This document shows positions 1 through 58,832 of a stretch of 58,832 nt of DNA, piece after piece. The DNA comes from Solirubrobacteraceae bacterium (GTDB taxonomy: Bacteria > Actinomycetota > Thermoleophilia > Solirubrobacterales > Solirubrobacteraceae), in assembly GCA_017882455.1 (NCBI GenBank), contig JADGPL010000020.1:1-58832 (forward strand), given 5' to 3'. A program made the position numbers and the translations under genes. The notes under the pieces are model-generated. The model was given only the letters and a program-made list of their open reading frames with translations, ran no database searches and had not been told where the DNA came from. Position 1 is the stretch's first letter; each line of letters starts with the position of its first letter.

Positions 1-935
1 CGGCTTCGGCTGCGGGCGCCGCGCAGGCGGCGAGCGCAACCCCAGGCCTGCGTCCCCCGATTCCCGCTCCCGCCCCGCCCGCGCAGAGCACGCCGCCCGT
101 GTCGGCCTCCCCCCGCGCCCCGGTCCCGGCCCCCGGCCCCCCGACCTCTGCAGCCCCGGCCCCGGCTCAAGGTCCCCCGACCTCTGCGGTCCCGGCAGCC
201 GCCACTCCGCGGTCGCCTGCCCCCGCCACGGCGGCCGCGGCGGCGGCAGCGAATCCCCGCTCTCCGAGCCCGCCGGCCGTGCCGAATGGGCCACGCCGCC
301 CGCCCGCTCCACCGGCGCCGGTGGCCGCCCGTCGCCCCGACCCCCGACCGGCGGCCGCGCCAGCGCGGCCCGCCCGCTCGAGGTCCTCGGCGGAGCGCCG
401 TCCGGGCGTCGCCTCGCAGCGCTCCCCGCGCAAGACCACCCTGCTGATCCTCGCGGCGGTGATCGCGGTGGCGGCGATCGCGGCGGTGGTGCTCTCCTCG
501 GGAGGAGGCTCCTCGGGCAAGGCGTCCTCCACGGCTTCGACGCTCGGCTCGACGACCGTCGGCAAGACCAAATCGACGGCGCGCCACGAGGCGCCGTCCA
601 AATCCTCCAAATCCTCGGCGCATGCCGCCAATCCCGCCGAAACGATCGTGACTGTGCTCAACGGCACGGAAACGGCGGGCCTGGCCCACCGGGTATCGGG
701 ACGGCTGCAGCAGCGCGGCTACTCCCAGGCGGCTGCGCTGAGCGGCAGCCCGAGTGGCACGCACCCGGTCACGGTGGTCCAGTACGCGAGCGGCCACCAG
801 GCGGATGCGGAAGGCGTGGCGCACACGCTCGGGGTCACGCAGGTGCAGCCGCTGGAAACCGCTGTGGCCTCGCTCGCGGGCACGGCCAAGGTGGTGGTGG
901 TCGTCGGCGCGGATCAGGCCGCGAAAGTCCCATAG
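1..935 (+). CDS. LytR_C-domain membrane protein, 5' partial
   Basis: The reading frame is open from the first bases of the window, so the true start lies upstream; the GTG at 99 is only an internal candidate. The visible part is a long Pro/Ala-rich, disordered segment ending in a basic stretch, one membrane segment (TLLILAAVIAVAAIAAVV, about 113-131 counted from the GTG at 99), a Ser/Thr-rich linker, and a C-terminal domain beginning ETIVTVLNGTETAGLA. That domain matches the LytR_C (cell envelope-related, LytR-CpsA-Psr C-terminal) pattern: V-x-V-L-N-G-T, then G-L-A, then R-G-Y. The orientation is probably cytoplasmic N terminus and external C terminus. No LytR_CpsA_Psr catalytic domain is seen, so a wall-binding or regulatory role is inferred. 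Its TAG stop overlaps the conserved start region of the next gene. Confidence 0.75.
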   Translation, partial: ASAAGAAQAASATPGLRPPIPAPAPPAQSTPPVSASPRAPVPAPGPPTSAAPAPAQGPPTSAVPAAATPRSPAPATAAAAAAANPRSPSPPAVPNGPRRPPAPPAPVAARRPDPRPAAAPARPARSRSSAERRPGVASQRSPRKTTLLILAAVIAVAAIAAVVLSSGGGSSGKASSTASTLGSTTVGKTKSTARHEAPSKSSKSSAHAANPAETIVTVLNGTETAGLAHRVSGRLQQRGYSQAAALSGSPSGTHPVTVVQYASGHQADAEGVAHTLGVTQVQPLETAVASLAGTAKVVVVVGADQAAKVP

Positions 936-994
936 CCGAGTTCCTGGACATCCCGGCGCGCTCCAGCAAGCCGCGCGATCGCGGCATCACCCAC

Positions 995-1699
995 GTGATC
1001 GACCGCGGGCTGTCGGTAGCGGAGGTCGAGGGCCTGATCGAGGTGGCAGGGGATGCCGTGGACATCGTCAAGCTCGGTTGGGGCACGGCGCTCGTGAGCG
1101 GCAACCTTCGCGCCAAGCTCGACCGATACGCGGCCCACGGCATCCCGGTGGTCCTCGGCGGAACCCTGACCGAGCTGGCGATCCGCCAGGGCAGGGTGGA
1201 GGGCCTCATCGCATGGCTGCGTGAGCTGGGGCTGCGACACGTGGAGGTCTCCGACGGGACCATCGCCCTCGACCCGCGGGTCAAGCGCGAGCTGATCGAA
1301 GAGCTCGCCGGCGAGTTCACGGTGCTCGCGGAGGTGGGCAGCAAGGACGCGGACTTCATCATGGCGCCGTACGTGTGGGTGGAGCAGATCGAAAGCGATC
1401 TGCGGGCGGGCGCGTGGAAGGTGATAGCGGAGGCGCGCGAGTCGGGCACCGCGGGGATCTACCGCGCCACGGGCGAGGTGCGCACGGGGCTGATCGACGA
1501 GATCGTGCATGCGGTGGAGCCCGAGCACCTGATCTTCGAGGCGCCCCTGCGCGAGCAGCAGGTGTGGCTGCTCAAGCAGTTCGGCACCGAGTGCAACCTC
1601 GGCAACATCGCGCCCGCGGACGTGCTCTCGCTGGAGACCCTGCGCCTCGGCCTGCGCTCGGACACGGTTGAGCGATTCGCGCTGGGCGGCGGGGATTGA
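995..1699 (+). CDS. comA: Phosphosulfolactate synthase-like protein (ComA family)
   Basis: This is a TIM-barrel protein of the family that adds sulfite to phosphoenolpyruvate to form phosphosulfolactate. Supporting motifs are THVIDRGLS, VDIVKLGWGTAL, PVVLGGTLTELA, VEVSDGTIAL, LAEVGSKD, and IFEAPLREQQVWL with GTECNLGNI near the end. From the GTG at 995 it has 234 residues, slightly short. The family N terminus is clearly encoded further upstream in the same frame from about 935 (FLDIP, then SKPRDRGIT), but no ATG, GTG or TTG lies between that segment and at least 842. The true start may be the ATA at 932, which overlaps the preceding TAG, or the CTG at 944. In bacteria without coenzyme M the product's role is unclear. 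It sits in an apparent operon, ending in a TTGA overlap with the next gene. Confidence 0.82.
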   Translation: MIDRGLSVAEVEGLIEVAGDAVDIVKLGWGTALVSGNLRAKLDRYAAHGIPVVLGGTLTELAIRQGRVEGLIAWLRELGLRHVEVSDGTIALDPRVKRELIEELAGEFTVLAEVGSKDADFIMAPYVWVEQIESDLRAGAWKVIAEARESGTAGIYRATGEVRTGLIDEIVHAVEPEHLIFEAPLREQQVWLLKQFGTECNLGNIAPADVLSLETLRLGLRSDTVERFALGGGD

Positions 1700-2229
1700 C
1701 CGGCGCGTCGGTCGCGCCGGGGGGCAGGGGGGAGCAGGGCCGCAGGAGTGAGTCCGGCGGAGATGGGCTCGCACGGGCGGTGTTCGTGCTGCTGGTCGTG
1801 GCCTGCCTGGCGGCGTTCTTCATCACGCAGCGGCTCAAGCACACCCCCACGGCGGTTCAGAACTTCAAACTCAGCACGCGCTTCTCCCCCTACCCGACGG
1901 GGCACCTCAAGCAGGAGGAGATCTCGTTCAAGCTGGCGCAGGCGGATGCGGCCACCGTGACGATCATCGACTCCAGGGGGCAGACGGTGGCGACGCTGGT
2001 GCGCGACTACGGCGTGCCGCGCTACAAACAGTTCTCGCTGCGCTGGAACGGCCGCCGCGGGGTCGCCCGGGGCTTCGGTCGGCTCACGACGCCGGGCGGG
2101 CGCACGATCCTGGTCCCCGGCAACGGCGGAGCGATCGCGCCCCCGGGCGAATACCGCGTACGCGTGAGCCTGCGCGGGCGCAGCCAGCCCGTGCTCTCGC
2201 CGCGGAGCTTCACGCTGGTGGGCGCGTGA
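1696..2229 (+). CDS. Membrane-anchored FlgD-Ig-like protein
   Basis: A 177-residue protein whose TTG start overlaps the upstream TGA (TTGA). A polar N terminus is followed by one membrane segment (AVFVLLVVACLAAFFI, about 28-43) and an extracellular beta domain. The motifs EEISFKLAQADAATVTIIDS, LRWNGRRGVARG and PPGEYRVRVSLRG are typical of FlgD-Ig-like modules (force-bearing Ig folds with a conserved WNG and an AxPGxYxxR strand). No enzymatic residues are seen. It is translationally coupled on both sides (its TGA overlaps the next GTG), so it likely works with the polysaccharide polymerase that follows, perhaps as an envelope scaffold. That function is inferred. Confidence 0.7.
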   Translation: MTGASVAPGGRGEQGRRSESGGDGLARAVFVLLVVACLAAFFITQRLKHTPTAVQNFKLSTRFSPYPTGHLKQEEISFKLAQADAATVTIIDSRGQTVATLVRDYGVPRYKQFSLRWNGRRGVARGFGRLTTPGGRTILVPGNGGAIAPPGEYRVRVSLRGRSQPVLSPRSFTLVGA

Positions 2230-3692
2230 TCGCGGGCGGGATCCTCGCGCCGGCGACGAGCCTCCCGGGCGCGGGAACGCTCGCGATCGGGGGGGCGGTC
2301 GCGCTCGTGGTGATCGCGGCGCTGGTCGTGCTGATGCGCAGGCGCAGCGACGCCTTCCCGCTGCTGGCGATCCTCGCGCTGCCGTTCCGCCTGCCGATCT
2401 CGGCCGACGGCAAGACGGTCAACCTGCTGATCCCGCTCTACCTGGTGGTGGTCGCGGGCACGCTGGCCCATCTGCTGCCGCGCCTGCTCTCCTCGCGGGC
2501 GCCCGCGCCCGCGCCCGTGCACCCGCCCGACACCGGCGCTGGCGCCGGCGAGCGGCCGCCCACCCCGCGACAGCTCGCCTTCTGGACGTCCACGCGCGGC
2601 CTTCGGTGGCTGCTGCTCGCCACGGTCCTCCTGTATGGGCTGCAGGCGATCTACTCCTCCGACCTCGCCCGCGCGGGTGAGAACATCGCCTTCTTCTACG
2701 TGCCCTTCGGCCTGCTGTTCGTGCTGCTGGGCGAGGTCGGCTGGACGCGTGAGCTGCTGCTGCGCTGCCTCGCGATCACGGTCGCCCTGGCTGTGATCTT
2801 CGCGGGGGTGGGCTTCGTGGAGTATGCGCGCAAGTCGCTGTTCCTCAACCCCAGGGTGGTGGCGGCCAACGAGTACGACAACTACTTCCGGGTCAACTCG
2901 CTGTTCTTCGACCCCAACATCTACGGGCGCTTCCTTGCATTGGTGATGATCGCGGTCACGACGGTCGTGCTGTGGATCTCGCGCAGGCGCGAGATCCTGA
3001 TCGGCGGGGCGATCCTCTTGTGGCTGCTCGGTGGCCTGGTGACGAGCTTCTCGCAGTCGAGCATCGCGGCGCTGCTGCTGGGACTGGCGGTGCTGGCGGC
3101 ATGGCGCTGGGATGTGCGGGCGACGATCTACACGGCTGTGGGCCTGCTGGCGCTCGCCGGGGCGGTGGTGCTGCTGGCGCCGGCCAGCCTGCACTTCGGG
3201 CTGAAGGGCTCGAACGGATCCACCAGCAACGCGACCAGCGGTCGCACCAAGCTGATCTCGGGTGGCCTGGACCTGTTCGCCAAACGTCCGCTCGAGGGCT
3301 ATGGCTCGGGCTCCTTCGAAGTGCAGTACAAGCGCCACAGCAGGGTGAGCGAAGCCAGCGCCCAGAACGCGACCTCGGCCTCGCACACGATCCCGGTGAC
3401 GATCGCCGCCGAGCAGGGGATCGTCGGCCTGGCGCTCTACATGGCGCTGCTCGTGTGCGCCTTCCTGGTCCTCTTCCGTGGGGCCGGGCGCTCCCCGCCA
3501 CGGATCGCGATCGCGGCCTGCTTCGCGGCGCTCGTGCTGCACACCTGGACGTACGCCGACTTCCTCGAGGACCCCTTCACGTGGGCGCTGCTGGCGATCG
3601 GAGTGGCGCTGGCGCGAGCGGGCGAGTCGGGGGAGGCACGCTCGCGCGTCCCCTCGTACGGCGTTGCGGGCGCCGGCCACGACAGCCGGTGA
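2226..3692 (+). CDS. O-antigen ligase / Wzy-like polysaccharide polymerase
   Basis: A 488-residue, highly hydrophobic protein with about ten to twelve membrane segments. It starts at a GTG that overlaps the preceding TGA. A long external loop in the last third contains SGRTKLISGGLDLFAKRPLE and GYGSGSFEVQY, then SASHTIPVTIAAEQGIVGLA. The R-x-x-L-W/I-x-x-G and H-N/T-x-x-L/I-x-x-x-x-E-x-G pattern is characteristic of the Wzy_C (O-antigen ligase) family, with arginine and histidine likely catalytic. It would polymerise or ligate lipid-linked glycans on the outer face of the membrane. The flippase gene follows after a 41-bp gap. Specificity (polymerase or ligase) cannot be told from sequence alone. 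Confidence 0.82.
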   Translation: MIAGGILAPATSLPGAGTLAIGGAVALVVIAALVVLMRRRSDAFPLLAILALPFRLPISADGKTVNLLIPLYLVVVAGTLAHLLPRLLSSRAPAPAPVHPPDTGAGAGERPPTPRQLAFWTSTRGLRWLLLATVLLYGLQAIYSSDLARAGENIAFFYVPFGLLFVLLGEVGWTRELLLRCLAITVALAVIFAGVGFVEYARKSLFLNPRVVAANEYDNYFRVNSLFFDPNIYGRFLALVMIAVTTVVLWISRRREILIGGAILLWLLGGLVTSFSQSSIAALLLGLAVLAAWRWDVRATIYTAVGLLALAGAVVLLAPASLHFGLKGSNGSTSNATSGRTKLISGGLDLFAKRPLEGYGSGSFEVQYKRHSRVSEASAQNATSASHTIPVTIAAEQGIVGLALYMALLVCAFLVLFRGAGRSPPRIAIAACFAALVLHTWTYADFLEDPFTWALLAIGVALARAGESGEARSRVPSYGVAGAGHDSR

Positions 3693-3720
3693 CGGTCGGG
3701 CGCCCCCGCATGGCGCCGGG

Positions 3721-3726
3721 TAGGTT
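3721..3726 (+). promoter_or_regulatory. -10 hexamer TAGGTT of a leaderless flippase mRNA
   Basis: TAGGTT lies 7 nt before the GTG start at 3734, with no Shine-Dalgarno sequence between them. This spacing puts the transcription start at or next to the start codon. Confidence 0.5.
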
Positions 3727-3733
3727 CTGAGCC

Positions 3734-5263
3734 GTGCTCGGCTACCTCAAGCGCCTGGTGACGACTGGCGCGGCGTATCAGTTCGGGGACATCCTGGCCA
3801 AGGGCCTGGCGCTGCTGACGCTGCCGCTCTACACCCACCACCTGAACCCCGAAGCCTACGGCGCGGCTGAAACGCTGCTGACGGCGGTGATCCTCTCGAG
3901 CATCCTGCTGCGGGTGGGGGTCGGCGAGGCGTTCATCCGCTTCTACTTCGACGACGCCGACCCAGAGCGCCGCGAGCGGATCGCGCGCACGGCCACGGCC
4001 ACGGTCGCCTGGACGACGACGCTGGCTGCGATCGTGGCGCTCGTCTTCGCGGGCGATCTCTCGCGCCTGCTGCTCAACTTCCGCGACCCGCTGCTGTTCG
4101 ACTGCGCCGTGCTGGGGCTGTGGGCGTTCACCAACCTGGAGATGGCCTATGCGCAGCTGCGGGTGGACGAGCGGGCCCGCGCCTACATAGTGGCCTCCGG
4201 CGCGAACGTGGGCATGACGGTCGCCTTCACGGTGGCGCTGGTGGTGTTCGCCGGCCAGGGCGCCCGGGGTCTGCTGCTCGGCAACTTCGGCGCCTCGGCG
4301 CTCGTCGTGCTCGGTCTGTGGTGCGTGCTGCGCAGGCGCTTCTCGCTGCGGGTCAGGCGCGCCGACCTGGGGGCGATGCTGCGCTTCGGGCTGCCGACGG
4401 TCCCGGCGGATGCGAGCGTGTACGCGCTGCAGGTGGCCGACCGCTTCTACCTCTTCAGGGCCTACTCGCACACCTCGGCCGGCCTCTATGCGGTGGCGAT
4501 CAAGCTCGCCACGGTGGTGTTCGTGGCGGTCCGCGGATTCCAGTACGCGTGGCCGCCGCTGGCCTACTCGATCGAGAGCGACGAGGAGGCCGGGCGCCTG
4601 TATGCGCTCGTGACGACCTACTACGCGCTGGCGACGGGCGTGGTCGTGTGCGGCGTGGCGCTGCTGGGGCGCTGGATGGTGCGGCTGCTGGCGGCGCACA
4701 GGTACCTCGACGCCTACCGCGCGCTGCCATGGCTGGCGTTGGGCTGGGCGCTGTACGGCCTGTACCTCGTGTTCGTGGCGATCGCCGGGCGCGCGCGCGT
4801 GACCTCGCGCAACTTCCCCGCGGCGGCCGCGGGCCTGGCTGTCAACGTGCTCCTGCTGCTCCTGCTGGTGCCTGCCTCGGGCGCGAACCTGGGGATCGCG
4901 GGGGCGGGGGTGGCGCTGTGCGGCGCCTACGCGGCGATGCTCGCCGTCATGTACGTGCTCACGCGCGGCCTGTTCAGGGTGGGCTTTGAATGGCTGCGCC
5001 TGGGGCAGCTGACTGCGATCCTCGCGGGCGTGGCCGTCTCGGGCGAGCTGCTGCTGGCGACTCATGGGGCGGTCGGCTTCGCGACCCGGCTGGCCTGGCT
5101 GGCGCTGGCGCCGGTGCTGCTCGTGCTTACGCGCTTCTTCCGCCCCCACGAGCTGAGCGGCGCGCGGACGCTGGTGGCCGACGGCCGCAGGCGGGTGGCG
5201 GCCTTCCGCGCGGGGCACGGCGACGTGGAGGCCTACGCCGAGGATCCTCTACGTGATCTCTGA
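3734..5263 (+). CDS. Polysaccharide flippase (Wzx-like, MVF/MATE fold)
   Basis: A 509-residue integral membrane protein with about 12-14 membrane segments. The N terminus (YQFGDILAKGLALLTLPLYT) and the following NPEAYGAAETLLTAV are the classic start of the polysaccharide biosynthesis/export family: the first helix, then a Y/F-G x-x-x loop. The central AFIRFYF segment and the paired repeats fit the oligosaccharidyl-lipid flippases that move undecaprenyl-linked repeat units across the membrane. The cytoplasmic tail is short and charged. The GTG start is preferred because TAGGTT sits 7 nt upstream and no ribosome-binding site is visible. It belongs with the polymerase upstream and the sugar transferase at 9550. 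Confidence 0.85.
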   Translation: MLGYLKRLVTTGAAYQFGDILAKGLALLTLPLYTHHLNPEAYGAAETLLTAVILSSILLRVGVGEAFIRFYFDDADPERRERIARTATATVAWTTTLAAIVALVFAGDLSRLLLNFRDPLLFDCAVLGLWAFTNLEMAYAQLRVDERARAYIVASGANVGMTVAFTVALVVFAGQGARGLLLGNFGASALVVLGLWCVLRRRFSLRVRRADLGAMLRFGLPTVPADASVYALQVADRFYLFRAYSHTSAGLYAVAIKLATVVFVAVRGFQYAWPPLAYSIESDEEAGRLYALVTTYYALATGVVVCGVALLGRWMVRLLAAHRYLDAYRALPWLALGWALYGLYLVFVAIAGRARVTSRNFPAAAAGLAVNVLLLLLLVPASGANLGIAGAGVALCGAYAAMLAVMYVLTRGLFRVGFEWLRLGQLTAILAGVAVSGELLLATHGAVGFATRLAWLALAPVLLVLTRFFRPHELSGARTLVADGRRRVAAFRAGHGDVEAYAEDPLRDL

Positions 5264-5355
5264 GCGGAGCGCGATCGCCTCAGCCGAATCGCGTCAACGT
5301 CCGCAAGCGCAGGTGGTGCTCAAGTGTCAGGCCGGGTGGACCGATAGCGGCACAA

Positions 5356-6282
5356 ATGCGCGAGTCCTCCGCAACCGCCGAGCCCACCGCGGCCAGGCAC
5401 AAGCCCGTGGGCGGGCGCGAGCGCCTGCGCCGTGCCGAGGCGCTGGCACGCCACCACGAGGACAAGCGCGACCCCGAGACGGATCCGCGCTCGGAGCTGA
5501 GCGTGCCGATCACGGTCGACGGCGGCGTGTGGGGCGTGCTCAACATCGAGGCCCCGGAGCCGGAAGCGTTCACCCAGGCGGACGCGGTCCTGGTCGAAGC
5601 GATCGCGGCGAGCCTCGGCTCATCGCTGCACCGCGCGCTGCTCGTGGGCGATCTGGAGCAGACCTTCACGACCACCCTCACCGCGTTGATGAGCACGGTG
5701 GAGGCCAAGGACGAGTACACGGCCTCGCACGAGCAGCAGGTCGCCGAACTGGCCGAACGTGTGGCCCTGCGTCTCGGCGAGCCCGACTGCCGGGCGCGGG
5801 ACGTGCGCTATGCGGCGCTGCTGCACGACGTGGGCAAGGTGGCCGTGCCCCACGAGATCCTCTTGAAGCCCGGCCCGCTCGACGACGCCGAGTGGGTGGT
5901 GATGCGCAGCCATGCGGCCGTGGGCGGGCAGCTCGTCGCGAGGACCCCGGCCTTCGCGCACCTGGCGCCCGCGGTGCGGGCGTGCCACGAGCGCTGGGAC
6001 GGCGGCGGCTATCCGGACGGCCTCGTGGGGGAGCAGATCCCGCTGGCGGCGCGCATCATCGCGGTGTGTGACACCTATGAGGCGATGGTCACCGACAGGC
6101 CCTATCGCAGCGCGCTCTCACCGGCGCAGGCGCATGCGGAGCTGCGCCGTGTGGCCGGCTCGCAGCTGGACGCGGGCGTGGTCGGCGTGCTGCTGGAGGA
6201 GCTCGGCGTCAGCCGCCGGCGTTGTATCGAGCGGCCGCCTCGCGCAGGCCGTCGCCCCGCTCGGGGTGCAGCGTCGCGGTGA
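5356..6282 (+). CDS. HD-GYP domain phosphodiesterase with truncated GAF domain
   Basis: A 308-residue protein. Residues about 45-95 (SELSVPITVDGGVWGVLNIE) are the C-terminal half of a GAF domain; the first half is missing. Residues about 105-285 form an HD-GYP domain: SHEQQVAELAERVA, LLHDVGKVAVPHEILLKPG, the second-metal region MRSHAAVGG, then CHERWDGGGYPDGL with the signature GYP, and ARIIAVCDTYEAM. This family hydrolyses cyclic di-GMP. The first residue of the HHE motif is Cys here. The last 74 bp overlap the 3' end of the convergent glycosyltransferase, so the Arg-rich tail may be an extension past the ancestral stop. Regulation of exopolysaccharide by c-di-GMP is a plausible but unproven role. 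Confidence 0.8.
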   Translation: MRESSATAEPTAARHKPVGGRERLRRAEALARHHEDKRDPETDPRSELSVPITVDGGVWGVLNIEAPEPEAFTQADAVLVEAIAASLGSSLHRALLVGDLEQTFTTTLTALMSTVEAKDEYTASHEQQVAELAERVALRLGEPDCRARDVRYAALLHDVGKVAVPHEILLKPGPLDDAEWVVMRSHAAVGGQLVARTPAFAHLAPAVRACHERWDGGGYPDGLVGEQIPLAARIIAVCDTYEAMVTDRPYRSALSPAQAHAELRRVAGSQLDAGVVGVLLEELGVSRRRCIERPPRAGRRPARGAASR

Positions 6283-7141
6283 CGTGGCGCCAGTAGCGCC
6301 TGGGAGTGTGACCGGGGAGGGCCAGCGCGGCGAGGGCACGTACCGCGTATGCCCAGGCGGTCAGCCAGCGCACGGCCAGCGCGCCGGCGGCGGAGTGGTG
6401 CTTGCGCATGTACAGCTCGCGCCCGCGCGCCAGCTCGACGATCCGCCGCTCGGGCACCGTGTCGGTGGCGAGCTGCTCGTGGTGCACGGCCACGGCCGCC
6501 GGCACGTACACGCTGCGCCAGCCCGCGTCGCGCAGCCGCCGGGCGAAATCGACCTCGTCCGAGTAGACGAAGAAGTCGGGGTCGAGGTAGCCCACCTCGG
6601 CGGCGGCTCGGCTGCGCACGAGCAGCGCGGCCGACTGGCACCAGTCGACCTCGCGCGCGTGCTCGCCGGTGCTCTGGACGGTGAACAGGCGGTGCAGGAA
6701 GAGGGCGCCGGCCAGGGCCGTGAGCGGTCCGGGAAAGCGCCACGCGCACGCCTGCGGGCTCCCGTCGGGGCGCAGCAGTCGCGCCCCCGCGCAGGCCGCC
6801 TCGGGGCGCTCCTGCAGCGCCTGCCACAGCGCCAGGGCCGCGCCGGGGCGCAGCTCTGAGTCCTCGTTGAGCAGCAGCGCGTAGCGCCCGCGCGCGCGCC
6901 GCAGCAGCTCGGAGTCGTTGAGCGCCTTGCCACGCCGCTGCTCCAGCGCAATCGTGTCGGTGACGGCGGGATGCGCGCGGGCGGCCTCGGCGGAGCCGTC
7001 GCGCGAGCCGTTGTCGAGGACCAGGACCTCACTGGCGAACGGAAGTCGCTCGCGCTCGCGGGCGATCGCGTCCAGGCCGCGCACCAGCAGATCGCGCTGG
7101 GAAGTGTTGACGACGCAGAAGCTCAGCTCGATGTCCGACAC
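6209..7141 (-). CDS. Family 2 glycosyltransferase (rhamnosyltransferase-like)
   Basis: A 310-residue GT-A glycosyltransferase. Visible elements are the N-terminal nucleotide-binding strand (ELSFCVVNTSQRDLL), VLVLDNGSRDGSAEAA, the donor/metal motif LLLNEDSEL (N-E-D variant of DxD), CAWRFPGPLTALAG, and YLDPDFFVYSDEVDFARRLR, where the ED/DE pair acts as acceptor-site base in the WbbL/rhamnosyltransferase group. A C-terminal amphipathic region follows. The GTG start at 7141 has TAGGGT (7152-7157 complement) 10 nt upstream. It is divergent from the glycosyltransferase at 7269 and convergent with, and overlapping, the HD-GYP gene. Confidence 0.85.
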   Translation of the reverse strand: MSDIELSFCVVNTSQRDLLVRGLDAIARERERLPFASEVLVLDNGSRDGSAEAARAHPAVTDTIALEQRRGKALNDSELLRRARGRYALLLNEDSELRPGAALALWQALQERPEAACAGARLLRPDGSPQACAWRFPGPLTALAGALFLHRLFTVQSTGEHAREVDWCQSAALLVRSRAAAEVGYLDPDFFVYSDEVDFARRLRDAGWRSVYVPAAVAVHHEQLATDTVPERRIVELARGRELYMRKHHSAAGALAVRWLTAWAYAVRALAALALPGHTPRRYWRHVTATLHPERGDGLREAAARYNAGG

Positions 7142-7186
7142 GCGCGAACGGACCCTACCCGCCGCAAGGTGCTGGCGCCCGGAGCC

Positions 7187-7210
7187 GGTGTATAGCCATG
7201 GTTATACACC
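7187..7210. promoter_or_regulatory. 24-bp near-perfect palindrome between divergent glycosyltransferase genes
   Basis: GGTGTATA, then x-CCATGG-x, then TATACACC. It reads the same on both strands except at one symmetric pair (positions 9 and 16). It lies midway in the 127-bp divergent intergenic region. It covers roughly the -35 to -60 zone of the minus gene and lies about 45 bp upstream of the plus gene's -10. It is a good candidate operator for a dimeric regulator controlling both genes. Confidence 0.6.
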
Positions 7211-7255
7211 GCTCGCGAAGGGACATACAGACCCCCCCGGCCCGCAGTCGCCGCC

Positions 7256-7261
7256 TATTGT
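7256..7261 (+). promoter_or_regulatory. -10 hexamer TATTGT of leaderless glycosyltransferase mRNA
   Basis: TATTGT followed by 7 nt (CCGTGCG) and the GTG at 7269. The same hexamer, spacing and nearly the same spacer (CCGGGCG) precede the sugar-transferase start at 9550. Confidence 0.55.
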
Positions 7262-7268
7262 CCGTGCG

Positions 7269-8372
7269 GTGCGCGTCCACATCGTCGACCCGTCGGCCTA
7301 CACGCCGCCCTACGACCATGCGCTGAGCGCGGCGCTGGCCGCCGAGGGAGCCGAGGTGGAGCTGTATACGAGCCGCTTCGCCTACGGCCCGGTGGCCGCC
7401 GCGCAGGGCTATGCGCGCGTCGAGGCCTTCTACCGCCGGGCGGCGCGCGTGGACTCGCCCGCCATCCGCCGCGCGGTCAAGCTCGCGGAGCACGTGCCGG
7501 ACATGCTGCGCTACCGCCGCCTGGCCCGTGCGGCCGAGATCGTCCATTTCCAATGGCTGACGGTCCAGCACCTCGACGGCCACCTGCTGCCGGCCGGCCG
7601 GCCGCTCGTGATCACCGCCCACGACATCCTGCCGCGAGAGCCCCGCCCCGGGCAGCGGGCGGCGCAGCGGCGGCTGTACTCGCGCTTCGATGCGGTCGTG
7701 GCGCACTCCCGCCATGGGGCGCAGCGGTTGGCCGTGGAGGTGGGGCTCGACCCGGACCGCATCCATGTGATCCCGCACGGCGCCTTCGAGCATCTGGCGG
7801 CCGCGCGCGAGGATGCCCCGGCGCCGTTCGAGACGGACAGGCCGGTGGTCCTGTGCTTCGGCCTGATGCGTCCCTACAAGGGCATCGATCTGCTGCTGGA
7901 GGCCTGGGAGGGGATCGTCGATGCAGAGCTTTGGGTGGCGGGCATGCCGCGCATGGACATCGCCGGGCTGCGCGCCTCGGCGCCGCCGGGCGTGCGCTTC
8001 GTGCCCCGCTTCATCGGTGACGACGAGCTCCCGGCGTACTTCCGCCGCGCCGATCTCGTCGTGCTTCCATACCGCGAGATCGACCAGTCGGGCGTCCTGT
8101 TCACGGCGCTGGCATTCGCCAAGCCGCTGCTGCTGAGCGACGTGGGCGGCTTCCCCGAGGTGGCCGCCACGGGAGCCGCGCGCACGTTTCCGAGCGGGGA
8201 CGCCGCGGCCCTGCACGGGGCGCTCGTCGATCTGCTCGGCGACGAGGCGGCGCGCGCGGCCCTCGCGGCCGGAGCCCGCGCGGCGATGGCCGGCCCGTTC
8301 TCCTGGCGGCAGGCGGCGCGAGCAACGCTCGAGCTCTACGCATCGCTGCTGCGCGAGGCCTCCCTGCGATGA
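7269..8372 (+). CDS. Glycosyltransferase family 4 (GT-B)
   Basis: The frame is open further upstream, but the protein most likely starts at the GTG at 7269 (MRVHIVDPSAYTPPYD), supported by the TATTGT hexamer 7 nt before it. It has 367 residues. The N-terminal Rossmann half contains EIVHFQWLTVQHLDG, then VITAHDILP and AVVAHSRHGAQRL, then IHVIPHGAF. The C-terminal half has VVLCFGLMRPYKGIDLLLEA, the VVLPYREIDQSGVLFTALAF active-site stretch (E-x7-E variant with S-G) and a terminal helix. This is a retaining glycosyltransferase that adds a hexose from an NDP-sugar to the lipid-linked repeat unit. It ends in an ATGA overlap with the next gene. Confidence 0.85.
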   Translation: MRVHIVDPSAYTPPYDHALSAALAAEGAEVELYTSRFAYGPVAAAQGYARVEAFYRRAARVDSPAIRRAVKLAEHVPDMLRYRRLARAAEIVHFQWLTVQHLDGHLLPAGRPLVITAHDILPREPRPGQRAAQRRLYSRFDAVVAHSRHGAQRLAVEVGLDPDRIHVIPHGAFEHLAAAREDAPAPFETDRPVVLCFGLMRPYKGIDLLLEAWEGIVDAELWVAGMPRMDIAGLRASAPPGVRFVPRFIGDDELPAYFRRADLVVLPYREIDQSGVLFTALAFAKPLLLSDVGGFPEVAATGAARTFPSGDAAALHGALVDLLGDEAARAALAAGARAAMAGPFSWRQAARATLELYASLLREASLR

Positions 8373-9535
8373 GGATCGTCCTGGAGGTCGTGTTCTGGCT
8401 GTCCTGCGGGCTGATCGTGTGGACCCAGGCCGGATACGCGCTCGCCCTGGTCCTGCTGGCTCGAGTGCTGGGAGCGCCGCGCTCGGCGCCTGCGACGGTG
8501 ACGGGGACGGACCGAGCCCCGAGCCCCGAGCCGCCGAGGCTGTCGCTGATCGTGGCCGCCCATGACGAGGAGGGGGTGATCGCGACCAGGGTGGCCAATG
8601 CGCTTGCGCTCGACTACCCGCGCGATCGGCTCGAGCTGATCGTGGCCTGCGACGGGTGCGCCGATGCGACCGGCGCCCGTGCGCGCGAGGCGGGCGCGGA
8701 TCTCGTGCTCGAGCTGCCTCGGGGCGGCAAGATCCGCGCGCAGGACGCGGCGGTGGAGCGCGCAGGGGGGGAGATCGTCGCCTTCTCGGACGCCAACTCC
8801 TTCTGGGAGGCGGATGCCGCGCGTGCGCTGGTGGCGGCCTTCGCCGATCCGCGCGTGGGCTACGCGTGCGGTCAGGTCCGCTTCGTGCGGGGCGCCGGCG
8901 AGTCCAACCAGGAGGGGGTCTACTGGCGCTACGAGCTGGGGATCCGCGCCCTGGAGTCCCGGCTCAGCTCGATCACGGCGGGCAACGGCGCGATCTATGC
9001 GACCCGTCGCGACGCCTACCTGGTGGTCGACCCGATCATGGGACACGACCTGTCGCTGCCGTTCAACGTGGTCAAGCGCGGCCGGCGCGCCGTGTACGTG
9101 CCGGGCGCCCGCGCCAGCGAGAAGATGGTGCCGTCGCTGGGCGGGGAGTTCGCGCGCAAGCGGCGGATGATGAGCCACACGTGGCCGATCGTGATGCGCG
9201 GAGGGATGCTCTCCCCCCGCGGCTACCCGCCCGGCTACGCGCTGATGATCCTCTCGCATCGGCTGCTGCGCTACGCCACGCCGGGCCTGCACCTGCTGGC
9301 GCTGGCCGCCAACGTGGCGCTGGTCCTGACGAAGGCCGAACCTCTCTACACGGTCACGCTGGTCCTGCAGCTGGCGCTGCTGCTCGCGGCCTCGCTCGCG
9401 GGGATCGTGCCGCTGCGCCCGCTGCTGATCGCCCGCTACTACGTGATGACCACAGCCTCGCTCGCGGCCGGCCTGTGGGACTGGCTGCGCCATGGGACAG
9501 AGGCTGCATGGGAGGCGCCCGAGGGCACCCGCTGA
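8369..9535 (+). CDS. Membrane family 2 glycosyltransferase
   Basis: A 388-residue processive-type GT2 enzyme. An N-terminal membrane helix (VFWLSCGLIVWTQAGYALAL) is followed by the GT-A domain: LSLIVAAHDEEGVIATRVAN, VACDGCADATG, GGKIRAQDAAVERAGGEIV, AFSDANSFWE (metal motif), TAGNGAIYATRRD, GHDLSLPF and KRRMMSHTW (a loose version of the QxxRW motif). Two or three C-terminal membrane segments follow. The fold matches chitooligosaccharide/cellulose synthase-like enzymes. The ATG overlaps the upstream TGA, so the pair is translationally coupled. Confidence 0.83.
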   Translation: MRIVLEVVFWLSCGLIVWTQAGYALALVLLARVLGAPRSAPATVTGTDRAPSPEPPRLSLIVAAHDEEGVIATRVANALALDYPRDRLELIVACDGCADATGARAREAGADLVLELPRGGKIRAQDAAVERAGGEIVAFSDANSFWEADAARALVAAFADPRVGYACGQVRFVRGAGESNQEGVYWRYELGIRALESRLSSITAGNGAIYATRRDAYLVVDPIMGHDLSLPFNVVKRGRRAVYVPGARASEKMVPSLGGEFARKRRMMSHTWPIVMRGGMLSPRGYPPGYALMILSHRLLRYATPGLHLLALAANVALVLTKAEPLYTVTLVLQLALLLAASLAGIVPLRPLLIARYYVMTTASLAAGLWDWLRHGTEAAWEAPEGTR

Positions 9536-9536
9536 C

Positions 9537-9542
9537 TATTGT
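9537..9542 (+). promoter_or_regulatory. -10 hexamer TATTGT before the sugar-transferase gene
   Basis: TATTGT, 7-nt spacer, GTG at 9550. It starts right after the upstream stop codon, so this gene can be transcribed as a leaderless message independently of the preceding gene. Confidence 0.5.
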
Positions 9543-9549
9543 CCGGGCG

Positions 9550-10143
9550 GTGATCCGCCGCGCGATCGACATAGTGCTCTCCGCCTCGGTGCTCGCGGTG
9601 AGCTCGCCGCTGCTGGCGCTCGCGGCGCTCGCGATCCGCCTGGAGAGCCCCGGTCCGGTGATCTACCGCCAGCGGCGCGCCGGCCTGCACGGACACCCCT
9701 TCGACGTGCTCAAGCTGCGCACGATGGTCGAGGGCGCGGAGCACATCGGGGCGGGCCTCGCGGTCAACGAGAACGACTCGCGCATCACGCGCGTCGGGGC
9801 GCTCCTGCGCAGGAGCTCGCTCGACGAGCTGCCCAACCTCGTGAACGTGCTGCGCGGGGAGATGTCGCTGATCGGCCCGCGCCCGACGCTCCCGGTGCAG
9901 GTGGAGCAGTACACCGAGCGCCAGCGCGGGCGCCTCGACCTGAAGCCGGGCATCACGGGCTGGGCGCAGGTCAACGGCCGGGCGTCCCTGCCCTGGTCGC
10001 AGCGGATCGAGCTCGACCTCTACTACATCGAGCATCGCTCGCTGGCGCTCGACCTGCGCATCCTGTGGCGCACGGCCACGATGGTGATGGGCGGCTCGGG
10101 TCTCTACAAGGGTCAGGCGGGCGGCTGGGAGGGAGAGCTGTGA
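9550..10143 (+). CDS. Undecaprenyl-phosphate sugar phosphotransferase (bacterial sugar transferase)
   Basis: A 197-residue monotopic phosphoglycosyl transferase. After one reentrant/membrane helix (ASVLAVSSPLLALAALAI) come the family signatures: ESPGPVIYRQRRAGLHG, FDVLKLRTM, NENDSRITRVGALLRRSSLD, ELPNLVNVLRGEMSLIGPRP, then KPGITGWAQVNGR. The catalytic Asp-Glu pair is in SSLDELPN. It loads the first sugar-1-phosphate onto undecaprenyl phosphate. The much longer open frame upstream is antisense-like extension; the GTG at 9550 begins the family N terminus and has the -10 hexamer at the right distance. It is coupled to the next gene by GTGA. Confidence 0.9.
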   Translation: MIRRAIDIVLSASVLAVSSPLLALAALAIRLESPGPVIYRQRRAGLHGHPFDVLKLRTMVEGAEHIGAGLAVNENDSRITRVGALLRRSSLDELPNLVNVLRGEMSLIGPRPTLPVQVEQYTERQRGRLDLKPGITGWAQVNGRASLPWSQRIELDLYYIEHRSLALDLRILWRTATMVMGGSGLYKGQAGGWEGEL

Positions 10144-11138
10144 GCCGCCCGGCGATCCTGCTCACGGGTGTGGGCAAGCGCTATGACATCGTCTCCTGCT
10201 TCGCCCGGCTGACCACGACGGTGGCGGCCGATCCCTCGCCGCTGGCCCCGGCCCAGTACGCGGCGCAGGTCCGCGTGGCGGTCCCCATGATCGAGGATCC
10301 CGACTACGTCCCTGCTCTGCGGCGGCTGTGCGAGCGCCACGGCGTGGGCGGGGTGCTTCCGTTGACGGACCTCGACATCGAGGTGCTCGCTCGCGCCAGG
10401 GAGGACGGGCTGCTCCCCGCGCTCGTTCCCTCGAGCGAGGTGGCGCGAGCGACCTATGACAAGTACGAGACGCATCTGCTGCTCGGGCGTCACGGGCTTC
10501 CCTCGCCCCCGACCGTGCTGGCGCACGAGGACCTCCAGGAGCTGGAATACCCGGTGATGGTGAAGCCCAGGCGCGGGTCGGGCGCCCGCTCGATCCACCG
10601 CGCGGCCGACGCCCGGCAGGCCCGGTTCTTCGTCGACTACGTCGAGGAGCCGACGATGGTGCAGCGCGCGATGAACGGCCCAGAGCTCTCGATCGACTGC
10701 CTGGGCGGCCTGGACGGACGCTGCCTGAACGCGATCCCGCGCACGATGCTCGAGTCGCGGGGCGGGGAGTCGATCAAGGGCGAGGTGATCCGGGACGAGG
10801 AGCTCAGCGAGCTCGCCAGGAGCACGATGGAGGCCCTGCGCGTGGTCGGTCCGGCAACGATCCAGGTGTTTCGCGACCCGGATATCGGCCTTGGGATAAC
10901 CGACGTCAACACCCGCTTCGGGGGCGCCTTCCCAGCGCCTGTCTACGCGGCGCTGGAGGGTCGCACATACCCGGAGCTGCTCGTGCGGATGGCGGCGGGC
11001 GAGCTGATCGAGCCCCACGTCGGCGAGTTCCGCGCGGGCATGACCTTCACCCGCTACTACTGGCAGTTGGAGCTCGACGAGACGCTCTCGCCGACCGGTC
11101 GTGAGATCGTGCCCGGCGGGCCGCTCGCGCCACGCTGA
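10140..11138 (+). CDS. ATP-grasp carboxylate-amine/thiol ligase
   Basis: A 332-residue ATP-grasp protein. The N-terminal preATP-grasp part (PAILLTGVGKRYDIVSCFA) is followed by the ATP-grasp domain with YPVMVKPRRGSGARSIHRA (ATP-binding lysine and glycine-rich loop), MVQRAMNGPELSIDCLGG, and the metal-binding GITDVNTRFGGAFPAP near the end (D-x-N-x-R-F-G-G). It resembles CarB-like enzymes of exopolysaccharide loci that modify a sugar or activate an amino acid as decoration. Substrate is unknown. The GTG start at 10140 overlaps the TGA of the sugar transferase, so it belongs to the same operon. Confidence 0.82.
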   Translation: MSRPAILLTGVGKRYDIVSCFARLTTTVAADPSPLAPAQYAAQVRVAVPMIEDPDYVPALRRLCERHGVGGVLPLTDLDIEVLARAREDGLLPALVPSSEVARATYDKYETHLLLGRHGLPSPPTVLAHEDLQELEYPVMVKPRRGSGARSIHRAADARQARFFVDYVEEPTMVQRAMNGPELSIDCLGGLDGRCLNAIPRTMLESRGGESIKGEVIRDEELSELARSTMEALRVVGPATIQVFRDPDIGLGITDVNTRFGGAFPAPVYAALEGRTYPELLVRMAAGELIEPHVGEFRAGMTFTRYYWQLELDETLSPTGREIVPGGPLAPR

Positions 11139-11182
11139 GCGCGCTCGGGGCGCCAACCGCACCACCCCGACCGCTGTAAAGC

Positions 11183-11188
11183 TAGAAT
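11183..11188 (+). promoter_or_regulatory. -10 hexamer TAGAAT
   Basis: TAGAAT lies 8 nt before the GTG at 11197; no ribosome-binding sequence is present between them. Confidence 0.5.
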
Positions 11189-11196
11189 TCGAGCCA

Positions 11197-12258
11197 GTGG
11201 CCACCGTGCTAGCCGACTCCCCGCCTGCTCCAGCCAGCGAGCTGGGGCCGGCAGGCGCCGCCACAGGCGCCCCACCAGAGCCGCCCGTAGGCGCGCCCGC
11301 GTCCCTGCCTACCGCGAGCGCCTGTGCCCAGTGCGGCGCGGCGATGGCCCCCGGACAGGACTGGTGCCTGCAGTGCGGCGCCGGGGCTCCCGGCGGGGGC
11401 GGATCGCCGGGCTGGCGAGGAGCCGCCTCGATCCTCGGGGTAGCGGCTGTGCTCGCCCTCGGAGCCGCCGCGGCCGCATACGCGGCGCTGAGCAGCGGCA
11501 CGCCGAAGCCGCGCACGGTCACCACTGCCGTGGCGCAGGTCACACCCCCGGCCGCGACCACGCCGGTCACACCGGTCACGCCTGTTCCCACGATCCCGAG
11601 CGTCAAATCGACCCTGCCGCCGATCACGGTCAAACCACCCAAGATCCCGCTGACGGCGACCCCCACCCCGAAAGGCACGAACACGAGCGCCACTCCCTCG
11701 CCGAGCGGGGAAGGCACGACGACCACCAAGACGACGCCGTCGAGCACCAACGCGGGAGGCGCAGGTGGCGAAGAAGCGCAGCCGAGCGCGATCCTGCTGG
11801 ACACGAACGCTGCCTCGACGTACGACCCCTACAAGTATCCCGAAAGCGACTTCGGCGATCCGAGCCTGACGATCGACGGCGACGCCACCACGGCCTGGAC
11901 GGCGATCGTGGAGCCGGCCGCGGCGCCGAAGATGGCCGACGGCGTGCTGATCGAGCTCAAGACCCCCCACAAGCTCGGCGCGCTCGAGCTCGTCACCTCG
12001 TCTCCCGGCATGACCGTGCAGGTCTACGGGGCCGACGCAAAGACGGCTCCCACGTCGATCACCGATCCCGCCTGGGTGCCCCTCAGCCACTCCCAGGTGG
12101 TCGCCAAGAAGCACGTGCGGATCAAGCTGCGCAACCAGAAGAAGCCCTTCACCTTCGTGGCGCTGTGGATCAGCAAGGCGCCGGCTGCTTCAGTCGGCAC
12201 CCCTGAAGCGCCCGGCCACGTCAGCGTCAACGAAATCGAGCTCTTCCCGGTGCACTGA
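11197..12258 (+). CDS. Zinc-ribbon membrane protein with discoidin-like C-terminal domain
   Basis: A 353-residue protein starting at GTG 11197 (a second GTG follows at 11206). The order is: Ala/Pro-rich N terminus; a CxxC...CxxC zinc ribbon (CAQCGAAMAPGQDWCLQCG, about 45-63); a membrane helix (ASILGVAAVLALGAAAAAYA); a Thr/Pro-rich external linker; and a C-terminal beta-sandwich. That domain begins NAASTYDPYKYPESDFGD and includes DGDATTAWTA and GVLIELKTPHKLGALEL, the pattern of F5/8-type-C (discoidin) carbohydrate-binding modules. The topology suggests a cytoplasmic ribbon and an extracellular glycan-binding module. It may be related to zinc-ribbon proteins next to serine/threonine kinases, but no kinase is present here. 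Confidence 0.75.
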   Translation: MATVLADSPPAPASELGPAGAATGAPPEPPVGAPASLPTASACAQCGAAMAPGQDWCLQCGAGAPGGGGSPGWRGAASILGVAAVLALGAAAAAYAALSSGTPKPRTVTTAVAQVTPPAATTPVTPVTPVPTIPSVKSTLPPITVKPPKIPLTATPTPKGTNTSATPSPSGEGTTTTKTTPSSTNAGGAGGEEAQPSAILLDTNAASTYDPYKYPESDFGDPSLTIDGDATTAWTAIVEPAAAPKMADGVLIELKTPHKLGALELVTSSPGMTVQVYGADAKTAPTSITDPAWVPLSHSQVVAKKHVRIKLRNQKKPFTFVALWISKAPAASVGTPEAPGHVSVNEIELFPVH

Positions 12259-12302
12259 GCCCTCGCGTCGGCTCGTGGCCGCACCGCGGGCCGCGGCGGC
12301 AA

Positions 12303-13232
12303 TCAGCCTGAGCTCGTGCGCGTGCGCTTGGCCGTGGCTCGCCTTGCCGGCCGCTTGGCCCGTCCGTCGGCGGGCCCTCCCCAGATCTCGTCGAGGAAGG
12401 CGGCGATCTCGCCGGTCAGGCGCTCGGGCTGCATGCGCAGCTCGACCAGCGAGTTGGCTTCGAGCAGGCGCGCGTTGGGCATCTCCTTGGCGAGCATCCC
12501 GGCGTCGGAGAAGGGGTGGACGGGGTCGCGCGGATGGCCGAGCACGAGCGTTGGGGTCTGGAACGTCGCTCGCTCGCTGCGGGGCGGGGCGATGCGCCCG
12601 AAGAAGAGTCCCTGCAGCAGCGCGCCCCCGGGTCCGGGGTCCTGGCGCACGAGGTCGAGCAGCACGTTGCCGTAATGCGGGAGCAGCCGTCTCGGCACGG
12701 CCCGCGTCACCCGCGCGAGCAGCCTCATGGCGGGCTCGCCGAACGTGAGCGAGACGAGCAGAGGGGTGAACGCCAGGGCGCTGCCGAGCAGGCCATTGTC
12801 GAGCACGGGCATCTCGATGACCATGCCGCGCAGCCGCTCGGGCCGTCTCGAGGCCGCCTCGAGCGCTGCATTGGCTCCGAGCGAGGTTCCCATCACGGCC
12901 GCCTGCTCGACCTGCAGGTGGTCCATCAGCGCGATCACCTGCTCGCCGAAGCTGGGCATCGAGTAGCGCCACATGTCGCGCGGGCGATCGGAGGCGCCAT
13001 GGCCGAGCAGGTCCAGCGTGATCACGCGGTTTCCGCGCGAGGCAAGCTCTTCGGCCAGCGGCCGGTGCATCTCCTGCGAAAGCAGCAGCCCGTGGAGCAG
13101 GATCAGCGGCCGGGCGGCGGCCGGGGCGCTCTTGGCGGTGCGCCCTCGGCCCCCCGTCGGCGTCACCGCGGCGGGGCCGCCGCCGAACTCGGTGTATGCG
13201 ATGCGCTGCCCCTCGTAGGTGAAGAACGGCAT
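12303..13232 (-). CDS. Alpha/beta hydrolase
   Basis: A 309-residue alpha/beta-hydrolase-fold protein. It has the oxyanion loop LILLHGLLLSQEMHRPLA, DLLGHGASDRP, the nucleophile elbow GTSLGANAALEA (Ser) and a late acid near HPRDPVHPFSD. The C-terminal catalytic histidine is not obvious: the usual GH-x-x-x-x-E is replaced by EANSLVELRMQPERL. This makes hydrolase activity uncertain. The tail is a basic Lys/Arg/Ala extension. The start is ATG at 13232 with TAGGGT 6 nt upstream. It is divergent from the SDR gene. Confidence 0.75.
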   Translation of the reverse strand: MPFFTYEGQRIAYTEFGGGPAAVTPTGGRGRTAKSAPAAARPLILLHGLLLSQEMHRPLAEELASRGNRVITLDLLGHGASDRPRDMWRYSMPSFGEQVIALMDHLQVEQAAVMGTSLGANAALEAASRRPERLRGMVIEMPVLDNGLLGSALAFTPLLVSLTFGEPAMRLLARVTRAVPRRLLPHYGNVLLDLVRQDPGPGGALLQGLFFGRIAPPRSERATFQTPTLVLGHPRDPVHPFSDAGMLAKEMPNARLLEANSLVELRMQPERLTGEIAAFLDEIWGGPADGRAKRPARRATAKRTRTSSG

Positions 13233-13238
13233 ACGGGC

Positions 13239-13244
13239 ACCCTA
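13239..13244 (-). promoter_or_regulatory. -10 hexamer TAGGGT of leaderless hydrolase gene
   Basis: On the minus strand TAGGGT is followed by a 6-nt spacer and the ATG at 13232. Confidence 0.5.
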
Positions 13245-13325
13245 CTACCAGCCCGTGGCGCGCCGGCCCCTGCGGAGCGCTAGCTTTGCAGGCGACTTCA
13301 TTCCCAGAGCACCCAGGAGGGACCA

Positions 13326-14234
13326 ATGGCAAAGCAGCCCCGCATCCTCGCAGGAGAGACAGCCGCCGTCACGGGCGCCGCACGCGGGATCGGACGTGCG
13401 ACCGCCGAAGCGTTCCTGCGCCACGGCATGAAGGTGGCGATCGGCGACGTGGACCTCGAGGCCGCACGTGCGACCGCTGCGGAGCTCGGCGCGAGCACGG
13501 TGGCCCTGCCGCTGGACGTGACCGACCGCGACTCCTTCGCGGCCTTCCTGGACGCTGCCGAGGAGCAGCTGGGACCGCTCGACGTGTTGGTCAACAACGC
13601 CGGGATCATGCAGGTCGGTCGCTTCATCGACGAGGACGACCTGACCGCGCGGCGCATGGTCGACATCAACCTCCACGGCGTGATCCTCGGGATGAAGCTC
13701 GCGCTCGCGCGGATGATCCCCCGCGATCGCGGCCACATCGTCAACATCTCCTCGCAGGCCGGCAAGTTCGGGGCGCCGGGGGGCGCCACCTACTCGGCGA
13801 CCAAGCACGCCGTGGTCGGCCTCACCGAGGCCGTGCGCGGGGAGCTGCGCCTGATGGGCGCCCACGTCGATCTCAGCTATGTGATGCCGTTCGTCGTCAA
13901 CACCGAGCTCGGCTCGGGCCTGGGCGAGGCGCGCGGGATGCAGAGCCTGGAGCCGACGGACGTGGCCGACGCGATTGTGGAGGCGCTGCAGCTCGGGATC
14001 GTCGACGTGTGGGTGCCGAAGTCGGCCAAGCGCACGAACGTGCTCGGCGCCGTGCTGCCCCGCTCGCTGTCGGAGGGCATGGCGCGCGCGATGAAGGCCG
14101 ACCGGGTGCTGGCCGGAGCGGACCTGGATCGCCGGCACGACTACGAGCTGCGCGCCGCCCGCTCGGAGCCGGGCCTGGAGCCGGCGCCGGAGCAACCGCA
14201 GATCCCCCAGGCGGCCGCCGGCGGCGGCGACTGA
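13326..14234 (+). CDS. Short-chain dehydrogenase/reductase
   Basis: A 302-residue classical SDR. It has the cofactor motif VTGAARGIGRATAEAF, the acidic D at GDVDLEAA (NAD preference is likely), the NNAGIMQVGRF segment, and the catalytic Ser-Tyr-Lys set (HIVNISSQAGKFG, then YSATKHAVVGLTEAVRGEL). The C-terminal extension (about 60 residues past the core) is charged and Pro/Gln-rich. Unlike most neighbours it has a clear Shine-Dalgarno sequence (AGGAGGGA) 4 nt before the ATG, with a TAGCTT hexamer at 13281 suggesting a leader of about 35 nt. Substrate is unknown. Confidence 0.87.
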   Translation: MAKQPRILAGETAAVTGAARGIGRATAEAFLRHGMKVAIGDVDLEAARATAAELGASTVALPLDVTDRDSFAAFLDAAEEQLGPLDVLVNNAGIMQVGRFIDEDDLTARRMVDINLHGVILGMKLALARMIPRDRGHIVNISSQAGKFGAPGGATYSATKHAVVGLTEAVRGELRLMGAHVDLSYVMPFVVNTELGSGLGEARGMQSLEPTDVADAIVEALQLGIVDVWVPKSAKRTNVLGAVLPRSLSEGMARAMKADRVLAGADLDRRHDYELRAARSEPGLEPAPEQPQIPQAAAGGGD

Positions 14235-14244
14235 CCCTCCGCGC

Positions 14245-15141
14245 TCAGGCGCTCGTCAGCCACTCGGCGATCAGCTCGCCGATCAGCGGCCCCTGGTCCT
14301 CCTGCAGGAAGTGGCTCGCGTTCTCGATCGTGCGGGGAGCCGCTCGTCCGATCGCCTCGGCGAAGCGCTCCCCGGTGCTCAAGGGGAGCACGGGGTCGGA
14401 GTCGGCCCACAGCATCAGTGTCGGACGCCGGTCGTCGCGCAGGGCGTCGAGGACCCGCTGTCCAGCCTCGGCTCCGGGGGCGTCTGGGGTCTGGGGGATC
14501 AGCAGGGGGAAGGCGCGGGCGCCGGCCTTGGACGCCGCGTCCGGGTAGGGCGCGTCGTAGGCCGCTATGACCTCCTCGCCGGGGTCTGACTTGCAGGCGC
14601 CTCGAACGAGCATTCCCACAGGGAGATCCTCGGTGCGCGATACGAAGTCGCGGAAGGCGATCCATGCGTCGGACATCTTCTGGTGCCCGGTGAACAACCC
14701 CGTGTCGAGGATCACCAGACGCTCGATCCGCGCGGCCTGCTCGACCGCCAGGCGCAGTCCGATCGGGCCGCCCCAGTCGTGAACGACGACCGTGGCGCCG
14801 CTCACGTCGAGGTCCTCGAGCAGCGTCCCCGCGAGCTCCACGTGGCGGTCGTACGTGTAGAAGTCGATGTCTGTGGGCTTGTCCGAGCGCCCGAAGCCGG
14901 CGAGGTCGGGCGCGATGCAGCGGAAGCCGGCGTCGCGGACCGGGGGAATGACCCTGCGCCACAGAAACGACCACGTCGGCTCGCCGTGGAAGAAGATCAC
15001 CGGTGCGCCCTCGCCCTCGTCGAGATGCGCCAGACGCAGGCCCTCGACGGTACGGTAGTGGGACACGAAGGGGAAGTCCGGGAGCCCCTGCAGCGCCTCC
15101 TCAGGCGTGCGCACCACGTCGATCATCTCCTCGCGGAGCAT
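14245..15141 (-). CDS. Haloalkane dehalogenase-like alpha/beta hydrolase
   Basis: A 298-residue protein from ATG 15141; a GTG at 15183 would extend it but overlaps the divergent promoter. Motifs match haloalkane dehalogenases: FFHGEPTWSFLWRRVIPPV (oxyanion hole and halide-binding Trp), DLAGFGRSDKPTDIDFYTYD, the nucleophile VVHDWGGPIGLRLA (Asp followed by Trp), a late acid in WADSDPVLPL, and the catalytic His in IENASHFLQEDQG. The family hydrolyses carbon-halogen bonds via an Asp-ester intermediate. Some close relatives act on epoxides, so the substrate is not certain. Divergent from the cupredoxin gene. Confidence 0.85.
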   Translation of the reverse strand: MLREEMIDVVRTPEEALQGLPDFPFVSHYRTVEGLRLAHLDEGEGAPVIFFHGEPTWSFLWRRVIPPVRDAGFRCIAPDLAGFGRSDKPTDIDFYTYDRHVELAGTLLEDLDVSGATVVVHDWGGPIGLRLAVEQAARIERLVILDTGLFTGHQKMSDAWIAFRDFVSRTEDLPVGMLVRGACKSDPGEEVIAAYDAPYPDAASKAGARAFPLLIPQTPDAPGAEAGQRVLDALRDDRRPTLMLWADSDPVLPLSTGERFAEAIGRAAPRTIENASHFLQEDQGPLIGELIAEWLTSA

Positions 15142-15159
15142 ACCCTGTGCCTCATCGGC

Positions 15160-15165
15160 TAGGCT
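15160..15165 (+). promoter_or_regulatory. -10 hexamer TAGGCT
   Basis: TAGGCT, spacer CGCGCCCG (8 nt), ATG at 15174. The identical 8-nt spacer follows TAGACT in front of the gene at 20950. Confidence 0.55.
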
Positions 15166-15173
15166 CGCGCCCG

Positions 15174-15782
15174 ATGCACACACTGGCCCTGCAGCTCACG
15201 CCGATCGTGGCGGCGGAGAAGAGCAACGTCCCCTTCTACGTCGCGGGCGGGCTGCTCGTCGCATGGGCGCTGCTGCTGTCGCTGGTGATCGGCGCCCGCC
15301 GCAGCGACTTCCCGGCCGACATCGGACAGCAGCGCGGCGTGATCGCGATCACAGCGATCCTCGTGATCGCCGCGGTCTCGATGGCGGTCGCCACCTCCGG
15401 CGGATCCACCTCGAAGGCGGCCGCCTCCACACAGACGAGCACAGCCGGCGAATCGGCGAGCACCCCCGCGCCGGCGTCCTCGCCCGCGTCCGCTGCGAAG
15501 AGCTCGTTGAAGCTTGCGACCAACGCCGAAGGCCAGCTGAGCTACGACACCAAGCAGCTGAGCGCGAAGGCGGGCACCGTGACGATCGCCCTGGCCAACT
15601 CCTCGCCTGTGGAACACAACGTGACGATCGCCGAAGGCACCAAGGTGCTCGGCGCGACCCCGACGTTCACGGGTGGCTCGAAGTCCGTCACGCTGAAGCT
15701 GAAGCCGGGGAAGTACACCTTCTACTGCTCGGTGCCCGGACACCGCCAGGCGGGCATGGAAGGAACGCTGACGGTCTCGTGA
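15174..15782 (+). CDS. Membrane-anchored cupredoxin
   Basis: A 202-residue protein starting at ATG 15174. Two N-terminal membrane segments (FYVAGGLLVAWALLLSLVIG and GVIAITAILVIAAVSMAVAT) are followed by a Ser/Ala/Thr-rich linker and a C-terminal cupredoxin domain. Type I copper ligands are visible: His in VEHNVTIAEG, then Cys, His and Met in FYCSVPGHRQAGM. It would be an extracellular electron carrier or copper protein. The stop overlaps the next start (GTGA), so the small thioredoxin-fold protein downstream is co-translated. Confidence 0.85.
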   Translation: MHTLALQLTPIVAAEKSNVPFYVAGGLLVAWALLLSLVIGARRSDFPADIGQQRGVIAITAILVIAAVSMAVATSGGSTSKAAASTQTSTAGESASTPAPASSPASAAKSSLKLATNAEGQLSYDTKQLSAKAGTVTIALANSSPVEHNVTIAEGTKVLGATPTFTGGSKSVTLKLKPGKYTFYCSVPGHRQAGMEGTLTVS

Positions 15783-16060
15783 AGCTGTATGTCTGCTGGG
15801 GGACCTTTCCTACGCCGCGCCCCGGCGGACACCCGTGCGCGAACGCCTATCACGCGCTCAAGGACGCCGGGCACGCCCCCGAGGTCGTGCGCTCCTACGG
15901 GTTCGCGCCCCTCCCGGGCCTGTTCAACCAGACGCGCGGGCGGCGCGAGGTGCAGAAGCTGACGGGCAACCGCTGGGTCCCCACCCTGCTGCTCGACGAT
16001 GGCACGGTGATCGACGATTCGCACGCGATTGTCGAGTGGGCGCGCGCCAACCCCGCGTAG
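15779..16060 (+). CDS. Small glutathione S-transferase N-terminal/glutaredoxin-like protein
   Basis: A 93-residue thioredoxin-fold protein whose GTG start overlaps the cupredoxin stop. It reads [20 protein letters not shown], then [20 protein letters not shown], where V-P-T-L and D-S-x-A-I are the cis-proline and glutathione-site motifs of GST N-terminal domains. The single HPC cysteine replaces the CxxC of a classical glutaredoxin. No C-terminal GST helical domain is present. A role in thiol or copper redox handling with the cupredoxin is inferred from coupling only. Confidence 0.75.
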
Positions 16061-16221
16061 CTCTGGCGCAGCGACGCCCCACGGGGCGGCGAGGCCGAGA
16101 CGCGCTCGCGCAGCTGCGCCTCCGTCTCACGATCCGCGTGCCCGGCGGCTCGGCCCAGCGCGATCGCAAGCGCTGCGCTGAACCCAGTCGCGGCAAGCCC
16201 CAAAGCGACGACGACGATCAC
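15895..16221 (-). CDS. Possible small membrane protein, antisense at its 3' end to the GST-like gene
   Basis: This frame encodes 108 residues. Its first 60 look protein-like: one membrane helix ([20 protein letters not shown]) followed by a polar helix with TEAQLRERV and GLARAHS. The rest runs antisense through the thioredoxin-fold gene and looks like noncoding sequence, so either the overlap is real or the gene ends early through a sequence change. A GTG start at 16221 is assumed. The plus strand between 16061 and 16397 shows no convincing gene; promoter elements for 16398 are probably there. Confidence 0.35.
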
Positions 16222-16397
16222 GGAAAATCACCCCATGACTCTCTGCCAGCTCAGCCTCCGAGATGGACACTCGCACAGCCCCCGGACGCGAGTCCAGGCG
16301 GCCAGTGCGGGCGATCTCGCTACGACCGTTGTTTTCTGCGCCGGGCGGGCACTGTCCTTCTCCCGTAACCCAAAAATCCGACAGAAGGGAACGTGCA

Positions 16398-17045
16398 ATG
16401 GATGTCTTGACAAGGCTTGACGAGGCCCGTGCGTCGATCAACGTGCTCGAGCACCCGTTCTACCAGCGCTGGAGCGCCGGAGAGCTGAGCGCGGAGGAGC
16501 TGGGCTGCTACGCGGCCGAGTACCGCCGCGCCGTGGTCGCGCTCGCGCAGGCCTCGACCCTGGCGGCGGAGAGGGCCGAGGCGCCCTATGCGGAGGGGCT
16601 TCGCCGCCACGCCGCGGAGGAGTCCGATCACGTTGCGCTGTGGGACCAGTTCGCACGAGCGGCGGGCGCCCAGGATGCCGGCGCGCCTGGCCTGGCCGAG
16701 ACCGAGGAGTGCGTGAGCGCGTGGAGCGCCGGCGGCGACGTGCTGGAGCACCTGGCCGTGCTGTACTCAATCGAGGCGGGCCAGCCCGAGATCTCCCAGA
16801 CCAAGCTGGAGGGGCTGAGCGCCCATTACGGCTACAGCGAGGAAGGGCCGGCGACCGAGTACTTCGCGGTGCATCGCCTACGCGACGTGGAGCACGCCAG
16901 ACAGGCCCGCGAGCTGATCGCCGAGTTGATGGCGAGCGTCCCCGACCCCGACGAGCAGGCGGAGCGCATGCTCGCCCGTGCGGGGGAGGCCCTGCGCGGC
17001 AACTGGCGGCTGCTCGACGGCGTCGAAGCCCACGCGCGCGGCTAG
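16398..17045 (+). CDS. Heme-oxygenase-fold (TenA/PqqC/CADD-like) protein
   Basis: A 215-residue all-helical protein preceded by a good ribosome-binding site (AGAAGGGA). It begins with a short amphipathic helix and FYQRWSAGELSAEEL, the usual opening of the family. Candidate metal ligands are E and H in AAEESDHVALW, the Glu in YSIEAGQPEIS, and the spaced set in HRLRDVEH (His, Asp +4, His +7), which matches the last ligand triplet of CADD-type diiron oxidases. This points to a metal-dependent oxidase rather than thiaminase. The substrate is unknown. It converges on the methyltransferase with a 4-bp overlap. Confidence 0.72.
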   Translation: MDVLTRLDEARASINVLEHPFYQRWSAGELSAEELGCYAAEYRRAVVALAQASTLAAERAEAPYAEGLRRHAAEESDHVALWDQFARAAGAQDAGAPGLAETEECVSAWSAGGDVLEHLAVLYSIEAGQPEISQTKLEGLSAHYGYSEEGPATEYFAVHRLRDVEHARQARELIAELMASVPDPDEQAERMLARAGEALRGNWRLLDGVEAHARG

Positions 17046-17800
17046 AGCGCGCGGCTCAGGCGCCAGGCGAACAGCACGGCCGCCACCGAGGTGGCCAGGT
17101 TGAGGCTCGAGACGCCTGGTCGCATCGGTATCGAGATGCGCGCCTCGGCTCGGGCCCTCAGCTCGGCGCTCAGGCCGTAGCGCTCGGTGCCGAAGGCGAG
17201 CACCGCGCCGGGATCGAGCTCGGCCGGGTCGAGCGGATCGCCTTCGGGATCCACGGCCAGCAGGCGCCGCTGCAGCGCGTCGAGCCGATCCAGGCGCTCG
17301 AGACGTGCGACGGGCAGGGCGAAGTGCAGGCCCGCGGCGCCGCGCAGCGCATCCGGGTGCCAGGGATCGTGGCTGCCGGTGGTGAGCACGCCGGCGACGT
17401 CGGCGGCGGCCGCGACACGTACGCAGGCACCCATGTTGCCGAGGTCGCGGGGATCCTCGAGCAGGACGACCGGAGCGTCGCGTCGCCGGCCGAGCGTCCC
17501 GGGAAGCTCCACCACGGGGCGCTCGGCCAGCGCCATCACCCCGGTGCTGGGCGTGAGCGGCGCCAGCTGCTCGAACACGTCCAGGGGGATCTCGCGTACG
17601 AGCGTGCCCAGGCGCTCGGCGAGATCGGGCGCGAGCAGCCCGGCCAGCCGTCCGAGCGCGCCGGTGTCGGGGGTGAGCACCTCGAGCACGTTGGCATCGA
17701 AGCGCAGGGCGTGCTTGAGCGGGTGGAAGCCTTCGAGTACGACGAGCGAGGGATCGCGTCGCGCGCGTCCAAAGCGCGGTATCAGCGATCCGTCTTGCAC
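17042..17800 (-). CDS. SpoU/TrmH-family RNA 2'-O-methyltransferase
   Basis: A 252-residue SPOUT methyltransferase. The N-terminal part (SLVVLEGFHPLKHAL) is the substrate-binding domain. The catalytic knot contains the three SpoU motifs: DPRDLGNMGACVRVA (N and R), LAFGTERYGLSAE, then IPMRPGVSSLNLATSVAAVL. It methylates a ribose in tRNA or rRNA; the target cannot be read from sequence. It starts at GTG 17800 with a CATGAT hexamer 6 nt upstream, weaker than its neighbours' hexamers. Divergent from the VOC gene. Confidence 0.87.
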   Translation of the reverse strand: MQDGSLIPRFGRARRDPSLVVLEGFHPLKHALRFDANVLEVLTPDTGALGRLAGLLAPDLAERLGTLVREIPLDVFEQLAPLTPSTGVMALAERPVVELPGTLGRRRDAPVVLLEDPRDLGNMGACVRVAAAADVAGVLTTGSHDPWHPDALRGAAGLHFALPVARLERLDRLDALQRRLLAVDPEGDPLDPAELDPGAVLAFGTERYGLSAELRARAEARISIPMRPGVSSLNLATSVAAVLFAWRLSRAL

Positions 17801-17840
17801 GGGGCGATCATGGCACGACGGATAGAGTTCGGCTCAAGCG

Positions 17841-18773
17841 ATGAAGCTCGAGGGAATCCATCACATCAGCGCGATCACCGGGGACGCGCGTGGCAACGTC
17901 GAGTTCTACGCGGGCGTGCTCGGGCTGCGAATGGTCAAGCGCACGGTCAACCAGGACGAACCGAACGTGTACCACCTGTTCTATGGCGACGAGCACGGCT
18001 CGCCGGGGATGGACCTGACCTTCTTCGAGTATCCCGGCGCAGCGCGGGGAATAGCCGGCTCGGGAATGGTGCACCGCATCCTCTGGCGCGTCTCCTCGCC
18101 GGATGCGCTCGGATTCTGGCGCGAGCGCCTCGAGGCGGTGGGGGTGAGCGCGGAGCTGACAGGCGACAGCCTCCTGTTCGCCGATCCGGAGGGGTTGGGA
18201 CACGAGCTCGTAGCGAGCGCGAGCCCCGACGAGCCGCTCAGCGCGATCTCGCCCGAGATCCCGCCCGAGCACGCCCTGCAGGGGTTCGAGGGGGTGCGGG
18301 CCTACGCGAGCCAGCCGGTGCGCAGCGAGCGCCTGCTCGGGGAGGCGCTGGGCTTCGCGCGCAGGCAGGGCGAGCACTGGGAGGTCCGCGGAGATCGGCG
18401 CGGCAGCTTCTACGCCTACGATCCGGCGCCACCGGAGATCAACCGCAGGCAGGGCGCGGGAACCGTGCACCACGTGGCCTTCGCGTCGCAGCCGGATGAC
18501 CTCGAGGCCTGGCGCACGCGCGCGAGCGAGGCCGGCGCCCGCCCGACGCCGGTGATCGACCGCTTCTACTTCAAGTCGGTCTACTTCCTCGAGCCGAGCG
18601 GAGTGCTGTTCGAGCTCGCGACGATCGGCCCCGGCTTCGCGGTGGACGAGGACGAGAAGCACCTCGGTGAGCGGCTGTCGCTGCCGCCGCCGTTCGAGCC
18701 GATGCGGGAGGAGCTCGAGGCCAAGCTCGAGCCGTTGCCATACCCGCCGCAGTGGCGCGTCCAGCAGCCATAG
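17841..18773 (+). CDS. VOC-family ring-cleaving dioxygenase/glyoxalase-like protein
   Basis: A 310-residue protein with two vicinal-oxygen-chelate modules. Module 1 starts LEGIHHISAITGDARGNVEF (His metal ligand) and contains YHLFYGDEHGSPG. Module 2 has GTVHHVAFASQPDD and ends with SGVLFELATIGPGF, supplying His and Glu ligands. The layout is that of PcpA/LinE-type hydroquinone dioxygenases and their many uncharacterised relatives. A TAGAGT hexamer lies 12 nt before the ATG. Whether the substrate is an aromatic diol is an inference. Confidence 0.82.
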   Translation: MKLEGIHHISAITGDARGNVEFYAGVLGLRMVKRTVNQDEPNVYHLFYGDEHGSPGMDLTFFEYPGAARGIAGSGMVHRILWRVSSPDALGFWRERLEAVGVSAELTGDSLLFADPEGLGHELVASASPDEPLSAISPEIPPEHALQGFEGVRAYASQPVRSERLLGEALGFARRQGEHWEVRGDRRGSFYAYDPAPPEINRRQGAGTVHHVAFASQPDDLEAWRTRASEAGARPTPVIDRFYFKSVYFLEPSGVLFELATIGPGFAVDEDEKHLGERLSLPPPFEPMREELEAKLEPLPYPPQWRVQQP

Positions 18774-18824
18774 CCGTCCGCTCAGGCGCGAGGAGCAGCG
18801 TCCGGCCGTTTGCGGTGGCCTGAA

Positions 18825-19775
18825 TCAGGCGGCCGCGTCGCCGAGCCGCCGCGAGCGCGGCGAGCGCTGGGCGAGCACCGCGCCCCAGTCGGCGTCATCG
18901 ATGCCGCCCGGCTGGGTCTCCGCCAGGAACGCAAGCATGAGCGCCGAGAGCGCGTCCGGATCTTCGAGGTGGGGGAAGTGGGCAGCCCCGGGAATCGTCC
19001 TGAAGACGCTGTGGGGGATCGCCTGGTGGGCCAGCCGTCCGTGCTCGATCGGGATCGTGCGGTCGCGCTCACCCCACACGATCAGCGTGGGAATCGACTC
19101 GAGCAGCCCGAGCCGGTCGGTCGCGCTGACGCGCTGCCCGTGCATGTCGATCACGGAGCGCAGCGTGTGCAGGAAGGCCTGGCGGGCATCCCCGTTCTCC
19201 AAAGGCCGCAACGCCCGCGCGATCGCCTGCAGGTAGACGCCGGCGCCGATGCCACGCTCGCGCAGGCGCGTGCCGCTCGTGCGCAGCGCGCCGAGCAGGC
19301 GCGGATGGATGGTCAGTGACAGCAGCGCCGACATGCCCGGCAGCGCGGCTGTGCGCAGCACCGGGCTGACCTCGCGCCCGAGGCCGCCGCTGGAGATGAG
19401 CACGAGGCGCTCCACGCGCTGGGGGAACTGGTAGAAGAACTGCATCGCCACGCCGCCGCCGAGGGAGTGTCCGACGATGCTCGCGCGCTCGATCCCGATC
19501 GCGGCCAGCAGGTCGCGGATGCTGGCGGCATGCGCTCCAAGCGAGTAGTCGCCGCGGGGCGCAGCCGAGTCGCCGTGGCCGATCAGGTCGGGGGCGAGGA
19601 CCGTGTACTCGCCGGCGAGGCTCTGGGCAACGGATTGCCAGTGACTCGAGGAGTTGAGCATGCCATGGATCAGCACCACCGGCGGCCCGCTGCCAGCGAC
19701 CCGGTAGATCACGCGGCGTCCGTGCAGCGCGATCTCCCACTCCTCGAACTGGGGTGTCAGTGTCGGCAGCGGCAC
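18825..19775 (-). CDS. Alpha/beta hydrolase (epoxide hydrolase/esterase-like)
   Basis: A 316-residue hydrolase from the GTG at 19775. The frame is open far upstream without protein-like sequence. Catalytic elements are clear: PPVVLIHGMLNSSSHW (oxyanion hole), DLIGHGDSAAPRGDYS, nucleophile VGHSLGGGVAMQF (Ser), acid in VWGERDRTIPIEH (Asp) and base in GAAHFPHLEDPD (His). The GTG falls inside a strong hairpin (19770-19795), so the start is uncertain; alternatives upstream would add up to about 30 residues. Substrate is unknown. Confidence 0.83.
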   Translation of the reverse strand: MPLPTLTPQFEEWEIALHGRRVIYRVAGSGPPVVLIHGMLNSSSHWQSVAQSLAGEYTVLAPDLIGHGDSAAPRGDYSLGAHAASIRDLLAAIGIERASIVGHSLGGGVAMQFFYQFPQRVERLVLISSGGLGREVSPVLRTAALPGMSALLSLTIHPRLLGALRTSGTRLRERGIGAGVYLQAIARALRPLENGDARQAFLHTLRSVIDMHGQRVSATDRLGLLESIPTLIVWGERDRTIPIEHGRLAHQAIPHSVFRTIPGAAHFPHLEDPDALSALMLAFLAETQPGGIDDADWGAVLAQRSPRSRRLGDAAA

Positions 19776-19795
19776 GGGCCTCGGGGCCCGTGCCG
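19770..19795. promoter_or_regulatory. 11-bp GC-rich hairpin over the hydrolase start
   Basis: CGGCACGGGCC, loop TCGG, GGCCCGTGCCG: a perfect 11-bp stem with a tetraloop. On the minus strand it contains the presumed GTG start at 19775 and would hide it in the mRNA. It has no T-tract on either strand, so a terminator is less likely than a translational control element. Confidence 0.5.
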
Positions 19796-19915
19796 GCTGG
19801 TCCTCGCGGCCTGGCTCGCCCTGGCTGGAAGTCAGCTCGGCACCTCGCCGCTGACAGTAGCAAAGGGACAAATCCGCCCCGCGGATGCCGGTGCCCTCCG
19901 CGATCTGCGAACCAT

Positions 19916-20593
19916 CTAGGGCGCCTGGCGCCAGAGGCGAACGTTTCGACGGCCCGCGCGCCGGGTGCGGCGCCGGTCGCGCTCGTGCGGGTCGAGCTCC
20001 TGATCGCCGGGGTCGGCGTGCGTGTCGAGATCCGCGCGCTCGTCGTGCGGCTCGGGCCACTCGTACAGGCAGTGGCTCGCCGAGCCCAGCCGCCGGCAGG
20101 CCCGCTGCAGGGCTTCGGCGAGCTCGAACCACGCGTCGGAGGGAACCTCTTCGGCCCTGTCCAGCAGCCGCGTCGCTTCGATCAGGCGCTCGCGCAGCGC
20201 CCGCTGGAAGCGGTCGATCTCCTGGCCGGCGGCTGTCCTCGCGTTGTGCCAGTCTCGGTGCTGTGGCGACTCCGGAAGCGTCGGCAGCGTGCGCTCGCGC
20301 TGCGCGCGGCCCAGCCGGCGGCGCCCGGACGCGGTGAGCTCCCAGGCCTCCACGCCGTGGAGGCGGGAGGGCTCGATCAGCCTGCCCGTGCGCAACGACT
20401 CGAGCACGCCGCGAACCTGGCGCGCGCCGGAGCCCCGCCGCGCGAGACCGAGGTGGTCGAGGATCGCCCAGATGGGCGCCGCGCGAGTCTCCTCGCCGCG
20501 GTGGCGAACGGCGCGCTCGAGCGCCGCGAGGACGAGCTCCCCGGACGGCGGCTGGGCAGGCTCCACCCGTGGGGGATGCTGCGGCTCGGACAT
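19916..20593 (-). CDS. Conserved protein with N-terminal winged-helix-like domain
   Basis: A 225-residue protein starting at ATG 20593, which has a strong Shine-Dalgarno sequence (GAGAGGAGG). Residues about 15-85 (ELVLAALERAVRHRGEE, then WAILDHLGLARR, then GVEAWELTASGRRRLGR) look like a PadR-like winged helix. Residues about 95-170 form charged helices, and the tail is rich in Asp, His and Arg (DTHADPGDQELDPHERD). It is probably cytoplasmic and DNA-binding, but I do not recognise a characterised family. The hydrolase gene downstream is on the same strand. Confidence 0.65.
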   Translation of the reverse strand: MSEPQHPPRVEPAQPPSGELVLAALERAVRHRGEETRAAPIWAILDHLGLARRGSGARQVRGVLESLRTGRLIEPSRLHGVEAWELTASGRRRLGRAQRERTLPTLPESPQHRDWHNARTAAGQEIDRFQRALRERLIEATRLLDRAEEVPSDAWFELAEALQRACRRLGSASHCLYEWPEPHDERADLDTHADPGDQELDPHERDRRRTRRAGRRNVRLWRQAP

Positions 20594-20949
20594 CAGGCCT
20601 CCTCTCGTTGGGGCTCCGAGTCGCGCGGTGTCGATTCCGGTCGTGCGCCCGCGCCGCCGCCTGAGGGCGCGCTGAGCGACAATCGACTGGCATCGAGGGT
20701 GAGCAACTCGGTGCCGGGCCCGGGGTGTTGACGCACCGCCGGGCCACTTTCTTGGGGACGCACTCAAACTAGGGCGAGACAGATCTGCAATCAAGGCAAA
20801 GAGCGGCAAAGTCCCGCTATTGGCACAGCGGGGATGCAGAGGCGTCACATTTGTTCAGGTCCTGAGCACGGTGTGCGGGGCGATGCCCGTTACGGCAGGC
20901 GGAGGCCCGGAGTGCTGTGCCTGTTAATTGATGACTAGACTCGCGCCCG
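20594..20949. other. Divergent intergenic region, 356 bp
   Basis: No convincing gene on either strand. It is less GC-rich than its surroundings towards the right end and should hold the promoters of the winged-helix gene (minus) and the epimerase (plus). A TTGACG sits near 20728 but has no well-spaced partner hexamer. Confidence 0.6.
20936..20941 (+). promoter_or_regulatory. -10 hexamer TAGACT
   Basis: TAGACT, 8-nt spacer CGCGCCCG, ATG at 20950; the same spacer as at the cupredoxin gene. Confidence 0.55.
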
Positions 20950-21921
20950 ATGAGGCGCGTCTTCATCACGGGCGCGCTCGGCTTCATCGGTGCGGCGCTC
21001 GCCGAACGGTTGCGGGCAGCGGGCGCCGAGGTGCGCGGGGTGGACGTCAGCGCAGACCCGGCGAGGGGCGTGGTCGCGGGCGACATCTCGAGGGCGGGCG
21101 AGTGGCAGCGTCACGCCGAGGGCTGCGAGACGGTGATCCACACCGCCGCGATCGTGTCGCTGCGCTCGGGCCTGGAGGACTTCCATCGCGTGAACGTGCT
21201 CGGAACGCGCAACGCGCTGGAGGCGGCGCTCGCCGGCCGCGCGAGCCGCTTCGTGCAGCTGTCCTCGGTGACGGTCTTTGGCAACGACTTCCCCGACGGG
21301 GTGACCGAGGAGCATCCCGTGAGGCTGCTCGGCGTCCCCTATGTGGACACGAAGATCGCGGGCGAGCAGGTCGTCCTGCAGGAGCACGCCGCCGGTCGGC
21401 TGGCGATCACGGTCATCCGCCCCGGCGACGTGTATGGCCCGGGGTCTCGACCATGGATCGTGACGCCGCTGCAGGAGCTCAGACGCGGGCGCCTGGTGCT
21501 GCCGGCGCGCGGTCGCGGTGTTCACAGCCCGATCTACATCGACGATCTGCTCGACGGGATCGTGGCGGCGGCGCGGACGCGGGCGGCGGAGGGAGAGGTG
21601 ATCACGCTCTCGGGCGGACACGGGGTGAGCACCGCCGAGTACTTCGGGCGCATCGGCGCGATGATCGGGCGCGGACGGGTGCGCTCGGCGCCCGATCGCG
21701 CGCTGCTGGCGGTCACGGCGATCCAGGCGGCCGCGGACCGGCTCCGCGGCGCTCCGGGTGAGATCAACCCGAATGCCCTGCGTTACCTCACCCGCACAGG
21801 CACCTACTCGATCGCCAAGGCCCGCGCGCTGCTCGGCTTCGAGCCGCAGGTGAGCCTCGAGGAGGGGATGCGCCGCAGCGAGGAGTGGCTGCGGACCAAG
21901 GGGATGCTGGCGGGCGCCTAA
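20950..21921 (+). CDS. Extended SDR (NAD-dependent epimerase/3-beta-HSD-like)
   Basis: A 323-residue extended SDR. It has VFITGALGFIGAALAERLRA (GxxGxxG at the N terminus), DVSADPARG, VIHTAAIVSLRSG, VQLSSVTVFGNDFP, the catalytic YVDTKIAGEQ (YxxxK), and IRPGDVYGPGSRPW. The C terminus continues with a substrate-binding lobe (HSPIYIDDLLDGIVAAAR) and LLGFEPQVSLEEGMRRS. This is typical of NAD(P)-dependent sugar epimerases or sterol-like dehydrogenases. Substrate is unknown. The next gene's own -10 overlaps this stop. Confidence 0.86.
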   Translation: MRRVFITGALGFIGAALAERLRAAGAEVRGVDVSADPARGVVAGDISRAGEWQRHAEGCETVIHTAAIVSLRSGLEDFHRVNVLGTRNALEAALAGRASRFVQLSSVTVFGNDFPDGVTEEHPVRLLGVPYVDTKIAGEQVVLQEHAAGRLAITVIRPGDVYGPGSRPWIVTPLQELRRGRLVLPARGRGVHSPIYIDDLLDGIVAAARTRAAEGEVITLSGGHGVSTAEYFGRIGAMIGRGRVRSAPDRALLAVTAIQAAADRLRGAPGEINPNALRYLTRTGTYSIAKARALLGFEPQVSLEEGMRRSEEWLRTKGMLAGA

Positions 21922-21924
21922 GCT
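21919..21924 (+). promoter_or_regulatory. -10 hexamer TAAGCT overlapping the upstream stop
   Basis: TAAGCT begins with the TAA stop of the epimerase gene and is followed by 6 nt and the ATG at 21931. Confidence 0.45.
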
Positions 21925-21930
21925 GGGTCG

Positions 21931-23418
21931 ATGGGCGAGCGCAGCGACCGACAGCGCGAGACGCCCTACCTGGACGCGCTCAGCGCCTACGCGGCTCGCG
22001 CTCCGGCGCGGCTGCACGTACCCGGGCACAAGGGTGGCCAAGGGGCGGATCCGGCATTGCTGGAGGCGATCGGCGAGCGCGCCCTGAGCATGGACGTCCC
22101 GGCGCTGACCCATGGCATCGACGTGGGACTCGACCCCACGCCCTTCGAGCAGGCCCAGCGCCTGGCGGCGGAGGCGTGGGGGGCCAAGCGCGCGTGGTTC
22201 TTGATCAACGGCGCCTCGCAGGGCAACCTCTCGGCGGGCCTGGCGCTGGCCCATCGCGGCGAGGAGGTGGTGGTGCAGCGCAACGCCCACTCGAGCACCA
22301 TCGACGCGCTGGTGCTGTCGGGGATGCGCCCCACGTTTGCGGCGCCCGAGGTGGACAGCGAGCTCGGGATCGCCCACTGCCTGGCGCCCGAGACGCTCGA
22401 GACGGCGCTGGCAGCCATCCCCGGCGCCGTCGGCGCATGGGTGATCTCGCCGACTTACTTCGGCGCCGTCGCCGACATCGCCGCGCTGGCTGAGGTCGCT
22501 CACGCGCGTGGGGTGCCGCTGGTGGTCGACGAGGCGTGGGGGGCGCACATGGCCTTCCATGAGGCGCTCCCCGTCCACGCTCTGGCGGCCGGAGCGGACC
22601 TCGTGATCTCGAGCACGCACAAGATCGTGGGCAGCCTCACGCAGTCGGCGATGCTCCACCTCGGCCATGGCGCGGCGGGCATGATCGGCGAGGACACGGT
22701 CGACCGGGCGGTGACTCTCACAGAGTCCACCAGCCCCAACTCGCTGCTGTTCGCCTCGCTCGATGCGCAGCGCCGCCAGGCGGCGGTCCACGGCAGGGAG
22801 CTGCTCGAGCACACGATGGCCGCGCTGGCGCAGGCGCGGGCGGAGATCAACGCGATCGAGGGGCTGGACGTCCTCGACGAACGCCTGGCAGGGCGCCCGG
22901 GGGTGCACGCCTACGATCCGCTGCGCCTGGCCGTGGACGTGCGTGGAGTGGCCGCCAGCGGCTATGAGCTCGCGCCGCTGTTGCGCGAGATCGACGACAT
23001 CAACCTCGAGCTCTACGGCCAGAACGTGCTGGTGGCGGTGTTCGGTATGGGCGAGCGAGAGCTGCAGGAGGCGCCGCGGCTGGTGAATGCGCTGCGTGAG
23101 GCGGTGGCCCGGGTGGGCCTGGAACCGGAGGGCGCGAGTAGGAGCTTCGCGGCGGCTCCGCCGTGGGGCGAGCTGGCGATGACCCCGCGCGAGGCCTATC
23201 TGGGCGCCCAGGAGGTGGTGCCGGCCGCGAAGGCGGTGGGGCGCATCGCGGCGGAGTCGCTGGCCACCTACCCGCCCGGGATCCCCAACGTGCTGCCCGG
23301 CGAGCGCCTCTCGGCGGAGACGCTCGCGTTCGTGCAGAGCACGCTCGAGCAGGGCGGCAGCGTGCGCGGCGCCAGCGACCGGCTGCTGCACACGGTGCGC
23401 GTGGTCGTGGAGGGCTAG
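21931..23418 (+). CDS. Orn/Lys/Arg (arginine-type) PLP decarboxylase
   Basis: A 495-residue fold-I PLP enzyme. It has LHVPGHKGGQGADPALLE at the N terminus, THGIDVGLDPTPFEQAQRLA, FLINGASQGNLSAGLA, VQRNAHSSTIDALVLSG, PTYFGAVADIAAL, VVDEAWGAHMAFHEALP (D-E-A-W-G-A-H cofactor site), and the Schiff-base Lys in ISSTHKIVGSLTQSAML. The C-terminal domain carries ATYPPGIPNVLPGERLSAET. It matches the SpeA/YaaO-like group that decarboxylates arginine or lysine and makes agmatine or cadaverine. The exact substrate is not determined here. It ends convergently with the amidotransferase, sharing 4 bp. Confidence 0.9.
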   Translation: MGERSDRQRETPYLDALSAYAARAPARLHVPGHKGGQGADPALLEAIGERALSMDVPALTHGIDVGLDPTPFEQAQRLAAEAWGAKRAWFLINGASQGNLSAGLALAHRGEEVVVQRNAHSSTIDALVLSGMRPTFAAPEVDSELGIAHCLAPETLETALAAIPGAVGAWVISPTYFGAVADIAALAEVAHARGVPLVVDEAWGAHMAFHEALPVHALAAGADLVISSTHKIVGSLTQSAMLHLGHGAAGMIGEDTVDRAVTLTESTSPNSLLFASLDAQRRQAAVHGRELLEHTMAALAQARAEINAIEGLDVLDERLAGRPGVHAYDPLRLAVDVRGVAASGYELAPLLREIDDINLELYGQNVLVAVFGMGERELQEAPRLVNALREAVARVGLEPEGASRSFAAAPPWGELAMTPREAYLGAQEVVPAAKAVGRIAAESLATYPPGIPNVLPGERLSAETLAFVQSTLEQGGSVRGASDRLLHTVRVVVEG

Positions 23419-24173
23419 CGGCTCGCGGGGGATGGGCCCGGCGGAATGCCGACGACGCGCTCGAGCCAGCGCGAGAAGAGCGCGCGGGCGAGCGGCACGG
23501 ACTCAGGCTCGGCCGCTTTCATCTGCTCGAGCAACCGCGCGGGCGCGTCCGGACCGTCGAGCGCCTCCAGTTCGGCCACGTAGGCCGGGATCCGCATCCA
23601 TTCGTCCGCCAGCCGGCTCGTGACCTCGAGATGGAACTGCAGCGCATAGGCGCGGCCGAGCACGAAGGCCTGCTGCTCGTAGAGGCTCGAGCGGGCCAGC
23701 TGGAGGGCGCCCGCAGGGAGCTCGAAGGTGTCGCCGTGCCATTGCAGGATGGTGAAGCTCGCTGGCGCCCGCGCGAACACCGGGTCCAGCGCGGCGTCCT
23801 CGGTGAGCTCGACCGGGAGCACTCCCAGCTCGGCCCCCGGGCCGGGGACGACGCGCGCCCCGAGCGCGGCCGCGAGCAGCTGCGCGCCCAGGCATACGCC
23901 CCAATAGGGCATGTCGGCGCCGACCGCCTCGGCGATCAGCCGCTTCTCAGCCGCGAGCCACGGGTAGCGCTCGTCCTCGTAGGCGCCCATCGCGCCCCCC
24001 ATCACGACGATGGCTGCGAAGCGGCGCCAGTCGGGTAGATCGGGATCCCGGCCGAGCAGCACGCGGTGCAGCGGGACCCCGCGCGCGCGAAGCTCGTCCT
24101 CATAGGCCGCGGGGGGCTCGCAGTCGGCGTGCTGGAGGACCAGGACCGGGTGCATGTGGGCAGAGCGCTCCAC
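23415..24173 (-). CDS. Class I glutamine amidotransferase-like protein
   Basis: A 252-residue GuaA-N-like amidotransferase. It contains AIVVMGGAMGAYEDERYPWL, the nucleophile elbow YWGVCLGAQLLAAALGA (Cys), the FTILQWHGDTFELPAGA segment, and YALQFHLEVTS (His, with Glu nearby). The alternative start at ATG 24155 (MHPVLVLQHADCE) is the more usual family N terminus. Such stand-alone amidotransferases hydrolyse gamma-glutamyl conjugates or glutamine. Divergent from the zinc peptidase, with about 35 bp between starts. Confidence 0.85.
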   Translation of the reverse strand: MERSAHMHPVLVLQHADCEPPAAYEDELRARGVPLHRVLLGRDPDLPDWRRFAAIVVMGGAMGAYEDERYPWLAAEKRLIAEAVGADMPYWGVCLGAQLLAAALGARVVPGPGAELGVLPVELTEDAALDPVFARAPASFTILQWHGDTFELPAGALQLARSSLYEQQAFVLGRAYALQFHLEVTSRLADEWMRIPAYVAELEALDGPDAPARLLEQMKAAEPESVPLARALFSRWLERVVGIPPGPSPASR

Positions 24174-24194
24174 GGGCGGGATTGTAGGCCCGGC

Positions 24195-24200
24195 TAAAGT
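24195..24200 (+). promoter_or_regulatory. -10 hexamer TAAAGT
   Basis: TAAAGT, 8 nt, ATG at 24209; no ribosome-binding sequence. Confidence 0.5.
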
Positions 24201-24208
24201 GCGTCTCG

Positions 24209-25231
24209 ATGCTCGCGTTCGCCTGTCCCGTATGCGAGCGGCTCCTCACCTTCGAGAGCACGAGTTGCCTGCACTGCGCCAGCCAGCTCGGATTCGACTC
24301 GCGGCGGCGAGCGATGATCGCGGTCGGGAGGAGCGGCTCGCAGGACCCATCGCACCGCTGCGCCAACGCGCGGCTGGCGGCCTGCAACTGGCTTGTCGAC
24401 GTCGCGGGACAGCTGTGCGCGAGCTGCGTGCTGACGCGCACGCGCCCCAACGACGCGGACACCCGTGGCCTCGGCGGCTTCGCGACGGCGGAGGCCGCCA
24501 AGCGACGGCTGCTGTTCGAGCTGGCAGACCTCGGCCTGCCGCTCGAAGGGTGGCACGAGCGCGAGGGAGGGCTCGCGTTCGACCTGCTCTCCAGCGAGCA
24601 GGCGGCCGTCACGACCGGCCACGCCGACGGGGTGATCACGCTGGATCTCGACGAGACCGACCCGGCGCACCGCGAGCGGATGCGCCTGCGCCTGGGCGAG
24701 CCCTACCGCACGGTGCTGGGCCATATGCGCCACGAGATCGCCCACTACTACCAGCCGATCCTCGTGCCCGAGGGCACGCCCGCGCAGGCACGCTGTCGCG
24801 AGCTGTTCGGTGACGACCGCGAGGACTACCGGCAGGCGATGGATCGCTACTACCACTCCTCCGGCGCGTCGGCCGGCTGGAAACAGCGCTTCGTGAGCGC
24901 CTACGCGACGATGCACCCCTGGGAGGATTGGGCGGAGACGTTCGCCCACTATCTGCACGTGCGCGACACGCTGCAGACCGCGTCGGCCTATGGCGTGCGC
25001 GTGGAGGGACCGTCGATCAAGACCGATGACGCGGCGCCGCTGCACTCGCGCCCCGATGACGTCGAGGAGGGCATCGCAACCTTGCTCGAAGCATGGATCC
25101 CGATGACCTTCGCCCTCAACGCGATCAGCCGCAGCATGGGTTCGCCCGATCTCTACCCGTTCGTGTTGACGGAGGAGATCGAGGCCAAGCTCGCGTTCAT
25201 CGACGAGCTGGTGCGAGGCGGCGGGCGGTAG
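24209..25231 (+). CDS. Putative zinc-binding metallopeptidase with N-terminal zinc ribbons
   Basis: A 340-residue protein. The first 75 residues hold cysteine pairs (CPVCERLLTFESTSCLHC, later CANARLAACN and CASC) typical of the zinc-ribbon head of this family. The catalytic part carries HEIAHYYQPIL at 175-185 (HExxH) and a distal Glu in WEDWAETFAHYLHVRD, giving a gluzincin-like site. The family (zinc_peptidase, formerly a DUF) is common in bacteria and functionally uncharacterised. No signal peptide, so it is cytoplasmic. ATG start supported by the TAAAGT hexamer. Confidence 0.83.
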   Translation: MLAFACPVCERLLTFESTSCLHCASQLGFDSRRRAMIAVGRSGSQDPSHRCANARLAACNWLVDVAGQLCASCVLTRTRPNDADTRGLGGFATAEAAKRRLLFELADLGLPLEGWHEREGGLAFDLLSSEQAAVTTGHADGVITLDLDETDPAHRERMRLRLGEPYRTVLGHMRHEIAHYYQPILVPEGTPAQARCRELFGDDREDYRQAMDRYYHSSGASAGWKQRFVSAYATMHPWEDWAETFAHYLHVRDTLQTASAYGVRVEGPSIKTDDAAPLHSRPDDVEEGIATLLEAWIPMTFALNAISRSMGSPDLYPFVLTEEIEAKLAFIDELVRGGGR

Positions 25232-25266
25232 CTCCTCCCGTGCGCCGTGAGCGGCCGCCGACGCGC

Positions 25267-25962
25267 TCAGACGGTGGCCGAGTGGTTGCCGTCGGCGGCG
25301 CTCCAGGCGAGTGTGCTCCCCACGAGGTGCATCGAGGTGGGATCGACGTGCCCGCTCCACAACGTGAGCTCGGGGCATCTGAGCCTGCCTTCGACCACGG
25401 CTGCGGCGCAGCCGTGGAGTTCGCTCTCGGACTCTTCCAGCCACGCCACTGCGCCCGCGGGTGAGAGCAGCCACCGAGCCGTTTCTGCGGTCGCGAAGTA
25501 GACGTGTTCCTCGGCGCGCAACGTGAGGGCGACGTTGACCATGACGAGCGTCGTAGAGCGACCTTCGCATTCCGCTTCGCCGTACTTGCCGCACTCCGGG
25601 CTGTTGTCTTCTTCGTGGATCGCGGTGACCCAATCGCCGGCGATGCGGATCTTGCCAAACGCCTCGGTCGGGCCGTAGAGCTCGTAGCGCATCGCGTAGC
25701 TGTCGTCGCGGCCCATCAGAACCCGGCGCACACGCCCGCGGCGGCACGCCCAGTAGGTGTCGTATGCGTGGCGGCGCACACGGTAGACGACCGTGGTGGC
25801 GCGCTCGGCGATGACCCGCGAGCCGGCGAGGCCGATCATCGTCTGCCTGTGGACGGCGCAGCGGACAGCGGCCTCGGCGCTGCTCGGCAAGCCGGCGATC
25901 GCAAGTGCGAGCGCACTCGCGATCAGACACGCTAGGTTGCGAGCGTGAGGATGGCCAGGCAT
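25267..25962 (-). CDS. Secreted protein of unknown function
   Basis: A 231-residue protein starting near ATG 25962. The N terminus is a signal peptide (NLACLIASALALAIAGLPSS, then AEAAVRC) with a likely cleavage after AEA. The mature part has five or six cysteines (CAVHRQ, ACRRGR, SPECGKYG, ECEGRS, HGCAAAV, RCPEL) that could form disulfides, and an even spread of beta-like sequence. No family recognised. Its 5' end overlaps the divergent neighbour's start by about 18 bp, an unusual head-to-head overlap. Confidence 0.6.
   Translation of the reverse strand: MPGHPHARNLACLIASALALAIAGLPSSAEAAVRCAVHRQTMIGLAGSRVIAERATTVVYRVRRHAYDTYWACRRGRVRRVLMGRDDSYAMRYELYGPTEAFGKIRIAGDWVTAIHEEDNSPECGKYGEAECEGRSTTLVMVNVALTLRAEEHVYFATAETARWLLSPAGAVAWLEESESELHGCAAAVVEGRLRCPELTLWSGHVDPTSMHLVGSTLAWSAADGNHSATV
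25933..25938 (+). promoter_or_regulatory. -10 hexamer TAGGTT inside the divergent gene
   Basis: TAGGTT, 6-nt spacer, GTG at 25945. The hexamer lies within the signal-peptide coding part of the opposite gene. Confidence 0.5.
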
Positions 25963-26919
25963 TTGCTGCTGATGCTCGCAGTGCCGGCGGTCGTCGTGCT
26001 GGGAGGGCCCGGCGCTGCGCTTGGCGTATCGAGCGCTTCGCTGCGCACGGCCGCAACGGCGGCCGTCGCACCGCTGGAAGATGGCTGCCCGGTCCTTCCC
26101 GCCGAAGATCCGCTCAACCAGGAAATCGCCAGTGCTCCCGTCAGCCCGAGCTCGGCCGAATACACCACGAGCATCGGGCTGAGTGGCCATCTGCACCCGG
26201 ACTTCGGGACCAACCCGAGTTACGGCATCCCCTACACGGTGGTCGGCCCCGGCCAGGCCGAGGCGCCGATCAGGTTCACGGCGTTCCGAGCCGAATCCGA
26301 TCCGGGGCCATACCCGATACCGGCTCAGGCACCGATCGAGGGTGGTGGTAGGAAGGGTCGCGGGGATCGGCATGTGCTGGTCGTCCAGGACGGCACGTGC
26401 ATGCTCTATGAGCTCTACAAGGCGGGGCGCAAGGGCGAAGGGTGGAAGGCGGCCGCCGGCGCGGTCTTCGATCTACGCAGCAGCGCGCTGCGACCAGAAG
26501 GGTGGACATCGGCCGACGCGGCGGGCCTGCCGATCTTCCCGCTGCTGGTCCGCCATTCGGAGGTCAGCGCCGGTCAGATCGATCACGCGCTGCGCGTGAC
26601 AGTGCCCCAGACCCAGCGGGGCTACATACATCCGGCGACCCACTTCGCGTCCTCGAGCTCTGACCCCCGCCTGCCGCCGATGGGCCTGCGTCTGCGCCTG
26701 AAGGCGAGCTACAGCCTCGCCGGCTTTCACGGCCAGTCGCTCGTGATCCTCGAAGCGCTCAAGCGCTACGGGCTGATCGTGGCCGATAACGGCTCTCCAT
26801 GGTTCATCACGGGTGCCCCCGACCCGGGGTGGAACGAAGAGGATCTCGCCCAGATCAAGCAGGTCCCCGGATCGGAATTCGAAGCGGTCGATACCGGAGC
26901 GATCCTGCACGGGGGCTGA
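25945..26919 (+). CDS. Secreted protein of unknown function
   Basis: A 324-residue exported protein from GTG 25945 (ATG 25951 is possible). It has a signal peptide (ARHLLLMLAVPAVVVLGG, then PGAALGV) followed by CPVLPAEDPLNQEIASAPV, FRAESDPGPYPIPAQAPIEG, GDRHVLVVQDGTCMLYELY, a Tyr/His-rich middle, PATHFASSSSDPRLPPMGLR and a C-terminal DNGSPWFITGAPDPGW. The pattern recurs in actinobacterial and myxobacterial secreted proteins of unknown function. Two cysteines may form a disulfide. No enzyme motif is recognised. Confidence 0.68.
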   Translation: MRMARHLLLMLAVPAVVVLGGPGAALGVSSASLRTAATAAVAPLEDGCPVLPAEDPLNQEIASAPVSPSSAEYTTSIGLSGHLHPDFGTNPSYGIPYTVVGPGQAEAPIRFTAFRAESDPGPYPIPAQAPIEGGGRKGRGDRHVLVVQDGTCMLYELYKAGRKGEGWKAAAGAVFDLRSSALRPEGWTSADAAGLPIFPLLVRHSEVSAGQIDHALRVTVPQTQRGYIHPATHFASSSSDPRLPPMGLRLRLKASYSLAGFHGQSLVILEALKRYGLIVADNGSPWFITGAPDPGWNEEDLAQIKQVPGSEFEAVDTGAILHGG

Positions 26920-27134
26920 GGCGCGATCGGCGGGCATGGCGCGTACACGGTGCGCCGTCTCCTCCGGTTTGATCGCGCCTGTTCCTGCCGGTAATGTTTG
27001 CAGAAGACAAGAGCTGGCTCTGCCGGCGCGATCGAGCGTATGCCGAGGGTGGCGGCGGTCGGCCGGCGGGGGGACAAGGGAGGCGCGGGGGTATGGCGCA
27101 GGCTGCGCGTCACGGACGACCGAGGGGACGGGGA

Positions 27135-30100
27135 ATGCCAAGGACCACCAGGGGAGCCCGATCGCGATGGCTGGCGCCGTGCGTGCTCGCGCTCGTGCTG
27201 CTGGCGAGCGCAGCGCTGAGCGCAGGGGCCTGGGGCGCGGGCAACAAAGCACCCAAAGTGACCGCGCAGCCGTCCAGTCAGACCGTGGAAGAAGGTCAGA
27301 GCGTGAGCTTCTGGGCGGCCGCCTCCGGCCTGCCGACGCCGACCGTCCAGTGGGAACTGTCGAGCAATGGCGGCTCGACGTGGACCCCGATCGAAGGTGC
27401 CACGACCGGCCAGATCACGATCGCCCACGCCAGCACCTCTGAAAGCGGCAGCGAGTATCGAGCGGTCTTCAAGAACTCGCTGGGGGAAGCGACGAGCAAG
27501 GTGGCCACCCTCACCGTCCGCGTGATCCCCCTCGTGACCGAGCAGCCGATCAACGCGACGGTCGAAGAAGGACAGAGCGCGGTCTTCGAAGCGGCGGCTT
27601 CGGGGTTCCCGGCGCCCACGGTGCAGTGGCAGCTCTCGACCAACGGTGGGAGCACATGGGCGAAAGTCGCCGAAGGGAGCTCGGACGTGCTCACGATCGC
27701 GAACTCGAAAACGTCGAGCAGCGGCAACGAGTACCGCGCGGTGTTCACCAATGCGGCCGGGACCGCGACGAGCCAGGCGGCAGCGCTGACCGTCCAGCGT
27801 GCTCCCTCGGTGATCAAGCAGCCGGTCTCGGAGAAGGTTGAAACCGGCCAGAGCGTGACGTTCGAAGCGGCGGCTTCGGGATTCCCGGCGCCCACGGTGC
27901 AGTGGCAGCTCTCGACCAACGGCGGCGGCACCTGGAGCCCGATCGAAGGGGCGAGCTCGGACCAGCTCACGATCGCCAGCGCCGAAGACTCGCAGGACGG
28001 CTATGAGTATCGGGCCGTGTTCAAGAACGCTGCCGGCGTCGCCACCAGCCAGGTGGCGACGCTGAGCGTGGGCTCCTCGCCAGCGGTCACGCTGCAACCC
28101 CGCGCCGCGGTCGTCGAGGCGGGCGAAGCGGCGGTCTTCGAAGCGGCGGCATCCGGGTTCCCGGCGCCCACGGTGCAGTGGCAGCTCTCGACCAACGGCG
28201 GCGGCACATGGAGCGCGCTCGCCGGAGCGACCTCGGATCTGCTCACGCTCACACAGCTGCAGGTCGCACAGAGCGGCTATGAGTACCGGGCCGTGTTCAC
28301 CAACGCGGCCGGCACTGCCACGAGCGCCGCCGCCAGGCTGACGGTAGCCACGACACGCTTCGGAGCAGTGGCCTGGGGCGATGACGCGTTTGGCCAGCTG
28401 GGGAACGGCTCCGCATCTCTCAGCGATGTGCCTGTATCTGTGGTCGGCCCCAGCTTCGTCACCGCTGTTTCCGCCGGAGGCCGTCACAGCCTGGCGCTCC
28501 TGGCGGGCGAGACGGTGATGGCGTGGGGCGGAAACGGCTCCGGCCAGCTCGGCGACGCCAGCACGGCGACCGCCTACGTGCCGATCGAAGTCGAAGGCCT
28601 TTCCAACGTGACCGCGGTCGCGGCTGGCGGGGCCCACAGCTTGGCGTTGCTGGCGAACGGGACGGTGATGGCCTGGGGCAACAACGAAAGCGGACAGCTG
28701 GGCATCGGCAGCGGCAGCGAAGGCTCCGAAGTCCCGGCAGCGGTTGCGGGCCTCACCGGCGTGAAGGCGATCTCGGCTGGATCAGAACACAGCCTCGCCC
28801 TCCTCGCGAACGGAACGGTGATGGCGTGGGGCGATAACGAACACGGCCAGCTGGGTACGGGCAACACCAACTCGAGCAACGTGCCCGTGGCCGTGAAACA
28901 CCTGAGCGGCGTGGTCGCGATCTCGGCCGGCGGCGAATTCAGTCTCGCGCTGCTCGCGAACGGGACGGTCGAGGCGTGGGGTGAGGACGAACAGGGACAG
29001 CTCGGCAACAGCGCTGTCGAAGAAGGCCTGAGCGATGTGCCTGTGCCCGTGGCCACGCTCACGGGTGTCAAGGCGATCGCCGCCGGAGAAAAGCACGCTC
29101 TGGCCCTGCTCGGCGGCGGCACCGTGATGGCCTGGGGAGAAGACAGCTTCGGGGAGCTTGGCAACGGCACCCTCCAGGCGCGTGAAGAAACGCCGGTCGC
29201 AGTCAGCGGGCTGTCCGGCGCCACGGCGGTCTCAGCCGGAGGCCAGGACAGCGTGGCGCTGCTCGGTTCCGGCACGGTGATGAGCTGGGGTGCCAACAAG
29301 AAGGGAACCCTCGGCGACGGCGCCATGGGCAACCCCAGCGATGTCCCGGTCCCGGTCAGCGGTCTGGGCGAGGTCGCGGGCGTCTCGGTGGGGCGCACGC
29401 ACATGCTCGCCTACGGTGAACCGATGCCGACCGTCACGGGCCTGAGCCCCCAGTCGGGGTCGACCGCCGGCGGCGCAACGGTGACGATCACGGGCAGCGG
29501 CTTCACAGGGGCGAGCGCGGTCAGGTTCGGGGCGAGCCAGGCCACCGGCTTCACGGTCGTCTCGGCGAGCTCGATCACCGCGACCGCTCCTGCGGGGACG
29601 GGCACGGCGGACGTGACCGTCACGACCCCATCGGGGACCAGTGCGATCGTGGCCGGCGATCGCTACACCTATCAGGCGCCGCCCACGGTGACGAAGCTCT
29701 CGACCAAGACCGGCTCGGCGGCGGGGGGGACGAGCGTGACGATCACGGGCAGCGGCTTCACCGGCGCCACGGGCGTCAGCTTCGGTGAGGTCAGCGCAGC
29801 TCACTTCACCGTCAACTCCTCGACCTCGATCACCGCCGTCGCCCCCCGCGCCGCCACGGCGGGCTCGGTCGACGTGGTCGTGACGAGTGTCGGCGGCCCC
29901 AGCCATCCCACGAGCAAGGACCAGTTCAAGTACACGCCATCGGTCGAAGCCGTGACACCCAACAGCGGCGCCGCGCTCGGAGGCGTCAGCGTCACAGTGA
30001 CCGGCGCCGGGTTCGCGCTCGGGAGCACCGCGACCACCTTCAAGTTCGGCAGGGCCAAGGCGGGCTCGGTCGATTGCACCAGCGCCACCAGCTGCACCAT

Positions 30101-30203
30101 GCTCGCGCCCGCGCAGGGGGCGGGAACGGTCGACGTGACAGCGCAGGTCGGCAAGCTGAAGAGCCCGATCAACCCTCCGGGTGACGACTTCACCTACGGC
30201 TGA
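27135..30203 (+). CDS. Large secreted repeat protein: Ig-like, RCC1 and IPT/TIG domains
   Basis: A 1022-residue surface protein. The ATG at 27135 gives a signal peptide (SRWLAPCVLALVLLASAALS) and has a purine-rich site upstream. Residues about 35-405 hold four Ig-like modules of about 92 residues each (starting P-x-x-x-Q-P, centre TVQWQLSTNGG, end EYRAVF). Residues about 410-755 hold at least seven RCC1-type blades, each with VMAWG, GQLG, VPVAV and AGGxHSLAL. The C terminus has three IPT/TIG domains with GGTSVTITGSGFTGA. This architecture is typical of Solirubrobacterales surface proteins. Adhesion or wall association is inferred. The Ig modules share long, nearly identical DNA. Confidence 0.85.
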   Translation: MPRTTRGARSRWLAPCVLALVLLASAALSAGAWGAGNKAPKVTAQPSSQTVEEGQSVSFWAAASGLPTPTVQWELSSNGGSTWTPIEGATTGQITIAHASTSESGSEYRAVFKNSLGEATSKVATLTVRVIPLVTEQPINATVEEGQSAVFEAAASGFPAPTVQWQLSTNGGSTWAKVAEGSSDVLTIANSKTSSSGNEYRAVFTNAAGTATSQAAALTVQRAPSVIKQPVSEKVETGQSVTFEAAASGFPAPTVQWQLSTNGGGTWSPIEGASSDQLTIASAEDSQDGYEYRAVFKNAAGVATSQVATLSVGSSPAVTLQPRAAVVEAGEAAVFEAAASGFPAPTVQWQLSTNGGGTWSALAGATSDLLTLTQLQVAQSGYEYRAVFTNAAGTATSAAARLTVATTRFGAVAWGDDAFGQLGNGSASLSDVPVSVVGPSFVTAVSAGGRHSLALLAGETVMAWGGNGSGQLGDASTATAYVPIEVEGLSNVTAVAAGGAHSLALLANGTVMAWGNNESGQLGIGSGSEGSEVPAAVAGLTGVKAISAGSEHSLALLANGTVMAWGDNEHGQLGTGNTNSSNVPVAVKHLSGVVAISAGGEFSLALLANGTVEAWGEDEQGQLGNSAVEEGLSDVPVPVATLTGVKAIAAGEKHALALLGGGTVMAWGEDSFGELGNGTLQAREETPVAVSGLSGATAVSAGGQDSVALLGSGTVMSWGANKKGTLGDGAMGNPSDVPVPVSGLGEVAGVSVGRTHMLAYGEPMPTVTGLSPQSGSTAGGATVTITGSGFTGASAVRFGASQATGFTVVSASSITATAPAGTGTADVTVTTPSGTSAIVAGDRYTYQAPPTVTKLSTKTGSAAGGTSVTITGSGFTGATGVSFGEVSAAHFTVNSSTSITAVAPRAATAGSVDVVVTSVGGPSHPTSKDQFKYTPSVEAVTPNSGAALGGVSVTVTGAGFALGSTATTFKFGRAKAGSVDCTSATSCTMLAPAQGAGTVDVTAQVGKLKSPINPPGDDFTYG
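27585..28210 (+). repeat. Three ~70-bp direct repeats with 276-bp period inside the Ig-like modules
   Basis: Segments beginning TTCGAAGCGGCGGC at 27585, 27861 and 28137 are nearly identical for about 70 bp, each 276 bp (92 codons) apart. They encode FEAAASGFPAPTVQWQLSTN. Recombination between them could add or delete one whole module in frame. Confidence 0.75.
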
Positions 30204-31096
30204 GCGCTCGCGTGCCGCGCGAACTCGAGCATGGCGCCGACCAGCGGGTTGCGCCGCCGCTCGGCGCCTGCCAGCACGATGTTCGCCGGGGCGGCGTCGC
30301 TGAGCGGGATGGCGACCAGGTCCCCCAGTGCTCCTTGGAGGACCTTCACGACCGAGGCGGGGACGGTCGTGATGGCGTTGCGAACGGCCAGTGAGGCGAG
30401 CACCTCCTGAGGGTTGAGGGCGCGATCGGCGGTCGTGTCCGGCAGCCGTCGGCCACGGTGGTCATCGAGGCTCCAGAAGCCGGCCCAAGCCGGCTCGACC
30501 GACGGATGAAAGCCGATGAAGGTCGAGTCGAGGATCTCCGCGACGCAGAGCTCGCGGCGAGCGGCGAGCGGATGGCGCCTGGGCGCGAGCACGACCCGAG
30601 GCTCGCGCCTGAGCTCCTGCACCCACACATCGGGATCGGTGGGTGGAAGATGGCAGACCGCCACGTCCACCTCCGACAGCCACCTCGCCGTCGGACTCGA
30701 CGGAAATGGCAGCTCCCGGTAAAGAACGTCGATGTCGGGGTGTGCCGCCGCGAACGCCGCCAGCGGTCCCGGGCTGTCGAGCCCCGGCGGCGACCCGACG
30801 AAGCCGAACTCGATCGTTCCCTGCCCAGCCCGTGCGAACGAGCGAGCCGTTGCGACAGCCTCCTCCCACGCCGAGGTTGCGGCCTGTGCCTTGACGATGA
30901 AGGTCTCTCCCGCGGGGGTCAGGGTGACGCCGCGAGCGTGGCGCTCGAACAGCTCGAGGCCCAGGTCGGCCTCGAGCTGCGCGATCGCCTGCGACAGGGC
31001 AGGCTGTGCGAGGTGAAGCCTGCGCGCGGCCCGCGTGATCTGTCCCTCTTGGGCGACCGTGACGAAGTACTCCAGATGCCCGCGCCTAAATGCCAT
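30194..31096 (-). CDS. LysR-family transcriptional regulator
   Basis: A 300-residue LysR protein from ATG 31096 (the frame extends 10 residues upstream). The winged helix-turn-helix reads LEYFVTVAQEGQITRAARRL, then LAQPALSQAIAQLEADLGL with ELFERHARGVTLTPAGE. The rest is the periplasmic-binding-like effector domain (TIEFGFVGSPPG, VDVAVCHLPPTDPDV, TFIGFHPSVEPAWAGFWSL). It is probably translated with the related regulator immediately upstream (11-bp overlap). Target and ligand are unknown. Confidence 0.85.
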   Translation of the reverse strand: MAFRRGHLEYFVTVAQEGQITRAARRLHLAQPALSQAIAQLEADLGLELFERHARGVTLTPAGETFIVKAQAATSAWEEAVATARSFARAGQGTIEFGFVGSPPGLDSPGPLAAFAAAHPDIDVLYRELPFPSSPTARWLSEVDVAVCHLPPTDPDVWVQELRREPRVVLAPRRHPLAARRELCVAEILDSTFIGFHPSVEPAWAGFWSLDDHRGRRLPDTTADRALNPQEVLASLAVRNAITTVPASVVKVLQGALGDLVAIPLSDAAPANIVLAGAERRRNPLVGAMLEFARHASAQP

Positions 31097-31985
31097 CGGC
31101 GTCCCGCGCGGCGGTGACGAGGACATCCAGGAGCGGACTGCGGCTGTCCTCGTGCCAGACCAGCGCCAGCACCGCGGGCCTGGCGTCGCGCAATGGGAGG
31201 GCCACGACGTCCGGCAGAGCCTGCTGGGCGAGCCTTGCGTCGATCAAGGGCACCGTGGCGATGGCCTGCTCGGAGGACATGATCGCGAGCATCTCCATGG
31301 GCGTCAGCGCGCGCTCGCTGGTCAGCTCTGTGGGCGGCCCCCCGCGGTGATCGTCGAGGCTGTGGAGGCCGGCCCACTCGGCCTGCACCTCGGGGTGGTA
31401 ACCGATGAAGGTCCCATCGAGCACATCCGCGACCTCGAGCTCGGCCGCACACGCGAGCGGGTGATCTGCGCGAGCCATGACAGCCCGTGGCTCGACCCGC
31501 ACGGGCTGGACGCAGAGCCCCGGTTCGGCGCTCGGCGCCTGACAGAACGCAACGTCGACGTCGGCCAGCCACGTGGCGCTGTGCCCGCACGGAAACGTCA
31601 GCTCCTGGAAGGAGACGCGAGCGTCCGGGCACGCATCTGTGAGCGCCGTGAACAGGGCGGGGGCGGTCCTTTCGGGAGGTGGTCCGATGAACCCGACGGC
31701 GATCGTGTGATCGGCGCTGCGCAGCAGCCACTGGGCGGTTTGCATCGCCTCGGCTTCGGCGGCCAGGGCAGCGCGCGCCTTGGTGGAGAACGCCTCACCG
31801 GCCCGCGTGAGGCCGACGCCGCGCGGCGCGCGTGTCAGCAATGCGACGCCGAGCTCGGACTCGAGCTGGGCGATCGCCTGTGACAGGGCGGACTGGGCCA
31901 CGCCGAGCCTCCTCGCCGCGCGCGTCATCTGCTGCTCCTCGGCGACCGCGAGGAAGTAGCTCAGCTGAGTGCGCCTAGGCAACAA
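31086..31985 (-). CDS. LysR-family transcriptional regulator, paralogue of its neighbour
   Basis: A 299-residue LysR protein, here begun at TTG 31985 (an ATG at 32078 would add 31 unlike residues). A GGGGAAGAG lies just upstream. The DNA-binding part (QLSYFLAVAEEQQMTRAARR, then VAQSALSQAIAQLESELG) and the effector domain parallel the neighbour closely (both have TFIGYHPEVQAEWAGL-like stretches). The two genes look like a tandem duplication that has diverged in the ligand pocket. A TTAT-N10-ATAA sequence upstream (32063-32080) resembles a LysR box. Confidence 0.82.
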   Translation of the reverse strand: MLPRRTQLSYFLAVAEEQQMTRAARRLGVAQSALSQAIAQLESELGVALLTRAPRGVGLTRAGEAFSTKARAALAAEAEAMQTAQWLLRSADHTIAVGFIGPPPERTAPALFTALTDACPDARVSFQELTFPCGHSATWLADVDVAFCQAPSAEPGLCVQPVRVEPRAVMARADHPLACAAELEVADVLDGTFIGYHPEVQAEWAGLHSLDDHRGGPPTELTSERALTPMEMLAIMSSEQAIATVPLIDARLAQQALPDVVALPLRDARPAVLALVWHEDSRSPLLDVLVTAARDADGI

Positions 31986-32062
31986 GCTCTTCCCCGATTG
32001 TCCTCGCGCCCGCCCAGCGCGCGTATGCCCGAGCAGTTCTAGCTGTCTGCCATGCGCGCGCT

Positions 32063-32080
32063 TTATACCACGCCGCATAA
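32063..32080. promoter_or_regulatory. LysR-box-like inverted repeat
   Basis: TTAT, 10 nt, ATAA, within an otherwise GC-rich tract. It fits the T-N11-A architecture and lies just upstream of the lysR pair, so autoregulation is plausible. No experiment or second copy supports it. Confidence 0.35.
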
Positions 32081-32454
32081 GACCTATTGGACTTCCCCGC
32101 GTGCGTGCACGAGACTTCGGGGCGCGTGACCCTCATCCTGGTCCTCTCCGGCTGGCTTGCGCTCGCAACCATGTCCGTGGCGCTCTGTGGCGCGGCGGCG
32201 GATGGTGACGCTGCGTATGCGCGGGCGGAGATCAGCCCACAATGAGCGCAAGGAGGCTCGGGTCCGCTCCCTCCCAGGGTCGGCCGATCATGGGCGCGAG
32301 GACGCCTCCCTCAGCTTCCTCGCGCCCAGCCGCTGGGCGCTCAGCGGGCTAACACAGCTGTCTCTTATGAATGGACGCCAGGACCCGTATCGGGTGGCTG
32401 GGAGGCAGTGCGCGAGCGCCGGGCCCGACAGCACGCCCTCGAGCACGCCGGGAG

Positions 32455-32813
32455 TGGTAGTCACGAACCTGCTCGCCACGAGGCTCGTGGGGCCGGAGCC
32501 GGGTGGGGCCTGGACAGAGCTCACCAGCGCAGAGCACGAGCCCTACCTGTTCGAATTCGACTGCGAAGGCCCGCCGTCCAGGACGACGGGCTCGCTGGCC
32601 GGGGTACAGGGTGGAAACGTCAACGTGCAGAGCCTCTCGGGCACGAGGACCTTCGCGACCGGAGAGGGCGAACAGGCTCTCGACACCGAGCTCTCCGAAA
32701 ACGGCGGGGCGAGCTGGAGCGGGCCAGAGCACTCCAGCGCGGTTGGTGTCGCCGAGAACACGGCGGCAGAGGCGACGGAGATCAAACCCACCTTCTGGAG
32801 CTCGCTCGAATAG
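32455..32813 (+). pseudogene. Probable 3' remnant of a conserved hypothetical gene
   Basis: Only the last ~110 residues look like protein: TNLLATRLVGPEPGGAWTEL, EPYLFEFDCEG, TTGSLAGVQGGNVNVQSL, FATGEGEQALDTELSE and VGVAENTAAEATEIKP. The phrasing resembles the C-terminal part of long hypothetical proteins of this bacterial group. The upstream sequence in frame (from 32157) is Arg-rich and unlike coding DNA, and there is no ribosome-binding site, so a truncated gene is likelier than a short intact one. Between 31986 and 32455 I see no convincing gene. Confidence 0.45.
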
Positions 32814-32907
32814 AGCATGCTCGCTTCTCGGGATCGTCCGCGAGGTTGGGGTGTCGCGGGCGATGGGACGGATCGCCCAACCCTCGTCCTCCGGCGCTGA
32901 ATCGCCC

Positions 32908-32913
32908 TATTCT
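32908..32913 (+). promoter_or_regulatory. -10 hexamer TATTCT
   Basis: TATTCT, 6-nt spacer GGGCGG, ATG at 32920. Confidence 0.55.
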
Positions 32914-32919
32914 GGGCGG

Positions 32920-34554
32920 ATGGCGATGGAATCCGCTCACAGCGGGATCGATTCGCGGGGGCCTGGCCTGAAACGCGCGCTGCTCGGTGCGGGTGCGGTC
33001 ATGCTCGTGGTCGTGATCGCGCTCGTGGTGGCCGCCCTGACACTGTCGGGTGCGACGTTGGCGGACGACTCGACGGCGTTGGCGCGGGTGTCCGTACAGC
33101 CCCTGGGCGGCACGATCGAGCAGGTTCGCGCGTTCGGGCCCGCGGGCACACGGGTGCCGATCGCCGTCCGCGGGGGGCTCTTGACCCCGCTGACACGCTT
33201 GGCTCCGGGCGAGCGGGTGTCCGTGGAGGTGGTGGTGCGCCGGCCGGGATGGCTCGGGTGGGCCCTGGGGAGCGAGCAGACCGAGCATCTATCGCTGAGC
33301 GCTCCAGTGGCACGCGTGACGCAGCGTTGGATGACCGTGAACAGGGGCTCGGAGGTGCGCGTGAGCTTCGATCAGCCCGTGACCGCCGTCAGCTACGGCG
33401 CCGCAGGCAGTTTGACCCCTCACCCCCTCAACACGCCAGGCAGCACGATCTCGCTGGGCAGGCAGCCGACGACGGGAACCGTCGAGATTGCCGCGGCCGT
33501 ACGGTCCTGGGAGACGGTCGGCGCCCCTGCGCACGTAAGCTGGTTTCCGCCCTCCCCCTCTCCGGTGCTGGCCGCCAGCCCCGCCTCGGGCAGCCGGATC
33601 GCTCCGGCGTCCACGATCTCGCTGACGTTCTCAAAGCCGGTGAGCGAGGTGCTCGGCTCCTCCCGCCCGCGGCTCTCACCGAGTACGGCGGGGCACTGGC
33701 ACCTGGCCAACAGCCACACGCTCGAATTCCGCCCCTCCGGCTTCGGCGCGCCGCTCGGCTCGCAGCTGCGCCTCCAGCTGCCCCATCCCGTTGCCGTGGC
33801 GACGGGCACAGGGAGCGCTCTGCGCACCACCAGCGAAATCGCCTGGACGGTTCCGGGCGGCTCGACGGTGCGGTTGCACCAGCTCCTGGCCGAAGCCGGC
33901 TACCTCCCGGTCGAGTGGCACCCGGCTGGAGGGCAGGTAGCCCACACGCCGAGCGCCGAGGCGCAAGCGGCGGTCAATCCACCGAGTGGCAGCTTCGGCT
34001 GGCGCTACCAGAGCACGCCCTCGCAGCTGAAGGCCAAATGGAGTCCCGACCAGGCGACCGTGATCACGAAGGGGGCCGTGATGAAGTTCGAGAACGCCAA
34101 CGGCCTCACCGCCGACGGGGTGGCCGGGGCGACCGTCTGGCGCAAGCTGCTCAGCGATGCGATCGCCGGCAAGCGGCTGGGCGAAGGCTACAGCTACGTC
34201 TATGTGCATCGCGAAGTCCCGGAGACGATGACGCTGTGGCACGCCGGGCGCACGGTCATGACCTCACCCGCCAACACGGGCATCTCGGGAGCGGAAACCG
34301 CACTGGGAACGTTCCCGGTGTTCGAGCACATCCCCGAAGGCACGATGAGCGGAACCAACCCCGACGGCTCCCACTACGAAGACCCGGGGATCAAGTGGAT
34401 CAGCTACTTCAACGGCGGCGACGCACTGCACAACTTCAACCGCTCGTCGTTCGGCACCCCCCAGAGCCTCGGCTGCGTGGAGCTCCCGCTCGCGTCCTCT
34501 GCGGAGCTCTATCCCTACACGCCGATCGGCACCCTGGTCACGATCGAAACCTGA
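32920..34554 (+). CDS. L,D-transpeptidase (YkuD) with Ig-like and peptidoglycan-binding domains
   Basis: A 544-residue membrane-anchored cell-wall enzyme starting at ATG 32920. One N-terminal membrane helix (AVMLVVVIALVVAALTL) is followed by Ig-like domains (SEVRVSFDQPVTAVSYG, ASTISLTFSKPVSEVLG), a peptidoglycan-binding segment (AVMKFENANGLTADGVAG, then TVWRKLL), and a C-terminal YkuD domain. Catalytic residues are His 504 in ALHNFNRSSFG and Cys 519 in TPQSLGCVELP (H-x14-C). It makes 3-3 cross-links between meso-DAP residues. The usual Arg after the Cys (SxGCVR) is Glu here. Confidence 0.85.
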   Translation: MAMESAHSGIDSRGPGLKRALLGAGAVMLVVVIALVVAALTLSGATLADDSTALARVSVQPLGGTIEQVRAFGPAGTRVPIAVRGGLLTPLTRLAPGERVSVEVVVRRPGWLGWALGSEQTEHLSLSAPVARVTQRWMTVNRGSEVRVSFDQPVTAVSYGAAGSLTPHPLNTPGSTISLGRQPTTGTVEIAAAVRSWETVGAPAHVSWFPPSPSPVLAASPASGSRIAPASTISLTFSKPVSEVLGSSRPRLSPSTAGHWHLANSHTLEFRPSGFGAPLGSQLRLQLPHPVAVATGTGSALRTTSEIAWTVPGGSTVRLHQLLAEAGYLPVEWHPAGGQVAHTPSAEAQAAVNPPSGSFGWRYQSTPSQLKAKWSPDQATVITKGAVMKFENANGLTADGVAGATVWRKLLSDAIAGKRLGEGYSYVYVHREVPETMTLWHAGRTVMTSPANTGISGAETALGTFPVFEHIPEGTMSGTNPDGSHYEDPGIKWISYFNGGDALHNFNRSSFGTPQSLGCVELPLASSAELYPYTPIGTLVTIET

Positions 34555-34673
34555 TCGGAGCCGTACCGTGTGCCGGCTCAGTCGAATTTTGCCGACTTGC
34601 CGGACTCCCGGGCCGTCGTTACGCTAGAGGCTTCGCAAGCTGCTGTGAACCGCAGAGCGCGCCCCTCGCCGGG

Positions 34674-34815
34674 ATGCTCGCGCACGCGCCCATCGATGAT
34701 GAGCCCGAGACCGAACAGGAGCGCGGCGCTGTCATGGAGGCGAAGCTAGAGCTGGCAGGGGGGCGGGCGGACGATCTCGCTTGAGCAGGTCAAGCACGAG
34801 CTTGGCCTCGCGTGA
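34674..34815 (+). pseudogene. Frameshifted antitoxin remnant
   Basis: Frame 1 from ATG 34674 reads LAHAPIDDEPETEQERGAV then MEAKLELAGG. After a GGGGGG run near 34759 the continuation is in another frame: TISLEQVKHELGLA, then TGA at 34813-34815. Joined, the two parts make the standard C-terminal pattern of small type II antitoxins (DDEPxTxEER, then a G-R-x-I/V-S-x-E-x-V-x-x-E-L-G end). One extra or missing G explains it. No toxin follows: the HigBA genes on the other strand abut it. The rest of 34555-34855 shows no gene. Confidence 0.55.
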
Positions 34816-34855
34816 ATGAGCGACAAGACAAGCTGATTGCGGGGGAGCTCGTCGC

Positions 34856-35158
34856 TCAGGCGTGCGCGAGCGGCTGGATTTGGTCGAGGGTCGTGCCGAG
34901 TCGGTCCCGTTCGACCTCGATGTCGTAGCGGTCCTGAAGGTTCAGCCAGAAGCGCTCGCTGGTCCCGAAGTATCGCGCGAGCCTCAGGGCCGTGTCGGTT
35001 GTGATGCGCCGCTTGCCGTGGACGATCTCGTTGATTCGGCGCGGGGGAACGCCGATCGCCACCGCTAGGTGGTGCTGGGTGACCTCAAGTGGCTGCAGAT
35101 ACTCGAGCATCAGCACCTCGCCGGGGTGGATGGGGGGCATGATCGAGTCGGTGCTCAT
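34856..35158 (-). CDS. higA: HigA-family antitoxin (XRE HTH)
   Basis: A 100-residue DNA-binding antitoxin from ATG 35158, with GGAG 6 nt upstream. It carries IMPPIHPGEVLMLEYLQPLE, the helix-turn-helix VTQHHLAVAIGVPPRRINEI, VHGKRRITTDTALRLARYFG and SERFWLNLQDRYDIEVERDR. That is the standard HigA/VapI layout. It lies 20 bp after the toxin gene (toxin first, as in higBA operons). It neutralises the toxin and likely represses the operon through the inverted repeat at 35471-35489. Confidence 0.88.
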   Translation of the reverse strand: MSTDSIMPPIHPGEVLMLEYLQPLEVTQHHLAVAIGVPPRRINEIVHGKRRITTDTALRLARYFGTSERFWLNLQDRYDIEVERDRLGTTLDQIQPLAHA

Positions 35159-35178
35159 GATGGCTCCTTGCTTACGTC

Positions 35179-35460
35179 TCAGTGGTAGTCGACGATCTCG
35201 ACATCCTCGGGCCCGGCGACCGTCCACCGGAAGCAGATGCGCCATTGCTGGCTGACGCGAACGCTGTAAGAGCCTGCCCGGTCGCCCTTGAGCTTCTCGA
35301 GCCTGTTGCCCGGCGGAATGCGCAGATCATCGAGTGCCTCGGCGGCGTCGAGGATGAGCAGCTTTCGCAACGCTGCGCGCTGGGTGCCTTGGTCGAGCTT
35401 GCGCACCCGCTGTCGCCGCCATACTCGCTCGGCCTCCTTGTCCACAAACGACCGCAACAC
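35179..35460 (-). CDS. higB: HigB-family toxin (RelE-like mRNA interferase)
   Basis: A 93-residue RelE-fold protein from GTG 35460. It reads LRSFVDKEAERVWRRQRVRK, LRKLLILDAAEALDDLRIPP, NRLEKLKGDRAGSYSVRVSQ, WRICFRWTVAGPEDVEIVDY. The conserved NRLE-x-LKGD-x-x-G-x-x-S-V-R-V-x-x-x-W-R-I-C-F signature of HigB is complete. It cleaves mRNA at the ribosome. TATGCT lies 8 nt upstream, so the message is probably leaderless. Confidence 0.9.
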   Translation of the reverse strand: MLRSFVDKEAERVWRRQRVRKLDQGTQRAALRKLLILDAAEALDDLRIPPGNRLEKLKGDRAGSYSVRVSQQWRICFRWTVAGPEDVEIVDYH

Positions 35461-35468
35461 ACGACCCG

Positions 35469-35474
35469 AGCATA
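35469..35474 (-). promoter_or_regulatory. -10 hexamer TATGCT of higBA
   Basis: On the minus strand TATGCT is followed by 8 nt and the GTG at 35460; it overlaps one arm of the operator palindrome. Confidence 0.5.
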
Positions 35475-35504
35475 ACGCATGGCGTTATGAACGACGAGCG
35501 TTAT
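35471..35504. promoter_or_regulatory. HigA operator: inverted repeat CATAACGC/GCGTTATG plus a third half-site
   Basis: CATAACGC (35471-35478), 3 nt, GCGTTATG (35482-35489): a perfect 8-bp inverted repeat over the -10 of higBA. A third half-site GCGTTAT follows at 35498-35504. This layout would let HigA block the promoter. Confidence 0.65.
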
Positions 35505-35518
35505 ACGGGTGGATCAGG

Positions 35519-35757
35519 CGGATCCGCCCCGGAGGATGTCTGGGTTCAGGTGGATAGCTGAGCGAGTCGTGGTCTACGTCATGCACAAGGGGGGCCACAC
35601 GACCCTTATGTCGGACGATATGCCCGGTTCCCGCCAGCCCAACCGCACACCAAGGCACCCGACATCCGCGCGCTGGCGGACGCCTTCGGCGGCCCAGCCG
35701 GTCGCATGGTCGGGGTCGAGCGAGTAGTCGGCGAGCTTCCCGTGGCGAGAGGTAATG
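35519..35757 (-). pseudogene. Decayed coding remnant
   Basis: Protein-like pieces occur in more than one minus-strand frame: GKLADYSLDPDHATG in one, and HLNPDILRGGSA before a stop in another. The first resembles the K-L-x-x-Y-L-L-x-P-x-H-x-x-G signature of small uncharacterised domains (DUF6883-like), but no full frame joins them. I read this as a decayed gene, not two real ones. Confidence 0.35.
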
Positions 35758-35761
35758 CAGC

Positions 35762-36085
35762 CTACGGATCGCAGCCAAGCCAGCGGCGGTAGGCGGCGGC
35801 GATGCGTCCGAGCTCGCTGTCGCTGGGGAACGTCAGATCCGCGAGCGCTACCTCGTGGCAAGTGTTCTTGCGCTTGCAGATAGCGGTCAGGCCGCGTCGC
35901 ACATCGGGTCCGGCATCGATCTTGACGACGCTCACAGGCACGCCGACGATGCTCGCGGGCTCCGCGCGTTTGAGTGCGTCTTCGGCGCCCGTGAGAAAGC
36001 CGGTGAGCTGCTCCTCATCGCCGTATGCGTCGAGGGTGAGCTCCTCGATCAGCTCATCGAGTTCAGCCAGGCGCCGTCCGCTCAC
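35762..36085 (-). CDS. Conserved hypothetical protein
   Basis: A 107-residue acidic protein whose GTG start overlaps the upstream TGA (GTGA), so it is co-translated with the DUF6398 gene. It begins with a helical part (AELDELIEELTLDAYGDEEQ) and continues LTGFLTGAEDALKRAEPASI, VVKIDAGPDVRRGLTAICKR and VALADLTFPSDSELGRIAAA. The last part, with a C and K-rich stretch, resembles the calcium-binding (plasmid) protein group found next to DUF6398, but this assignment is weak. Confidence 0.55.
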   Translation of the reverse strand: MSGRRLAELDELIEELTLDAYGDEEQLTGFLTGAEDALKRAEPASIVGVPVSVVKIDAGPDVRRGLTAICKRKNTCHEVALADLTFPSDSELGRIAAAYRRWLGCDP

Positions 36086-36657
36086 GCGGCGCGCCGGGCC
36101 TCAAGGTCGGGGATCACACCCCGCCTGCGTGCCTCGTTCTGGATCTCCGGCGGCAGTGTGCGCGCATCGACGATGAACCCGTTGATCATCACCATCCAGG
36201 TCAGAGGGTGCTGCTCGAGCACCGCAACTCGTGTGAGGTCGGGCTCGAAGATGCCGATGTTGAGCGCCTTGACGATCACCGCGGCCTTGTTCGCCATCGT
36301 CGTCTTGACGACCCCGGCGCGCTGGGCGAGCTGGTCGGCACTGAGATGCGGTTGCTGGGATCGGTCGAACAGAAAGTTCACCCGCCCGACCGCGTAGATC
36401 ACGCCCGCCGCCCAGATGCGGGTGTCACCGCGCGCGAGCGGAGATGGTCGCTTGCGTGCGAGCCGCCCCACGAGCACTTGGCACAGCTCGCTGTACTCCT
36501 CGTCGAGATGCGCGACGCACACCTCGCCGGTGATCGCAAGGATCTCCGATACCCGTGGCCGCAGGTCGACAGGAACCTTTAGCTTCGCCAGTGTCCGATC
36601 CACAGGCTGAGACACGCACAGATCATGGCCCAGCCATCGGACGGAGAGTGAGCTCAT
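36082..36657 (-). CDS. DUF6398 family protein
   Basis: A 191-residue protein. The conserved block SEILAITGEVCVAHLDEEYS, ELCQVLVGRLARKRPSPLAR, DTRIWAAGVIYAVGRVNFLF, DRSQQPHLSADQLAQRAGVV, KTTMANKAAVIVKAL matches the DUF6398 pattern. The end of that block looks like a helix-turn-helix. A second start, GTG inside CVSQPVDR, is also possible. Function unknown; such proteins often sit in variable regions. It forms an operon with 35762. Confidence 0.72.
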   Translation of the reverse strand: MSSLSVRWLGHDLCVSQPVDRTLAKLKVPVDLRPRVSEILAITGEVCVAHLDEEYSELCQVLVGRLARKRPSPLARGDTRIWAAGVIYAVGRVNFLFDRSQQPHLSADQLAQRAGVVKTTMANKAAVIVKALNIGIFEPDLTRVAVLEQHPLTWMVMINGFIVDARTLPPEIQNEARRRGVIPDLEARRAA

Positions 36658-36675
36658 GACAGCCCTGTGACCGCA

Positions 36676-37235
36676 TCACGTCTGGAGGAGCTCGTATCCG
36701 AGGGACCGGTAGGTGCGCAGGCGCTTGGCGAACATGCGGCGCAGAACCGGGACCTCGGCGTCGACGTAGTCGTAGATCAGGACGTCTTGCTTGCCAGGGT
36801 TGGAGCGGTTTAGACGCCCGGCATATTGGACTACGGTGCCCTTCCAGGCGATCGGCATTGCCAGGATCAGCGAGTCGAGCCGGGGATCGTCGAAGCCCTC
36901 GCCGATGTAGCGGCCGGTCGCGAGCACCACGCGCTGACCGCCATCAACGTCGCTGCTGGCGAGCTGCTCGCGTGCGGCACGGTGCTCTGCTGGGCGCATC
37001 TCGCCGTGCAAGGTGATGAGCGTGAGGCTCCCGGTGGCGAGATGTGCGGCCAGCCGCTCCAAGTGCTCGCGCCGTTCGGTCAGCACGAGCGGTCGGCGGC
37101 CCTGGGCTGCAAGTTGCAGCGCATCTCCGGCGATCAGCTCCGTACGCGCCTCATCGATGGCTAGGGCGGTAAAGACCTCCTGGATGTGCGGGTCGCTGGG
37201 GAGTGTTTGCGGGTCGAACTGGGTGTCGTGGAGCC
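36676..37235 (-). pseudogene. Truncated superfamily II helicase, C-terminal part
   Basis: The readable frame covers the end of a helicase: WLHDTQFDPQTLPSDPHIQE, TALAIDEARTELIAGDALQL, RPLVLTERREHLERLAAHLA, then the helicase-C motifs VVLATGRYIGEGFDDPRLDS, LILAMPIAWKGTVVQYAGR and LNRSNPGKQDVLIYDYVD (motif VI Q-Y-x-G-R). The N-terminal motor half is missing. The frame runs into the tRNA-derived core A at 37229-37235, so the insertion at that site removed the rest. An ATP-dependent DNA repair or restriction-type helicase is the likely ancestor. Confidence 0.7.
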
Positions 37236-37269
37236 AACCGGGATCGAACCGCTGACCTCCTGCTCGCAG
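37229..37269 (-). other. Attachment-site core A: tRNA-Ala 3' fragment
   Basis: This stretch matches core B (42007) at 39 of 41 positions up to the anticodon region and then diverges. On the minus strand it is the tRNA 3' part with the T-loop TTCGATC and acceptor strand ending GGCTCCA; one T-stem pair is mismatched. No 5' half of the tRNA lies beside it. It is best read as a leftover attL-type site. GGTACT (37313) and AGTACC (37332) follow to the right. Confidence 0.75.
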
Positions 37270-37578
37270 CTTGGAGGGGCTGCGGACTAGGACTAGGCGG
37301 TCACGTGGGACAGGTACTGGCAGCCAACGTCAGTACCTAAAACCACCGAAACCCCCTGCAAATCGCTGGCACACGACATCTCATGGCTACCAGTAGAAGC
37401 CCTGCAAATCGACATCTCCAAGAGGTCCCTCTGGGCCTTCTGGGGATCGTGGTGGGTCCGGTTCGGGTTCGCGTCGTTCGTGGTGCGTTCGGACGTCAGC
37501 ACGGATGCTGAGTCGCGTTCGGATCTGCGGTCGCCCGACGGCAATCGCCCCGCGACATCGAGCGCGGTCGCGCTTGAC

Positions 37579-37695
37579 TTAGTGCCCTGACTCGGAAGTT
37601 CGGCGACGCATTCGGCAGACGGACACGCTGGCTCTTGGCGGCCAGCAGGCGCCCGTCCGGTGCCGAGACAGCGCGCTGCTTGTCGTCCGCAGCGA
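37579..37695 (+). repeat. Left arm of ~110-bp inverted repeat
   Basis: This segment is the reverse complement of 41774-41883 with scattered changes; a ~58-bp centre (from GCTCTTGGCGGCCAGCAGG to CTGCTTGTCGTCCG) differs at one base only. The two arms enclose the two divergent secreted-protein genes. Confidence 0.8.
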
Positions 37696-37722
37696 CAGTC
37701 TCGTGCCGTTCGGCAGCACGAC

Positions 37723-37739
37723 CGCTCGCTTTGCGAGCG
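37723..37739. terminator. Small hairpin after the secreted IPT-protein gene
   Basis: CGCTCGC, loop TTT, GCGAGCG: a 7-bp stem about 40 bp past the stop of the minus-strand gene. No T-tract, so it may only stall polymerase or protect the 3' end. Confidence 0.35.
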
Positions 37740-37777
37740 ACTGCGACCTACCCGCTCGGCGGGGGAGGCGGGAGGTC

Positions 37778-39451
37778 CTATGAGTACGCGAACTGGTCGC
37801 TGCTCATCTTCTTGCTCTTCTTCGGTCCGACTTTGGCAACGACATCCACCATCTCTGCCTTCAGTGCTGCTGGTGACACCATCGTGCACTGCGTGGTCGA
37901 CGTGCAGTCCACGCTTGTCGCAACGCCTTTTCCGAACAGGAACGCGGTCGTGCCGGTACCTGGCGCGAAGCCGCTACCCGTGACGGTGACAGGAGTGCCG
38001 CCGCCGATCCCGCCGCCGCCCGGACTGACGCTCGTGACGGTCGGCTGTTCGTAGGTGTAGCGGGCCTTCTTGGTGATTCCGCTGAGGCCGTTCGGAGTCC
38101 TGACGGTCACTTCTACAGTCCCGGTGGTGCCTGCGGGGGATACCGCCGTTATCGAGCTTGTGGAGTTGACCACGAAGCTGGCCGCGTTCGTCGAGCCGAA
38201 CTTGACAGCGGTGACACCCGCAAATTCCGTTCCGTTGATCGTGACGGATGTGCCGCCTGCGGCAGGACCCTTCTTGGCTGACAGCTTGGTGATGGTGGGT
38301 GCGGGGCGTACGCGAACGAAGGTGAAGTGGTCACTTGCTTCGGTCGCGCTTGTGCCTCCCGGGTTGGTGACGGTCACGTCGACTGTCCCTTCTAGGCTTT
38401 CTGGAGTGGTCGCGGTAATCGACGTCGGCGAGTTGATTTTGAAGCTCGCTTCGGTGCCGTCGAACTCAACGGCGCTGGCTTCGCTGAATTCGGTACCTGT
38501 GATCGTGATGTCTTCATGTCCTGTCACCAGTCCTGCGTCAGGATCAACACCTGTCACGGTGGGTGGCTCCGGAAGCGTTTTGAACATCGCGTCACCGCCA
38601 TAACTCGTCCCGACTGCGTTGGTCGCCACAACGCGGTAGTGGTAACTCGTCTCGGCGGCAAGACCGGCGATCGACGCGGCCACTCCGACGGCGCCTTCGC
38701 CCCCTCCGGGTCCGGGCAAGCACGGTGCGCTCGATCCGTAGGAGGGTGAGATGCCGTATTCGAGCTTGCAGGCGGTGACTTCTTCACCGTTTGGGTTCAC
38801 GTTCGCATTCAGCGTCGCCGCTGTCTGACTGATCGACCTCGCGGTTCCGGTCGCCACCGTCGGTGCGAGGCGATTGTAGCCCTGGACGATGGCCTGCATC
38901 CCGTCGCTCGTTTCGACGGTGCTGCCGCCTTCCCACCAGTACGTGACCCACGTGCCTCCGTTGTAGGGAGCGGGCTGGAGCCACTCGATCCAATACGTTC
39001 CCCCGGGTGTCACGCCGACGTTCCCGATGTCTGCCGAGGTATCTCCGTAGTTGATTATTTGCGGGTGCGCTTCGGCGAGTTGTCCGGGACAGCTGCCGTC
39101 TACAGGAGGCTGTCCGCTGCATAGCCTCAACGTGAGGGTCTCAGGGGCGGTGGCGCCGCCAGGAAGACCGGGGGTCCCGACCGTCGCGCCGAGCAACGTG
39201 ATCGTGTTCGACTGGGCTGTGAACGGCTGCCAGGCGTTGTAGAAGAAGCCATGATGTGGAGCCCCCGGCGCCATCCGGTTGTAGCTCGTGATCCCATAGC
39301 GGTTTGCGGCCGATGCGGGCGAAGCCATAACCGCAGCGATAGTGGTCGCGGCCAGCGCCAAGCGGAGACCGCGCGCACGGCGCGTGTGCGACCGGCGACG
39401 AGAGTGCGAACTCGCGGAGTACCGTTTCAAGCTGATGGCCACCCCTCTCAT
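37778..39451 (-). CDS. Secreted protein with fibronectin-like and three IPT/TIG domains
   Basis: A 557-residue exported protein with a clear ribosome-binding site (GGGGAGGA). A basic N terminus and signal peptide (GLRLALAATTIAAVMASPA, then SAANRYG) are followed by a ~150-residue N-terminal domain (NRMAPGAPHHGFFYNAWQPF, VGVTPGGTYWIEWLQPAPYN), a fibronectin-III-like segment (SQTAATLNANVNPNGEEVTA, ETSYHYRVVATNAVGTSYGG), then three IPT domains (GHEDITITGTEFSEASAVEF; GGTSVTINGTEFAGVTAVKF; GGTPVTVTGSGFAPGTGTTA). It is a surface or extracellular protein. It shares domain types with the chromosomal 27135 protein, though it lies in the region between att cores. Confidence 0.8.
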   Translation of the reverse strand: MRGVAISLKRYSASSHSRRRSHTRRARGLRLALAATTIAAVMASPASAANRYGITSYNRMAPGAPHHGFFYNAWQPFTAQSNTITLLGATVGTPGLPGGATAPETLTLRLCSGQPPVDGSCPGQLAEAHPQIINYGDTSADIGNVGVTPGGTYWIEWLQPAPYNGGTWVTYWWEGGSTVETSDGMQAIVQGYNRLAPTVATGTARSISQTAATLNANVNPNGEEVTACKLEYGISPSYGSSAPCLPGPGGGEGAVGVAASIAGLAAETSYHYRVVATNAVGTSYGGDAMFKTLPEPPTVTGVDPDAGLVTGHEDITITGTEFSEASAVEFDGTEASFKINSPTSITATTPESLEGTVDVTVTNPGGTSATEASDHFTFVRVRPAPTITKLSAKKGPAAGGTSVTINGTEFAGVTAVKFGSTNAASFVVNSTSSITAVSPAGTTGTVEVTVRTPNGLSGITKKARYTYEQPTVTSVSPGGGGIGGGTPVTVTGSGFAPGTGTTAFLFGKGVATSVDCTSTTQCTMVSPAALKAEMVDVVAKVGPKKSKKMSSDQFAYS

Positions 39452-39746
39452 GGGTCCTCCCCCTATCGCAGTGCCTGGTTGATGACGGCCCCGCCCGCGG
39501 TGCGTACAAGATCAGACGGTTGCGTTCGGCACGAAGCCGACGCATCGGACAGGTTCAACATCCAGAATCCGCGGAGCCCCCGCGTGAAGATTTGGTGACC
39601 GTCGTCGCCCACACTGGCCGCCAGCCTATAGTGCCGTCTTGCGGAACACTTCTATCCGGCGGACAGATCGCCCGATGCCCCAGGATTGGGGGAAGTATTT
39701 CGCCGGCTGTGGATTGGTAGGCGAGGCTCGATGAAGGGAGCGGAGT

Positions 39747-41624
39747 ATGCGGCGGACAGGGCGATCCCACGGGCACGACGATCGCGGGTCGGCGCGCACT
39801 ACCTCAACGTCTTGGTTGCGGGTCTGTCGCTTCGTCGTCGGGGCGTTGGGGCTGGTGTTGGGATTGGGGGTTCTGGAGCTCGTGTGTCTGGCCACGCCGG
39901 CTGGGGCAGCGGTCGCGTACACCTACAACAACTACGGCGCCGCAACGCTCGGAGTCCCCATGTGCCGGGGAAACCCCAACTACCCGTCCGGACACGACGT
40001 TCCAGGCGGTTCGTTCACCCAGACCATGACGGTGCCAGCGGGCGTGGCCACGATAAACACGGTCGAGATCCAAATAGATCCCGTGCCGACCGAGACCGCA
40101 TCGCTCACGCTGTCGGTGAACGGGACTCCGAGGGCCTCTGCCTCGGCTACGGCAACCGGCGACGTGTACTTCCACCTGCCGAACGTCGCTGTCAGTCAGG
40201 GCCAATCCGTAGCGATCAACGTCTCGCTCAGCGACAGCGGTGACTCTGCGAGGGGCCAGATCATCACCATCTATGAGGCTGGTGCCGGCGGCGGGGTCTT
40301 CACGTATTCGAACTCGTGCGTACAGGACAACGAGACAGGCTCATCCGCTTCGAACACCCTCAGGGCTGTGGTCTCCGGTGAAGCAGTGCCGCCGCCGACG
40401 GCGACGATCAATTCGCCGTCGACCGGCGGCCTCTACGCCGAGGGCCAGACGGTCGCGACGAGCATCACGTGCACCGAAGGGACCGGGGGTCCCGGGATCA
40501 GCACCTGCTCGGACAACAACGGCGGGTCGAGCACCAGCGGCACGCTCAACGGGACGCTGAACACGACGTCGCCCGGGAAAGGTGAGACCTACACCGCCAC
40601 GGCGGCCAGTAGCGACGGCCAGACGGGTACGGCGAGCATCAACTACACCGTTGCGGGTCCGCCGTCGGCGTCGATCGACTCGCCATCGGGCGGAAGCCAT
40701 GTCTACGCCCAGGGCGCCACGGTGGCGACGAGCTTCCACTGCACGGCGGGCACGGACGATCCGGCCGCACCGACGTGCAAGGACAGCAACGGCGCGACCG
40801 GTGGCACGGGGTCGCTGAACACCTCGACGCCGGGTACCTACACGTATACGGTGACGGCGACCAGCTCGGACACCACCCAGCCGGCCGTGAGCACCAGCAT
40901 CACCTATACGGTCGTGGGCGCCCCGTCGGCGTCGATCGACTCGCCGGCGGGCGGCGGTGTCTACGCGCAGGGTGCGACGGTCTTGACGAACTTCTCCTGC
41001 ACGGAGGGCGCAGAAGGCCCCGGCATCGAATCGTGCACGGACTCCAACGGCGGGTCTGGTACCTCCGGCACGCTCGAAACCTCGACCGTCGGCCCGCACA
41101 CGTACACGGTGACCGCGAAAAGCAAAGACGGGCAGACGGGGAGCGCGTCGATCGGCTACACCGTCGTCAAGGTGCTGTGCACAGGCGACAGCGGGACGGT
41201 GACGCTCTCACCGGGTCTGACCGACACCCCGGCTGTCCAGACGTTGAAGATCAAGGGCACTCTGTCGGGATGCGCTGGTGGGAACTTCACGGGCGCGTCC
41301 TACACCGCGAGCGTCAAAACAGCTGTTGCGGTGTCGTGTTCGGTGCTGACGGGAGCGGGCGAGGGCGCAACTGGGACGGCGAAGTTCAAGTGGGCACCGA
41401 AGGCGAAGCCCTCCAAGGGGACGCTCGGCTTGCCGCTGACCGAAACCGCTGGGGTGGCTCTATCCGGTGAGGTGGCGAGCGGGACCTACTCGCCGCTGTC
41501 GCTGTCTGGGACCGTGAGCGAGAAGTTCACGGGCGGCTCGAAATGCGGTGTGGCGGAAGGCAAGAAAGCTGCAAAGGCGGTCAAGAAGGGCACCTTCGAA
41601 GGATCAGCAGTCTCCTTCGACTAG
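39747..41624 (+). CDS. Secreted protein with three bacterial Ig-like repeats
   Basis: A 625-residue exported protein with GGGAGCGGAG upstream of the ATG. A basic tail and signal segment ([20 protein letters not shown], then ATPAGAA) precede an N-terminal domain ([25 protein letters not shown]-type strands), then three repeats of about 95 residues marked by [40 protein letters not shown] and [20 protein letters not shown], each with a CxxG-like core. The C-terminal ~140 residues ([20 protein letters not shown]) form another beta domain with paired cysteines. Divergent from 39451; the 295-bp gap holds both promoters and no gene. Confidence 0.78.
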
Positions 41625-41642
41625 AGGGCAGGCAGGGTGTCT

Positions 41643-41676
41643 CATGCCAGCGTGGCATGGGGCACCTGAAGCCCCA
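41643..41676. terminator. Two adjacent hairpins after the Ig-repeat gene
   Basis: CATGCCA-GCG-TGGCATG (7-bp stem) followed at once by TGGGGC-ACCTGAA-GCCCCA (6-bp stem), 19 bp after the stop. No T-tract. They could act as a weak terminator or 3'-end protector. Confidence 0.4.
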
Positions 41677-41773
41677 CGGCGAGGCGTTGCGGGTGGCGCG
41701 CCTGTCATAACTCCGCACTACTGCTTTCGGGCCTCAGCGGGCGCGTCGGCACAATTCCGTCTGGCTTGCGCTC

Positions 41774-41883
41774 CGGACGACAAGCAGCGCTCTGTCTCGG
41801 CACCGGACGGGCGCCTGCTGGCCGCCAAGAGCGAGCGCGTCCGTGCCGAATACGTCGCCGAACTTCTGTGCCAGAGCACTTAG
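41774..41883 (-). repeat. Right arm of ~110-bp inverted repeat
   Basis: Reverse-complement partner of 37579-37695. In the plus strand it reads APDDKQRSVSAPDGRLLAAK, then SERVRAEYVAELLCQST and a stop. The left copy carries the same peptide but with an indel. Downstream (to 42006) there is a tandem TGGGCACAAG/TGGGCACAAA pair and no gene. Confidence 0.8.
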
Positions 41884-42006
41884 CCGTGCTTCTGATGCTG
41901 CTCAGTGGGCACAAGTGGGCACAAATCGGACGCCGCGGCTGCCGGTGGCTGCCTCTGGGAATCCGTGGGCGACTCGGAAGCCGCTGATTAGCAGGCGCTT
42001 TGTCTA

Positions 42007-42053
42007 TGGAGCCAACCGGGATCGAACCGGTGACCTCCTGCTTGCAAAGCAGG
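42007..42053 (-). other. Attachment-site core B: intact 3' half of tRNA-Ala(UGC)
   Basis: On the minus strand this gives a complete anticodon arm (CCTGC-TTTGCAA-GCAGG, anticodon TGC), variable loop, T-arm with perfect stem (ACCGG-TTCGATC-CCGGT) and the acceptor 3' strand GGTTGGCTCCA. The D-arm and 5' acceptor strand are absent to the right, so it is not a functional tRNA. It is the typical attL left when an element inserts in the 3' part of a tRNA gene. The integrase gene starts 137 bp away. Confidence 0.85.
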
Positions 42054-42133
42054 GGCGGTCATGCTGAAGCCAATGGATACGGGGGTCTAGTGTCGGTCAA
42101 AGTGGGGTTATAGCTGGCGAATCTGACCCATGC

Positions 42134-42180
42134 GGTACTCAAAGCGGTACTCGCGGCCACGTGGTACTCACGTGGTACTC
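42134..42180 (+). repeat. Four GGTACTC repeats: candidate integrase arm sites
   Basis: GGTACTC begins at 42134, 42146, 42163 and 42174: two pairs, each spaced 11-12 bp (one helical turn). They lie between core B and the integrase start. The last copy overlaps the -10 hexamer of the integrase gene, so the integrase could repress itself by binding here. Confidence 0.65.
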
Positions 42181-42181
42181 T
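42176..42181 (+). promoter_or_regulatory. -10 hexamer TACTCT of integrase gene
   Basis: TACTCT, 8-nt spacer, ATG at 42190; it shares bases with the fourth GGTACTC repeat. Confidence 0.5.
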
Positions 42182-42189
42182 GTGTGAAA

Positions 42190-43515
42190 ATGGTGATTGA
42201 AGGTAAGCAAAGCGGCAGTGATCCGGTTGGCGCGCTCGTAGTTGCAGGCCGCGCGAACAGGCCCGCCTACGAGGCCAAGTGGCGGCGTGCAGGGCGACAG
42301 GTGAAGCGCCGCATAGGACCAGCGTGGCTCGAGCGGGCGGCCGACGACAGCGGGTGGGTCATGCGACGCGGGCGAGTGCCGGAGGGCTACTTCGATGAGA
42401 AGCGCGCGACGGTGCGAGTGGCCGAGCTGATCGCTGAACACGACGAGCAGGAGCGCGCGATCGAAGCCGGCGAGCGCGACCGCCGCGAGCGTGGCGTGAC
42501 CTTCCGCGAACTGGCGGCGGAGTGGCTGGAGCATCTACAGCACGAGCGCGGCGCCAAGCCCTCCACGCTCAGTGACTACCGCTACATGCTCGCCGAGCCC
42601 GGCACGCCACACCGGCGCGGCAAGGGCAAGAGCCCCGGCACGATCATGGCCGCGTTCGGCGATCGACCCGCGGCGAAGATCACCACCAAGGACGTGTCGG
42701 GTTTCCTGCGCAAGCTGGACAGCCAGGGCGTCTCCCCCCGTTCGGTCAACAAGAACCGGCAGGTGCTCTCGGCGATGTTTGGCTTCGCCTGCCGCGCGGA
42801 CACGCACAGCCTGCCATCCAACCCCGTCACGGGTACGACCAAACGCCGCGAACCGCCAGCAGCGGTGCTCGACTTCTACGAGCCAGAGGAGGTGGAGATG
42901 ATCGCCTCCGCAGCCGCCGCAGGATCACATCGCGGCAAGCAGCCGGAGAACCTGAGCCCCGACGAGATCGAGTGGCGGGCACGCGAGGACGCACAGGACG
43001 GCGAGCTGTTCCGACTCGCCGCGTACACAGGGCTGCGCCTCGGCGAGCTGATCGCGCTGCGCTGGGAGGACATCGACTTTGACACACGGCGCATGGTCGT
43101 CCACCGCGCCGTGTCAGCCGGCATCGAGGGACCGACCAAGAGCTGGCAAGCACGCTTCCTTCCCCTCGCCGACCTTGCAGCCGAAGCGCTCATGCGCCTA
43201 AAGACGCGCGGCGACTACACCGAGCGCGACGACTACGTGTTCTGCTCCCGACTCGGCCGACGCCTCGACCCATCGGCCGTGCGCCGCCGCTACAAGGCAG
43301 CACGCGACGCAGCCGGTCTACGCCCACTGCGCTTCCATGCCCTGCGCCACGCCGCCGGCAGCCTCATCGCCCGACACGCAGACGCGCGCTTCGTTCAAGA
43401 GTTCCTCGGACACTCACGGATCACCACCACCGAGCGCTACATGCATGCCAAGGCACGGCCCGAGGATCTCGAACGGGTCAACCTGGCATTTGCGCCCGCC
43501 CCAGTGGCGGAGTAA
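42190..43515 (+). CDS. int: Tyrosine recombinase / integrase
   Basis: A 441-residue site-specific recombinase from ATG 42190; upstream codons in the same frame lie within the arm repeats. The N-terminal part (about 1-100, basic) should bind arm sites. A SAM-like core-binding domain follows (TFRELAAEWLEHLQHERGAK). The catalytic domain has Arg 283 in AAYTGLRLGELIALRW, His 383 and Arg 386 in FHALRHAAGSLIARH, His 408 in FLGHSRITTTERYMHA, and nucleophile Tyr 417 there. All key residues are present, so it is likely active. It sits beside core B and would drive integration and excision at tRNA-Ala. Confidence 0.9.
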   Translation: MVIEGKQSGSDPVGALVVAGRANRPAYEAKWRRAGRQVKRRIGPAWLERAADDSGWVMRRGRVPEGYFDEKRATVRVAELIAEHDEQERAIEAGERDRRERGVTFRELAAEWLEHLQHERGAKPSTLSDYRYMLAEPGTPHRRGKGKSPGTIMAAFGDRPAAKITTKDVSGFLRKLDSQGVSPRSVNKNRQVLSAMFGFACRADTHSLPSNPVTGTTKRREPPAAVLDFYEPEEVEMIASAAAAGSHRGKQPENLSPDEIEWRAREDAQDGELFRLAAYTGLRLGELIALRWEDIDFDTRRMVVHRAVSAGIEGPTKSWQARFLPLADLAAEALMRLKTRGDYTERDDYVFCSRLGRRLDPSAVRRRYKAARDAAGLRPLRFHALRHAAGSLIARHADARFVQEFLGHSRITTTERYMHAKARPEDLERVNLAFAPAPVAE

Positions 43516-43572
43516 TCATCGCGAGTGACCCACTTGCACGACCCTCGACCGTGAGGCTTGCCGTTGTCACAG

Positions 43573-44457
43573 CTATGCGGTCAGCGTGAGATCGCGCGCA
43601 TACAGTCGATCGAGATGGTCGACGACTTCGGCGACCTCAGCAACAACGCGAACGCCTGGCCGCTCGGCGTAGTCCCGCGCCCACTCATGCTCCAGCAGTG
43701 ACTCCATGAGCACGACCGGTCGACCGTGCTCCAGCGCTAGGCGCGCCTGCATCCGCGCGCCACTGGTGTAGGTCGCCTCGACGACGACCGTCGCGCGAGC
43801 GATCCCAGACATGACCGCGTTGCGCATTGGGAAAGTCCACTTACGCGCTTCCTGGCTGGGCTCAAACTGCGATAGGACCGCTGACTCTTCACCGAGCCGC
43901 CGCTGAAGATCAGCGTTTTGCTTCGGGAAAGCGTGCTGCAAGCCGGTGCCGATGACCGCGATTGTGCGCCCTCCCGCTTCCAGGGTGGCGACGTGCGATG
44001 TCGTATCGATCCCAGCCGCCAGACCACTCACCACCACATAGCGAGCCTCAACGAGCTGGTGGGCGATCTGACGCGCACGCTCCAGGCCGGCCGACGACGC
44101 CCTACGGGTGCCCACCACCGCGACGGACCTGTCATCGCCTTCGCGTAGCTCACCACGAACCCACAGAACGAGCGGCCTGTCATATACAAGACGAAGATTC
44201 TGAGGGTAAGCATCATCGAGCACGGTCAGCACCGATACCCCCGCTGCCTTCAGCTTCTCCAGCTCAGATAGGACCTCGTCGATCTGCGCCTCGTGACTCG
44301 TTGCGTCGGCGGTCTCGAGGGTCAGCTGATTGGCGCCATCGATTGCGAACAGCGCAGAGATAGGCTCCCCGTGCTCCTCAAGGAGCTCTGCCGTACGACG
44401 CGGCTTGACGAGGCGCTGCAGGAGCAGAAGGGCGGCATTGTCGCGTGTCACGCTCAT
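43573..44457 (-). CDS. dprA: DprA/Smf-like (SLOG) protein
   Basis: A 294-residue protein from ATG 44457. N-terminal helices (NAALLLLQRLVKPRRTAELL) are followed by a DprA-type Rossmann core: LEKLKAAGVSVLTVLDDAYP, NLRLVYDRPLVLWVRGEL, SVAVVGTRRASSAGLERARQ, YVVVSGLAAGIDTTSHVATL, GRTIAVIGTGLQHAFPKQN, and PMRNAVMSGIARATVVVEAT. The signature GSGLAxGID (here VSGLAAGID) is clear. DprA loads RecA on single-stranded DNA, but island-borne copies are often sensors or defence proteins of the SLOG superfamily. No winged helix (DprA C-terminal domain) is evident. It converges on the integrase. Confidence 0.83.
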   Translation of the reverse strand: MSVTRDNAALLLLQRLVKPRRTAELLEEHGEPISALFAIDGANQLTLETADATSHEAQIDEVLSELEKLKAAGVSVLTVLDDAYPQNLRLVYDRPLVLWVRGELREGDDRSVAVVGTRRASSAGLERARQIAHQLVEARYVVVSGLAAGIDTTSHVATLEAGGRTIAVIGTGLQHAFPKQNADLQRRLGEESAVLSQFEPSQEARKWTFPMRNAVMSGIARATVVVEATYTSGARMQARLALEHGRPVVLMESLLEHEWARDYAERPGVRVVAEVAEVVDHLDRLYARDLTLTA

Positions 44458-44580
44458 ATTCCAGCCAATGGTCGCACGGACCGGGGATGGCTCAGCCGAT
44501 CGACGGAGCCGCACCGCCGCGCTTCCGCTAGACGGCCCGGATCGCCGGCTCCAGTGGAGCGAGGACCCATGCCAAAGCCT

Positions 44581-44606
44581 CGTTGGCACTGGTTGGCACT
44601 GGTTGG
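44581..44606 (+). repeat. Short tandem repeat TTGGCACTGG
   Basis: Two full copies of TTGGCACTGG and a partial third (TTGGC) in tandem, upstream of the antitoxin remnant. Possibly a slipped duplication or a protein-binding site. Confidence 0.5.
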
Positions 44607-44647
44607 CGTCATTTGGCCCCATCAGCCGGCAGGGGCAGGCACACGAC

Positions 44648-44846
44648 GTGAGCCACGGAACCGATCTACTGCGGGCGCTGAAAAAAGCCACCTCTGCTGC
44701 TCGCCGAGGAGTCACCCAGCACCGTCCGCGCATGGTTCCTCGGGCTCAACCCACAACTCGATGACCAGTCGCCCGCTCAGAGCATCCGCGAGGGCAACTT
44801 CCGCGACGTGCTCGTCGCAGCCAAGGCGTTCCTCGTCGGGGGATGA
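44648..44846 (+). pseudogene. Frameshifted antitoxin remnant (MbcA/ParS/Xre C-terminal-like)
   Basis: From GTG 44648 one frame reads SHGTDLLRALKK into an A6 run (44681-44686); then another frame continues LLLAEESPSTVRAWFLGLNP, QLDDQSPAQSIREGNFRDVL, VAAKAFLVGG and TGA at 44844-44846. The V-R-x-W-F-x-x-x-N-P-x-L-x-x-x-x-P pattern is the C terminus of MbcA/ParS/Xre antitoxin set-binding proteins. Skipping one A would join the halves. No N-terminal HTH and no RES/NAD-targeting toxin is seen beside it. Confidence 0.5.
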
Positions 44847-44958
44847 GTGTCACCAGAAGCAGTAGATCACGGGCATCCGCTACGTCTTCTGAGCTGAGTT
44901 CTGTCTCGGCGGGCTGCCGAATCCCGCCGGCTGGGACGCGTGGCGTATGTGGCGGGAT

Positions 44959-44985
44959 GGCGGTGATTGGCGGTGTAAGGCGGTG
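44959..44985 (+). repeat. Three GGCGGTG repeats with 10-bp period
   Basis: GGCGGTG at 44959, 44969 and 44979, exactly one helical turn apart, just upstream of the abiE promoter region. They look like cooperative binding sites for a regulator. The rest of 44847-45103 shows no gene. Confidence 0.5.
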
Positions 44986-44990
44986 ATCAG

Positions 44991-45080
44991 TTGCCGCCTA
45001 TTATGTGCTCTAATACATTCTTGACGTGTATAGGCGTGCATCGACCGCTATAACTTGCGAAGGAAATACCGGAATACACG
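44991..45080 (+). promoter_or_regulatory. abiE promoter/operator region
   Basis: TTGCCG (44991-44996), 17 nt, TACATT (45014-45019) is a well-spaced candidate promoter; a TTGACG at 45021 is a possible second -35. A perfect 7-bp inverted repeat CGTGTAT (45025) / ATACACG (45074) spans the leader, and TATAG/CTATA pairs lie between. AbiEi proteins repress their promoters through such inverted repeats. Confidence 0.45.
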
Positions 45081-45103
45081 CAAAGTATGTACTTAGGAGC
45101 ACC

Positions 45104-45892
45104 ATGCGTCAAGATGTTCTCGATCTGCTTGACGATCTCGCTGCGCAGGAGCGCGGAGGGATAACGACTGCAGAGGTGCGCCAGCGCCTGAAGATGTCGG
45201 AGCAGTCGGCGTCCAACCTGATGACCCGGCTCGTCACGGCTGGGTTTCTGGACCGCGTCGCACGTGGGGTCTTCGCTCCAAGGCCGTTGGGGCAGTTGGG
45301 CACCCGCGCGGCATCGCAGGACATCGCGCTGGCCGTCGCAGCGGTGTTCGCGGACGAGCCGCATCGCATTGCGTTTCGCTCGGCCCTCGATCACCACGGG
45401 CTTCTCGTGCATCCGGCGCGAACAGTCCAGATCGCCCTGCCGCGACGCGTCAAACTCGAGCGCATCAGCGGGCGTCGCCTGCAGGCGATCCACGAGTCCT
45501 CGCAAACGATCGCGATCGGGAGCGAGCCGGCCGGACACGGCGCCACCGTCTCATGCATAGAGCGGGCACTGCTCGAGAGCGCAGCGCGCCCGAGTCTTGT
45601 CGGGGGATGGACCGTTCTTGCCGGCGCTCTACGACACGCACGGGTCGACCCGGCGAAGCTCACAGAACTCGCGAGCGAACTCGACGCTGGCCCAGCCATG
45701 CGTCGTATCGGATCGCTCAGCGAAGTGCTTGGTCTCGATCGAATCGCGACAAGCCTCATCCCGCCTGCCGGCGATGCCAGAGTGCTTCCTCTCGACCCAC
45801 AGGCGCCAGCGGAAGATCCGTGGACTGATGAGCGGTGGCGCGTCCGATGGCCAACGTCTCGGCGAGACAGTCGCGAACTCATCTCGACATGA
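45104..45892 (+). CDS. abiEi: AbiEi antitoxin (type IV TA)
   Basis: A 262-residue protein from ATG 45104, with AGGAG 5 nt upstream. An N-terminal winged helix-turn-helix (VLDLLDDLAAQERGGITTAE, VRQRLKMSEQSASNLMTRLV, TAGFLDRVARGVFAPRPLGQ) is followed by the AbiEi C-terminal antitoxin domain (EPHRIAFRSALDHHGLLVHP, VSCIERALLESAARPSLVGG). It represses the operon and counters the toxin without direct complex formation in known cases. Its stop overlaps the next ATG (ATGA). Confidence 0.87.
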   Translation: MRQDVLDLLDDLAAQERGGITTAEVRQRLKMSEQSASNLMTRLVTAGFLDRVARGVFAPRPLGQLGTRAASQDIALAVAAVFADEPHRIAFRSALDHHGLLVHPARTVQIALPRRVKLERISGRRLQAIHESSQTIAIGSEPAGHGATVSCIERALLESAARPSLVGGWTVLAGALRHARVDPAKLTELASELDAGPAMRRIGSLSEVLGLDRIATSLIPPAGDARVLPLDPQAPAEDPWTDERWRVRWPTSRRDSRELIST

Positions 45893-46668
45893 TTCCCCGG
45901 AGCCACTTCACGAAGGTCGCGGACGCCCACGAAGTCGATGCGAAGACGGTGGAGCGCGACTACGTCCTGACGCACGTGGTGACAGCGATCGCCCAACAGG
46001 CCGCAGAGCACGGGTTGGCGTTCAAGGGCGGGACAGCACTGCGTCTCTGCTACTTCGAGGATTACCGGTACTCAGCCGATCTGGACTTCAGCCTCCTCGC
46101 CGCAGGCGACCTCGACATGGCGCTGGGATGTATCGAGTCGGCGCTCGGCGATGCGGCTCACGAGGCCGGCTTTCCCTACCTCGCCATCGCTGACGACGGA
46201 AAGCGGATCGACTACGAGGGGCCGCTGGGACGGCGCCGCGACCTCAAACTCGACATCGCAACCGACGAGCTCGTCGAAGACACAACCGTCCAGGCACTAC
46301 TACCTCGATACGCCGACCAGGCCGACGCGCAAGTCACCGTCTACACGCTCCCAGAGATAGCCGCGGAGAAGCTGCGCTGCGTAATCCAACGTCTGCAAGC
46401 ACGCGATCTCTTCGACCTCAACGAACTGCTCGTCGTCAACCAGCTCCAGCTCGACGACATCTGGCCGGCATTTGAACGCAAGGCACAACACAAACACATC
46501 GACCCCGCGCAGTTCGCCGAACGCTTCGAGAAGCGAATACCGCAATGGCGCTCCAGATGGGACTCAGAGATGCGCGAGCATCTCGGCGGCGAACCCGACC
46601 AGTTCGACACAGTGGAGCGAGCCGTCCGACGAGCGCTGCGCACCAAGCTCGCCGCGGGCGCTCAGTAG
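45889..46668 (+). CDS. abiEii: AbiEii nucleotidyltransferase toxin
   Basis: A 259-residue protein from ATG 45889, overlapping the antitoxin stop. It holds the nucleotidyltransferase motifs: LAFKGGTALRLCYFEDYRYS, then ADLDFSLLAAGDLD (the second carries the D-x-D metal pair), DLKLDIATDELVEDTTVQAL, and ITVYTLPEIAAEKLRCVIQR (Lys motif, ARDLFDLNELL after it). These four motifs define AbiEii. Such toxins transfer nucleotides onto tRNA and cause growth arrest or phage abortive infection. Confidence 0.9.
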   Translation: MIPRSHFTKVADAHEVDAKTVERDYVLTHVVTAIAQQAAEHGLAFKGGTALRLCYFEDYRYSADLDFSLLAAGDLDMALGCIESALGDAAHEAGFPYLAIADDGKRIDYEGPLGRRRDLKLDIATDELVEDTTVQALLPRYADQADAQVTVYTLPEIAAEKLRCVIQRLQARDLFDLNELLVVNQLQLDDIWPAFERKAQHKHIDPAQFAERFEKRIPQWRSRWDSEMREHLGGEPDQFDTVERAVRRALRTKLAAGAQ

Positions 46669-46797
46669 GCCGCGACCCATGCCGCCAGGTCACTGAAGCG
46701 GGGCATATCCGATGCCATCGTACGCTGTGTGCCTGGAGATGGACACGATACCGGAGCCCGCCACCAACTACGCCCTGATCGAGCAGGTGCCTGCGGC

Positions 46798-46896
46798 GAG
46801 CAGACTCTTGAGCGAGTCAACCTCGCATTCGCGCACAAAACCCGAGCTACGGAATCAGTGGGAGCCCGCGGACCCGAATCCGGTCAGGCTCAATGA
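46798..46896 (+). pseudogene. Integrase 3'-end remnant
   Basis: In one frame: [20 protein letters not shown], then [11 protein letters not shown] and TGA. The string LERVNLAFA is identical to the C-terminal end of the integrase at 42190 (DLERVNLAFAPAP). Only about 10 residues are shared, so this is suggestive, not proof. It would mark an older recombination module in the island. Confidence 0.4.
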
Positions 46897-47218
46897 CGAC
46901 AATGCTGCCATCAGCGAGGTCGTCCTCGATCGTCGCGAGGTTGGCCAGCAGTATCTGCGCTTGATGCTCGGGTCGTCGCTGCGTGCCGTGACGAAACAGC
47001 ACGACCGAGGGCGAGCGCTCTCGGCGCAGCGCGAGCAGCGTTCCGAAATCCGTGTCCGCAGACACAATCACGCGTTGCTCCTGCTGGGCGCGAGCGAAGA
47101 TCTCAGCGTCGCTGGCTGCTTGCATTCCGTAGTCACGAACGTGCCTGGCGTCGTGTCCCACGGCCCCAAGTCGTTCGGCGACTACCGGCGAGAGTGCATT
47201 GTCGATCAGAAACCTCAC
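46847..47218 (-). CDS. DUF5615 PIN-like toxin
   Basis: A 123-residue PIN-like protein. It begins [20 protein letters not shown] (first acidic residue Asp 6), with [40 protein letters not shown] (D-x-D-F-G) and [20 protein letters not shown]. This is the DUF5615 pattern: a Mut7-C-like ribonuclease fold. Its ATG overlaps the stop of the DUF433 gene (ATGA), the standard DUF433-DUF5615 pair. It probably cleaves RNA. Confidence 0.87.
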
Positions 47219-47445
47219 GCGGAGGCAGCGAGCGGCAGCTCGCGCTCGCGGACGGCCTCTGCGGCGTAGCGCATCGCCTCGCGAATGTCCTCAGCTTCCA
47301 GATCCGGGTAGGCAGTGAGGATCTCTTGGTCGTCCATGCCCTCGGCGACCATGCCGACCACGGTCGCGACCGGTATCCGCAGGCCGCGGATACATGAAAC
47401 GCCACCCATCTGATCGGGTCCAACAGTGATCCGTGTGAAGGCCAT
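47215..47445 (-). CDS. DUF433 antitoxin
   Basis: A 76-residue protein from ATG 47445. It reads [60 protein letters not shown]: the DUF433 winged-helix signature (G-x-x-C-I-x-G-x-R-I-x-V). It pairs with the downstream DUF5615 gene. TAAGCT lies 8 nt upstream. Confidence 0.88.
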
Positions 47446-47453
47446 CGACTCCC

Positions 47454-47459
47454 AGCTTA
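47454..47459 (-). promoter_or_regulatory. -10 hexamer TAAGCT of DUF433/DUF5615 operon
   Basis: On the minus strand TAAGCT, 8 nt, ATG at 47445; no ribosome-binding sequence. Confidence 0.5.
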
Positions 47460-47516
47460 CCGCGCGAATATGACCCGTCCAAGCGCTGCCAGCCGCGACG
47501 CCATGAGTATGCAGGG

Positions 47517-47741
47517 TCACGCCGCCGCGCTTCCCCCCGACCGACCCCGGACCGCCGCCTCGACCTCATCCCGCAGGAAGATCCAGCGGCGCCCGAGCTT
47601 GCGGCCAGGCAGCAGCCCGCGGCGCGCGTATTCGAGGACCGTCGAGAGGGGAAGGTGCAGCAGCTCGGCGACGCCACGGCCGTCGAGGACGTCATCGCGA
47701 GTTAGCGGCGGGCGGCTGGGGATCGGGGCGCGGGCATTCAT
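47517..47741 (-). CDS. Excisionase-like helix-turn-helix protein
   Basis: A 74-residue protein from ATG 47741. The MerR/Xis-like winged helix is plain: LTRDDVLDGRGVAELLHLPL, STVLEYARRGLLPGRKLGRR and WIFLRDEVEAAVRG (the G-R-x-W motif). Proteins of this type act as recombination directionality factors or repressors in actinobacterial integrative elements. No int gene is adjacent; the likely partner is the integrase at 42190. Confidence 0.78.
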   Translation of the reverse strand: MNARAPIPSRPPLTRDDVLDGRGVAELLHLPLSTVLEYARRGLLPGRKLGRRWIFLRDEVEAAVRGRSGGSAAA

Positions 47742-47847
47742 CGGCTGGTCGCAAAGAGGTGGCTCTACATGGACTGACCACCAGCGCATGAAACCGGCCA
47801 CGAAATTGGAAACCCAGCCACTGAGCGGCACGGGAGCAGCTCAGCTC

Positions 47848-48135
47848 TCAGGACCCGACTTCGACCTCAGCCACGAGGTCTGCCATCGTCAGATCGAGCG
47901 CGTTGGCGATCTCTCGGACTGTCACCCATGACGGTGACGACTGCCCCAGCTCGATCCGAGCGATTGCGCCTGTCGAGAGCCCCGAGCGGAAGGCGACTGC
48001 TTCCTGAGCCAGGCCGCGCTCTTCGCGGAGGCGACGCAACGCAGCGGCAAGCACGGGATCAGGCGGCAATGAGCGTGGCACACCGACCACGATGTCAGCA
48101 CCGGCACGTTGGAGCCATACCCTCAAGAGTACCAT
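47848..48135 (-). CDS. XRE-family regulator
   Basis: A 95-residue protein with an N-terminal extension and a Cro/C1-type helix-turn-helix: LAAALRRLREERGLAQEAVA, FRSGLSTGAIARIELGQSSP, VREIANALDLTMADLVAEVE. The first ~20 residues may be untranslated if a later GTG (VVGVPRSLPPD) is used. It is divergent from the OmpR-like regulator and probably controls one or both promoters in the gap. Confidence 0.78.
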   Translation of the reverse strand: MVLLRVWLQRAGADIVVGVPRSLPPDPVLAAALRRLREERGLAQEAVAFRSGLSTGAIARIELGQSSPSWVTVREIANALDLTMADLVAEVEVGS

Positions 48136-48136
48136 C

Positions 48137-48166
48137 TTGACGTTGCGCTCTTGACGGTTGTATGCT
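48137..48166 (+). promoter_or_regulatory. Sigma-70-type promoter of the OmpR-like gene
   Basis: TTGACG (48137-48142), 18 nt, TATGCT (48161-48166). It lies just upstream of the XRE start, so both divergent genes may be controlled together. Confidence 0.65.
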
Positions 48167-48185
48167 GGGCGCCCAGCAAAGGAGT

Positions 48186-48218
48186 GCCCCCGGCGACAGC
48201 TCTAACTGCCCCGGGGGC
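48186..48218 (+). promoter_or_regulatory. 5'-leader hairpin
   Basis: GCCCCCGG (48186-48193) pairs with CCGGGGGC (48211-48218) across a 17-nt loop, in the ~70-nt leader of the OmpR-like gene. GTGCC/GGCAC can extend it. No T-tract follows, so translational or stability control is more likely than termination. Confidence 0.45.
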
Positions 48219-48244
48219 TTGGCACGGAAAGGACGGACCTTCCC

Positions 48245-49021
48245 ATGCAGCCGGAGGATACCCCGCGAGCTGCGCCCCCGGTCGTAGTGATCTACGGCCC
48301 GGAGAGCGAAAACGAGGTGCTGGCCGACGAGCTGGCGCTTGACGGCTTCGACGTACGACTGGTCAGTGATCCCGCGATGCTGGGCGCGGCCGATCTAGTC
48401 GTCTTTGCTCACACGTCGAAGAGAGGCGCGGGGCTAGACGCTCTACGTGCCCTACGCCTGGGCGAGCTTGCGGGCTCCGGTGTCCGCGCCCTGTGGATGA
48501 GCGCGAGCAGCAATGCCATTGACACGCTGCGCGCGTTTGAGGCCGGAGCGGACGACGCGATCCGCGCGCCGTTCATCTACCCAGAGCTGCTCGCCCGAGT
48601 GCGCGCGCTTCTACGTCGCGACAGCACAACTCCGGGGGTCATCCGCCACGGTGCGCTTGAGATCGACACGGCGACTCGCGCCGCGACCTACAACGGTACG
48701 CCCGTAGAGCTACGCCGCCTGGAGTACATGCTGCTCGTTCAGCTTGCACGCCACCCTCGCCGCGTCTACACCAAGGAGGAACTCCTGATTGGCGTATGGG
48801 GTTACACCACGGGCGCTACCCGGACCGTGGACACGCACGCCAGCCGCGTACGGCGAAAGCTCGCGAGAGCCGGGGCGCAGGGTTGGATCATCTCGACATG
48901 GGGTGTGGGCTACAGCCTCGCCCCAGCCACGAACGCCGAGACGCCGACACTGCATCGCCCGTCCGAGGACGCACCTGGCGACGCAGGCGACCAGCGCCGC
49001 AGCACAGACCTCCGGCCGTAG
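48245..49021 (+). CDS. OmpR-like winged-helix regulator with atypical receiver domain
   Basis: A 258-residue protein, with AAAGGA upstream of the ATG. The receiver-like N terminus (VVVIYGPESENEVLADELAL) lacks the acidic pair and the phosphoacceptor: where Asp is expected the sequence reads LVVFAHTSKRGAG. The C-terminal DNA-binding domain is standard (VELRRLEYMLLVQLARHPRR, VYTKEELLIGVWGYTTGATR, TVDTHASRVRRKLARAGAQG, then VGYSL). It is probably not phosphorylated and could sense by ligand or dimer state. It directly precedes the relaxase, a common arrangement in actinobacterial elements. Confidence 0.82.
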   Translation: MQPEDTPRAAPPVVVIYGPESENEVLADELALDGFDVRLVSDPAMLGAADLVVFAHTSKRGAGLDALRALRLGELAGSGVRALWMSASSNAIDTLRAFEAGADDAIRAPFIYPELLARVRALLRRDSTTPGVIRHGALEIDTATRAATYNGTPVELRRLEYMLLVQLARHPRRVYTKEELLIGVWGYTTGATRTVDTHASRVRRKLARAGAQGWIISTWGVGYSLAPATNAETPTLHRPSEDAPGDAGDQRRSTDLRP

Positions 49022-49213
49022 ACAAGACGGCGCCCTCAACTCGGTCCGGCCGATCAGCGCACCGCCCGCTCCCGCCTGCCGGCGGTCGCTACCTGCACCG
49101 TCGCTCCGCTCCACAACTGCCTGACAGACCAGATACACGGGTGTGTCATCGGTGTGCGATCGGTGCCTAATTCGTTGGCCGCTCCGCCTTGGTCGTGGTC
49201 TGTAACCCATGTG

Positions 49214-51859
49214 ATGACCGCTGCCAGCATCGGCGCCGCCAAGGGCGGGGGCTATGCCCGCTACCTGGAGGGCAAGACCGTGACCCCCGAGCGCGGGGAC
49301 TACTACCTGACGCCCGACGGCGAGATGGCACAGGCCCCCGGCCGCTGGCTCGCCAACGACGACACGCTGGCCGCATTGGGCATCCAGCCGGGCGAGCCTG
49401 TGCAGGGCGCTGACTTCATCGCGTTGATGGAGGGACGACACCCAGGCACCGGGCGATGGCTGCGCCCCGAGGGCGCAGGCGGCGGCAGAGGCGGCGGGAT
49501 CGACGTGACGTTCAGCGCCCCCAAGTCCGTATCGACCGTCTGGGCGCTGGGAGATCCGTGGCAGCGAAAGCAGATCGAGGCCGCGCACGCCCGTGCGGTC
49601 GAGCAGACGATCCTCTACCTACGCGAGCAGGTCCCCGTCGTCCGCCGACGCTACGACGGGCAGGTCGTAGAAGAGAACGCCAAGGACGTGATCGCCGCGG
49701 AGTACCGGCACACCACCGCCAGAGGCGTAGCCGGCGGCCGGGCGCCCGACCCGCAGCTGCACAGCCACGTGGTCATCACCGGCGCTGTCCGCGAGGACGA
49801 CCGGGTCGTCGCGATCTCCTCCCGGCCGATCTTCCGAAGCGCCCGCGAGCTTGGCGCGTTCTACCGCTCCCAGCTCGCCCACGAGCTCGCCAAAGACGGC
49901 TACCAGATCAAGTACGGCACAGGCAAGGACGGCCGGTACTTCGAGCTGGCCGGCGTACCCCAAGGGCTGCTCGATGACTTCTCCGGCCGCAGCCGCGAGG
50001 TCGCCCGCGCCGCGGAGCGATTCCGTGCCCGCTACGGACGAGCACCGGAGCGCGGGGAGCTACGCGGCCTCGCGCTCGAGAACCGCAGAGCCAAGCAACC
50101 CACCACCAGAGCCGACCTACAACAAGCATGGGCCGACACCGGCCACCGCCACGGCTTCGCACACGACGAGGCGCTACAGCTCCTCGGCGGCCCCGAGCGC
50201 ACCGGCCGCAGCGGCAAGGTTGAGGACCGCATCGAGGCTCAGCTGACCCAGCAGCGCGCGGTGTTCGACTCGCGCGAGCTGCGCACCGTCGCGCTCGAGC
50301 AAACAGCCGGAGAGATGCTCCCCGACACAGCGCTCGGAATCGCCCGCGAGATGGTCCGCGACCGACGCATCCTCACCCTCGAGGACGGACGCATGACCAC
50401 GCTCGCCATCCGCGCACAGGAGCAAGCGATCGAGCGACGTGCCACCGCGCTCTCACAGCCCGTGGGCAGAGACGCCGGCGACGCTTCGCGTGAGAGCGCG
50501 GTGCGTGAAGTCGCTGAGCGGATCGCCGCGCCGCTCAGTGCCGAGCAGCACGCCGCGCTCCAGGCGATCACCGGCCCCGAGCGACTCGCCGTCCTCATCG
50601 GCCCAGCAGGCACAGGCAAGGGCATCGTCATCGACGCCGCAGCAAGAGCAGAGGAACGCGCGGGCCGCACGGTGCTGGGTATCGCCGTATCCGGCAGCAC
50701 CGCAGAGCGACTCGGCGCCGAGACCCCATCCCTCAACGGGCGAACACTCACCCTGGACTCGCTCGTCGCGCGTGCCCGCACGGGGAGCATCCACGTCGAC
50801 CAGGCCACCACGATCTTCCTCGACGAGGCCGGGATGGCCGACCACCAGCGCCTCGACGCGCTGACCGCGCTCGTGGAGCGCTCCGGGGCGAAGCTCATCG
50901 CCGTAGGCGATGGCAAGCAGCTCCCCTCGATTGGTCCCGGAGGCATGTTCGACCGGCTCTCCCAACACGCCACCACAGCCGAGCTGACGGACATCTACCG
51001 AACCAAAGACCCCGATGAGCAGCGCGCCTGGCAAGCCCTCCGCGCCGGCGAACCAGAGCGAGCGATGGCGCACTACGTCCTGCGCAACCAGCTCCACTTC
51101 CAAAACACCCGCGACATGGCGGGCGAGGCCGCCGTGCAACGCTGGCACGAACTCACCCAACGGCACGGGGCACGCGAGGTCGCGCTGATCGCGGACGCGT
51201 CAAACCAGGAGATCGACCGCCTCAACGCCCGCGCGCAACACCTCCGCAGCGAACACGGAGAACTCGGCCACCACACGCTCCAGCACCCCGACCGCCACTA
51301 CAGCCTCCACCAAGGCGACCTCATCGCCTTCACCAAACAGCACCGGCCCCCAGACCAGCCGCGAGTCGAGAACGGCAGCCGCGGCGAAATCACGGCGATC
51401 ACACCGCGCGGCATCACGATCGCCCTCGACGGATCAGACCGCCATATCAACCTCCACCAGGAGCACCTCGGCACGATCCGCCTCGGCTACGCCCAACACG
51501 TCTACCGCCAGCAAGGCGCCACCGTCGAGCGCTCCGTCGTCCTCACCGGCGGCTGGCAAACCAGCAAGGAGAGCGCCTACGTCGAGGCCACACGCGCCCG
51601 CCACGGCACCGACTGGTACCTCGCACGCGACCAACTCGGCGAGCAAGGACAAGACCCCAACCGCATCAGACGACTCGCCGAACACATGCGCAACAGCCGC
51701 GCGCAGACCCCATCCCTTGCGATCCGCGAGCGCGCGGACACAGGCTGGGAACCCAGCCGCGACCCCCTACGGCTCCGCTCCCGACTCTCACCAACGCACT
51801 GGCTCACCCGTACACCCAGCCGTGATACACCCGACCGCAGTGTGGGCCGCGGACGCTGA
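49214..51859 (+). CDS. MobF-family relaxase-helicase (TraA-like)
   Basis: An 881-residue protein from ATG 49214; GTG 49154 would add 20 unlike residues. The TrwC relaxase domain shows Tyr residues near the N terminus (GGGYARYLEG, GDYYL), FSAPKSVSTVWALGDPW, EYRHTTAR, and the metal-binding pair in DPQLHSHVVI (His 183, His 185). The helicase part has Walker A LIGPAGTGKG (about 463-469), Walker B TTIFLDEAGM, and VGDGKQLPSIGPGGMF, ending with LRLGYAQHVYRQQGATVE (UvrD-C-like). It nicks oriT and unwinds DNA for transfer. No TraG/FtsK-like ATPase is present in the window. Confidence 0.9.
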   Translation: MTAASIGAAKGGGYARYLEGKTVTPERGDYYLTPDGEMAQAPGRWLANDDTLAALGIQPGEPVQGADFIALMEGRHPGTGRWLRPEGAGGGRGGGIDVTFSAPKSVSTVWALGDPWQRKQIEAAHARAVEQTILYLREQVPVVRRRYDGQVVEENAKDVIAAEYRHTTARGVAGGRAPDPQLHSHVVITGAVREDDRVVAISSRPIFRSARELGAFYRSQLAHELAKDGYQIKYGTGKDGRYFELAGVPQGLLDDFSGRSREVARAAERFRARYGRAPERGELRGLALENRRAKQPTTRADLQQAWADTGHRHGFAHDEALQLLGGPERTGRSGKVEDRIEAQLTQQRAVFDSRELRTVALEQTAGEMLPDTALGIAREMVRDRRILTLEDGRMTTLAIRAQEQAIERRATALSQPVGRDAGDASRESAVREVAERIAAPLSAEQHAALQAITGPERLAVLIGPAGTGKGIVIDAAARAEERAGRTVLGIAVSGSTAERLGAETPSLNGRTLTLDSLVARARTGSIHVDQATTIFLDEAGMADHQRLDALTALVERSGAKLIAVGDGKQLPSIGPGGMFDRLSQHATTAELTDIYRTKDPDEQRAWQALRAGEPERAMAHYVLRNQLHFQNTRDMAGEAAVQRWHELTQRHGAREVALIADASNQEIDRLNARAQHLRSEHGELGHHTLQHPDRHYSLHQGDLIAFTKQHRPPDQPRVENGSRGEITAITPRGITIALDGSDRHINLHQEHLGTIRLGYAQHVYRQQGATVERSVVLTGGWQTSKESAYVEATRARHGTDWYLARDQLGEQGQDPNRIRRLAEHMRNSRAQTPSLAIRERADTGWEPSRDPLRLRSRLSPTHWLTRTPSRDTPDRSVGRGR

Positions 51860-51963
51860 GCGACCGCTGATGTGAACTCCGATCGACCCGGATCGCAACC
51901 ACTCCATTGTGTATTCAGCCTCCCTCGCGCTTGCGCATGGTTGGGACGATGACATTCGTGCTG

Positions 51964-52344
51964 TCAGCGGGCCGCCACTGAGACGTCGCGACCAACGAGA
52001 TGGGCGAACGTCGTCAAGTCGGAGGGCGCGATACCGAAAGGTCGCGGGAAGCTCAAGGATCTGCCGGTCGCAGGGAACAGGGACTTCAGCGCCATGGCCG
52101 ACTCGAAGCGGGAACGGACTCTCAGGCCAGGGGAATCGACTGGACTGAGCATGTACATGACGAGGTGGCGGACTGCGAGCACGGCACCGAGCGCGGGAAT
52201 GGCGCGCCCCGTGTCGTCTTTCAGAGTGACCGCAAATGAACGGAACCATGCTCCGCCATCACGCACTCGCTGCCCCAACCAGACGCGCATTCCTGGAAGT
52301 GGCTGACGCCTCGCCAAACCTTCAGTAAAGGTCTGTTGTCCCAA
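51964..52344 (-). CDS. Possible small protein in the relaxase downstream gap
   Basis: A 126-residue frame with reasonably balanced composition: GGAWFRSFAVTLKDDTGRAI, then a hydrophobic stretch (IPALGAVLAVRHLVMYML) and SPVDSPGLRVRSRFESAMAL. No family recognised, no ribosome-binding site, and the 51860-52490 gap has other similar-length frames, so this may be noncoding. If oriT lies near the relaxase, it could be here; I see no diagnostic nic sequence. Confidence 0.3.
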   Translation of the reverse strand: MGQQTFTEGLARRQPLPGMRVWLGQRVRDGGAWFRSFAVTLKDDTGRAIPALGAVLAVRHLVMYMLSPVDSPGLRVRSRFESAMALKSLFPATGRSLSFPRPFGIAPSDLTTFAHLVGRDVSVAAR

Positions 52345-52490
52345 ACTCGCCCTGGCGCTCTGGAGGCTCCTTCGTGCAGAACGCGCCTACACTATTCGGT
52401 CGAGCAGTTCGTGCTCGCAGGACGCACCGAGCAGGCCGGCGAGGCAGCAACCTTATGCCGGGGCGCCGCCCTGGCGGCGACGGCTGGCGA

Positions 52491-53657
52491 CTACAGGCCG
52501 AGAATCGAGCGACGCACGACGGCGCCTAGAGCGATTAGGGCACCAGAGAGCAGCGCGGCGAGGATGATCGTAAGAAGTTGAAGGTGCGCGGTCTCGTTCG
52601 GCTGCACCAAGGCTACCGTTGCATGGCAGTCGGGGTCGTGCGTGGCGTCGCGCTCGGGGGCGCGGCTACACGTCCATTGGCGGCTCGGGCCGGCGCCGTT
52701 CGGCGCGGGATTGCTTGCCTGGAGATCCAGTTCGCTCGCTATCGCGTTGACTTCCGTCTCGGCTTCGCCGGGCCCGAGCGACCGCGCCGACGCGTTGTCG
52801 ATGTTGTCCGCTGTCAGCGGTTCCTTCGGGACCGAGTGACCGACGAGCGCGGGTAGCCGCAGAAAGCAACTTTGGTAGCCGCGTGCCGAAATCCATGGCG
52901 CGAGAAACACGAATCGCATAAGGCCATTCTGAAAGTCCGTGTTGGGCGTGATGTGCTTTAGCTCGGCGTTCGGAATCATGCCGGTCACCACCGTGTCTTC
53001 TTGGCTCTGTCGTCCTTGGTATTCGGCGGAGGCTGAGACCTGCACGTCGGGCGCGATCATTTCGACATGGAGCTGCGAGATTCGACCCTTCACGGCGAGT
53101 CCGAAGAGGCCGGGAACGTTGGGGTGAGGCACGGTGAAGGTGCGATGACCTGGCGAGTAGTAGTTGGTGTGAAGCACGAGGACTTCGTGTAGGCGGGTGG
53201 CTCGCACGGCTCTTAGCCAGCGCGGATCGAGCTGGACGGTGATTCGGACCGCGACGGGGTTGGAGCAACCCGCGGTTTCGACTTCGACCCGCGTAGCTTC
53301 GCTTGACTCGAGTTCGGGCTCACGATTCGGGATGTGGTTCAAGGCTGCGTCGAATGTGGCGACGTCGTAATGCATGAGTGTTGAACGTCCCGAGACCGCA
53401 AAAGCGACGCTGAGATGTTCACCTTCACCTTCGGGTGGCGCATGGACGGAGAGGAGGAAGGTTCCTGCGATGACTGCCCCGAACACAGCCGCGATCAGGA
53501 GAGCAACGTATACCACCTGACGCCAGCCGGGAGGCGACGCAGGCGCAGCCAACCGCGTTGTAGACGGAGACAATGGGCGCGTGTGGTGTCGTGCGCGGCG
53601 GCGCAGCGCCACGCCCAGGCCAGCGAGACCCAAGAAGACGAAGAGTTGCTTTCGCAT
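52491..53657 (-). CDS. Membrane-anchored protein of unknown function
   Basis: A 388-residue protein from ATG 53657. Segments: a short hydrophobic N terminus (LFVFLGLAGLGVAL), a membrane helix at about 49-70 (VVYVALLIAAVFGAVIAGTF), a ~290-residue probably extracytoplasmic domain (HLSVAFAVSGRSTLMHYDVA, VAVRITVQLDPRWLRAVRAT, SQLHVEMIAPDVQVSASAEY, TPNTDFQNGLMRFVFLAPWI), and a C-terminal helix (LTIILAALLSGALIALGAVV). Four cysteines in the outer part may pair. Its charge and lower GC differ from the chromosomal genes. No family recognised. Confidence 0.65.
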   Translation of the reverse strand: MRKQLFVFLGLAGLGVALRRRARHHTRPLSPSTTRLAAPASPPGWRQVVYVALLIAAVFGAVIAGTFLLSVHAPPEGEGEHLSVAFAVSGRSTLMHYDVATFDAALNHIPNREPELESSEATRVEVETAGCSNPVAVRITVQLDPRWLRAVRATRLHEVLVLHTNYYSPGHRTFTVPHPNVPGLFGLAVKGRISQLHVEMIAPDVQVSASAEYQGRQSQEDTVVTGMIPNAELKHITPNTDFQNGLMRFVFLAPWISARGYQSCFLRLPALVGHSVPKEPLTADNIDNASARSLGPGEAETEVNAIASELDLQASNPAPNGAGPSRQWTCSRAPERDATHDPDCHATVALVQPNETAHLQLLTIILAALLSGALIALGAVVRRSILGL

Positions 53658-53694
53658 CCCGCATATCCTGGCTGAACCGGCGCGCTAGATGCCG

Positions 53695-53862
53695 CCTCGT
53701 CGCGGCGGGTGGTGTTTCCGTGAGGCCGAAGAAGACGGGGAGAATCTGCCGGACTCGCTCTCGGTTGAGGCCGAAGCGTTAGCCGAGTTCGCTCAGGGCC
53801 AGGCCCTCCACGATGCGGAGCCTGAATATCTCTCGGTTGCGGTCGTTGGGGGCGCGGCCGTG
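53695..53862 (-). pseudogene. Sigma-70 region 4-like HTH remnant with internal stop
   Basis: On the minus strand one frame reads HGRAPNDRNREIFRLRIVEG, LALSELG, then TAA, then RFGLNRERVRQILPVFFGLT. The signature N-R-E-R-V-R-Q-I-L is the region 4.2 helix-turn-helix of sigma factors and related small regulators. The internal TAA makes it a broken gene. It abuts the next hypothetical gene. Confidence 0.6.
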
Positions 53863-53864
53863 TT

Positions 53865-54113
53865 TTAGCGATAGCCGTAGCAATTCAGCGCGCAGACGAT
53901 CTCAAACAGCTCGACACCGCTGCTGAACTCGGGGCGCTGAACAAGGTCGCTGGCGGTCCCGAGCTGGTTGACCGCGCTGGTCTCGGCCGTGGTCAGCCCT
54001 GCCAGCGTGTCTTTGCTCAGGCCGAGTTCGTTGACTTTCATCGGCGGGCGGGGCGTGAACTTCGAGCCACGCGGGGGCAGCTCGATATCCAAGCCGAGCA
54101 CGTTGACGATCAC
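53865..54113 (-). CDS. Hypothetical protein
   Basis: An 82-residue frame: IVNVLGLDIELPPRGSKFTP, then VNELGLSKDTLAGLTTAETS and SGVELFEIVCALNCYGYR. Balanced composition but no family recognised. It directly precedes the HTH remnant on the same strand and may once have been part of that unit. Confidence 0.35.
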   Translation of the reverse strand: MIVNVLGLDIELPPRGSKFTPRPPMKVNELGLSKDTLAGLTTAETSAVNQLGTASDLVQRPEFSSGVELFEIVCALNCYGYR

Positions 54114-54181
54114 AGCACGGCCCGGAACTCTCCCGTCTCGTCGCGGCCAAGCTCAAGCCGGCTCACAGCGCACACTCCGCC

Positions 54182-54210
54182 TTGACATAGGGATATAAGG
54201 GCTATAGGCT
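54182..54210 (+). promoter_or_regulatory. Sigma-70-type promoter TTGACA-17-TAGGCT
   Basis: TTGACA (54182-54187), 17 nt, TAGGCT (54205-54210), in an AT-richer stretch with several CTATA/TATAG repeats. It would give a ~30-nt leader containing AAAGGAG. Confidence 0.65.
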
Positions 54211-54247
54211 TCTACCACTATACCAAGCTAGGTACAAAGGAGTCGTT

Positions 54248-54556
54248 ATGGCCCGTCGGGTAGACCGTTTCGAGAAGGAGGTCCAAGAAGCCCTACGCCG
54301 CTACCCGTGGGAGCAGTGGTGCGACGGCTCGATTTGGGAGATTCGCCAAGGCGAGGACTACGACGTGCCCACCGAGAACATGCGCGTCAACCTCCATGAG
54401 CGCGCTAAGCAGCGCGTGATGAAGGTCAGAACAGAGAAGTTCAAAGACAAACCCAGCGAGGGCCTGCGCTTTCAGTTCATCGCACTTGAACTGGTGTCGC
54501 CCATTCGAGGGCTGAAGCCATTGGGCCACGGCAACGTGACTCGCCGGCGGTTGTAG
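54248..54556 (+). CDS. Small conserved hypothetical protein
   Basis: A 102-residue basic protein with an excellent ribosome-binding site (AAAGGAG) and promoter. It reads VDRFEKEVQEALRRYPWEQW, CDGSIWEIRQGEDYDVPTEN, MRVNLHERAKQRVMKVRTEK and EGLRFQFI. The W-E-I-x-x-G-E-D-Y block looks conserved, but the function is unknown. Its strong expression signals set it apart from its neighbours. Confidence 0.72.
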   Translation: MARRVDRFEKEVQEALRRYPWEQWCDGSIWEIRQGEDYDVPTENMRVNLHERAKQRVMKVRTEKFKDKPSEGLRFQFIALELVSPIRGLKPLGHGNVTRRRL

Positions 54557-54611
54557 TCTCGGTCGCAGCATCCTCGCTTGTGCCAACTGGGCGGCGCTGG
54601 TGCGACGGCGC

Positions 54612-54617
54612 TACGAT
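54612..54617 (+). promoter_or_regulatory. -10 hexamer TACGAT
   Basis: TACGAT, 6 nt, ATG at 54624; no ribosome-binding site. Confidence 0.45.
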
Positions 54618-54623
54618 CCAGAT

Positions 54624-54923
54624 ATGGATGCACGTGAGCACCTAGGGAGGCTGAAGGGTCGTGACATTCCAACGATCACGCACAAGAAGCCCAACCGCGT
54701 GCTGTCGGTTCACGGCTCTGACGTCGAGGTCATGCGTGAGCAGCACGGAACTGTGCCCGTGGCGCACGTTCAGCAGGCGCTCGACAAGCTCTACAGCGAC
54801 GGTGTGCTGCGCATCAACAAGGCGACATTGGGGCACTCCAACACGGCGTTTGTCGGTGCGGTACTTGCTCAATTGCCTGAGGTTGAAGTCGTCAGGAGCC
54901 CACGGTCGGTGCGTCTCGCCTAG
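54624..54923 (+). CDS. Small protein, possibly winged-helix
   Basis: A 99-residue protein. It reads DAREHLGRLKGRDIPTITHK, PNRVLSVHGSDVEVMREQHG and VPVAHVQQALDKLYSDGVLR, then INKATLGHSNTAFVGAVLAQ. The helix-helix-hairpin order of the middle part fits a winged helix. No family name is assigned. Its 3' end overlaps the minus-strand membrane protein gene by 32 bp. Confidence 0.6.
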   Translation: MDAREHLGRLKGRDIPTITHKKPNRVLSVHGSDVEVMREQHGTVPVAHVQQALDKLYSDGVLRINKATLGHSNTAFVGAVLAQLPEVEVVRSPRSVRLA

Positions 54924-55464
54924 CCAGGCGATTGAGGCAGCGGCGTATCGACCGCGTTCCCCTCGGCTTTGAATAGGCTGCGATCGCCCTCGCTGCTTCG
55001 CCGGTCGCGCTCAGCGCTATCGCCCGGTCGGTCTCGTGTGTCGGGCCGGCAGGCATCGAGAAAAAGCTGTTGAGGGTTTGCATCGTTAGCCAAAGCGACG
55101 ACCAAGTTCCCTCATCCACGGTGCTCAGGGCGTCACGGTACTCGCGCCAAGTCGAGAGGACGTCCTGGTAACGCATTTTCGCTGTCTCGCTAATCGTTTT
55201 AGTCCGCTCGGATTGGAGTACGATGACCAGGCCAGCGAGTTCTGTGTGGAAGAGACGTGCAGCGACGCGGCGTCGCTGGTTCCGGCCGATCCACGCGAGG
55301 ACGAACTGGCCCGCGATTGTGAGAGCGCCGCCGATGACGACTCCAATGAGTGGGAGGACTTCGGAGAGCTGCGACGCGATCAGCACGAGCAAAACGTACC
55401 GATCTGCTGGACCGCCGCACTTCAGGCTGATCTGGTCAGGCGCCCGGAAGGGACCGCGTGTCAT
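54892..55464 (-). CDS. Membrane protein of unknown function
   Basis: A 190-residue protein with a hydrophobic N-terminal half (YVLLVLIASQLSEVLPLIGV, VIGGALTIAGQFVLAWIG: one or two helices) and a cytoplasmic basic/helical half (VAARLFHTELAGLVIVLQSE, RYQDVLSTWREYRDALSTVD). A later GTG near VLLVLIASQ may be the true start. The layout recalls small two-helix membrane proteins with coiled C termini that turn up in defence cargo, but I cannot assign a family. Confidence 0.55.
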   Translation of the reverse strand: MTRGPFRAPDQISLKCGGPADRYVLLVLIASQLSEVLPLIGVVIGGALTIAGQFVLAWIGRNQRRRVAARLFHTELAGLVIVLQSERTKTISETAKMRYQDVLSTWREYRDALSTVDEGTWSSLWLTMQTLNSFFSMPAGPTHETDRAIALSATGEAARAIAAYSKPRGTRSIRRCLNRLARRDAPTVGS

Positions 55465-55591
55465 GCGGTAGTCCGATCACGATGTTCCTTTACGTACTCG
55501 TGTGGCTCTTGCGCGCGACCCAGCCGGCGGGGTGTCGTCCGGTCCGTCCGGGATTCTGGACATGGGCCAGAATCTAAGACAGGAGGCTTTC

Positions 55592-55969
55592 GTGTCCCGC
55601 TATCCGCAACTGCCCGTCCGCCACGCTGTGAGAAGTGACGAGGGGGTGTCCTTCATCGACTACTTGAATCGACTCGCCGACGAGAGGGGTGTTCTCCGCC
55701 AGCGCCAGCTCGCGTTCATCAACGAATGGGACTGCTTGGTCGATGATCTTGGCCGCCGTCCGACGCCAGCCGACTACGCCGAGAGATGGAAGATGCCTCG
55801 GTCCACGGTGTATTCGCTCTTGGCTGAGTTCCGGCATCTGTTCCCAGGACAGACCGACCCCACCGACCTATGCCGAGAGATCTGGGAGGGCGTGGCTGCA
55901 CAGCAGCACGAAGCACCGTTCGGGATTGTCGATTGGGAGCAGGTCCGGGTGGTGCCGCTCGCCGCCTGA
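55592..55969 (+). CDS. Small HTH-like protein
   Basis: A 125-residue protein from GTG 55592, chosen because CAGGAGG lies 6-7 nt upstream. It reads SRYPQLPVRHAVRSDEGVSF, YLNRLADERGVLRQRQLAFI, then a helix-turn-helix-like stretch PTPADYAERWKMPRSTVYSL, LAEFRHLFPGQTDPTDLCRE and FGIVDWEQVRVVPLAA. Probably a DNA-binding protein that could control the gene after it. Confidence 0.62.
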   Translation: MSRYPQLPVRHAVRSDEGVSFIDYLNRLADERGVLRQRQLAFINEWDCLVDDLGRRPTPADYAERWKMPRSTVYSLLAEFRHLFPGQTDPTDLCREIWEGVAAQQHEAPFGIVDWEQVRVVPLAA

Positions 55970-56058
55970 ACCAGGTCAGCAGTTGGGCAGCGCCGCCCGT
56001 CAATGCATGTCCACTTCTTTGCCTGGTGATCGTAGCCGTATCGTGGCATCCTATAGTT

Positions 56059-57021
56059 GTGTCGGATCCCCAGATTTCGTCGCTTCTGTCGGGCCAGATC
56101 ATTCGCAGCGGCCAACACGGGCAGTATTTGATCACGCGGGAAACAGTCGAAGATATGCACCGGCAGCTCCAGGAACGTCCCGTGCCCGTCAACATCGAAC
56201 ATGATCCGACCGTACCGCCCGTCGGCCGTATCACCGACAGTCGGCTGGTGGAACTCGAGGACGGAGAGTTGGCCCTAGAGACCGACACCGAGATATTTGA
56301 CGGAACGGTGCCTGCGGCGCTCTACGCTCATTCGGATCTAGCCTCGGCTGTACAGGCGCTTGAGCACCTCCCCGCTGAACCTGGTCCCGTAGATGTGATT
56401 GTCGATGACCGCTCGTACTCCAAAGAGGATCTTGAGGCTCTACGCGTCATCATCGCCGAGGTCGGGGGCGCCAATGCGCGCGACGGTGCATTGCGATTTT
56501 CGCAACTTCCGGACGCGCTGCTGGTGTTCTCGCTGGGCTCCACGGGTACCGCCATGTTTTGGTTCAGCAAGGGCTTCTTTACCAAGCTCGGTGAACGTAC
56601 AGCCGAGGAACTGGGGGAGGAGGTCGGAAAAGATCTCGCTGGCGCTTACCGAGCGCTGAAGACAAAGGTCCGCGAAGTTGTTGCGCGTAGAAACCCGCCT
56701 GACCAGCCACCGCTCACAATGTTTACGCTCACGATCGGCCGTGCAGATGGGGGTACAGTGGAAATTGAAGGAAGCACGCGTGCAGGCGACGCTGGCCTTG
56801 ATGATTTCCTTGATGCAGGCGAGGAGCTGCTGGCGATCGCTCGCGTGTTCGTGGACAGAGCGCCTGAGCCGGCTACGCTCGCCAAGATGCATTTCGCGCG
56901 CGAAGACGGAACTTGGCACCTTCGCTACGGGCTCGACGATCAGGCTCGGCCTGTCATGATCGTCGCACTGTCGGATGAGGAATACGCGAGGGCGAAGGCT
57001 GTGGCTCAGCAGGAGCACTGA
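56059..57021 (+). CDS. Protein of unknown function
   Basis: A 320-residue protein from GTG 56059. Residues 1-110 (LSGQIIRSGQHGQYLITRET, VPVNIEHDPTVPPVGRITDS, ELEDGELALETDTEIFDGTV) resemble the first part of phage prohead-protease-like folds (P-V-x-I-x-H-D-P-T-x-P-x-G), though this is weak. The middle has FSLGSTGTAMFWFSKGFFTK, then EELGEEVGKDLAGAYRALKT, a charged helix that could pack on a membrane. The C terminus (LLAIARVFVDRAPEPATLAK, DGTWHLRYGLDDQARPVMIV) looks like a separate domain. No family is assigned. Confidence 0.6.
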   Translation: MSDPQISSLLSGQIIRSGQHGQYLITRETVEDMHRQLQERPVPVNIEHDPTVPPVGRITDSRLVELEDGELALETDTEIFDGTVPAALYAHSDLASAVQALEHLPAEPGPVDVIVDDRSYSKEDLEALRVIIAEVGGANARDGALRFSQLPDALLVFSLGSTGTAMFWFSKGFFTKLGERTAEELGEEVGKDLAGAYRALKTKVREVVARRNPPDQPPLTMFTLTIGRADGGTVEIEGSTRAGDAGLDDFLDAGEELLAIARVFVDRAPEPATLAKMHFAREDGTWHLRYGLDDQARPVMIVALSDEEYARAKAVAQQEH

Positions 57022-57208
57022 GCACTCAGCGACCGCCTTTCGCAGCCATCAGCTGTGGCTGATGGCTGCGTCCGAAACCCGCGGCGGCGGGACCACTTGG
57101 CGTCATCAAGCGCCATCCACGCCCGCCAGGGACGAGCGCAGAGCGGTCGCAGAACACAGCGGTGCCTCCTGAGCTGGGGATACATCGCCCGAGAATCCTG
57201 CTACCCAG

Positions 57209-58384
57209 TCAGGTCCATCCAACGTCAGCGAGAACAAGTCCCTCGCCTAGGTCTCTACCGATCGCATTGAGCCACTCCTCAACTGAGTCGATCTCGGATA
57301 CATCGCGATCGACGACGCTATGGCCATCGAGGGTGTCGACGACCAGCACACGGTAAGCCGGTGGATCGCCCTGGTAATTGCGCTGCACCATTGGGTCGTC
57401 GGCGATGCGACGTCGCCGTCCATCCTTGCCGGTCCAGGTTAGGCCCGCCCATGACTCCAACCGAAGCCGTCTCTGGTGAGCGACTAGCTGCTGAAACAGT
57501 GGCTGGTCGTCGCTCAGCGTAATCGCACCTTCTTGCGTGATCGGCGGCGAGGGCGCGGCGGGGCTCGCGGGCTCCCACCGGAAGTCGTAAAGACGGTTTC
57601 CCGAAGCATGGCTTCCCAAATGTCGCCAATGATCCAATAGCTCCCGCCCTCGGAAATGGCGAATCGCACAGAGCCTGTCAGCGCCTTGAAAGTAACCGTA
57701 TGCGGTCCAGCTATCGAGCTGCTCCGCAATGTACTCCTCTTGATGCTCGCCGTGGAAGAGTCGTCGCACCGTTCGTCGCCCTCGCCGCACGTACGTGTAG
57801 TGGTGTACCAGATGCCAAGCCTCACCCAATTCTTGACCTGAAAACCTGTCGGTCCACGCTAGGCCCAGAAGATCAGGGAATCCTTGGCGCAGACCATCAG
57901 CCCACAAGAGCATTGCCCGGTCGAAGTCGTCCACGACAACTGACTGACCGAATCTACTCACTGGAATGTCGGCCGGAGGCCGGGTCAGCGTAGCTGGGAT
58001 GCTCGTTACAATCGGTGCCCGTTTGCGGACGACTGCGATTTCCGCCCCGTACCGTGTGGCTCGTGCCGCCTCGGCACTCTCCTCACGCCGCTGGAGGCAT
58101 TCGGCACATAGAAATGCCCCGATGTCTGTGCCGTGCAGGCCGCAGAGGGATTGCTTGCAGTCCTGACAAATGCCGATTGACTGCCTTCCACACGCACAGA
58201 GTTCCGACGCGCCGGGAGTGCTGATTTGGAAGCGATGGCGGCATGGTCGCGATGCATGGAGCCACGTCGGATTGCCGGCCATACCTGGCGGCATCGAGGC
58301 GTCTATCTGACTCGCGCACTCGAATAGGCCAGGGGTGATCTGGCGGATTTGGGCACCGCCGCATTGCGGGCACGAAAGTGCCAT
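57209..58384 (-). CDS. Zinc-finger protein of unknown function
   Basis: A 391-residue protein from ATG 58384, with TACTAT 9 nt upstream. The N-terminal part is a zinc ribbon (LSCPQCGGAQIRQITPGLFE, C at FECAS), then a second metal site ELCACGRQSIGICQDCKQSL, CGLHGTDIGAFLCAECLQRR. The rest has many aromatic residues: VVVDDFDRAMLLWADGLRQG, ELGEAWHLVHHYTYVRRGRR, AYGYFQGADRLCAIRHFRGR, LYDFRWEPASPAAPSPPITQ, LRLESWAGLTWTGKDGRRRR. No enzyme is recognised. It is convergent with the 56059 gene. Confidence 0.65.
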   Translation of the reverse strand: MALSCPQCGGAQIRQITPGLFECASQIDASMPPGMAGNPTWLHASRPCRHRFQISTPGASELCACGRQSIGICQDCKQSLCGLHGTDIGAFLCAECLQRREESAEAARATRYGAEIAVVRKRAPIVTSIPATLTRPPADIPVSRFGQSVVVDDFDRAMLLWADGLRQGFPDLLGLAWTDRFSGQELGEAWHLVHHYTYVRRGRRTVRRLFHGEHQEEYIAEQLDSWTAYGYFQGADRLCAIRHFRGRELLDHWRHLGSHASGNRLYDFRWEPASPAAPSPPITQEGAITLSDDQPLFQQLVAHQRRLRLESWAGLTWTGKDGRRRRIADDPMVQRNYQGDPPAYRVLVVDTLDGHSVVDRDVSEIDSVEEWLNAIGRDLGEGLVLADVGWT

Positions 58385-58581
58385 CGGGCGCTGATAGTAC
58401 TGGAGTCACGAGGTGTGTATGAAGCAAGGTGGTGATCCTCTATCCAGGGCCACGACGCCGACGGCGCATAGCCCCGCGCGCCGGGAATCGAGCTACGGCG
58501 ATGCGGCCGCACTCTGCTCAGGCGTCGAGCGAAATGCCCTCCCGATGCCGGAGCCAGGCGGTTCGCGTTGACTTCGGTTGG

Positions 58582-58625
58582 CTCCATCCAACCTAGGATC
58601 GAACCACCAACCTCCTGCCTGCAAA
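58582..58625 (-). other. Attachment-site core C: degenerate tRNA-Ala 3' fragment
   Basis: Same orientation as cores A and B; shares CCAACC, GGATCGAACC, ACCTCCTGC and TGCAAA in order with a 1-nt insertion. The T-stem no longer pairs and no 5' half of a tRNA follows. GGTTGG-CTCCAT-CCAACC overlaps its edge as a small hairpin. It is likely an old or drifted att site. Confidence 0.6.
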
Positions 58626-58665
58626 CTGCCAAATCTCCAATCCCCCGCAAAATAAGGCCTGGTGT

Positions 58666-58715
58666 GGTACTCACCTGCGGTACTCTCGGCCAAAAACGAG
58701 TACCAAGCGAGTACC
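58666..58715. repeat. GGTACTC x2 and GAGTACC x2: arm-like site cluster
   Basis: GGTACTC at 58666 and 58679, and its reverse complement GAGTACC at 58698 and 58709. Same heptamer as beside core B, here as two direct pairs facing each other, 40 bp right of core C. Confidence 0.65.
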
Positions 58716-58756
58716 ACTGGTCTACCAAAACTAGTAACCGTTCAGTCCTCTGGTGT

Positions 58757-58832
58757 TCAGGCGAGGGATGGGGGCGGGTCGCCGCGGGCGTGGGCGGCGA
58801 GCAGGTCGGTCATGTAGGCGAACATGGGGCGG
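58757..58832 (-). CDS. 3' end of a gene running off the window
   Basis: The last codons of a minus-strand gene: RPMFAYMTDLLAAHARGDPP, PSLA, TGA at 58757-58759. The bias is typical of this genome's coding DNA. Too short to name. It may mark the return to chromosomal or another element's DNA beyond the arm sites. Confidence 0.45.
   Translation of the reverse strand, partial: RPMFAYMTDLLAAHARGDPPPSLA

Follow-up and report, generated by a model that had tools for sequence, protein, structure and literature searches.

A putative integrative and mobilizable element at tRNA-Ala in a Thermoleophilia genome: its right arm probably combines a conserved core with exchangeable cargo rather than forming a single defence system

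Integrative and mobilizable elements (IMEs) typically comprise an integrase and a relaxase, target the 3' ends of tRNA genes, undergo accretion and carry variable cargo including TA genes (PMC5704250). The closest described counterparts of the locus studied here are IMEs that use a tyrosine integrase and sit at tRNA 3' ends, such as BcenGI2 at tRNA-Ala and IME_Sag2603_tRNAlys, with which it shares the integrase, the relaxase and the lack of a T4SS, as well as tRNA-end repeats, tandem accretion and variable cargo with TA genes (PMC5704250). The window analysed is a whole contig (58,832 nucleotides) of a Thermoleophilia genome, for which the first-pass annotation had proposed that the genes at 52491-58384 constitute one new defence or conflict module. 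From our point of view it is probable (roughly 0.75) that this region represents the right arm of an IME of ~16.6 kb within an element array at tRNA-Ala, and not a single defence system.

As judged from the sequence, the putative element extends from 42007 to 58584 (roughly 16.6 kb) and is flanked by repeats of the tRNA-Ala 3' end. Its ends, backbone and cargo sites are as follows:

37229..37268, + strand: tRNA-Ala 3'-end repeat, an outer att-like scar (direct repeat family D3; matches the tRNA-Ala(TGC) 3' end)
42007..42046, + strand: tRNA-Ala 3'-end repeat at the element's left end, directly before the integrase
42190..43515, + strand: tyrosine integrase (Phage_integrase, E 5.6e-34)
45104..46668, + strand: AbiEi/AbiEii pair, cargo slot 1 (AbiEi_1; AbiEii, E 1.6e-34)
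46847..47445, - strand: DUF5615 PIN-like / DUF433 pair (Pfam)
47517..47741, - strand: xis-like HTH_17 protein (HTH_17, E 3.2e-10; 85% identity in the sister element G006)
49214..51859, + strand: MobF/TrwC relaxase-helicase (TrwC, E 9e-65; AAA_30; 72-85% identity in G006)
51862..54590, no strand: cargo slot 2 (DNA matches to G006 end at 51861 and restart at 54591)
57152..58567, no strand: optional block flanked by the imperfect repeats GCGGTCGCA / GCGGTTCGCG, without counterpart in G006
58584..58623, + strand: degenerate tRNA-Ala 3'-end repeat at the element's right end (65% repeat)

The element holds its own site-specific integrase (the Phage_integrase gene at 42190-43515) and a mobilisation function (the TrwC/MobF relaxase with AAA_30 at 49214-51859), while no T4SS family of a mating-pore apparatus occurs among the genes called from 42190 to 58384; no oriT was identified. 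The GC content of the island is 60-67%, compared with 71% in the host. The left repeat is 95% identical to the repeat at 37229-37268 and, over 49 nt, 94% identical to the tRNA-Ala of G006. Neither the Rfam scan nor the tRNA scan of the window gave a hit. With a right repeat of only 65% identity and no intact tRNA in the window, the right boundary is uncertain, and the element may have decayed.

Presumably, integrase and xis together excise the element at its tRNA repeats, the MobF relaxase nicks it, and the element leaves through the T4SS of a co-resident ICE. A candidate for such a helper lies on another contig of the same genome (C31), on which an ICE with TcpE, AAA_10 (VirB4-type), TrbL, CHAP and Replic_Relax is found near an intact tRNA-Ala(TGC). 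Joining this contig to the right end of the window was considered and rejected, as it had no sequence support.

The structure of the right arm becomes apparent from G006, the sister element carried by a second species of the genus. Matching DNA covers 49209-51861 (77%), 54591-55583 (92%) and 55573-57151 (93%), followed by a block at 58555-58717, directly after which G006 has an intact tRNA-Ala; the same degenerate repeat copy precedes that tRNA, and it is only in G006 that an intact tRNA stands beside the shared right end. G006 retains the xis-like gene and the relaxase as well as a right-arm core of four genes; the slot at 51862-54590 is replaced by ~5 kb of other genes, and the 1.4 kb of the zinc-finger block (57152-58567) are absent. 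In slot 1, G006 carries a Schlafen gene (SLFN_AlbA_2) between xis and the left arm, where the present element has AbiE. The sister element is distributed over two contigs, separated by an IS that has terminal repeats, with a 7-bp duplication (TCTAAGA), just upstream of the HTH gene. As neither the integrase nor the dprA gene of the window was found on these two contigs, the two elements demonstrably share a backbone only between the xis-like gene and the right end.

The core occupies 54591-57151 and consists of four genes:

54624..54923, + strand: p99, ~99 aa, possibly winged-helix (91% identity, in G006 only)
54892..55464, - strand: mem190, 190 aa with an N-terminal membrane segment (92% in G006; 37%, partial, in G125)
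55592..55969, + strand: HTH protein, GTG start behind AGGAGG (98% in G006; distant single homologues elsewhere)
56059..57021, + strand: p320, a two-part protein of ~320 aa (~95% in G006; 60% in G057)

Within the aligned coding part none of the four shows an indel relative to G006, and the substitutions at codon positions 1/2/3 amount to 3/3/14 (p99), 8/7/25 (mem190), 1/2/16 (HTH protein) and 7/9/35 (p320). This lack of indels and the concentration of changes at the third codon position show, at the level of sequence comparison, that all four are real genes under purifying selection. For the core, this contradicts the idea that the region holds nothing but decayed genes that no longer function. 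The sigma-factor remnant with its stop codon, the degenerate right att and the orphan 388-aa reading frame without homologues could be read in that way, but the reading frames of the 102-aa and zinc-finger proteins are intact and have conserved homologues; we regard such general decay as very improbable.

Given its conservation in one sister, the core may serve to regulate and maintain the element itself, p99 and the HTH protein being putative DNA-binding regulators, although it could also be conserved cargo. In the latter sense, the core, with or without the zinc-finger gene, might be an uncharacterised antiphage or conflict module, made up of a membrane protein and a two-domain effector under the control of DNA-binding regulators. 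Its genes are kept together in two elements under purifying selection, they travel with AbiE here and with the Schlafen AlbA_2 gene in the sister, and the p320 homologue in G057 has SbcCD-like genes, an IrrE peptidase and a resolvase in its neighbourhood. However, the genes lie on mixed strands and the core is therefore not one operon: the tails of p99 (+) and mem190 (-) overlap, and only the HTH gene and p320, both on the + strand, could form an operon pair. Moreover, homologues beyond the two sister elements are unlinked and PADLOC returned no match; we regard this explanation as rather improbable. A JetA2 match to p99 (E 0.006) spanned 48 residues and was rejected as too weak. For p320, to which a prohead-protease-like start had been ascribed, neither Pfam nor PHROGs gave a match up to E 1; at a pLDDT of 44 its structure model is too poor for judging the fold, and a fold search with it was meaningless.

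In slot 2, between the relaxase and the core, three features were found:

52491..53657, - strand: mem388, a 388-aa orphan membrane protein (hydropathy helices near residues 51-69 and 363-381)
53690..53868, - strand: sigma-70 region 4 gene remnant, interrupted by an in-frame stop (Sigma70_r4, 36.5 bits versus a cut-off of 24.1, with the stop codon read as X)
54248..54556, + strand: 102-aa protein belonging to a family of small phage-borne proteins (YPWDEWxDGxxWxL..GxDF), with homologues in IMG/VR and in relatives

The broken sigma-70 gene is missing from the genes listed in the first-pass annotation. Hydropathy gives mem388, previously described as a three-helix protein, two strong helices, one near each terminus. 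Searches of 151 relatives, of 299 genomes from the class, of plasmids and of IMG/VR yielded no convincing homologue of it; matches within the class at E 1e-3 to 1e-2 covered short stretches and were rejected. The family of the 102-aa protein comprises 28 IMG/VR loci and homologues in seven related genomes. Its core W..DG..W and GxDF is present, with W24, D26, G27 and W30 invariant in an alignment of 24 sequences. The structure model is beta-alpha-beta-beta with a core pLDDT >92, and the best viral match (E 5e-3) is an unnamed 78-aa protein. We claim no fold, as the best PDB hit has E 0.24 and the best VIA Z is 5.4, a level classed as common, at which a RepE winged helix, SpoVS and a designed IF3-like protein are tied. 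The protein may be a small one of nucleic-acid-binding type, shared with phages. It had been called strongly expressed, for which there is no support; it does have a good ribosome-binding site, yet the promoter scan found no consensus promoter.

The optional block carries the zinc-finger gene:

57209..58384, - strand: 391-aa zinc-finger protein with an N-terminal multi-zinc domain (CxxC...C...C) and a unique C-terminal part

The full N-domain occurs at three loci, the present one included, the others being in G103 (E 4e-55) and Miltoncostaea oceani, each with a different C-terminal part. Within 10 kb of the best relative, that of G103, lie an Eco57I-type methylase, an AIPR/AbiU gene and a SIR2-STAND gene, and in G050 a partial N-domain is located near an Mrr-type gene. 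These neighbours, together with a pattern of one sensor and swappable domains, could indicate that the block alone encodes a single-gene defence or stress effector, in which an N-terminal multi-zinc sensor is joined to a variable C-terminal effector. Against this stands the very small number of homologues. In Miltoncostaea, moreover, the gene is surrounded by ParB and VWA genes, with no defence gene nearby; we consider such an effector unlikely. Among the seven genes it is nevertheless the only one with a defence association, albeit a weak one that three full N-domain loci do not allow to be tested statistically. The zinc-finger protein would be the one plausible defence effector of the region.

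All reading frames listed earlier for 52491-58384 are present, and none is a known transfer gene. Calling them unrecognised holds in the sense that Pfam, NCBIfam, PADLOC and PHROGs gave no match above curated cut-offs or below E = 0.006. That they are accessory cargo of a mobile island carrying a relaxase and AbiE is supported, whereas the notion of one new module is mostly not: in the comparison with G006 the stretch resolves into an exchanged slot, the conserved core and the optional block, the strands alternate, and no PADLOC model matches. No PADLOC signature protein was found, the best matches (E 0.006 and 0.07) being confined to short stretches. Searching phages, plasmids, IMG/VR and GTDB contigs with p320, the zinc-finger protein, mem388, the HTH protein, p99 and the 102-aa protein mostly yielded nothing, and the gene set is linked only in the sister G006, with single genes elsewhere. 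Scattered housekeeping homologues had been named as the outcome that would refute a module; outside both sisters the homologues come close to this, as they are unlinked, except that several belong to accessory or mobile regions rather than to the housekeeping genes.

Under the preferred reading as an IME right arm, the slots would hold exchangeable genes for host benefit or element protection. It appears unlikely that the zinc-finger gene represents a novel antiphage sensor-effector acting as a single gene with swappable C-terminal domains, or that the four-gene core constitutes a novel conflict module that has become fixed in a Thermoleophilia family of mobilizable elements. Overall, the locus shows how a tRNA-Ala-associated mobilizable element is built in a little-studied lineage, with a shared core, two or three swappable slots and a possible helper ICE. 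The zinc-finger gene and p320 are clear candidates for testing new defence genes, and the case cautions that a string of unknown island genes should not be taken as one system.

Compared with the IMEs described at tRNA 3' ends, the present element, the mobility of which is putative, differs by its MobF relaxase in a Thermoleophilia lineage, its four-gene right-arm core and its degenerate right repeat. It resembles the defence cargo of mobile elements (PMC8791490) in its exchangeable slots, with AbiE here and a Schlafen-type gene in the sister, but the genes at 52.5-58.4 kb match no defence model. Phage small proteins with YPWDEWxDGxxWxL have the same domain as the 102-aa protein, as does a LAGLIDADG homing endonuclease at its C-terminus; unlike these relatives, the 102-aa protein stands alone on a mobilizable element and has a short additional tail. 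Finally, the SIR2-STAND/AbiU/Eco57I neighbourhood of the Actinobacteria isolate AC_59 (VAYN01000012.1) holds a homologue of the zinc-finger N-domain with a different C-terminal part, whereas here the gene sits at the edge of a mobilizable element, in a block with no other defence gene.

All seven open reading frames between 52491 and 58384 are present, and searches of Pfam, NCBIfam, PADLOC and PHROGs recognised none of them. From our point of view, an ordinary reading explains them, namely that they represent the right arm and cargo of a mobilizable element at a tRNA-Ala, which accounts for the layout, the drop in GC content, the comparison with a sister element and the scattered homologues. 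The first-pass annotation had suggested one candidate new defence or conflict module, for which no shared operon, linkage or family match was found.

52491..53657 (-), mem388, 388-aa membrane protein
54248..54556 (+), 102-aa protein
54624..54923 (+), p99
54892..55464 (-), mem190
55592..55969 (+), HTH protein
56059..57021 (+), p320
57209..58384 (-), 391-aa zinc-finger protein

The window is contig C33 in full (58,832 bases) from a 3.3-Mb draft genome of the class Thermoleophilia, and its GC content falls from 71% over the first 34 kb to 60-67% in the right-hand part. The class assignment follows from matching relatives, with one match from the class coinciding with the Miltoncostaea oceani hit and the metagenome bin AC_59 as a genome of its order. 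Direct repeats of a tRNA-Ala 3' end are located at 37229, 42007 and 58584, the first two being 95% alike and the third degenerate (65%). A tyrosine integrase comes directly inward of the second repeat, and after it a DprA-family gene, AbiEi/AbiEii, a DUF5615/DUF433 pair, an xis-like HTH_17 gene, an XRE regulator, a Trans_reg_C protein and a TrwC/MobF relaxase-helicase.

Between the first two repeats, 37229-42006 could be a second small element or a remnant; it contains a TIG-domain protein and a secreted protein with repeats, flanked by an inverted repeat of 76 nt + 40 nt (37578-37694 / 41769-41883). At the right contig end, 58720-58832 looks like the C-terminal end of a gene on the minus strand (RPMFAYMTDLLAAHARGDPPPSLA*), probably outside the element edge.

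The same element is found in a congeneric species (G006), spread over two contigs. An insertion sequence lies where the two join, recognisable at both junctions by its terminal repeats AGGTGTCT and a 7-bp duplication TCTAAGA. Similarity covers the xis-like gene and the relaxase (49209-51861 at 77% DNA identity), ends after 51861, returns at 54591 with 92-93% identity up to 57151 and, as G006 is without 57152-58554, resumes at 58555-58717 across the degenerate att, directly followed in G006 by an intact tRNA-Ala(TGC). These breaks divide the seven genes into a replaced slot (mem388, a sigma remnant and the 102-aa gene), where G006 has ~5 kb of different unknown genes, a conserved core (p99, mem190, HTH, p320) and a zinc-finger block, absent from G006, with imperfect repeats GCGGTCGCA/GCGGTTCGCG as edges. 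The AbiE site is variable too, with a Schlafen AlbA_2 gene there in G006.

Repeated and conserved GTACTC/GAGTAC motifs adjoin the degenerate att in both species (window 58666-58717; L021:1699-1753 in G006) and are possibly integrase arm sites. A 191-aa protein in the G006 slot (L020:1593-2168, +) has a PD-(D/E)xK nuclease-like motif by eye (EVDLVG...LASVKS) and no Pfam match.

Judged from codon-level comparison, the four core genes are real and under selection: their aligned coding part has no indels between window and G006, and substitutions at codon positions 1/2/3 number 3/3/14 (p99), 8/7/25 (mem190), 1/2/16 (HTH) and 7/9/35 (p320), with binomial P of 9e-4 to 3e-7. Since the strands alternate, only HTH and p320 could share a single transcript. 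Conservation and HTH content suggest that the core would serve regulation and upkeep of the element.

Homologues elsewhere are scattered. A p320 relative (60%) in G057 lies near SbcCD-like, IrrE-type and resolvase genes, with the other core genes not there; for mem190 there is a single partial relative, in G125; HTH relatives, single or fused to longer proteins, occur in five genomes; and p99 turned up in G006 only. For mem388, no convincing relative was found among 299 genomes of the class, and hydropathy gives two strong helices instead of the three previously assigned. The prohead-protease-like start ascribed to p320 is likewise without profile support.

The first reading also missed what is left of a sigma-70 region 4 gene, a remnant that contains an in-frame stop (53690-53868, -). 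Just upstream, an open frame (53865-54113, -) resembles an RNA polymerase alpha C-terminal domain by eye, with no Pfam match; together, the two may represent a decayed fusion.

The 102-aa protein had been called strongly expressed, yet a consensus promoter was not found for its gene. Its family comprises members on 28 IMG/VR contigs and in seven related genomes, some of the latter near recombinases or tmRNA. The predicted structure has a confident beta-alpha-beta-beta core, and a fold search with this model gave no significant match. As a LAGLIDADG endonuclease of G025 has a domain of this type at its C-terminal end (gene at L028:9596-10474, -, within the ssb-rpsR ribosomal-protein region), a nucleic-acid-binding role appears plausible.

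Defence genes are expected among the cargo of such mobile-element slots (PMC8791490), and AbiE in this element fits. Single genes, the zinc-finger gene above all, hence stay open defence candidates. Within the first ~110 residues of the zinc-finger protein lies a multi-zinc domain that also occurs in a protein of G103 (47%) and in one encoded on a Miltoncostaea replicon (40%), the C-terminal parts being different. Within 10 kb of the G103 relative lie an Eco57I-type methylase, an AIPR/AbiU gene and a SIR2-STAND gene, and G050 has a partial copy of the domain near an Mrr-type gene; no defence genes were found at the Miltoncostaea locus. Defence neighbours at two of three loci are suggestive, though not a test.

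The intact tRNA-Ala(TGC) of the own genome is located on another contig, C31 (129505-129576). An isolated 5' half of a tRNA lies at a distance of 8.4 kb and a T4SS-bearing ICE downstream, several elements being stacked at one tRNA; another integrase is on C31 as well. The conjugation genes on C31 (TcpE, AAA_10, TrbL, CHAP, Replic_Relax) are a putative helper for the element in the window, on a contig that no sequence joins to the right end of the window.

Overall, with no conjugation apparatus among the genes between its tRNA-Ala repeats, the element is composed like an integrative and mobilizable element. By the definition and tRNA targets of this class (PMC5704250), it is alike in its integrase, its relaxase, the lack of conjugation genes and its tRNA-end repeats, of which the right one is degenerate.
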